26,894 nucleotides of DNA, taken from IMG/VR virus record IMGVR_UViG_3300024346_000427, positions 1 to 26,894 of that record; one strand, given 5' to 3'. The DNA comes from a virus. The translations under genes were made by a program, and so were the position numbers. This document shows, piece after piece, positions 1 through 26,894 of this stretch. The notes beneath the pieces are model-generated. The model was given only the letters and a program-made list of their open reading frames with translations, was not told the origin of the DNA and searched no databases. Position 1 is the stretch's first letter; the number at the start of each line of letters is the position of its first letter.

Positions 1-1530
1 GTGGGGAATATTTTTTAATCTCATAACTCCTTCCATTCCACGTTTACCGGTTAATTTATCTGGATACCCCATACCTCGAATTCCTAAACCTGATCGAACT
101 TCATCCATATATTCTACAGGGTTTGTATATGCTCCAGCTTGGTTCCTTCCAGGGATTGGACGAATGGGACCATACCGAACTTGTAATTGCTGCAAGTTCC
201 TCGGATTAGAAGCTGAAAGCTGTGGGACATTTTCTAAATCGTAAAAATCAAATTGTCCCGTGTTTTTATTATAATTAATATTCCCCCTAATATTGTCTAA
301 ATCCAGACCGACACCCCTGTCCCGAAGCTGTCTTACCTGCTTCAGAGCTGCTGCATAAGCATCTCTTGTCGGGAGATCAGGTGCTCCTGGAACTGCTTCT
401 TGTTTTTGCAAGTTCCTCATTATGGTATAGTCATTCTGACTACGCAGTGGAGCTGCTACATTTGGCATATCATCAGCAATCTCGCTAGTCCTGGCTATGA
501 AATCATCAGTTGTCCCAGAATACCTGCTGGGTGGTAATGCAGCACCAGGATTCTTGAATTCCTGATGGGGAAATTTTATTGAATAAGGACTATTCTTAAA
601 CTCATGTACAGTTCCAAAAGACCCTCTTCCCAATTCATCACCAAAGGGTGTTTTAGCGTAAAGCTCTGCATCTGCGCGGTTTGCATATTGCCAATTAAGA
701 AGATTGTTTTGTTTCACACCCTCTTGAAGTTGTCTAAACCCTGCCTCTGGACTTAAGTCCATTCTTAATGGATCTACAGGCTTATTGTAGCCGAATAAAA
801 AATGAGGATTGTCCCCGACATTTCTAAATCCCATAGGATTTTTCAGTGCAGGGTTTGCCTTATACAGATTTTTTACTCCAGTAACTCCTGCTTGCTTTAA
901 AGCTTGTCTTGTCCCTGCTCCTGTTATACTTATCCCAGGTACTGCTCCAAGCGCATTTAATCCTGCACCAATAAAATTACCTTGACTTGCATCTCTTAAA
1001 GCATTCTTCCCATAGTTTGCCCAAGCCATAGGGTTGACTAAATCATTTGCCACCTGCCCAGCTATAGTACCTTTTCTTTTTGCCTGATCAAACTGTACTT
1101 GAGAAGGCATTCCTTCTACGCTTGGGTCGAGAATTGTCCTGGCAGTAGAAATTGGGTTAGCTGCCATCTCTAAAAGAGACGGATTGTCCTCTATAATATT
1201 GCCGTCTTCGTCTACTTCAAAATTTCCTTGGGATATGCGAGGCATCCCATTCAATTGGGATAAGGCGTTCGAAGTAGCTAGCTCTTCTTGAAATGCATTT
1301 AAACCTCCCGCCCTTTGAATCTGCTGAGCTATTTGCGGTGTGTACCCTGAATTTGTATCAGAAGTAGCTGTTAACGGCTTCAGTGGATCTGTTTCACCAC
1401 CAAGTTCATAGGTGTAATTTTTAGGACGCGGTTTTGCTTTAGAGCGATTTTTGCTCTTAGACTTTAAACCTAAAACTACTTCAGCAAGGTTTCTTTTCTC
1501 ACACCTATGGCCGTTAAACTTCTTGCTCAT
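1..1530 (-). CDS. Kinase-like protein, putative ejected cargo (3' end cut off)
   Basis: The frame is open from an ATG at 1530 to the window edge (510 codons, no stop), so the C-terminus is missing. The ATG overlaps the upstream stop as ATGA. Residues 10-40 are basic; residues about 165-215 are Ala/Gly-rich and mildly hydrophobic. Residues 300-435 resemble a protein-kinase-like core: a glycine-rich loop LGRGSFGTV (G301, G303, G306, V308), a lysine in YSIKF (K319), a catalytic-loop-like stretch ending DNIRGN (D412, N417, the canonical five-residue spacing), and a DFG-like aspartate in FYDLE (D431), 14 residues after N417. The Gly-loop-to-Lys distance is short and there is no HRD histidine, so it would be an atypical kinase or phosphotransferase, possibly a pseudokinase. 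In crAss-like phages the genes after the muzzle encode virion cargo ejected into the host; by position this could be such a protein. The motifs are seen; the activity and ejection are inferred. Confidence 0.6.
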   Translation of the reverse strand, partial: MSKKFNGHRCEKRNLAEVVLGLKSKSKNRSKAKPRPKNYTYELGGETDPLKPLTATSDTNSGYTPQIAQQIQRAGGLNAFQEELATSNALSQLNGMPRISQGNFEVDEDGNIIEDNPSLLEMAANPISTARTILDPSVEGMPSQVQFDQAKRKGTIAGQVANDLVNPMAWANYGKNALRDASQGNFIGAGLNALGAVPGISITGAGTRQALKQAGVTGVKNLYKANPALKNPMGFRNVGDNPHFLFGYNKPVDPLRMDLSPEAGFRQLQEGVKQNNLLNWQYANRADAELYAKTPFGDELGRGSFGTVHEFKNSPYSIKFPHQEFKNPGAALPPSRYSGTTDDFIARTSEIADDMPNVAAPLRSQNDYTIMRNLQKQEAVPGAPDLPTRDAYAAALKQVRQLRDRGVGLDLDNIRGNINYNKNTGQFDFYDLENVPQLSASNPRNLQQLQVRYGPIRPIPGRNQAGAYTNPVEYMDEVRSGLGIRGMGYPDKLTGKRGMEGVMRLKNIPH

Positions 1531-1655
1531 CCACTACAGCTTTCGCAATCTTCTGGGTCATCCAGGTTGCATGTAATTTCCCCGTTCTTAAGTTTGTCTT
1601 CCGACTCCTTAAGTTTCTTAGGATCTAAAAAAGAGATGTCAAATTCGTCTTCCAT
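1527..1655 (-). CDS. Small acidic cysteine-containing protein (42 aa)
   Basis: I chose the ATG at 1655, which lies 4 nt after the stop of the basic protein upstream. A longer version from a GTG at 1724 would overlap that gene by 65 nt and is less likely. The 42-residue product is acidic (MEDEFDISFLDPKK start) and ends with three cysteines (a CNLDDPEDCESC pattern). Its stop overlaps the start of the kinase-like gene as ATGA, so the two are probably translationally coupled. I do not recognise the family. The acidic character beside two very basic proteins could mean a binding partner, but nothing in the sequence proves this. Confidence 0.6.
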   Translation of the reverse strand: MEDEFDISFLDPKKLKESEDKLKNGEITCNLDDPEDCESCSG

Positions 1656-1659
1656 CAGA

Positions 1660-1965
1660 TTAGCATTTCCAGCGCCGTCGAGCTTGACGGATACGTGAGT
1701 TAGGGTTATTTCTTGTTTTTGCACTGCTACGTTTTAGTTGTCCTAACGAGCGAGCACAATATGATTTACGACGTCCTGCAGCCTTGCTTCCTTTCTTTAC
1801 TTTACCGGTAACTGCAGTCTTTAATTTACTTCCGGGATTTGCTTTACGATAGGCACGAACACCTTTTTTAGTCATTCCTGCACCAGACTTAGTAGATCTG
1901 TAGTTTGCGGATTTGCCTTTCGTTGTTTTACGAATAGGGTTAGACTTTTTACGCTTAGCAGGCAT
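1660..1965 (-). CDS. Basic DUF6321-like protein (101 aa)
   Basis: This is a highly basic 101-residue protein. The core contains MTKKGVRAYRKANPGSKLKT, then a KKGSKAAGRRKSYCARS stretch and a C-terminal RIRQARRRWKC. I recognise this arrangement as a small domain that recurs in marine phages and some large DNA viruses, which I believe is catalogued as DUF6321; its function is not established. The composition suggests nucleic acid binding, perhaps genome compaction or packaged DNA-associated protein. The start overlaps the stop of the 56-aa basic protein as TAATG. It lies between the muzzle gene and the kinase-like gene, where virion-associated proteins are expected. The family call is fairly sure; the role is inferred. 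Confidence 0.8.
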   Translation of the reverse strand: MPAKRKKSNPIRKTTKGKSANYRSTKSGAGMTKKGVRAYRKANPGSKLKTAVTGKVKKGSKAAGRRKSYCARSLGQLKRSSAKTRNNPNSRIRQARRRWKC

Positions 1966-2135
1966 TACTTCTTCTTTTTACGACGGGTAGTTTTCTTTGC
2001 CGTCTTTTTAGAATTTTTGAAAGCTTTTGCAGTTGGCGCACCTTTGGCACCTTTTTTTCGCATGGTCTCACCAGACCCTGCCTTAATACGTTTACGCTTA
2101 GCGTTAATGTTTGCGTACAATCCTTTACGTACCAT
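1965..2135 (-). CDS. Small basic phage protein (56 aa)
   Basis: This is a short frame of 56 codons beginning MVRKGLYANINAKRKRIKAG, continuing with GAPTAKAFKNSKKTAKK and ending in a run of Arg/Lys. Its ATG at 2135 lies 2 nt after the previous stop, and its own TAA overlaps the next ATG as TAATG, which is the spacing style of the whole operon. I recognise the 'MVRKGLYANI..KRKRI..GSGE' opening as a small conserved protein seen in many marine phages, of unknown function. About 40% of residues are Lys or Arg, so DNA or RNA binding is plausible. With the 101-aa neighbour it forms a tandem pair of basic proteins. Confidence 0.85.
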   Translation of the reverse strand: MVRKGLYANINAKRKRIKAGSGETMRKKGAKGAPTAKAFKNSKKTAKKTTRRKKKK

Positions 2136-2137
2136 AG

Positions 2138-2344
2138 TTACTTGTCCATTTGATTACGAGCTAAGAGCAGTTTTATTTCTGCTAAGTCGTCGACTACTTG
2201 CTCTAGCTTCTTATCTACCTTTTCATTGTTATTCTCTAGGGAATATTGCTGTGTTTTTATAGTCATTACTTCGCTATGAAGTTTGACATAGATACCTACC
2301 ATACCTATGGCAAGTCCTATTATTTCATAATCAGTCAAAGTCAT
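2138..2344 (-). CDS. Small membrane/coiled-coil protein (68 aa)
   Basis: The 68-residue product has one hydrophobic segment at about residues 8-22 (EIIGLAIGMVGIYVKL), followed by a polar heptad-like region (about residues 35-62, ending VDDLAEIKLLLARNQ) likely to form a coiled coil. It would sit in the inner membrane with its helix on one side. Such proteins can act as spanin components, holin partners or virion assembly factors. It directly follows the muzzle gene by 30 nt and precedes the small basic genes by 2 nt, not the lysis genes. The topology is visible; the function is not. Confidence 0.7.
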   Translation of the reverse strand: MTLTDYEIIGLAIGMVGIYVKLHSEVMTIKTQQYSLENNNEKVDKKLEQVVDDLAEIKLLLARNQMDK

Positions 2345-2374
2345 CGTTTTTGAATATCTATTTTCATGACTACC

Positions 2375-5300
2375 TCACCCCCTAGCAGTAGGTCTAACTT
2401 TCGCAGATATATCATACAAATATAATCCAATACCATCTTGACCGCTATCGCTACTTTTTATATACAATCGAATTACAGCATAGTCAGATTGTATACGTCT
2501 CTGCTCATACCACTGTAATGTGTTACTGATATTAGTATTAATCAGCTCTAAGTCGTTAGTCAAAAAAGGAAGAGATCTATCAGCAACGAGGTCTCTGAAC
2601 CCATTAAAGTGCCAGCGCTCATGAGTATGACGCAAATTATGCCCTGTAGTAAGGCCTTCAGGAACAACTAAATCAATAAATCCACTGCAGTGCGTATCTG
2701 TATATACCAAGGCTTTAGTGAAGGTATTTTTATAGTGAGTAAATCGCTCTTCTGGGAAAGTCACAACGCGAGTGTCCCAGTTGAAGCTGCTGAATACCCC
2801 TGCCTGCCCTATCGGTGATGGTGCATCGATTGTAGACTCATTCACAACTCCATGAAACTTTCCAAAAGTCCCTGCTTGATTGTGAAACTTAGCAGACCGA
2901 ACTTGAGGTGATAGAGCGCCATCGATATTAATATTTCGAACGCGCAGAGCATACACAGTATTTAAACCTTCTAACAAAGCTGTACTGTCATAGGTATGTC
3001 TACTAACCCATGCTTGGTTCAAGTAGCTGTAACTAATGAATTCATCTTTAGATTCAATACCTGCATCTTCATTGTACTCATCTTGAGTGTCGATTGCATA
3101 GCCTGCACTAAAATCTCCTGTGTAATCTGCGTTTCTGATTAAGAGTATAACTCTATCGTACCGAGAATCATACGTAGCATGAAGGCCTGGAAAGAATTTG
3201 AAAGTATTAGAGGAAGAGAAAGTTGTATCTAGTTTCAGTTTTTCCTGAAACCAATCTTTCATTCCAGACCTACTAATTTCTTTTAGGTCTGTTCCTGCTA
3301 AAGAAAAAACTTTGCGTTGGTCTGCGTCAGCAAAGAAATACCCATGAGGCGTTAAAACACAAGACAGCAGATGTTGTGTGCCTGCATAGCCTTTATCGCT
3401 GGGTCGTATCTCTATAGGTTTTGTAGCCAATATGTCTGATTGACCTAAAGCTAGCTCTCCTGCTGTAGTCGATATCTTCTCCTGACCTTGAGTCATAAAT
3501 AACCCCCGCTCATGGTGAATAATAAGACGATCACCATAACCTTGAAGATTTTCAATCTCGCCACGGTCACGCTGCATATCAAAAAACTCTATGGGCTTAA
3601 ACGCGATAACGTTTGTAGATACTCCTAAAGACCCAATTTCACTACTGCGAACAATCCGATGGGGAAAATCATTTACGAATGTTTGCCCACTGCTAAAGAT
3701 TCCTACAGGCTGATATACATTTTCTGCATACAACCGTGACGGGTAATCATACAGTTGATCATTGCCAGGGCTAGCGGCTCTAAAAACATATTCGTGAGCT
3801 GATAGATTGACAGGATTGTCTAACTCATAGTTCAGATACTCGAACTTAGTGCGACCCTGAACTCTGTAATTGTATACTTGCGAAAGAATACCACGAGTAG
3901 AGTCTACGGTTGTAACGTGATTAGTAGATAGTAAATCAACAAGATTCGTAGCACTGCTTCCGTCGGCTACAGCATCAACACCTACAGGAGCTGTTAGCCT
4001 ATGCTTATAGAAACTCCTTACAATATCCCCAGCAACAAATGTGGTATCTATGCTACCTACATTAACAGATTCCCCATCAATTTGACCCAGCTCTGCAGAA
4101 GCTAATTTAGTGTAGGGAATCACTCCTGTACACGCTACTAAATCTTGTACAGCATAATTTTGGTAACAGGTAAATAGATGCTGTTTCAGATTTGTAATCC
4201 ATATCGGATTCGAAGCCTGTGATCCTGTATGTCCTGCAGTTAGATTGCTGTTGATTCTAAACCCTGTGCCTGGGTTCGAGGTGTTCCCTAAGTGCGTACC
4301 ACTGGTGCTTTTTAAAAAGTCTTTCCAGTCTGTACTGCTTGTCGAACTCGCATACTCGATGTTGAACCCAATACAAGTCTCACAAAATCTATTGTCAATT
4401 TCTAATTCATCATCGATAGCGTTGGTCTCAACGTATCGAACTGTGCTGACCTTTCTGATTCGTACACTATTGGTAAGATCTACCTGTCTTCCATTCTCAG
4501 GAAAGAAAGCTTTGCCTCCTACCGTAAGAGCATTTGGAGCATTAAGTATATCTGAGTCACCCCAGTAACCATTGTCTGAATTATCAGTTACAAGACCATC
4601 TCCTATAAGCCCTGTTTCACCAGTAGAACTTACACCATAATCAATCCTATAGTCGATGTTTTCAATGTAAGCAGTTTCAGGAAGATTTACTCTAGACCTC
4701 AATGCCTCAAAGCAATACATCCTACCCGTGGTTTCCTTTACCCCCGCAAACCAAGCAGCATTACTGAGTTGGTCTGTTGCACTAGATATGGTGTCTATGT
4801 CAGAAACTTCTTGAGAATTGTACTGAGGCAAGTTCATACCATGAGAACTTGTATAGTCATGGTAATCAGTTACAGTTTCAGCAATGTTAGAGTAGTGATT
4901 GTAGCTGCCATGAATCAAAATACTCTGTCCAATATGCAGACTATTGGTCAAGTCTCTTTTAGCATGAAACATTCGTACACCTACGTACCCCGCAGGCATA
5001 GGAACATTTGCAAACCGTATCCGCACTAAATCTGTAGCATCGCCCAGTATTGGGATTTTGTGATGACGAACTGGCTGACTAGCAAGAGTGTAGTCTGTAA
5101 TACTCCCAGAGTTATCAGAAGTATCTTCTACGGTCCATTGCTGAACAGGAAAGGTTGAAGGATACGTTTCTGCAGAGTTTTCCCAGTAACCGCAAACACC
5201 TACGCCACTTGTCACACCAGCAGGAGTGTAAGCACTTGCCGCACCAAAGTACTCATGGGTATTCCGAGTATGGAAATACTTCATGCCACTAGCAGCTATA

Positions 5301-6526
5301 TCGTTATCGTCTTCGAGATAACTCAGATTAGAGTTTGCTGCTATCAACGATGTATCTGTAGATCGTATAGTGCCAGAGGCTCCTGTTTCTACAGCAGTAA
5401 GATGAGACTGACCTATTAACCTTGGTGGAGACCCAGGAATATGGAAGGCTGGAGTTAGCGAACCGTCCTCACGCACATAGCTAACATAAAAAGCGTATAC
5501 CTCTCCAGGTTGAAAGGCAAGTCCTCCAAAATTTAAGTCTTGTTCCTTGTCATTGCCATTGAAACCTACTGTAGATACACCGTCTTCTGTGTGACCTCCA
5601 TAGTATGTTTGATACAATACCTGAATACGATTAGCGTACGCCTGAAGATCAGTAACATCTGCAGTTGCAACATTGCCCATGTACAACCGATTTCCTTGTA
5701 GAGTCAAGGTTTTAGCTTGGCTGTAAACAATGTTCTGAACTAAGATTTCATCTAAAGAAATGTCTTTTTGTAAGATGCCAGTCAGAGTAATAGTAGTTTC
5801 ATTGCCCTCATAAGGAAAGAAACCAGTAATGCCTGTGCTCACAGAATCATCATATACCGAAACAAAAGCTGCTGCTATATAAGAATAATCAGAGTCTAAG
5901 TTGCTTAGGTTCAAAGAAATAGTTTTCCCAGAATCGTAGACGACATATGGCCCATTTAGATTATTGAACTCTAGATAACTCTGGTCTTCATAGGCATAAG
6001 CAATCGCGATATAGTGAGTACCAGAATTAAAAAATCCTTGACCGCCTAAAGAGACTTGGTTCTGTTCTATGTAAACGGGGTCGTGCGTAGGACTGACCAA
6101 ACTAGGTACAGCAGTGGTGTCTACATTTAAGTATTTCGGAGGAGAAACATCATCCGTAAGAATAACAAAAGTTTGTCCAGAAGTAGTTTTAAAAGAAACT
6201 GCATCAATAACTGCAGTATCTGAAAATCCAAACACTCCGCTAGACAAAATTGTAGTCAACGTCCCAACAACTTTTACTACGTAGTTTGTCGTACTGTCTG
6301 GACGTTTGCAAAAAAGAATGATCCCATCGTCAACTAGCCCACAGCCACCTAAGATGTAAAATTTAGGAGCACTATCGTCTTGAACACTTGAGTCATTTGT
6401 GAACCCGGCTTCTTGTAGAAGCGAGTCCATGTGCTCTCCATAAACAAAGTTTACTGCATCTATATATAGACCCTCTGATGTTTTGCTAGGATGTACATCC
6501 CGCATCATTCCTTTTAGTGGTCTCAT
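2375..6526 (-). CDS. Muzzle / tail stabilisation-type protein (1383 aa)
   Basis: This is the largest gene in the window. The N-terminus has the pattern KGMMRDVHPS....GLYIDAVNFVYG, and further in are ILTDDVSPPKYLNV (about residues 122-135) and LTLQGNRLYMGNV. These resemble the conserved N-terminal signatures of the crAss-like 'stabilisation' protein, which in the solved crAss001 virion forms the muzzle at the tail tip. The family is usually about 1,300-1,500 residues, matching this length. The rest is beta-rich with no transmembrane segment. The start overlaps the stop of the ring protein gene as ATGA, the same gene order as in crAss-like phages. It should be part of the tail that closes the portal channel and contacts the cell. 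The assignment comes from pattern recognition and synteny, not alignment. Confidence 0.75.
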   Translation of the reverse strand: MRPLKGMMRDVHPSKTSEGLYIDAVNFVYGEHMDSLLQEAGFTNDSSVQDDSAPKFYILGGCGLVDDGIILFCKRPDSTTNYVVKVVGTLTTILSSGVFGFSDTAVIDAVSFKTTSGQTFVILTDDVSPPKYLNVDTTAVPSLVSPTHDPVYIEQNQVSLGGQGFFNSGTHYIAIAYAYEDQSYLEFNNLNGPYVVYDSGKTISLNLSNLDSDYSYIAAAFVSVYDDSVSTGITGFFPYEGNETTITLTGILQKDISLDEILVQNIVYSQAKTLTLQGNRLYMGNVATADVTDLQAYANRIQVLYQTYYGGHTEDGVSTVGFNGNDKEQDLNFGGLAFQPGEVYAFYVSYVREDGSLTPAFHIPGSPPRLIGQSHLTAVETGASGTIRSTDTSLIAANSNLSYLEDDNDIAASGMKYFHTRNTHEYFGAASAYTPAGVTSGVGVCGYWENSAETYPSTFPVQQWTVEDTSDNSGSITDYTLASQPVRHHKIPILGDATDLVRIRFANVPMPAGYVGVRMFHAKRDLTNSLHIGQSILIHGSYNHYSNIAETVTDYHDYTSSHGMNLPQYNSQEVSDIDTISSATDQLSNAAWFAGVKETTGRMYCFEALRSRVNLPETAYIENIDYRIDYGVSSTGETGLIGDGLVTDNSDNGYWGDSDILNAPNALTVGGKAFFPENGRQVDLTNSVRIRKVSTVRYVETNAIDDELEIDNRFCETCIGFNIEYASSTSSTDWKDFLKSTSGTHLGNTSNPGTGFRINSNLTAGHTGSQASNPIWITNLKQHLFTCYQNYAVQDLVACTGVIPYTKLASAELGQIDGESVNVGSIDTTFVAGDIVRSFYKHRLTAPVGVDAVADGSSATNLVDLLSTNHVTTVDSTRGILSQVYNYRVQGRTKFEYLNYELDNPVNLSAHEYVFRAASPGNDQLYDYPSRLYAENVYQPVGIFSSGQTFVNDFPHRIVRSSEIGSLGVSTNVIAFKPIEFFDMQRDRGEIENLQGYGDRLIIHHERGLFMTQGQEKISTTAGELALGQSDILATKPIEIRPSDKGYAGTQHLLSCVLTPHGYFFADADQRKVFSLAGTDLKEISRSGMKDWFQEKLKLDTTFSSSNTFKFFPGLHATYDSRYDRVILLIRNADYTGDFSAGYAIDTQDEYNEDAGIESKDEFISYSYLNQAWVSRHTYDSTALLEGLNTVYALRVRNINIDGALSPQVRSAKFHNQAGTFGKFHGVVNESTIDAPSPIGQAGVFSSFNWDTRVVTFPEERFTHYKNTFTKALVYTDTHCSGFIDLVVPEGLTTGHNLRHTHERWHFNGFRDLVADRSLPFLTNDLELINTNISNTLQWYEQRRIQSDYAVIRLYIKSSDSGQDGIGLYLYDISAKVRPTARG

Positions 6527-7323
6527 CGCATTAGACGTTCTTGAGTGTTATTCCCAATAAAGAAATCGGAGTGTGCATTCATATTTGGGACCATACGTAC
6601 CCACATGTTTTTGAAGCTTTCCATCTTGTCGATACTCGGATACGCTGCATCGTTCTGAGCTTTCAGACAATACTCCCCCCACTTCTGATCCGCTGTCTGC
6701 CAATTGAAAATCGGGTGAGTGTACCCTCCCATTATCATCTGCCTTAGTATGTACCATTCTAGAGCTTGTTTGTAGTAAATGTTGTCAGGTACTTTGGGGT
6801 ATCCATCTTCACATACAGGATATGCTGTAAAGTGAATCTTTATACTACCCTCTTCGAAAGAGGTTTGAATATAATCAGGGTTAATGACGTAATAGTCACC
6901 ACCTCCATAGCTAGCCGCTTTTATTGTTTTCTGCTGCTTGTATGTGTCGTTACCTAACGGATGCTTATTGGCTTGCGTTTGGAATACAGCTCCTGTAGTA
7001 ATTTCAGAGGGTGTATACGGCTGAGGGTTTGTAGTGCGTTCAGCATTAGGAAGGTCATACCCTGTAACATCAGATCCGTAATGCAGATGGCTGCCGTTAT
7101 ATTCTACCTGGATAATGTCTACCAGCTCGCAAGGCAAGGGAGAGCGGTAGTTAGAAATAGATACCGTACTCGCTTTCTTTTCTAATCCAGCAGAATACCC
7201 AATGTACTCCAAGCCCTCACCTATCCATTCAACAGAGTCAATAACCCAATTGTCAGTAGTAGGTTTTAAGTCCCGGAATACTTTGGCAATCACTGCCTTG
7301 GACGATACGGTTTTGTAAATCAT
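6523..7323 (-). CDS. Ring / tail-tubular-like neck protein (266 aa)
   Basis: The N-terminal region contains VIAKVFRDLKP, then DSVEWIGEGLEYIG and NYRSPLPCELVDIIQVEYNG. I recognise this series as the conserved opening of the crAss-like 'tail tubular' or ring protein encoded just before the muzzle. The C-terminal half has aromatic-rich stretches (IKIHFTAYPVCEDGYP, YYKQALEWYILRQM) typical of gp11-like adaptor folds. It probably forms a dodecameric ring in the neck between portal and muzzle. Both ends overlap neighbours by 4 nt (ATGA), so its synthesis is likely coupled to the small neck protein before it and the muzzle after it. Confidence 0.75.
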   Translation of the reverse strand: MIYKTVSSKAVIAKVFRDLKPTTDNWVIDSVEWIGEGLEYIGYSAGLEKKASTVSISNYRSPLPCELVDIIQVEYNGSHLHYGSDVTGYDLPNAERTTNPQPYTPSEITTGAVFQTQANKHPLGNDTYKQQKTIKAASYGGGDYYVINPDYIQTSFEEGSIKIHFTAYPVCEDGYPKVPDNIYYKQALEWYILRQMIMGGYTHPIFNWQTADQKWGEYCLKAQNDAAYPSIDKMESFKNMWVRMVPNMNAHSDFFIGNNTQERLMR

Positions 7324-7778
7324 TTTTTAAAATTCAAGTATGCAAACTCATCTTCTCGTAGTTTCTTAACCAATGCTTTTTTATTTCCTGCAGCCCCTGC
7401 TGTAGGAGAAAACGTGTATACACTCTTGTTTTTTACCATGCACCTGTGCTTGTCCCAATTCCATCTGAAGTAGTAATCATCAGTATAGTAGATAAGCTTG
7501 TTGATTCCCTCTTTCTTTAGCTTGTTAGTTTCATGCCAATCGACTGTGGGTCTATTGAATGATCTAGGAATACGCTTAATGCGCATCGTGCCTAATCTAT
7601 GCCCCATATTAAATACCCTGCCATCTAAAATAACTTTAGAAAGTTTCTTGTTGAACTCCGAAATAATATGCTTGTACAAGGCATATGTAACGGGTGTTGT
7701 AGGGTTGTTCTTACAATAGGACTTGTAGGAATCCTTAGTGCTATATCTACTCTCGCAGCTGTACTTCGTCGTTGTCAT
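7320..7778 (-). CDS. Conserved small neck-module protein (152 aa)
   Basis: This is a basic 152-residue protein with no membrane segment. Notable parts are YALYKHIISEFNKKLSKVIL, a short LGTMRIKRI strand, a TVDWHETNKL motif and YYFRWNWDKHRC. Its first 32 nt overlap the end of the ring-type gene upstream; there is no later in-frame Met until past residue 55, so this start is probably right. I recall a small conserved protein of this type in the same position of crAss-like genomes, between two ring genes, without a firm function. A neck or head-completion role is the simplest reading. Confidence 0.65.
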   Translation of the reverse strand: MTTTKYSCESRYSTKDSYKSYCKNNPTTPVTYALYKHIISEFNKKLSKVILDGRVFNMGHRLGTMRIKRIPRSFNRPTVDWHETNKLKKEGINKLIYYTDDYYFRWNWDKHRCMVKNKSVYTFSPTAGAAGNKKALVKKLREDEFAYLNFKK

Positions 7779-8397
7779 CTTGTCTATTCTCTAAACGCAT
7801 TTCTGTTCCTAGGATGCTTTGAGTAATTCGTTGAACCATGTCCATCGAAATTGGATATTCTTTGTCAGCAGTAAAGACCGTTGTACCGTCACAGCATGTG
7901 TAATTTTCTAGCTCTTCTGGCTGCTCAAAAATCCCCTTTACTAAGATGCTTTTGGGTCGAGCGTTCAACACATAGATGCGATCCTTAGTGTAGATATACT
8001 GAGGTAGTTTGTTTACGTACTTGTTGTGCTTGCTGTACTCTGCCTGAACTGGAGTTGTCCTCTGAAAAGGCTCTTTGGCATCAGCAGTGCCTACAAATGC
8101 AAATTCTGAACCATCATAAATACGCACAGGCTTTGGAATAGTCTGTTTAGTTCGCCACACATCACATCCTATGTCAATAGCAGAACAGCATTCTAAGGCG
8201 CTAGAGGCTTCCATTTCCAAACAATCTAAGGATTGTACCAGCTGACTAGGGAGACTGTAATTACGACGCTGATCTTGCCTAACAAACTGTGCACGGTAGT
8301 ATCCCACCATAAACTTCAGGCGTTCGCGTAATACCGCATCATCACCGCGCTCCATTTGTTCTGCGATATTGTAGATGATTTCGTTTAGCGTTGCCAT
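7747..8397 (-). CDS. Ring-type virion structural protein (216 aa)
   Basis: It begins MATLNEIIYNIAEQMERGDD and continues LKFMVGYYRAQFVRQDQRRN, a pattern I associate with a conserved crAss-like structural protein of the neck rings. The middle has QTIPKPVRIYDG and QYIYTKDRIYVLN, then KGIFEQPEEL, consistent with an adaptor-like fold. Five cysteines are present, including CC pairs at about residues 69 and 168. Its start overlaps the holin gene by 13 nt and its end overlaps the next gene by 32 nt. The role as a neck ring is inferred from gene order with the other ring protein and the muzzle. Confidence 0.65.
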   Translation of the reverse strand: MATLNEIIYNIAEQMERGDDAVLRERLKFMVGYYRAQFVRQDQRRNYSLPSQLVQSLDCLEMEASSALECCSAIDIGCDVWRTKQTIPKPVRIYDGSEFAFVGTADAKEPFQRTTPVQAEYSKHNKYVNKLPQYIYTKDRIYVLNARPKSILVKGIFEQPEELENYTCCDGTTVFTADKEYPISMDMVQRITQSILGTEMRLENRQDDNDEVQLRE

Positions 8398-8837
8398 GGC
8401 AATTGATTTTTATCGATAGTGCGTACTACAAAGTAGCCTCCTATGGAAGTCATAAGTATAGTTTCATACATGTTTACCCAAACCTCCCGGATTTCATACT
8501 CTACTGCTAAGGTGTCTAACAGAATAAATACAACTAAAAAAAGAACTAAGACACCAACTATAGCGGGACGGATATTTCGTGACAGCCAACTTTTACCAGC
8601 AACATCAGATTGCCAACGTTTAGTTATTTGCTTCTCGCCAACTATACGCACAGAAGCTTGGAAAAGCTCATTGAACTCTTCTTTATCTCCAGGTGTCAGG
8701 CTTCCATCCGAGTCTACTAAATTCTTTATTACCCCAAGTATTCCGCTGTTTGGCAATGCATCAGCCACAGACTCGAATAATTTTGGAGATTTCTTCTTGA
8801 GCCACGACCCTACTTTGGTGTCGCGCAATTTTTTCAT
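8385..8837 (-). CDS. Putative holin, GTA/3TM-type (150 aa)
   Basis: The N-terminal ~85 residues are soluble and include SLTPGDKEEFNELF and the segment ITKRWQSDVAGKSWLSRNIRP just before the membrane. Two hydrophobic segments follow, at about residues 91-111 (AIVGVLVLFLVVFILLDTLA) and 121-140 (ETILMTSIGGYFVVRTI). The 'RW.SD....SWLSRN.RP' element before the helices is typical of a widespread phage holin-like family related to GTA_holin_3TM. It would permeabilise the inner membrane at lysis. The start overlaps the stop of a 51-aa gene as TAATG, and the DUF5675 gene lies just upstream, so a lysis cassette is likely. Confidence 0.75.
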   Translation of the reverse strand: MKKLRDTKVGSWLKKKSPKLFESVADALPNSGILGVIKNLVDSDGSLTPGDKEEFNELFQASVRIVGEKQITKRWQSDVAGKSWLSRNIRPAIVGVLVLFLVVFILLDTLAVEYEIREVWVNMYETILMTSIGGYFVVRTIDKNQLPWQR

Positions 8838-8992
8838 TACAGTCGTACTGTAAAGTTAAACAAAGTCAGTTGATAATGCTTTGAGCCAAAGTCCAGTACT
8901 AAGTCGTATACAGTCACCTTACCTAGTCTTATTTTGACAATGAACTTATCTCCGTGTTTGTGGGGATTACCCCATGTGTTTGTAACCTTCAT
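8837..8992 (-). CDS. Short unrecognised gene before the holin (51 aa)
   Basis: The 129-nt stretch between the DUF5675 stop and the holin start is not empty. A frame opening with an ATG at 8992, inside the last codons of the DUF5675 gene (26-nt overlap), runs 51 codons to a TAA that overlaps the holin ATG as TAATG. The product starts MKVTNTWGNPHKHGDKFIVK and ends LTLFNFTVRL; it is basic, beta-like by pattern, and has no membrane helix. The overlap style at both ends matches the operon, which is the main evidence that it is real. I do not recognise it. It could be a lysis regulator or an unrelated small virion protein. Confidence 0.65.
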   Translation of the reverse strand: MKVTNTWGNPHKHGDKFIVKIRLGKVTVYDLVLDFGSKHYQLTLFNFTVRL

Positions 8993-9473
8993 CAAAGTTT
9001 TGGATTTCAATTTCTACGTGACCACCTTTATCAATAACATTAGCAATACTAGGGTAAACGGCATTGTACGCTTGAGTGCTATTGTAAAGCTCAAACTCTC
9101 CACCTTGTATTAAAGCAGGTCGGTATCCTAAAAGCAAACACCCTGCAGTGTGATCGTCGTTGTTACCGCAGTGAACCAGTATATCTGTAAAGCCTGGGAC
9201 ATCCTGTAAATGCAACATGCCTTTATGAATTTTACCAAAGCGTGTAGCGTACCGATCATTGAAACCCCCATTTTGCTTTAGACATATATCGTATGTCCCT
9301 TCAGGTATACGTGTTTCTCCATAAACCTTAGTTTCTCGGTACTCATCTTCTAGCGTAAAGCACAAAAACTGATGTCCTTTCTTTCCAATTTCGTAAGGAC
9401 TTACGGTTTTCATATACAAGACGCCTAAAGTGCTGTCTTTATTCGAAGAAATTCGTTGGAGTAAAAGCTTCAT
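8967..9473 (-). CDS. DUF5675 family protein, possible cell-wall enzyme
   Basis: The 168-residue product has the DUF5675 signature: an F.CFTLED stretch (residues 36-43), GETRIPEGTYDI (52-63), and VHCGN....TAGCLLLG (100-116) with H101, G103, N104, T109, G111 and C112. The order His...Gly-Cys near a small beta domain recalls the catalytic His/Cys of L,D-transpeptidases (HGT...GC), so peptidoglycan cleavage or binding is a reasonable guess but not established for this family. It has no signal peptide or membrane segment. It lies directly upstream of a 51-aa gene and a holin, where an endolysin is expected, and there is no other endolysin candidate in the window. Confidence 0.75.
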   Translation of the reverse strand: MKLLLQRISSNKDSTLGVLYMKTVSPYEIGKKGHQFLCFTLEDEYRETKVYGETRIPEGTYDICLKQNGGFNDRYATRFGKIHKGMLHLQDVPGFTDILVHCGNNDDHTAGCLLLGYRPALIQGGEFELYNSTQAYNAVYPSIANVIDKGGHVEIEIQNFDEGYKHMG

Positions 9474-9479
9474 GACGGG

Positions 9480-9494
9480 GGTATGCTGAAGATA
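9480..9494 (-). promoter_or_regulatory. Shared intergenic motif, copy 2
   Basis: The 31-nt gap before the DUF5675 gene contains TATCTTCAGCATACC on the minus strand. Nearly the same sequence, with one base fewer, lies in the gap at 13680-13693. These are two of the few gaps longer than 25 nt in the operon. It could be a weak promoter or a translation element, but the distance to the start codon differs (6 against 14 nt), so the role is uncertain and chance is possible. Confidence 0.25.
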
Positions 9495-9504
9495 ACAGGA
9501 AATA

Positions 9505-9771
9505 TCACTCTAAAATATCAGTAGGGAGGAAGTCAGATGAAGGCCAGTCAACTTCGTTTAACTGCACTTTAACCTCGTCATGAGTGTATGGCCCCAGATA
9601 AGGGTTTCTCGTTATTGGCGTGTAGTTATTGACATCAATCTTTATGATAAAGTAGAGGCCGTCACTACGGTACGAAAGTTTGTCTTTCGACTCTAAAACC
9701 TTAGTGAAATCAATATCGTTGACGTCTAAAGCGTCAATAAAAAAATATCGTCTTTCTTCAGGTACAATCAT
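9505..9771 (-). CDS. Hypothetical protein after the lectin gene (88 aa)
   Basis: This is an acidic 88-residue protein with no cysteines, membrane segment or recognised motif (it opens MIVPEERRYFFIDALDVND and ends SSDFLPTDILE). Its ATG overlaps the stop of the LamG-type gene as ATGA, so it is likely made together with that adhesin. Small genes straight after fibre or lectin genes are often assembly chaperones, but here that is only a positional guess. A 31-nt gap then separates it from the DUF5675 gene. Confidence 0.65.
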   Translation of the reverse strand: MIVPEERRYFFIDALDVNDIDFTKVLESKDKLSYRSDGLYFIIKIDVNNYTPITRNPYLGPYTHDEVKVQLNEVDWPSSDFLPTDILE

Positions 9772-10772
9772 ATCGAGCCGTATCTATCGACGTATGCATC
9801 AAAGTTCTGCTCTATCTCTGCGGCAGTCAACACCCTGTTGTACATCATTAGCTCGTAGGTATTCGTAGACAGCTTGTTAGAGCTGACCACTGCATTGCCA
9901 TTGTACGAGGTATTCAAAGCCATTACGCCGTGATGCCAATACTGGCTTCCGTCTTTAATCTGGCTAGTAGTGTCATAAGTCAGGTTTGCACTAGACCCGC
10001 TAAGATTACTCATTGATCCCTGTGATGCGCTGGCAGTAAATGTTTGACCATTAATATAACAGATAAAGTTATTGCTTGAGCTAGAGGTTAAGTCAACGGT
10101 CATAGCAACATGTACCTTAGTGTTGGGCTTTAGTTCGTACTGACTTCGACTACTATTGTAATGGAAGTAAGTTGACATATTACTAGGAGGCTTTAGTCTA
10201 ACAACAGAGCCATAGTAATTACTATGGTCAAACCCGTAAAGACCATATCTTAGGAGTGTACCTCTGGTAGAGGAAGAATAAGTTTGCCTTCTGCGCCTAC
10301 TTGCCAATCCACAATATGCGTCGCTTACTACATACCCCGTGCTGCCATCTTCAGGAAAAGAGAAGACAGCCATAAAGGTATATTGGTCCTGATCGTGCGT
10401 TTCACTACCACTAGAGGCTGAACCCTCTCCATAAAAATAATCAGTTGAAGGAACACTTATTTCACCGTAATCATCCACTCCATCAAACTGTATGTAGTTG
10501 TCTCCTGAGGTAGGCTCCGTCGGGCCATTGCTCAGAGTCATGCTATAGCCGTTAGAACTCAGGTCGGTCCAGGTGGTTGGGGTAGTAGACGAGTTGTAGC
10601 TGTTTTCGTCTCCTGCGTTAAAGTGCATCTCCAAACCACTACTTACATAGTCTGTCAAGGACACGGATGTCGCCGTAGAGCCGTTAAACTTTGCAATACT
10701 AGCTTTAGCAATGCTGTTAATCTTAGCAACCGAGCTAAAGGCTAAGGCGTTTATTTTACCTATATCAGCCAT
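9768..10772 (-). CDS. LamG / concanavalin-like adhesin (334 aa)
   Basis: The N-terminal ~35 residues carry a repeated hydrophobic motif, IGKINALAFSSVAKINSIAK then KFNG, which I take as a virion attachment segment. From about residue 41 the protein looks like a concanavalin-type lectin of the LamG group: YVSSGLEMHFNAGD, TWTDLSSNGYSMTL, YIQFDGVDDYGEI, a VHVAMTVDL strand, ICYINGQ, and the closing ELMMYNRVLTAAEIEQNFDA. These are standard landmarks of phage and Bacteroidota lectin-like proteins. It probably binds surface glycans of the host. The start overlaps the previous gene as TAATG and the end overlaps the next as ATGA. There is an unusual Arg run (SRRRRQ) near residue 160. Confidence 0.8.
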   Translation of the reverse strand: MADIGKINALAFSSVAKINSIAKASIAKFNGSTATSVSLTDYVSSGLEMHFNAGDENSYNSSTTPTTWTDLSSNGYSMTLSNGPTEPTSGDNYIQFDGVDDYGEISVPSTDYFYGEGSASSGSETHDQDQYTFMAVFSFPEDGSTGYVVSDAYCGLASRRRRQTYSSSTRGTLLRYGLYGFDHSNYYGSVVRLKPPSNMSTYFHYNSSRSQYELKPNTKVHVAMTVDLTSSSSNNFICYINGQTFTASASQGSMSNLSGSSANLTYDTTSQIKDGSQYWHHGVMALNTSYNGNAVVSSNKLSTNTYELMMYNRVLTAAEIEQNFDAYVDRYGSI

Positions 10773-11953
10773 TATGCAATCTCAATATAGTCTGGAGAAG
10801 GATTTATGTAAATGTATCCGTTAGCCAAAACGTACCCTACAACTCTTACAAAGTCCCCTGTAGCGGAAGGAGCGGTAGCCGTTACAGTACCTTCTGTTGT
10901 TCCTACATACAGAGTATCTCCAGCTGAAAATGAATGAGCGCTACTTGAGTGTATACCCTTGACAAGGATGCCATTTGTAGCTGAAGAAGTGCCTAGCGCA
11001 ATGCCAACCAAACCTTTGGTCTTAGCTTCGACATCTGCATCAGCAGCGACCCACCCCGAAGAAGTGTGAACGTAGAATTTATTCTGAACTAATGTGTTGC
11101 TTCCAAATTTCACGACCTCCCCTTCCCAAGTGTTATTGGCATAAGCACTGCTCCTAGTGACAATTTCTATTGATTGTCCGTCTAGCTCGTTAGCTGCGGT
11201 AATAAATCCTGAGTCGTTCGACAGTTGCGAGGTAGCCGTGGGTATCGTAGGTGTGTTAGAAATATCTCCGTAATCGATACCGGTGGTATCACCGCTAAAT
11301 GTTACAGTGTTTGCAGCACTAGAGAATGTAACATTTCCAGATACATCCAAAGAGCTGGTGTTCAAGTCTACTACAGGAGCTTGTACGATATTACTCATCT
11401 GTATGTCTAGAACCTCAACTGGAGTGCCTGCATTTTCCAGATACACTTCTAACCTTCCATATGCAGAGTTCTTGCCAGACGTATTGTTTAGGTCGTCCTC
11501 AGTAATCTTTAAGTAGCTTCCATACAGCCCAATAGATGCAGCATGCGTGTCAAGTTCTAGCGTACCGCCTTCGTCTCTGTCAGCACCCCCACTATCGAAC
11601 TTGTGTACAAACTTTGTTGTCCCTGAGTTGTTCTCAGATGTATCTGCTTTTACAAACTTCACCAAGTTTATGTTTTCAGCAAACACATCGTTAAGTGCGG
11701 TCACTGTTGCAGATGCTGATGCGCCTAGTGCAGTACCGTCTTCGTCGGTGAATAGTGTATACGCTGCTTTTTGAAACAGATATATGTCTGAAGCAGCAGC
11801 AGTTGATTCTCCTATCCGAACATCTACTGTGGTATTGTCGCTTGAATTTACTTCAGCTATAATATTTGCTTGGTTGTCAAAGAACTGTACAGCTGATTTT
11901 TGGGAGTCATCAAACAGTACTTGCCCATTATGTATGTATACTTTAACAGCCAT
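10772..11953 (-). CDS. Virion appendage protein with conserved C-terminal domain (393 aa)
   Basis: The N-terminus (MAVKVYIHNGQVLFDD, then FQKAAYTLFTDEDG at about residues 60-73) resembles the head of structural proteins common in aquatic phages. The middle has a fibre-like element, GDISNTPTIPTATSQLSNDSGF. The last ~80 residues hold a compact domain: KGLVGIALG, GILVKGIHS, AGDTLYVGTTEG, then VRVVGYVLANGYIYINPSPD. That last domain is found on many phage capsid- or tail-associated proteins. It is likely an appendage or spike subunit with this domain exposed. It sits between a calcium-loop fibre and a lectin, and it shares the overlapping-gene style (TAAATG upstream, TAATG downstream). The exact place in the virion cannot be told from sequence. 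Confidence 0.7.
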   Translation of the reverse strand: MAVKVYIHNGQVLFDDSQKSAVQFFDNQANIIAEVNSSDNTTVDVRIGESTAAASDIYLFQKAAYTLFTDEDGTALGASASATVTALNDVFAENINLVKFVKADTSENNSGTTKFVHKFDSGGADRDEGGTLELDTHAASIGLYGSYLKITEDDLNNTSGKNSAYGRLEVYLENAGTPVEVLDIQMSNIVQAPVVDLNTSSLDVSGNVTFSSAANTVTFSGDTTGIDYGDISNTPTIPTATSQLSNDSGFITAANELDGQSIEIVTRSSAYANNTWEGEVVKFGSNTLVQNKFYVHTSSGWVAADADVEAKTKGLVGIALGTSSATNGILVKGIHSSSAHSFSAGDTLYVGTTEGTVTATAPSATGDFVRVVGYVLANGYIYINPSPDYIEIA

Positions 11954-11954
11954 T

Positions 11955-13301
11955 TTAACTGATTACGAGGTTAGTAATGTTAGTACCGAAAGACACTGTC
12001 CAAGCCTCCGGCTTAATTACAATGTTCCCTGAATTCGCTGCCGCAGAGCTATTGTACCCCCACCTCATGCGCACCTCTTGTACGTCTGCCACCCAAAAAT
12101 CAGTTCCAGCGGCTTCTTCCCAGGCTGCTACTAAATCAATTGATTGACCATTACCTGCAGGCCATGCTGCTGCAGGATCAAAAGCCTGAGTTATACCAAC
12201 TGGTACTTCTAAAAAAGGAACCTGACCAGGTACGTAAGCCCCTGAGGGTGTAAAAGAGCTAAAGTTATCTGTCAGGCTTTGATCAGAAAATCCAACCTGA
12301 AACTTTCCTATTAGCATGGTGTGATCTGTCCATGTACCACTGACCTTGCGTCCTACAGTAAGCCAAATAAAAACAAGAGCTGCTCCTGCCCCAGTGTAAT
12401 CTATTCCCCACAATGGACTATAGGCAAACCCAAACCCGTATACACCAGATCCTCCAGCTGCAATTTCTACCTCTGTGCCATCACTAAATGTTACAAAGTC
12501 ATCTGCTGTTGTCACAGTAACAGCTACTGTGTTGCTGTCTGAGGGAACATCTCCTGTAGTTGCACTAGTTCCGGCTACAGCAACACCGAAATACGTGACA
12601 GTTGCAGCCACACCGGTTATATTGATGTTGCCGTCTATCTCGTCTGCTTCAAACGTAAAGTACTTCTTTCCGTACTGTGCTGCGGGTACTGCCTGACCAA
12701 TAAGCCCAAGCAGAGCAATCAAATCAGCAGTGTTGACTATACCATCCCCATTCATATCGCCAGGGCTTCCCCCAGTACTTACGCTACCTCCGTAGCTACC
12801 AACGGTGCCGTAGCCATCAGCAACATAGCCATTAACTATGTCGTTTGTAATAGCTTCTATAATGTTTCGAAGTGTAAGACTTCTTACTCCTTGAGTACTG
12901 TTAATTCTTGCTACAAATTTTACATCATCTAGATGGTCAGCTAGTGTTTCTCCTATGCTTTCTGAGGCGCTATCTGCTACAGCAGCTGCAAAATCCCCAG
13001 GTTTAAATAAGCTTGTGTAGCGATCAGTATGAAAAATCTCATTATGGTTGCTAGCTGTTCCCCAAGCAAGATTATTGCCTTTATACAGATAAGCATCGTA
13101 CCTTGCTGTTGCACCCTTTATTATAGATAGATAGCCGGGAGTTTGTAGATTAGCCTCTCCCCAGGTAGTCCAATCTGATGTAGAGCCAAAAATACCTATA
13201 CCTTTTATTGGGCTATTGGTATTAGTTCCGTCCTCTGACAGATCTATGACAGGGAATCCAGACCGAGCGTTTTCTATTACATCAGCTAGTTTTATCGGCA
13301 T
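11955..13301 (-). CDS. Fibre protein with anchor domain and dockerin-type calcium loop
   Basis: Residues 1-95 form an N-terminal domain (MPIKLADVIENARSGFPVID..., ending AYLYKGNNLAWGTASNHNE) that clearly resembles the start of the 567-aa protein two genes upstream, so it is likely a shared virion anchor. A helical linker follows (about 104-160), then a Gly/Ser hinge and a dockerin-type loop, DMNGDGIVNTAD (residues 182-193), with the D, N, D, G, N and D ligand positions all present. The remaining 250 residues are beta-rich with a closing NIVIKPEAWTVSFG strand. It overlaps the DUF1617-like gene by 20 nt. It is likely a tail fibre or spike; the calcium loop may stabilise the fold or dock a partner. 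Confidence 0.75.
   Translation of the reverse strand: MPIKLADVIENARSGFPVIDLSEDGTNTNSPIKGIGIFGSTSDWTTWGEANLQTPGYLSIIKGATARYDAYLYKGNNLAWGTASNHNEIFHTDRYTSLFKPGDFAAAVADSASESIGETLADHLDDVKFVARINSTQGVRSLTLRNIIEAITNDIVNGYVADGYGTVGSYGGSVSTGGSPGDMNGDGIVNTADLIALLGLIGQAVPAAQYGKKYFTFEADEIDGNINITGVAATVTYFGVAVAGTSATTGDVPSDSNTVAVTVTTADDFVTFSDGTEVEIAAGGSGVYGFGFAYSPLWGIDYTGAGAALVFIWLTVGRKVSGTWTDHTMLIGKFQVGFSDQSLTDNFSSFTPSGAYVPGQVPFLEVPVGITQAFDPAAAWPAGNGQSIDLVAAWEEAAGTDFWVADVQEVRMRWGYNSSAAANSGNIVIKPEAWTVSFGTNITNLVIS
12723..12758 (-). other. Dockerin-type calcium loop (in 448-aa fibre)
   Basis: The twelve codons encode DMNGDGIVNTAD, which matches the type I dockerin loop D-x-N-x-D-G-x-x-N-x-x-D at every ligand position. 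The following LIALLGLIG is the hydrophobic helix expected after the loop. Only one loop is present, whereas cellulosomal dockerins have two. Confidence 0.8.
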
Positions 13302-13665
13302 CTTCTTTCACGATTAAGTAGTCCATAGCTGCAAGCAGAACATTAGGCTCAATCATCAAAGTGCCATCATCAATAAGAGTGACTTTCTTCAAACGGACTT
13401 TCTGTTCCGTATTTAAAAGATCCTCTACTTGATCCCGAAATGCAACAGCATCTTCTTCACTTACCTCTGGCTCTCCCTTTGCATCTGTAGACGCCTTGGT
13501 TTTTAGAACTCCGATGTGAATCTCTCGCTGCTCTTCGAATAGATCCACTATAGGCTTAAGCTTTGAGATATTCTGAGCCAGCATCCAACTGGTTTTAAGT
13601 GGCAGCGTGTTAGTGCTGATTTGCTGGAAGGCACGGAAAACGTTGATACATTCTTTGAGTAACAT
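13282..13665 (-). CDS. DUF1617-like phage protein (127 aa)
   Basis: The N-terminus (KECINVFRAFQQISTNTLPL then KTSWMLAQNISKLKP) has the 'ALxxL....LPxKxSxxIAKNxxKL' layout I associate with DUF1617-type phage proteins found in tail modules of many siphophages and podophages. The first ~60 residues should be helical. A charged central stretch (GEPEVSEEDAVAFRDQVEDLL) and a short beta C-terminal part follow. It may be a small assembly or chaperone protein for the neighbouring fibres. It is preceded by a 30-nt gap and overlaps the 448-aa fibre gene by 20 nt. The family call is moderate; the function is unknown. Confidence 0.6.
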   Translation of the reverse strand: MLLKECINVFRAFQQISTNTLPLKTSWMLAQNISKLKPIVDLFEEQREIHIGVLKTKASTDAKGEPEVSEEDAVAFRDQVEDLLNTEQKVRLKKVTLIDDGTLMIEPNVLLAAMDYLIVKEDADKTS

Positions 13666-13679
13666 GAATACTATTCTTT

Positions 13680-13693
13680 GGTATGCTAAGATA
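13680..13693 (-). promoter_or_regulatory. Shared intergenic motif, copy 1
   Basis: On the minus strand this 30-nt gap contains TATCTTAGCATACC, which reappears with one inserted base at 9480-9494. The TATCTTAG part differs by one base from the Bacteroidota -7 promoter element TAnnTTTG, but I see no matching upstream TTTG at the right spacing. It is recorded as a candidate only. Confidence 0.25.
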
Positions 13694-13695
13694 CA

Positions 13696-15753
13696 TCAAC
13701 CAATGATAACGATATCGAATACCTCATCTACAGCGGCGTTGGGAATATGTATCCGCGCAGCAAACGCTGTAGTTGAAACAAACTTCACAAACACAACCTC
13801 TTCAGAAGCATTGGTGACTTGTACCAAGATTCTTTGCGTATTCAGGTTGTGCGTAACGTCCACGTAACCAGCTGATACATCACCTGATGCCCACGTATGT
13901 GTATTGACGTATTTCTCTGCAATCTTATTTTCTGCAGAAGCGTCGTGACTCCAGTTGTTGACTGCCCACACACTCGCACTGTTATCAAAGACAACTTTTG
14001 GATACTTGGCGGCATCATCGGTTACGTAGCCTTTTTTAAATGCCTCAATACCTATGTCAATAGCCAGCTCACCAGCATCAGTATAGACCGCATTATTACC
14101 CGCATCAGCATTACCGAGCGTAATGATAGCATCTCTTACATAAACATTTTCTTGCTGAATATTGACGACCGAACCCTCACCGAGTACAGTAAAGTCTCCT
14201 TTTACAAGCAAGTCACCAGTAGTCAGCTTACCTCTATCATCGGCAGATGCCGGTGTAAACGTGAGGTCATTTGAATCAATATACGTCTCCGTAATATCAC
14301 CAGCAGCATCTGCACTGGTCATCAAAACTTTGTAGCTGCTGGCATCAGTACCTTCGGTAACATCAATGTGAGATATAAGAGAGGATATATCGCCAGATAC
14401 TAAATAGGTGGACGCGTCTAGTGTAACATTAGTTCCATCCGTTGTTAGAAGTCCAGAGCCAGATAGACCGGCAATGTCGGCAAGCTTCCCATCAACATTG
14501 AAAGTTATTTCTTCGGCGGAAGCGGTGTTGGTTGTGAAAGATCCACCAGTAGTTAAGCCAGTTCCGGCAGTTAAAGTAATTGTTGAGTTGTTCGCGTTTG
14601 CTGAAGCTTCTACTAACTCATACCCAGTAGCAGAGTGATTATATGCCACCAAGTATCCATCTGTTCCTTCAGCTCCTGTTAGTGCGGTAAGGGCATTAGC
14701 GGTTGCAGCCTGCAACAAAGAACCTGCAGCAATAGACGTCAAATTTGTACCTCCGCTAGTAACAGGTATAGTACCACCTGTAATTTCTTGATTGGATAGC
14801 GTTAGGTAATTAGTATTTGCTAAAGTAACATTAGTTGAGTTATCTGTACCTATTGGATCTGCATAGCCAGTAACATAGGTAGAAATCTGGGCTCCCGTAG
14901 CAAGCGCGGTTGCACCTGAACTAACAGCACTAGTTACAACAGCAAGCGCAGGTGTAGTCGTAGTGTCAGTAACAGTGAGTTGGTTTGTCGAACTTGAAGT
15001 TACTTGAGTAACCGTACCGGCATTAGTCGTGTACCCGAAATTTGTAACAAAGTCATAAATCTGATCCCCGGTAGCGTAGCTAGTCCCACTGTCGACAACT
15101 GATGCAGTCGGGACGGTAATTACTAAATCTCCACCGGCAAAAGCCGTGGATACAGCATTACCACCAGCAATTTTTAGTGTATCCCCATTGTTTATCGTTA
15201 GTGTAGCCCCATCTTCATCTTCAACAATAAGAGAAGTAAATCCATCAATACTAGAAGCAGCACTGTTTACTATGTTCAGCTTTTCAAAACCTGCTGGTAC
15301 AGCTGTATAGCTACCGCTCTCTCCAGATATAGTAAACTTGGGCAGTTTATCGGTTCCACTACCCGATCCTCCAACCTGAGTAATGTCTGTCAAGACCCAA
15401 TACTCTGGTTCCGCCGTGCCTGCACTTACCTCAAACTTAGTTCCACCAGAATCATATACTCCAGTCGATGGATTGATAAGAATAAAGTTTGTACTTGCAC
15501 TATTGTTTTGCACCAAAGCCCGCCCGTCTGCCACGTAAAACATGGTAGAGTACTGCTTTAGCCATCCTGGAGAAGCATTTGTATGCTCGTCTTGGAATAC
15601 AGACTTGGTATTACCGCCTGGGTCTGTGTACGTTGCAAACAGATCTGTCCAATCATCAATTGCAGAACGAAGGCCTCCACGCGCCTTATCAGTATCAATA
15701 ACAGCTTTACCTGCTGCTTGGTGGAGTAGTATATCTGGATTAAATAGTGGCAT
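13696..15753 (-). CDS. Tail fibre protein (685 aa)
   Basis: It opens MPLFNPDILLHQAAGKAVID, a possible divergent version of the anchor in its two neighbours. The body has classical fibre elements: GTIPVTSGGTNLTSIAAGSL (the 'PVxxGGTxxTS' fibre repeat), two similar short units (TGDQIYDFVTNFGYTT and TGAQISTYVTGY), and many Thr/Asn/Ser-rich beta strands. Near the C-terminus are a VRDAIITLGNAD segment and a VTHNLNTQRILVQV strand pair (about residues 633-646), found at the ends of numerous phage fibres. It is very probably a trimeric fibre that binds the host surface. It is followed by an 11-nt gap on the start side and a 30-nt gap on the end side. No Shine-Dalgarno sequence precedes the ATG. Confidence 0.8.
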   Translation of the reverse strand: MPLFNPDILLHQAAGKAVIDTDKARGGLRSAIDDWTDLFATYTDPGGNTKSVFQDEHTNASPGWLKQYSTMFYVADGRALVQNNSASTNFILINPSTGVYDSGGTKFEVSAGTAEPEYWVLTDITQVGGSGSGTDKLPKFTISGESGSYTAVPAGFEKLNIVNSAASSIDGFTSLIVEDEDGATLTINNGDTLKIAGGNAVSTAFAGGDLVITVPTASVVDSGTSYATGDQIYDFVTNFGYTTNAGTVTQVTSSSTNQLTVTDTTTTPALAVVTSAVSSGATALATGAQISTYVTGYADPIGTDNSTNVTLANTNYLTLSNQEITGGTIPVTSGGTNLTSIAAGSLLQAATANALTALTGAEGTDGYLVAYNHSATGYELVEASANANNSTITLTAGTGLTTGGSFTTNTASAEEITFNVDGKLADIAGLSGSGLLTTDGTNVTLDASTYLVSGDISSLISHIDVTEGTDASSYKVLMTSADAAGDITETYIDSNDLTFTPASADDRGKLTTGDLLVKGDFTVLGEGSVVNIQQENVYVRDAIITLGNADAGNNAVYTDAGELAIDIGIEAFKKGYVTDDAAKYPKVVFDNSASVWAVNNWSHDASAENKIAEKYVNTHTWASGDVSAGYVDVTHNLNTQRILVQVTNASEEVVFVKFVSTTAFAARIHIPNAAVDEVFDIVIIG

Positions 15754-15764
15754 AGCTATAAGTA

Positions 15765-17468
15765 TCAGCTGATGATAAAGGTGCCATCAAATGCAGCAGG
15801 TGCATTAGAGCAGTAAACTTCGTAACTAGTATTTGTAACACCGAAGTAGCTTTCAAAATCTACAGTTAGCGATTTGTACAGATTGGAACCGTTTTGAAAA
15901 GCAGTAGCAAGATTCGATCCTCCGGGTACTTGAAAATTCTCAAGCACATTTAAGGCTGCAGGGAACGCAATCCATGTAAACATACCATCCGGAGCTGTCA
16001 CCGATACGTTGCCTCCACTAGTCGTAAAGTTTGGATCACCACTGGTATCACTACTGCCAATGAATTCATACTGTGCATATGAATTGCTAGCCGGAGAGTT
16101 ACCATCGCCGTCTTGAATATCATCGAGCACCGTAGTCATTGTGGCGTCGTCGCTGTTGGTAAACTCGGTACCATCAGTGGAGTTATAACCTACGATACTA
16201 GGCCACCGGAACGTAATGTCGTCAATAGTGGGGTCAACAGTCCCTTCAGCATCCGTAATGCGTACTCGGTAGTATATACGAGCTTCATCAATGTCTGCTA
16301 CTTGTATTGCAGTACTAACGGCTGTGTAGCCAGAAGGCGTGGCATCTGTACCGGTCACATTGTTAGCCGTAACCGCCACAGAGTCATAAAATTTGTACGT
16401 AGAACTTGTGCCAGTTAGACTTAACCCGGTTATAGTACGTATCGTAGACCATGATGTGTTGTTGTAACTGCGCTGCAATAGAGCTTGTGTAATTGGAACA
16501 TTAGGACTGTTGCATTTTAGCTTGAATTCGATCTTTGATGCCACGTTACCATACTCACGTTCATCATCAGACTCATTGGTTGCAAGACCCGTGTTTTGAC
16601 GATCCATGACAATACTCTGCAATGTTGGTTGCGAGTAATTTGTTACCCTCACATAACCCTTGTTAGCATACGCTCCTTCAACTTGTACTACAGTAGTAGC
16701 TGATCCTGAGCCATCATTAGGTGTAACTTTTATTCGGTATTGAAAATCATCTTCTTGACCTGCTGTAGTAGAAAGAGTATCGTTGAAGGTGAAAGTCTCC
16801 GTGCCATCAGAAGTATCATTCAAATTGGCAAAGGTGCCGCTTGTAAATGCAGCTACAGCGCCAGCACTATCCGCTATAGTTGCGTAGGAGGAATCAGCTG
16901 CTGTAAATAACTTGCGCTGCAGATCCACACTTGCAATGGCATAGTTGTTACCACTAACTACCGTATAGTTGTTATTGGTCACAGTAAAAGTAATAGTTCG
17001 GGATAGACTACTTTGAGCAGCATCGTCATATGCTATCAGAGTGTTTGAACCGCTTGCAAAGCTCGTTGTAGGAGCCTGAAAGCTAACTAATACTGATAGA
17101 ATTAGGTCTAATGCGCTATCTCCTGAAGCACCTAAAGTTCCTGTACCACTTATTGTACCAAATGTGTTCCCTCCAATACTGTAGTTAATAACATCGTCTA
17201 AGACAGACTCTGCAGTGCCTATAGCTACTTCTTTCCAGTTACCCGCAGTAGCCCACGCAACATTTGCTAAGTCAGTACTTTGATATACGTATACCTTATT
17301 GCCAGTTGTGTCTACAAGAATAGTACCGTTTGCCCTCTTCTGTGGAAAATCAGTTAGACCTGGCAGGCCAGTAGAAAATATAACGCCTTTTAAGTGATTG
17401 CTCGTGGCATCAACAATAGGATATGATCCATTCTGATTCTCTAGAGTATCTCCAAATTTAATAGCCAT
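15765..17468 (-). CDS. Large beta-rich fibre protein with anchor domain (567 aa)
   Basis: Residues 1-82 are the clearest copy of the shared anchor: MAIKFGDTLENQNGSYPIVD, then GNKVYVYQSTDLANVAWATA and NWKE. After it comes a module with ALDLILSVLVSFQAP (about residue 120), followed by successive beta-sandwich-like segments such as TITFTVTNN and YRVRITDAEGTVDPTIDDIT. The last ~80 residues (FTWIAFPAAL... YEVYCSNAPAAFDGTFIIS) resemble the end of the 344-aa gene product upstream. It is likely a multi-domain fibre or spike arm built from Ig-like repeats. It begins 3 nt after the preceding stop. Receptor specificity cannot be predicted. Confidence 0.75.
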   Translation of the reverse strand: MAIKFGDTLENQNGSYPIVDATSNHLKGVIFSTGLPGLTDFPQKRANGTILVDTTGNKVYVYQSTDLANVAWATAGNWKEVAIGTAESVLDDVINYSIGGNTFGTISGTGTLGASGDSALDLILSVLVSFQAPTTSFASGSNTLIAYDDAAQSSLSRTITFTVTNNNYTVVSGNNYAIASVDLQRKLFTAADSSYATIADSAGAVAAFTSGTFANLNDTSDGTETFTFNDTLSTTAGQEDDFQYRIKVTPNDGSGSATTVVQVEGAYANKGYVRVTNYSQPTLQSIVMDRQNTGLATNESDDEREYGNVASKIEFKLKCNSPNVPITQALLQRSYNNTSWSTIRTITGLSLTGTSSTYKFYDSVAVTANNVTGTDATPSGYTAVSTAIQVADIDEARIYYRVRITDAEGTVDPTIDDITFRWPSIVGYNSTDGTEFTNSDDATMTTVLDDIQDGDGNSPASNSYAQYEFIGSSDTSGDPNFTTSGGNVSVTAPDGMFTWIAFPAALNVLENFQVPGGSNLATAFQNGSNLYKSLTVDFESYFGVTNTSYEVYCSNAPAAFDGTFIIS

Positions 17469-17471
17469 AGC

Positions 17472-18506
17472 TTATGTGGTAAGGGTGATTGTTAAATCGA
17501 TATCGTCATCAAATGCTCCGGTCTGTAAAGACCTATAAACATTGTAATTTCTTGTGGCAGTTCCTGCTGTTTGGTTAAAGCCACTACCGCTGTTGTCGTA
17601 TAAGACAAAACTATCAGTGTAATCGGCAACCCCTAAGCCGCTTGTAGTAGCAGCTATTTCTGTAGCTGTAAAGATACTCGGAATAATTAAATACGTGTAC
17701 TTCGTAGTATCGGCAGTATTACTGTTGCAGGAAAAAGTGATGGTTTGCGATGGACTGTTGGGGTCGGCATTAAGTAATGTTCTTACTTGGTTGCCTGTGC
17801 TAATAAGGGATGCTACATCAGTAGGTGTGGCGCTCGTATTCGCATACACGTACACAGGATGCCTGTAAATAATCTTAGTCTGCTTTGTAAGCGCAACCAG
17901 CGATCCCGTTCCATCTGTTAGATAGCCTAGTGTATGCGTAACGGTATACTGCTGTCCATTCGTATTTAAAGCACTTCCAGAAGGCGTTATATAGTTGCCT
18001 GTAGAAGCATTGTATGGACTTGAAATAGTAGACCAGTTAGGAGTACTGTCAATCAAAGAAGTTCCCAGGTTATAGTTGTAACTAACTTCTAGCCCTGCAG
18101 TACTGTCTAGGTTTCCAATATTCGAGATAGTATAAATAAAGCCTGCAATATATCTGTTGTCAAGACCAGTCTGCACGATATAGTTTTCTCCCTCGATTAT
18201 ATCAGGGAAGTTGGTTGACGACGGAATAACAGATGCAATAACTGGCTCTAAGAACGGAGCTAACAAATCTTGAATAATCGTTTCTAGATTGGTACCAGCA
18301 CTGTATGTGGTTACACCAGCAATAGCATCACCAATAGAGTTGGTGACAATCAGATCAGAGCCTAATTCAAACGAAGATGCAGAACCACCAGAGCCAGCAC
18401 TGACAGAAAGAGATAATCGGTTTTCACTAATAGTAACCGTGTTATTACTCTCTGTAATTTTAACCACATTAGCTATGGGCTGCGTTATGATGATTTTGTT
18501 TGGCAT
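17472..18506 (-). CDS. Fibre/spike protein related to its neighbour (344 aa)
   Basis: I chose the ATG at 18506, whose A is shared with the TGA of the BppU-like gene (TGATG); a GTG one codon earlier is also possible. Its N-terminal 45 residues (PNKIIITQPIANVVKITESN, then a Gly/Ser run) differ from the anchor of the downstream fibres. From about residue 70 it carries the module TNLETIIQDLLAPFLEPVI, similar to one in the 567-aa protein, and ends with YLIIPSIFTA... YNVYRSLQTGAFDDDIDLT, also matched there. So it seems to share body and tip modules with the next gene but has another base. It probably forms a fibre or spike with the BppU-like product. Confidence 0.7.
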   Translation of the reverse strand: MPNKIIITQPIANVVKITESNNTVTISENRLSLSVSAGSGGSASSFELGSDLIVTNSIGDAIAGVTTYSAGTNLETIIQDLLAPFLEPVIASVIPSSTNFPDIIEGENYIVQTGLDNRYIAGFIYTISNIGNLDSTAGLEVSYNYNLGTSLIDSTPNWSTISSPYNASTGNYITPSGSALNTNGQQYTVTHTLGYLTDGTGSLVALTKQTKIIYRHPVYVYANTSATPTDVASLISTGNQVRTLLNADPNSPSQTITFSCNSNTADTTKYTYLIIPSIFTATEIAATTSGLGVADYTDSFVLYDNSGSGFNQTAGTATRNYNVYRSLQTGAFDDDIDLTITLTT

Positions 18507-18889
18507 CACTCAGTAACCTGTGGCTTGACTTTAAATTTCCCTTCAATGATTCTTTCTACGGAAGAGTCACTGTTCACTAGCTCTAAGTCATACACTCCCT
18601 GATTAAAGGTCATTGTATCAGTAGTAGCTGAGGGTATAGTGAGGGTGAACTTGCCAATATCGTCCCCTGATTGTGTAGGGATATTAAAGTGGGCTAAGTA
18701 ATCCGCATCTGCACTCGCATCGCTAGTAGCTCTGTACACAAACTCTGTGTCTGTAATATGGTCTTTCACAGCCATACGGACTCTAGCACCAGTTAGACTG
18801 ATTCCCGCGTTAGCGCTGTCCTTATACACAAATGTGACCTCGTGCTGAGACCCCTGCTCTACTATGAAGTTGTATTTACCAGATGCCAT
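18506..18889 (-). CDS. BppU-like Ig-fold appendage protein (127 aa)
   Basis: The sequence starts MASGKYNFIVEQGSQHEVTF, has SLTGARVRMAVKDH at about residues 31-44, and ends GVYDLELVNSDSSVERIIEG with a final VKP. This is the usual outline of a small Ig-like protein family common in aquatic phages and comparable to the N-terminal domain of the BppU baseplate protein. It probably links fibres to the virion or caps an appendage. Its start overlaps the metallophosphoesterase stop as TAATG and its stop overlaps the next ATG, so it is tightly coupled to both. Family recognition is good; the exact place in the virion is inferred. Confidence 0.75.
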   Translation of the reverse strand: MASGKYNFIVEQGSQHEVTFVYKDSANAGISLTGARVRMAVKDHITDTEFVYRATSDASADADYLAHFNIPTQSGDDIGKFTLTIPSATTDTMTFNQGVYDLELVNSDSSVERIIEGKFKVKPQVTE

Positions 18890-20115
18890 TACAATACATA
18901 TTCAAAAACGTTTGGTTTGCCTCGACCGTTATTTTCAATAACTGTATATCCAGGACTGCTGTTCCAACCATTACTCTCAGAGTAAAAGTTGCCTGTAAAT
19001 AAAGGTGCTACAGCAATTTGCCGGTAGTTTGCCTGATCCACAAGTTTTTCTTCTACGGAACTATATACTCTTTTACCTCGTCTGGAATGCCAGTGACCTC
19101 CTAGCATTACATTGTACATACCCTGCTTTCCATGTTCCCAAAAAGCTTTGCCTAAATCACCTTTAGAAATGTTGTAGTGGTTATGGGTAAGCAGATAGAA
19201 TATACCATCTACTTCTATTCCTAAAAGTAAAGGATGATACTCAATATTTAAAGAAGTGTTTTCCTGCAGCATATATGCAAGTAGTGACGCTACAGAACCT
19301 TGAGGGTCTCCAGTTAGTTTTGGGGTTAGCCTATCATGGTTTCCACTCACTATAGCAACCTTGACAGTATTAGTTAAGCTTGTCAAGAAACGTCTGAGGA
19401 TCGTATACGCTGTAATTACGATGTGTGACCCGTACCCATCCTTTTCTAACTCTTTCCAAGTTGACTCGTGGCTAATGCCAGTAAAGGATTCTATGAAGTC
19501 TCCGAGCAAGCATACGGTAACCTTCTTGTATTTGCGACCATTTACATTAGTAGCAACCTCTTGCAATCGTGACACCACATCTTTCGTACTGAAGCTAGGA
19601 GTATTTCCAATGGCATCGACTTGAGCACCTATGTGAAAATCGCTTAGAACAAGCACACAATGGTTTGTACCTGGCTGATTGTAAATCTGAAAACCATCTA
19701 CACTATGCTTTAAGTCCTCTTTGATTCTTGCCCAATCAACACCTGATACTTTGCGGGTCAAGTGAACTTTTACTTGGTAGAAAGTTTTGGAGCCTGTTTT
19801 TGTAGGAGCATCCCAACTGTTGCAGGTATAACGTCCTACTTCCCAAACATTTAAGTCTACTTCAAAGTGCTTTATAGCTTTCTCTAAAGAGTCTATTTGC
19901 TCAGTACCCTTGTAGGTCAGTACAGCATCCTTAGAAGATACGTCTGTGCCTGTACCAGATTTAGGGCCATTCCTCAACTCTCCTACTTTTCTGCGTAAAG
20001 TTCGGTGACTTATAGAAAGGGTATCGTAATCTAGAAGAATAGCAGACGCAATCTCTGTATGAGATTTCTCTGAAAACCTGTTAGAGTACTCGGCTATTAT
20101 TTCTTTTAAGCTCAT
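18889..20115 (-). CDS. Calcineurin-like metallophosphoesterase with HTH-like N-terminus (408 aa)
   Basis: All five signature motifs of the family are in order: SDFHIG (D159, H161), LGDFIE (D206), SGNHDR (N259, H260), a histidine in THNHY (H311, H313), and GGHWH (H341, H343). These residues bind two metal ions and hydrolyse phosphodiesters or phosphomonoesters. The first ~50 residues contain a helix-turn-helix-like stretch (HTEIASAILLDYDTLSISHR, then TLRRKVGELR), and residues about 50-145 form a region I do not recognise. Members of this fold include nucleases such as Mre11/SbcD, protein phosphatases and cyclic-nucleotide esterases; I cannot choose among them. It is coupled by ATGA and TAATG overlaps to fibre genes, an odd place for a nucleic-acid enzyme. 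Confidence 0.9.
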   Translation of the reverse strand: MSLKEIIAEYSNRFSEKSHTEIASAILLDYDTLSISHRTLRRKVGELRNGPKSGTGTDVSSKDAVLTYKGTEQIDSLEKAIKHFEVDLNVWEVGRYTCNSWDAPTKTGSKTFYQVKVHLTRKVSGVDWARIKEDLKHSVDGFQIYNQPGTNHCVLVLSDFHIGAQVDAIGNTPSFSTKDVVSRLQEVATNVNGRKYKKVTVCLLGDFIESFTGISHESTWKELEKDGYGSHIVITAYTILRRFLTSLTNTVKVAIVSGNHDRLTPKLTGDPQGSVASLLAYMLQENTSLNIEYHPLLLGIEVDGIFYLLTHNHYNISKGDLGKAFWEHGKQGMYNVMLGGHWHSRRGKRVYSSVEEKLVDQANYRQIAVAPLFTGNFYSESNGWNSSPGYTVIENNGRGKPNVFEYVL

Positions 20116-21818
20116 ACTTCAGAAATACTATACCTTATTTTGATTCGGTCTAAAGGAGTAGTAGACCACCCAAGATTACTCCTATTAAAAGTAAAAGTTG
20201 ACGTAGAACTTAAAGTAGTGCTATTAGCTAAAACGAAAAAGTTGTTTGGTTGCAATTCTAGCGTGGGGAACACATCCATTTGATAGTCTGAAGCAGTAAC
20301 ATCGGAATTCGCAGTGAACGTAATGGTTATTGTTTCTGTAGCATCGTCTGGATCCCAATGGTTAGGGGAGACCGACATAGAGCCAATATTAGCTAAGTCT
20401 ACTGGAGTATCAGAAACAGCTTCGAGGTATATGAGATTGCTTACTCGTTGGGATACCCAGCTAGTTTTAAAATGCAAATCTCTGTCTACAGTAGCAGGTA
20501 GTGTTACTGCAGTAGAACTCATAAATCCATTGTTGTCCGGTACAGAAATGCCAATGGTTTCGCTGACTTCAGGAGCCCCACTAAAATCTGAAGATGTGTA
20601 ACCCTCTACCTTAATAGTGCTATTATATACCTGAGAATACAGGCTGTAGTAAATGAAGCCATATGACGACGGCTCATTTAAACGGAAGTTTACTACGTCA
20701 GATGGCTCAAAAGCTACAGTAGTAGTATCAGTGCTATTAACCCAAACACTTGCAGCAGAAAGAGTAGCGGTTTGATTCGAGGTAAGTAGAGTAAGAGTAT
20801 TATTTGCCTCTAGGACATAAAATACCAGTGCTGCCGTGCTATCAAAGTCGTTAGACAGAGTAACGTATGAAACGTATGTGCCATCTGCTTGAAGCGAAGT
20901 AAAGTTCAAATTGTATACGGAAGTAGTAGCGCCATCCGACACTATAACCTTTGCCGTAAGATCTGTTAGTTCTTTCTTTTGCCCAGAATAGCTAGGGCTA
21001 CTGCTAGTTGTTTGGAAGCTGTAATCAGTAGTTACAGGGGATATAGAAAACCCTACTTGATTATTAGGAACCAGCGGATTGTACTCTGATGTGTACAGCG
21101 TAACATTTAGGTGTTTAGCCGCACCTAAGCGAAAATCATAGCTTCTCCCTGAGCGAATCAGAATGTCAGCAGCTGCGATAAGGCCATCATCATTTAAATC
21201 CCCTAATGGAACATCTGGGAATGTTGTAACCAACCCTACAGAATCAGAAGACTCTAGAGTTCCTAACGAATATGGTGACTCGCTGTACCCAAGCTTAACG
21301 TCCTCAGTAATGGCACCAGATAATGCTGTAGTCACGGTGATTACTCCTGAGTATGTATTTGGTATAGTAAAGGAGAAATCAGCATCATTATCCTCGGTAT
21401 TTACTAAAACAATATTTGATGCGGAGTCTCCGTATTGAGTGCTGATTACTGCATTAACCTCATATCCTGTTATTGGAGATAATTCAGAAACACCGATAAC
21501 CTCAAACGTTATAGTTCCCCCAGGAGAATATGTTGCTGTAGTGTTTTGGTATGTAGTAAAATTACCATCATAGTACACCACATCGTAAGTGACGACAGGA
21601 GGAGTGTAGTCCTCGAAGCCTGGGTCTTCGGGGTCGTCTACATAGCCATTCTTAGCAGTGTAGAGGAGGGTATTGATGAAGAAGTCTTGCTTATCACAAT
21701 CCCTATGCAAGTCATACTCTGCCTTAGCAATATAGATTGTAGCTGCACCTGAGAAGTACTTGTCTAAAGCAACATTCAGGTCTGTAGTAGTGTCGTAGTC
21801 AGCAGGTAAGAAAAACAT
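20112..21818 (-). CDS. Large appendage protein with dockerin-type loop (568 aa)
   Basis: The start at 21818 forms TAATG with the upstream stop. A start nine codons earlier would add MHLYLRLFL and overlap the upstream gene by 28 nt, giving a false look of a signal peptide, so I rejected it. Residues 1-60 form a helical head (LNVALDKYFSGAATIYIAKA, HRDCDKQDF). The rest is beta-rich with a dockerin-type loop DLNDDGLIAAAD at residues 207-218, followed by ILIRSG. The C-terminal half has Ig-like strands (ETITITFTANSDVT). It is probably a fibre or spike that works with the Cys-tailed 199-aa protein encoded just before it. The overlap with the metallophosphoesterase gene is ATGA. Confidence 0.7.
   Translation of the reverse strand: MFFLPADYDTTTDLNVALDKYFSGAATIYIAKAEYDLHRDCDKQDFFINTLLYTAKNGYVDDPEDPGFEDYTPPVVTYDVVYYDGNFTTYQNTTATYSPGGTITFEVIGVSELSPITGYEVNAVISTQYGDSASNIVLVNTEDNDADFSFTIPNTYSGVITVTTALSGAITEDVKLGYSESPYSLGTLESSDSVGLVTTFPDVPLGDLNDDGLIAAADILIRSGRSYDFRLGAAKHLNVTLYTSEYNPLVPNNQVGFSISPVTTDYSFQTTSSSPSYSGQKKELTDLTAKVIVSDGATTSVYNLNFTSLQADGTYVSYVTLSNDFDSTAALVFYVLEANNTLTLLTSNQTATLSAASVWVNSTDTTTVAFEPSDVVNFRLNEPSSYGFIYYSLYSQVYNSTIKVEGYTSSDFSGAPEVSETIGISVPDNNGFMSSTAVTLPATVDRDLHFKTSWVSQRVSNLIYLEAVSDTPVDLANIGSMSVSPNHWDPDDATETITITFTANSDVTASDYQMDVFPTLELQPNNFFVLANSTTLSSTSTFTFNRSNLGWSTTPLDRIKIRYSISEV
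21165..21200 (-). other. Dockerin-type calcium loop (in 568-aa protein)
   Basis: The codons give DLNDDGLIAAAD, matching D-x-N-x-D-G-x-I-x-x-x-D with the usual Gly at position 6 and Asp at position 12; position 9 is Ala rather than Asn or Asp. It is the second such loop in the operon and again occurs once only. Confidence 0.7.
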
Positions 21819-22417
21819 TAAGAACAGCCGCAAATACAGGTGCAAGAACTTCCGGTACAGATGTTAGACATCAATGTGACTTTTCGTTCTGCTGCTGTAT
21901 AACGGGCTGCATTAACATCAAGTTGTGCACCTGTTCTAAGTGACACTAGCTCTTGCAGTGTCTGTAATTGCTGGGTCTCTTTACACTTATCGCATGAACT
22001 AGCTAAATAGGTGTCGAGCTTGGTAGAGATGCACGTATCGATAGCAGCTAAGTACAATGTGTACTCGTCAAAACTATAGGTGGTGCCTCCGAATGAGTAG
22101 TCAACTTGAAAACGATAAAGACCGTCCGGAAACGTACTGGTAGTTATCGAGGGAACTTTGGACGGAGTAATCTCTAGTGGATTACCCCAAGATTGGGCTA
22201 GAACATAAGTGTATCCAGCATCAGATACAATTGCTTGTTCAGCAGCAGCATCTGCTCCTGTAGAAGTGTCTAACAGAGTCTCTACTTCAACAAGAGTATG
22301 GCGACCTGGAGTATTGACCTTGAGAAGTAAATCTTCACGCGTCGTGGAGTTAGGGGTGTGATCCTGCAATTGGAACACACCCCCGACAACCTTAATTCTC
22401 CAATACCCTGTAGCCAT
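21818..22417 (-). CDS. Virion protein with cysteine-rich tail (199 aa)
   Basis: The body (residues 1-125) is beta-rich, with YWRIKVVGGVFQLQDHTPNS at the start and TFPDGLYRFQVDYSFGG at about 94-110. Then comes a helical region beginning DTCISTKLDTYL, with a CDKC pair at 142-145, and the protein ends with C187, C192, C194, C196 and C198 in a C-x4-C-x-C-x-C-x-C array. This could bind zinc or an iron-sulfur cluster, or be crosslinked by disulfides; the sequence cannot tell. I recall similar paired genes in phages of Bacteroidota but cannot name a family. The stop overlaps the next start as TAATG, suggesting the two products are made in fixed ratio. Confidence 0.65.
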   Translation of the reverse strand: MATGYWRIKVVGGVFQLQDHTPNSTTREDLLLKVNTPGRHTLVEVETLLDTSTGADAAAEQAIVSDAGYTYVLAQSWGNPLEITPSKVPSITTSTFPDGLYRFQVDYSFGGTTYSFDEYTLYLAAIDTCISTKLDTYLASSCDKCKETQQLQTLQELVSLRTGAQLDVNAARYTAAERKVTLMSNICTGSSCTCICGCS

Positions 22418-22427
22418 ACTTTAAGGA

Positions 22428-23237
22428 TTATGCCAAGAAGGTATCCAACGTAGCGTTCAAAGTAGTGTTACCAGAAAGGGTATACAAAACAATCTCGTGA
22501 ATGTCTGTACGGTCCCCATGCGTCTGCTCTACAAACAAGCAAGTCCGATCGTATGTATTAGATCCAGTAACAACTGCGGGCTTTACTACGTTAGGTCCAG
22601 CAATGTTAGTTACACCTTGAATAGGAAGAGCAGCTTGAACTTCGGCATTTACATCAGCGGGTGCGCCAATAGAAAAAGCAGCAGGCGTTGCATTAGTGAC
22701 AGCGCTTGAAGCGTCGTTAGCTGCACCTCGCATGTTTACATTCACAGGCATTGTGATTTGAATCACAGTAGTAGCACCACTCTTCTCTGCAGCTACAACA
22801 TCTGCGAAGATATCACGCTTAGAAGCATTGATGGCAGAAACCAACTGATCAACAGCTGCAGCATTATCCGCTGCACCTACGGCTTCAAAAGTAGCAATAG
22901 TGAACTTCTCGCGGCCTTCAGTAACGTTGATCAACTTAATGTAAGCAGATTTGTCCGCTTCAATTACAGGAGTGACTTCCAAGATTTGCTGTGTACCAGC
23001 TGCATACTCTTGAATTGTAGATGATTTTACATCTGCTCCTTTGAAAAGCAAAGAGCTTCCTTCACCAGTTTGAAACTGAAAAGTTTTAGCAGCAGAGCCA
23101 GAAGCATTAATAGCAGCCCATGGTGCACTACTAGCAGTAGCGGTACCATCAACAAAAGCAACAAGTTTACCGCTAGCTACAGATGTAGCAGTAGCGCCAG
23201 CGTCATTAGAGACGAGAACAGTCTTAGTATGAGACAT
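22428..23237 (-). CDS. Putative capsid decoration protein, paralogue of next upstream (269 aa)
   Basis: This is an Ala/Val/Thr-rich 269-residue protein of structural type with no membrane segment. It starts MSHTKTVLVSNDAGATATSV. Segments at QEYAAGTQQILEVTPV, IKLINVTEGREKFTIATF and, near the end, YDRTCLFVEQTHGDRTDIHE then NATLDTFL line up loosely with the 392-aa protein encoded before it, suggesting a distant gene duplication. Abundant, small, Ala-rich, placed close after the capsid gene: these features fit a capsid auxiliary, head-fibre or similar virion protein. Its start follows a 40-nt gap with three 8-bp tandem repeats. The role is inferred from position and composition. Confidence 0.6.
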   Translation of the reverse strand: MSHTKTVLVSNDAGATATSVASGKLVAFVDGTATASSAPWAAINASGSAAKTFQFQTGEGSSLLFKGADVKSSTIQEYAAGTQQILEVTPVIEADKSAYIKLINVTEGREKFTIATFEAVGAADNAAAVDQLVSAINASKRDIFADVVAAEKSGATTVIQITMPVNVNMRGAANDASSAVTNATPAAFSIGAPADVNAEVQAALPIQGVTNIAGPNVVKPAVVTGSNTYDRTCLFVEQTHGDRTDIHEIVLYTLSGNTTLNATLDTFLA

Positions 23238-23248
23238 GTGTATGTATT

Positions 23249-23272
23249 AAAGAATTAGAGAATTGGAGAATT
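23249..23272 (-). repeat. Three 8-bp tandem repeats in a 40-nt gap
   Basis: On the minus strand the gap before the 269-aa gene reads AATTCTCC-AATTCTCT-AATTCTTT. It is A/T-rich and lies 12 nt upstream of the start codon, so it may help ribosome loading in a host that does not rely on Shine-Dalgarno pairing. It may also be slippage noise. Confidence 0.5.
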
Positions 23273-23277
23273 TTCAT

Positions 23278-24456
23278 TTATGCACCTATAGTAGCAGTAT
23301 CTGTTGCTGCTGTTGATACGTTACCGGAGGTATCCGTAATAGTAGCGGTTGCGGTAAGTGTTACAGATTGAGCATATGCATCGGACGTTATTCCAGTATC
23401 TACTACACGTGCGGTTACTGCATCAGCAGCAACATTTACGGTTACATCCGCCTCCGAGCCATCACTGCTTATGACCACTGTTGCATTAGCAGCATCATTG
23501 CCCATTGAACCAGCAAGACTTACAAAGATTGAGGCTGCGCCCGCAATGGAATAGCTACTAGCCCCAGTACCCGCAACATCACTTGCAAATCCAGCTGAAG
23601 TAAAGGCAGTTGGAGCAATTAAGTCAACAACAGCACTACCTAAAATGGTTTCTAGCGCTTCAAGTAAATTGGTGTCACCTTCGTCATCAGCAATACAGAT
23701 ACGTACCACTTCGTTGACCTTACGTCGATTTGGAAGTGATTTCTCAATCTCGATCGTATAGATGCTGTAGTCCAGCCCCGTGCCAGTAGCAGAAGCAGGC
23801 ACTACAATTGGAAACTCGTATTGATTGTAGGCACCTGCACTGATATATGCACGAGTCTCTAAATCAATGACATTTGATTGTTGGCCTAAGCGCCCATTGT
23901 TATCGCCAGATACACTAACAGTTAAAGCGTCGTCACCAGTTACAACTATATCGCTTCCACGAGGAGTCACTGTAATAGAAACGTCTGACCCACTAACAGC
24001 CATTGTTACGTTCTTGAAACGCTCTGTATCCGAACGTCCTGCGAAGTTGGCTACTATTTCAGTAGCGTCTTTGCCTGTCACGCCTAAAACATCGTACAAC
24101 TCTACGCCGTTTTTTGCTTCTAAGCGAATAGAGTTCATAGATGCCGCGATATCACCTACTGTAATAACTTGATTAGTACCAGCATTTGGCTGAGAGAACT
24201 TGATATTTTTAATATCACTCCGCAAAAATTCTGTACTACTTAACGTAGCTACACTTCCATCAGGTTGAGTATGAGCAGCAGTAAGCTTGATAAGACCATT
24301 TTGCGCTCCTGATGCATTACCAGCAAGAACAACTCCGTCATTCTGCACAAGTAACTTTCCATCAGTAGCAGCATTTGCAACAGATGTAGCTAAGCAGTTT
24401 GCAGCAGTAGAGTCAATATCCCCACGTACAACAAGAGTAGTTTCAGTAAAACTCAT
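23278..24456 (-). CDS. Putative capsid decoration protein with Ig-like C-terminus (392 aa)
   Basis: The first ~275 residues resemble the following 269-aa protein: FSQPNAGTNQVITVGDI, then IRLEAKNGVELYDVLGV, and YSIYTIEIEKSLPNRRKVNE with LLEALETILG at about 262-271. After LIAPTAF (about 280) comes an extra domain of ~110 residues with Ig-like/cadherin-like features, such as SYSIAGAASIFVSLAG and a closing TATATITDTSGNVSTAATDT, typical of surface-exposed adhesion domains. It is therefore likely a capsid-associated protein displaying an Ig-like domain. The start overlaps the preceding stop as TAATG. The similarity to its neighbour was judged by eye. Confidence 0.6.
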   Translation of the reverse strand: MSFTETTLVVRGDIDSTAANCLATSVANAATDGKLLVQNDGVVLAGNASGAQNGLIKLTAAHTQPDGSVATLSSTEFLRSDIKNIKFSQPNAGTNQVITVGDIAASMNSIRLEAKNGVELYDVLGVTGKDATEIVANFAGRSDTERFKNVTMAVSGSDVSITVTPRGSDIVVTGDDALTVSVSGDNNGRLGQQSNVIDLETRAYISAGAYNQYEFPIVVPASATGTGLDYSIYTIEIEKSLPNRRKVNEVVRICIADDEGDTNLLEALETILGSAVVDLIAPTAFTSAGFASDVAGTGASSYSIAGAASIFVSLAGSMGNDAANATVVISSDGSEADVTVNVAADAVTARVVDTGITSDAYAQSVTLTATATITDTSGNVSTAATDTATIGA

Positions 24457-25148
24457 TATTCACTTTTTGATTGTTCAATCGAATTTGTTTGATACCTCGG
24501 AGACTCGATAGCCTCTATAATATTCTTTACTGCTAAGTCCACAATCTCTTGGTGAGTGTGGGTTGCAAGCTCGCAATCTAGGGACGAAGATAGGTTAATC
24601 TGTACCGGATTGCGAATATAGTCGACGAATACCGTTTTTAATATATACTTTTCGCCATCTTGAAAGACCCTTATTTCGTCATCATGGATGAATCCTGAGG
24701 GTGCTACCTTGCTAGGTTTTGCAAAAGGATTCTCTATATGCGAATAGATTTGGTCCTGTTCTACTATACGAAGTTCCCTTTTCACAAGACTGTCAGAAGT
24801 GCTTACTGCAGTCTTACAGTTATTGGTATGGAACTCTATCCTAGTATTGATTAAAAACATGTAGTCTACCGGAAGGTCGAAGTTCACAAACTCCAAAGCA
24901 GAGTTTGGAACAACGCCATCCGTGTAGTCTACCGTAATAACTAAGCGCAGATCATCAACACGCTTTTGCAACTTGCTGAATCCTAGCTTTTTGCTATCAA
25001 ATACAGGTGCCAAGCGATGCTTTATGTATCTATCCTGGGCGCGGTTTAACCAAAAGTCAACCTCTTCAGGAAGGAAGTAATCGTAAACTGAGGAAGCTAC
25101 CTTTTGCAGTCCCTGGTCTACGGCATAGTGCATCTCTTGTACAGTCAT
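24456..25148 (-). CDS. Ring/neck-type structural protein (230 aa)
   Basis: The N-terminus reads MTVQEMHYAVDQGLQKVASS then FLPEEVDFWLNRAQDRYIKHR and KRVDDLRLVI. I associate this 'glxxvxs..yd.flpeEvdxxLNxAQ.r.i' pattern with a conserved crAss-like virion protein of the neck rings. A central FDLPVDYMFLINTRIEF stretch and a long C-terminal helix (THQEIVDLAVKNIIEAIESP) are typical of connector-type proteins. It starts right after the preceding stop (TAAATG). It is separated from the other ring-type genes by about 16 kb of appendage genes, which is unusual. The assignment is by pattern and context. Confidence 0.65.
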   Translation of the reverse strand: MTVQEMHYAVDQGLQKVASSVYDYFLPEEVDFWLNRAQDRYIKHRLAPVFDSKKLGFSKLQKRVDDLRLVITVDYTDGVVPNSALEFVNFDLPVDYMFLINTRIEFHTNNCKTAVSTSDSLVKRELRIVEQDQIYSHIENPFAKPSKVAPSGFIHDDEIRVFQDGEKYILKTVFVDYIRNPVQINLSSSLDCELATHTHQEIVDLAVKNIIEAIESPRYQTNSIEQSKSE

Positions 25149-25955
25149 TTATGCGTAAGCCTTTAGTTTGGCTTTTATAGAAGTTAAAACATTGGAGTTC
25201 TTTTTATCCTTCAAAAACAAAATTGCTTCCTCCATAGAGTCTCCTAAAGATACATCTCCGTCAAGTATTGTATTCCCTACTTTTCTCAATACTTCTGTGC
25301 TCAGACATTCGTTAATCAAAGACGTCATGTCTAAGTTTTTGTCTGTAACAATATCCAGAAAATACTGAGGGTTGTCTTCAAGCAACTCTTCTAACTGAAG
25401 TTCTTTTTCCTCAAGCTGTAAATCTTGTGGTTTGAAGCCATAAATAATGAGAACCTTATCCATTCGGTCAACATTGTCCGAAAGCTTGATGTACTCTTTG
25501 TATGCAGTCTTGCGTAAGTCTAAGCCCATCTTAGCCTGCTTAAGCTCTCTGCGGTTGTCAGACATATAGTACTGATGCTTTTTACTCGCAGACAAATCTT
25601 CTTCATCCATCACTACATAAGGGTGAGCTGAAGCAAACTTGTATCGAATGAAATCCATAAGATTCAAGGGATACCCCTCTTCGTCTAGTCCGATTTCTAA
25701 ATCCATACCTCCCATAGGAATCTCTACTGTAAGATTCAAGTAGAATTCCTTACAGGCTCTACCAAATTGCGGGTCTTCTGCACTTACACCTAAAACTTCT
25801 GGGAGCAACTTACGCTGTTCGGCAAATGTCAAGCCTCTAACGATATCACCGCTACCGGTGTAAACAGAACCAATTCGGCGCTTGGCTTCTACGTAGATGT
25901 CGTCCGGGAGGTTTGTTGGGTTGGGGCGACGGTTGAGTGTAACTAAATGTGACAT
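25149..25955 (-). CDS. Conserved post-capsid protein of unknown function (268 aa)
   Basis: I place the start at the ATG at 25955 (MSHLVTLNRRPNP). The frame stays open 17 codons further, to an ATG at 26006, but that start lies inside the terminator hairpin and would encode a chance leader. The product is acidic and largely helical: FAEQRKLLPEVLGVS, LNLMDFIRYKFASAHPYVV, a charged repeat (LQLEEKELQLEELLED, about residues 184-200 of this version), and a final LTSIKAKLKAYA. Crassvirales genomes carry a conserved gene right after the capsid gene, which this could match, but I do not know a function. It is the first gene after the terminator, so it needs its own promoter or readthrough. Confidence 0.7.
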   Translation of the reverse strand: MSHLVTLNRRPNPTNLPDDIYVEAKRRIGSVYTGSGDIVRGLTFAEQRKLLPEVLGVSAEDPQFGRACKEFYLNLTVEIPMGGMDLEIGLDEEGYPLNLMDFIRYKFASAHPYVVMDEEDLSASKKHQYYMSDNRRELKQAKMGLDLRKTAYKEYIKLSDNVDRMDKVLIIYGFKPQDLQLEEKELQLEELLEDNPQYFLDIVTDKNLDMTSLINECLSTEVLRKVGNTILDGDVSLGDSMEEAILFLKDKKNSNVLTSIKAKLKAYA

Positions 25956-25986
25956 ATCTATTGTAACTATTGGGTTTCTAGAAATG

Positions 25987-26021
25987 AAAAAGGGGAGAGG
26001 GTACATTTCCCTCCCCCCTTT
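25987..26021 (-). terminator. Intrinsic terminator after the capsid gene
   Basis: On the minus strand a 13-bp stem (AAAGGGGGGAGGG pairing with CCCTCTCCCCTTT, one G-U pair) closes a 7-nt loop and runs into TTTTT. It lies 18 nt after the capsid stop codon. It is strong and GC-rich, and would end most capsid transcripts here, separating very high capsid expression from the following operon. The plus strand also has the stem, with a weaker T run. Confidence 0.85.
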
Positions 26022-26039
26022 CTCGGTTTATAAGCCTGA

Positions 26040-26894
26040 TTAAGACTTAGTGCACTCTAAGTGCAGGCAATTGGTAGCGCGACGAATCGCAACACCGCAT
26101 TCCTTCATGAAGTGAACAGAAGATCCGTCAACATCAGTAGCGCGGAGAGCGTTACCACCAAATCCTGGAGGAACACTAGCACCTGCAACTGCCCAACGAA
26201 TCAACTCACGTCCCTTACGAGAAATGTATTGAACATTCTTCTCTCCATCGTATGTGCTCATATCGAGGAAGATCATCCGATAGCTCTCCATAGGGAGACC
26301 AGTAACCGGGTGACGATCAGCATTCAACGCACGAGCACCATGATCAAACAAAGGCAAGTGGCGAACAGTAATGGTATGACCATCAATGTGCTGATAAGAA
26401 GTAAAGAAGCCACCAAGCTGCAAGTTGCTTCCGCTTCCGCTGATAAAGCTACCTGGGTCGGTGTTCTTAATGTATTGTCCTGAGCTAATCTCAGACTTCA
26501 TAGCGTTGTCAAACTCTTCCATTCCACCAATACCAGTGAACAGAACGATGTTCATCTGCTGAGCATCGGTAGCTCCATACAGAGCGTCACGAACAACAGA
26601 CTTCAACTTAGAAGCAGTCAACTGAGAGTAAGTATCCACGTTAGGAATCTGCTCAAGCACACCAGAACCAATGGTAATAGGCTTGCCGTTGTCATCCTTC
26701 AAGTGAATAATTCCGTTAGCATCACGGTTGTACTGGCTGTACCACAGTGCATACTCAGACTCTTCCTTCCAACGCAACATATGCTGATACTCCTCAAAGT
26801 CGTACCACAAGTTGGTTGAGCGACCACCAACGTTGAACTCGAAGTTCACAACGCGGTCAGGCATATTGCCTTCATACGCATATGACTTACGAAT
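26040..26894 (-). CDS. Major capsid protein, C-terminal part (5' end cut off)
   Basis: The frame is open to the right edge; an internal Met at 26864 is not necessarily the start, because ten further codons are open before it. About 284 residues are present, so a start outside the window is likely. Features are WYDFEEYQHMLRWKEESEYA, NIVLFTGIGGMEEFDNAMKS, a hydrophilic loop with ITVRHLPLFDHGARALNADR, and SYRMIFLDMSTYDGEKNVQY. This fits an HK97-fold major capsid protein, and the 'LFTGxGGMxEFDxAMK' part resembles crAss-like capsid proteins, usually about 500 residues. A strong terminator follows directly, as expected for the most abundant virion protein. The end of the protein is complete (LHLECTKS). 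Confidence 0.75.
   Translation of the reverse strand: MRKSYAYEGNMPDRVVNFEFNVGGRSTNLWYDFEEYQHMLRWKEESEYALWYSQYNRDANGIIHLKDDNGKPITIGSGVLEQIPNVDTYSQLTASKLKSVVRDALYGATDAQQMNIVLFTGIGGMEEFDNAMKSEISSGQYIKNTDPGSFISGSGSNLQLGGFFTSYQHIDGHTITVRHLPLFDHGARALNADRHPVTGLPMESYRMIFLDMSTYDGEKNVQYISRKGRELIRWAVAGASVPPGFGGNALRATDVDGSSVHFMKECGVAIRRATNCLHLECTKS

Follow-up and report, generated by a model that had tools for sequence, protein, structure and literature searches.

A putative calcium-stapled half-dockerin joint in a fibre-like protein of a crAss-like phage

The open reading frame at positions 11955-13301 (minus strand) of the DNA analysed here encodes a 448-amino-acid fibre-like structural protein, identified from its sequence and a structure model. 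In the reading that we consider probable, it is an appendage protein of a crAss-like phage in which a calcium-stapled joint connects a fixed anchor to a variable tip. The whole stretch analysed (the window) comprises positions 1-26,894 of IMG/VR record IMGVR_UViG_3300024346_000427 and encodes 26 proteins (8,762 amino acids). The putative joint is a module of about 95 residues made up of a beta-hairpin, a helix, a Gly/Ser linker, one dockerin-type calcium loop and one more helix; the loop and the helix that follows it are referred to below as a half-dockerin.

Results

The window and its structural genes

The window contains two virion markers of the Crassvirales: a major capsid protein of crass type and the ring proteins. 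The capsid gene (26040-26894, minus strand) is represented by its C-terminal part and runs off the window; its product matched 104 records, 29 of them Flavobacterium phages, and the best 20 of the 104 gave 35-40% identity to crass phage major capsid proteins. The ring proteins, all on the minus strand, were recognised by Pfam with a cut-off of 27 bits: ring protein 1 (6523-7323; 165.9 bits), ring protein 2 (7747-8397; 113.2 bits) and ring protein 3/4 (24456-25148; 31.8 bits). No Crassvirales portal or terminase was recognised within the window. The ORF at 2375-6526, with weak matches (20-25% identity) that include many crass records among those listed, appears to occupy the place expected of the muzzle gene. 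Judged by these matches, the phage is crAss-like.

The fibre ORF sits in a block of structural genes, with ring protein 3/4 on one side and ring protein 2 on the other, in keeping with the preliminary description of this DNA, which had called its product a tail fibre. Immediately downstream lies another structural gene (10772-11953, minus strand), residues 278-392 of whose 393-residue product match the "tail fiber protein" of Flavobacterium phage immuto (38.7% identity, E 3e-8). Given this neighbour and the capsid matches to crass and Flavobacterium phages, the host is probably a member of the Bacteroidota. A calcineurin-like phosphoesterase/exonuclease-type gene (18889-20115, minus strand; phrog_284, E 1.1e-19) is found in the middle of the structural block.

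Directly upstream of the fibre gene is a conserved gene for a 127-residue protein (13282-13665, minus strand), which overlaps the fibre start by 20 nt. The overlap (13282-13301) recurs in those related loci that show both genes, and the two genes are likely to be translationally coupled.

Layout of the fibre protein

The N-terminal, anchor-like part (aa 1-62; 13116-13301, this and all following segments on the minus strand) is 56.5% identical to the corresponding part of a related uncultivated phage protein, L158. Starts of the type M-P/A-I-K-L-A-D, and variants of it, recur in the genes that follow the 127-residue gene in related loci. The module begins with a beta-hairpin and helix (aa 118-163; 12813-12950), defined from the structure models and from homology upstream of the loop that was detected without using the loop. 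A Gly/Ser-rich linker (aa 164-180; 12762-12812), seen in sequence and model, leads to the half-dockerin (aa 181-202; 12696-12761), which is predicted in the models and contains the single calcium loop DMNGDGIVNTAD (aa 182-193; 12723-12758). The remainder, the tip (aa 203-448; 11958-12695), is variable in comparisons and beta-rich in the model.

For phiCrAss001, the published structural study describes a trimeric tail fibre, gp22, whose residues 1-26 dock in the tail hubs (PMC10172136). By analogy, the conserved N-terminus of the present protein would be its anchor. When compared by description, the protein resembles gp22 and the head fibres gp21 and gp29 as a crAss-like appendage with a short N-terminal docking part; the main text of that paper contains neither "calcium" nor "Ca2+". 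The first ~90 residues encoded by the fibre gene and by the ORF at 15765-17468 (minus strand) are weakly similar (28% identity, E 0.016), which suggests that an anchor of this kind may be common to several appendage proteins.

The loop matches the dockerin consensus far beyond chance

In DMNGDGIVNTAD, ligand positions 1, 3, 5 and 12 are D, N, D and D, as the preliminary description had read them, and position 6 is G. Two instances of the pattern D-x-[ND]-x-[DN]-G-x-[VI]-xxx-D are found among the 26 proteins of the window; shuffled versions of these proteins gave a mean of 0.0085 occurrences, and none of 2,000 shuffles reached two. The loop DMNGDGIVNTAD is thus real and far beyond chance. When a 42-residue segment around it was compared with the PDB, dockerins came first (best match 2y3n_B, E 2.5e-7), followed by calmodulins.

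The module is predicted to be compact

A full-length model made with A3, a 31-row alignment of modules described below, had a mean pLDDT of 61.8; ten-residue blocks within aa 101-200 reached 64-88, and the anchor, for the most part, and some stretches of the tip fell below 50. The module modelled alone (aa 118-212) gave a mean pLDDT of 83.4 and a pTM of 0.71 and is confidently predicted to be compact, with the order helix, hairpin, long helix, short helix, loop, helix. The long helix ends at aa 161 and no helix directly precedes the loop. Both models predict the loop segment to be ordered, so the disorder that had been named as grounds for rejecting the loop did not materialise. The hinge position proposed for it is also borne out by the AlphaFold model, in which the loop follows the Gly/Ser linker and stands between a helix and the beta-rich C-terminal part.

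Structure searches revealed no clear relative. With the full model, Foldseek found nothing at E<=0.001 among PDB entries or viral predicted structures and, with the module, no significant match (best E 3.3); calbindin and a calmodulin complex ranked 20 and 23, both non-significant. VIA with the module reached a Z of 2.5 at most, with no reliable relative, a result in which the absence of EF-hands among the rows carries no weight.

The module recurs in uncultivated phages

A tblastn search of protein parts against 50,697 named phage records found no significant match (one search gave only E 5-9), although tblastn may overlook a loop this short, and no relatives of the whole protein were found in named phages or IMG/VR. 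The module was therefore reached through loop patterns and the neighbouring gene. A strict loop pattern returned no contigs; a degenerate one returned 23 IMG/VR contigs and a second pattern 67, and searching with A1, an alignment of eleven modules, gave 28 loci among 151 pattern hits. Ten of the 41 distinct loop ORFs, in nine loci, were dropped from the module count as having a different architecture (L003, L009, L017, L019, L047, L051 with two ORFs, L052, L102 and L115). Separately, four virus-assigned contigs (L003, L019, L047, L192) encode proteins with near-terminal dockerin-like loops; those scanned (L003, L047 and L192) are M43 (pappalysin-type) peptidases, and the L192 match spans both dockerin repeats.

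The collection from uncultivated phages, in which the query, L155 and L158 are included, comprises 34 non-redundant modules. The preliminary description had called such a fibre uncommon: this holds for the named phages, where no significant match was found, but not for uncultivated phages, in which the module is recurrent. A half-dockerin in phage fibres was not found described among the matches listed in open-licence papers.

The modules largely share the hairpin-helix, followed by a Gly-rich linker, the loop and a D-L-L-x-F-L-x-x-F-G-type helix. Most module proteins other than the query came from the loop patterns, which preselect loop residues; the hairpin-helix lies outside this selection. 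A hairpin-helix profile built without the loop and without the query scored the query at 36.8 bits, against 10.6 bits for the best shuffle (1,984 of 2,000 reported). When all same-locus orthologues were removed as well, the query scored 32.8 bits and the best shuffle 9.6.

The length that follows the loop is fairly constant: of 30 complete proteins, 29 have 196-261 residues after it, and the outlier, L116, which was retained in the counts, has 56. Before the loop, 27 proteins have between 83 and 1155 residues, the shortest value (L014) being doubtful, as a near-copy of this ORF in L022 has 257. Since many records are fragments, counts of phage genes beside the module are minimum figures: a crass-type capsid in at least 9 of 33 module-bearing records, the phrog_6547 portal together with the phrog_6681 terminase in L002 and L129, that portal also in L038, and a tape-measure protein in L103. 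The module thus recurs in phages whose packaging and tail genes differ.

The ligands are conserved where the loop was not searched for

The alignments A3 and A6 each hold 31 of the 34 modules, A6 omitting L043, L116 and L123. D182, D186, G187 and D193 are the sole invariant columns of A3; in A6, 24 of the 31 rows have N at position 184 and the other 7 have D. The four ligand residues whose conservation the preliminary description had made decisive are therefore kept, the second with an N/D exchange.

A search independent of the loop was made with an alignment of the 127-residue upstream gene (A2), whose rows, besides the window's own, came from loop-bearing loci. It gave 24 loci, 17 of which contain enough of the next gene, the other 7 ending at a contig edge first. 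A loop with all ligand positions is present in 17 of 17. These loci all belong to a single lineage, and for 14 of them the contig had also been given by the loop searches; L155, L156 and L158 lie on contigs absent from both loop patterns and from the A1 scan. The 17 loci contain 12 distinct segments, in all of which D1, D5, G6, V8 and D12 are invariant; position 3 is N in 11 and D in one, and positions 4, 7, 9 and 10 vary. The codons at the ligand positions differ synonymously. In three fibre proteins (L155, L157 and L163) an extra EF-like loop, for example DVNNDGTYSPAD, begins at about aa 89-92; it is weaker, aligns with the latter half of the dockerin profile and lies ~165 residues before the conserved loop.

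The anchor and tip vary around the joint

Along the protein, identity between L158 and the query falls from 56.5% over aa 1-62 to 36.4% over aa 63-117 and 20.0% in the hairpin-helix, rises to 64.7% in the linker and 59.1% in the loop plus helix, and is 27.2% in the tip. On the contig of L008/L032, most neighbouring genes are 84-97% identical to those of the window, against 51% for the gene at 10772, about 49% for that at 13696 and 76% for that at 15765; the fibre gene aligns over its first 61 residues only (49%). From these identities, the whole fibre block is variable at the sequence level, and the fibre gene (11955-13301) is the most variable within it. As other genes of the block also vary among close relatives, variability of the tip does not by itself mark it as receptor-binding.

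The tips fall into several groups, with many pairs lacking BLAST similarity, and the query tip matched only that of L158. In Foldseek it weakly resembled jelly-roll lectins and carbohydrate-binding modules, a resemblance so weak that no receptor type is claimed. A dockerin carbohydrate-module fold match appears in PMC5967307.

Relation to dockerins and EF-hands

Against the Pfam dockerin family PF00404, the whole query scored 13.8 bits, with profile positions 2-18 of 57 aligned; scores for three query lengths (13.8, 16.9 and 14.6 bits) all lie below the gathering cut-off of 22.9. All 18 phage records examined matched the profile at E<=1, a threshold at which 9 of 14 control genomes match too, and two of the 18 reached the cut-off: one through the fibre module of a same-locus orthologue (G005, locus L159) at 22.9 bits over profile positions 2-23, with a single repeat, the other through the M43 peptidase gene of L192. 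With one fibre module at the cut-off and 19 of 31 module rows matching the Pfam dockerin at E<=0.1, kinship with dockerins is likely on sequence grounds. The query appears to share the calcium chemistry of dockerins but, having one repeat instead of two and a score below the Pfam cut-off, does not qualify as a dockerin proper; "half-dockerin joint" fits it better.

Each of the 34 modules has one strong loop, with no second strong loop within 60 residues; three loose second-loop matches (L030, L033 and L038) are 9 or 19 residues off. Dockerins are usually terminal in their proteins and contact cohesin through basic residues at positions 17-18. Across the 12 distinct segments, position 17 is L, M or N and position 18 is G, Q or T (L and G in the query). 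No cohesin was found at E<=1 in the 18 phage records, which are mostly fragments and in which cohesins could be divergent.

The query is thus like a type I dockerin (PF00404) in its loop (D1, N/D3, D5, G6, D12), in the hydrophobic helix and in its best PDB match, and unlike one in being a single repeat internal to a virion protein, with a sub-cut-off score, no basic contacts and no cohesin found. Like the EF-hands of calmodulin and calbindin, it has a 12-residue DxNxDG loop with a helix after it, and calmodulins are among the sequence matches. It differs from these EF-hands in the Asp at position 12 and, in the model, in the Gly/Ser-rich stretch and short helical turns that separate the loop from the helix ending at aa 161.

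Half-dockerins elsewhere in the virion and in host-like genomes

A genome scan with A1 gave at least 44 loci, mostly Planctomycetota by title; three (L058, L062 and L069) belong to Flavobacteriales/Cryomorphaceae drafts (G018, G019 and G020). In these drafts, picked because they matched, the A6 profile matched 61, 30 and 97 times (E<=0.01), the majority of the listed matches extending little beyond loop and helix. Four genomes in a sample of 40 Flavobacteriales matched at E<=1e-8, two of them (G018 and G019) being seeds of the search. The three drafts yielded one cohesin match, below threshold. The dockerin-like motifs of Bacteroidota and Planctomycetota have a similar loop-helix (GDLNGDGxVxxADLLxFLGxFG-like) but are C-terminal, internal or tandem in the few examples read, and most of the matches listed lack the hairpin-helix. 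The 30-97 matches per draft, mostly loop and helix, suggest that the loop-helix of phage and host is likely to have a common source.

A second structural protein of the window (20112-21845, minus strand) also has an internal half-dockerin-like loop, recognised by the pattern and from homologues: DLNDDGLIAAAD, aa 216-227 (21165-21200, minus strand), which was absent from the preliminary description. Among 13 other records, 9 contain homologues of this ORF. L180/L181 retain the loop, L182, L183/L189 and L185 have an altered form of it, and four short homologues (L184, L186, L187 and L188) lack it. From its retention in long homologues, a lone loop within a beta-rich protein may be a wider building element of these virions.

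Discussion

The protein described here would consist of an N-terminal anchor, a conserved joint of ~95 residues and a variable, beta-rich C-terminal tip. In the mechanism that we favour, calcium would be held by D182, N184, D186 and D193; such loops also bind calcium through a main-chain carbonyl. Binding would fold the loop and make it rigid, and the amphipathic helix 191-202 would pack its conserved hydrophobic face on the preceding hairpin and helix, fixing the tip to the stalk. With the loop folded and the helix packed, the tip would be held firmly in place. Where the water contains enough calcium the joint would be closed, and without calcium it would loosen. The protein would presumably be trimeric and exposed on the virion, and its tip may bind a receptor. 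The joint and a tip of fairly constant length would be retained while anchors and tips change. As related uncultivated phages keep the joint while their tips differ, the joint probably serves to keep the tip in place rather than to dock to a cellulosome-type partner.

Other readings of the same loop have to be weighed against this joint. Two or three fibre chains could pair through their single repeats, completing a dockerin in trans and forming a calcium-dependent oligomerisation knot. The solitary strong loop in all 34 modules, the conserved hydrophobic helix face D-L-L-x-F-L-x-x-F-G and the trimeric gp22 of phiCrAss001 (PMC10172136) would all suit such a knot, as would the weaker second loop near aa 90 in some same-locus orthologues, whose match falls in the second half of the profile. 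Yet the monomeric module is already confidently predicted to be compact, so that no partner chain is required, and we regard pairing as unlikely, if worth keeping in view. Docking, the role that the preliminary description had raised, in which the half-dockerin would bind a partner in the virion or on the host surface in the way that a dockerin binds its cohesin, fares worse and seems quite improbable. It can draw on the cellulosomal dockerins as nearest solved relatives by sequence, on the many module-profile matches in the three Flavobacteriales drafts and on the second structural protein of the same phage with such a loop. Against it stand the single repeat, the sub-cut-off Pfam score, the absence of lysine and arginine from positions 17-18 of all 12 distinct segments, the internal position of the loop, and the cohesin searches, with 0 of 18 phage records positive at E<=1 and one sub-threshold match in three host-like drafts.

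That the loop is a product of chance, or a functionless remnant of a host segment acquired by recombination, is hardly credible: the same loop-helix is indeed abundant in host-like proteins, but its ligands are invariant, their codons vary synonymously, and it is present in all 17 neighbour-gene loci. A broader conjecture, to which we give a low probability, is that Bacteroidota phages use the loop-helix, a tag repeated dozens of times in surface proteins of their hosts, as a calcium-dependent connector. It would either lock the fibre, as a trans-completed dockerin, only at environmental calcium levels or engage a non-cohesin host receptor for dockerin-like tags and thereby aid adsorption.

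If the joint works as proposed, half of a cellulosomal module would serve as a joint in a virion. Its host-side relatives point to a large set of half-dockerins in some Bacteroidota, found there almost without cohesin. The joint would also offer a testable structural reason for a possible calcium dependence of adsorption in crAss-like and other Bacteroidota phages. In marking the boundary between a fixed anchor and an exchangeable tip, it may allow candidate receptor-binding tips to be found in uncultivated phages.
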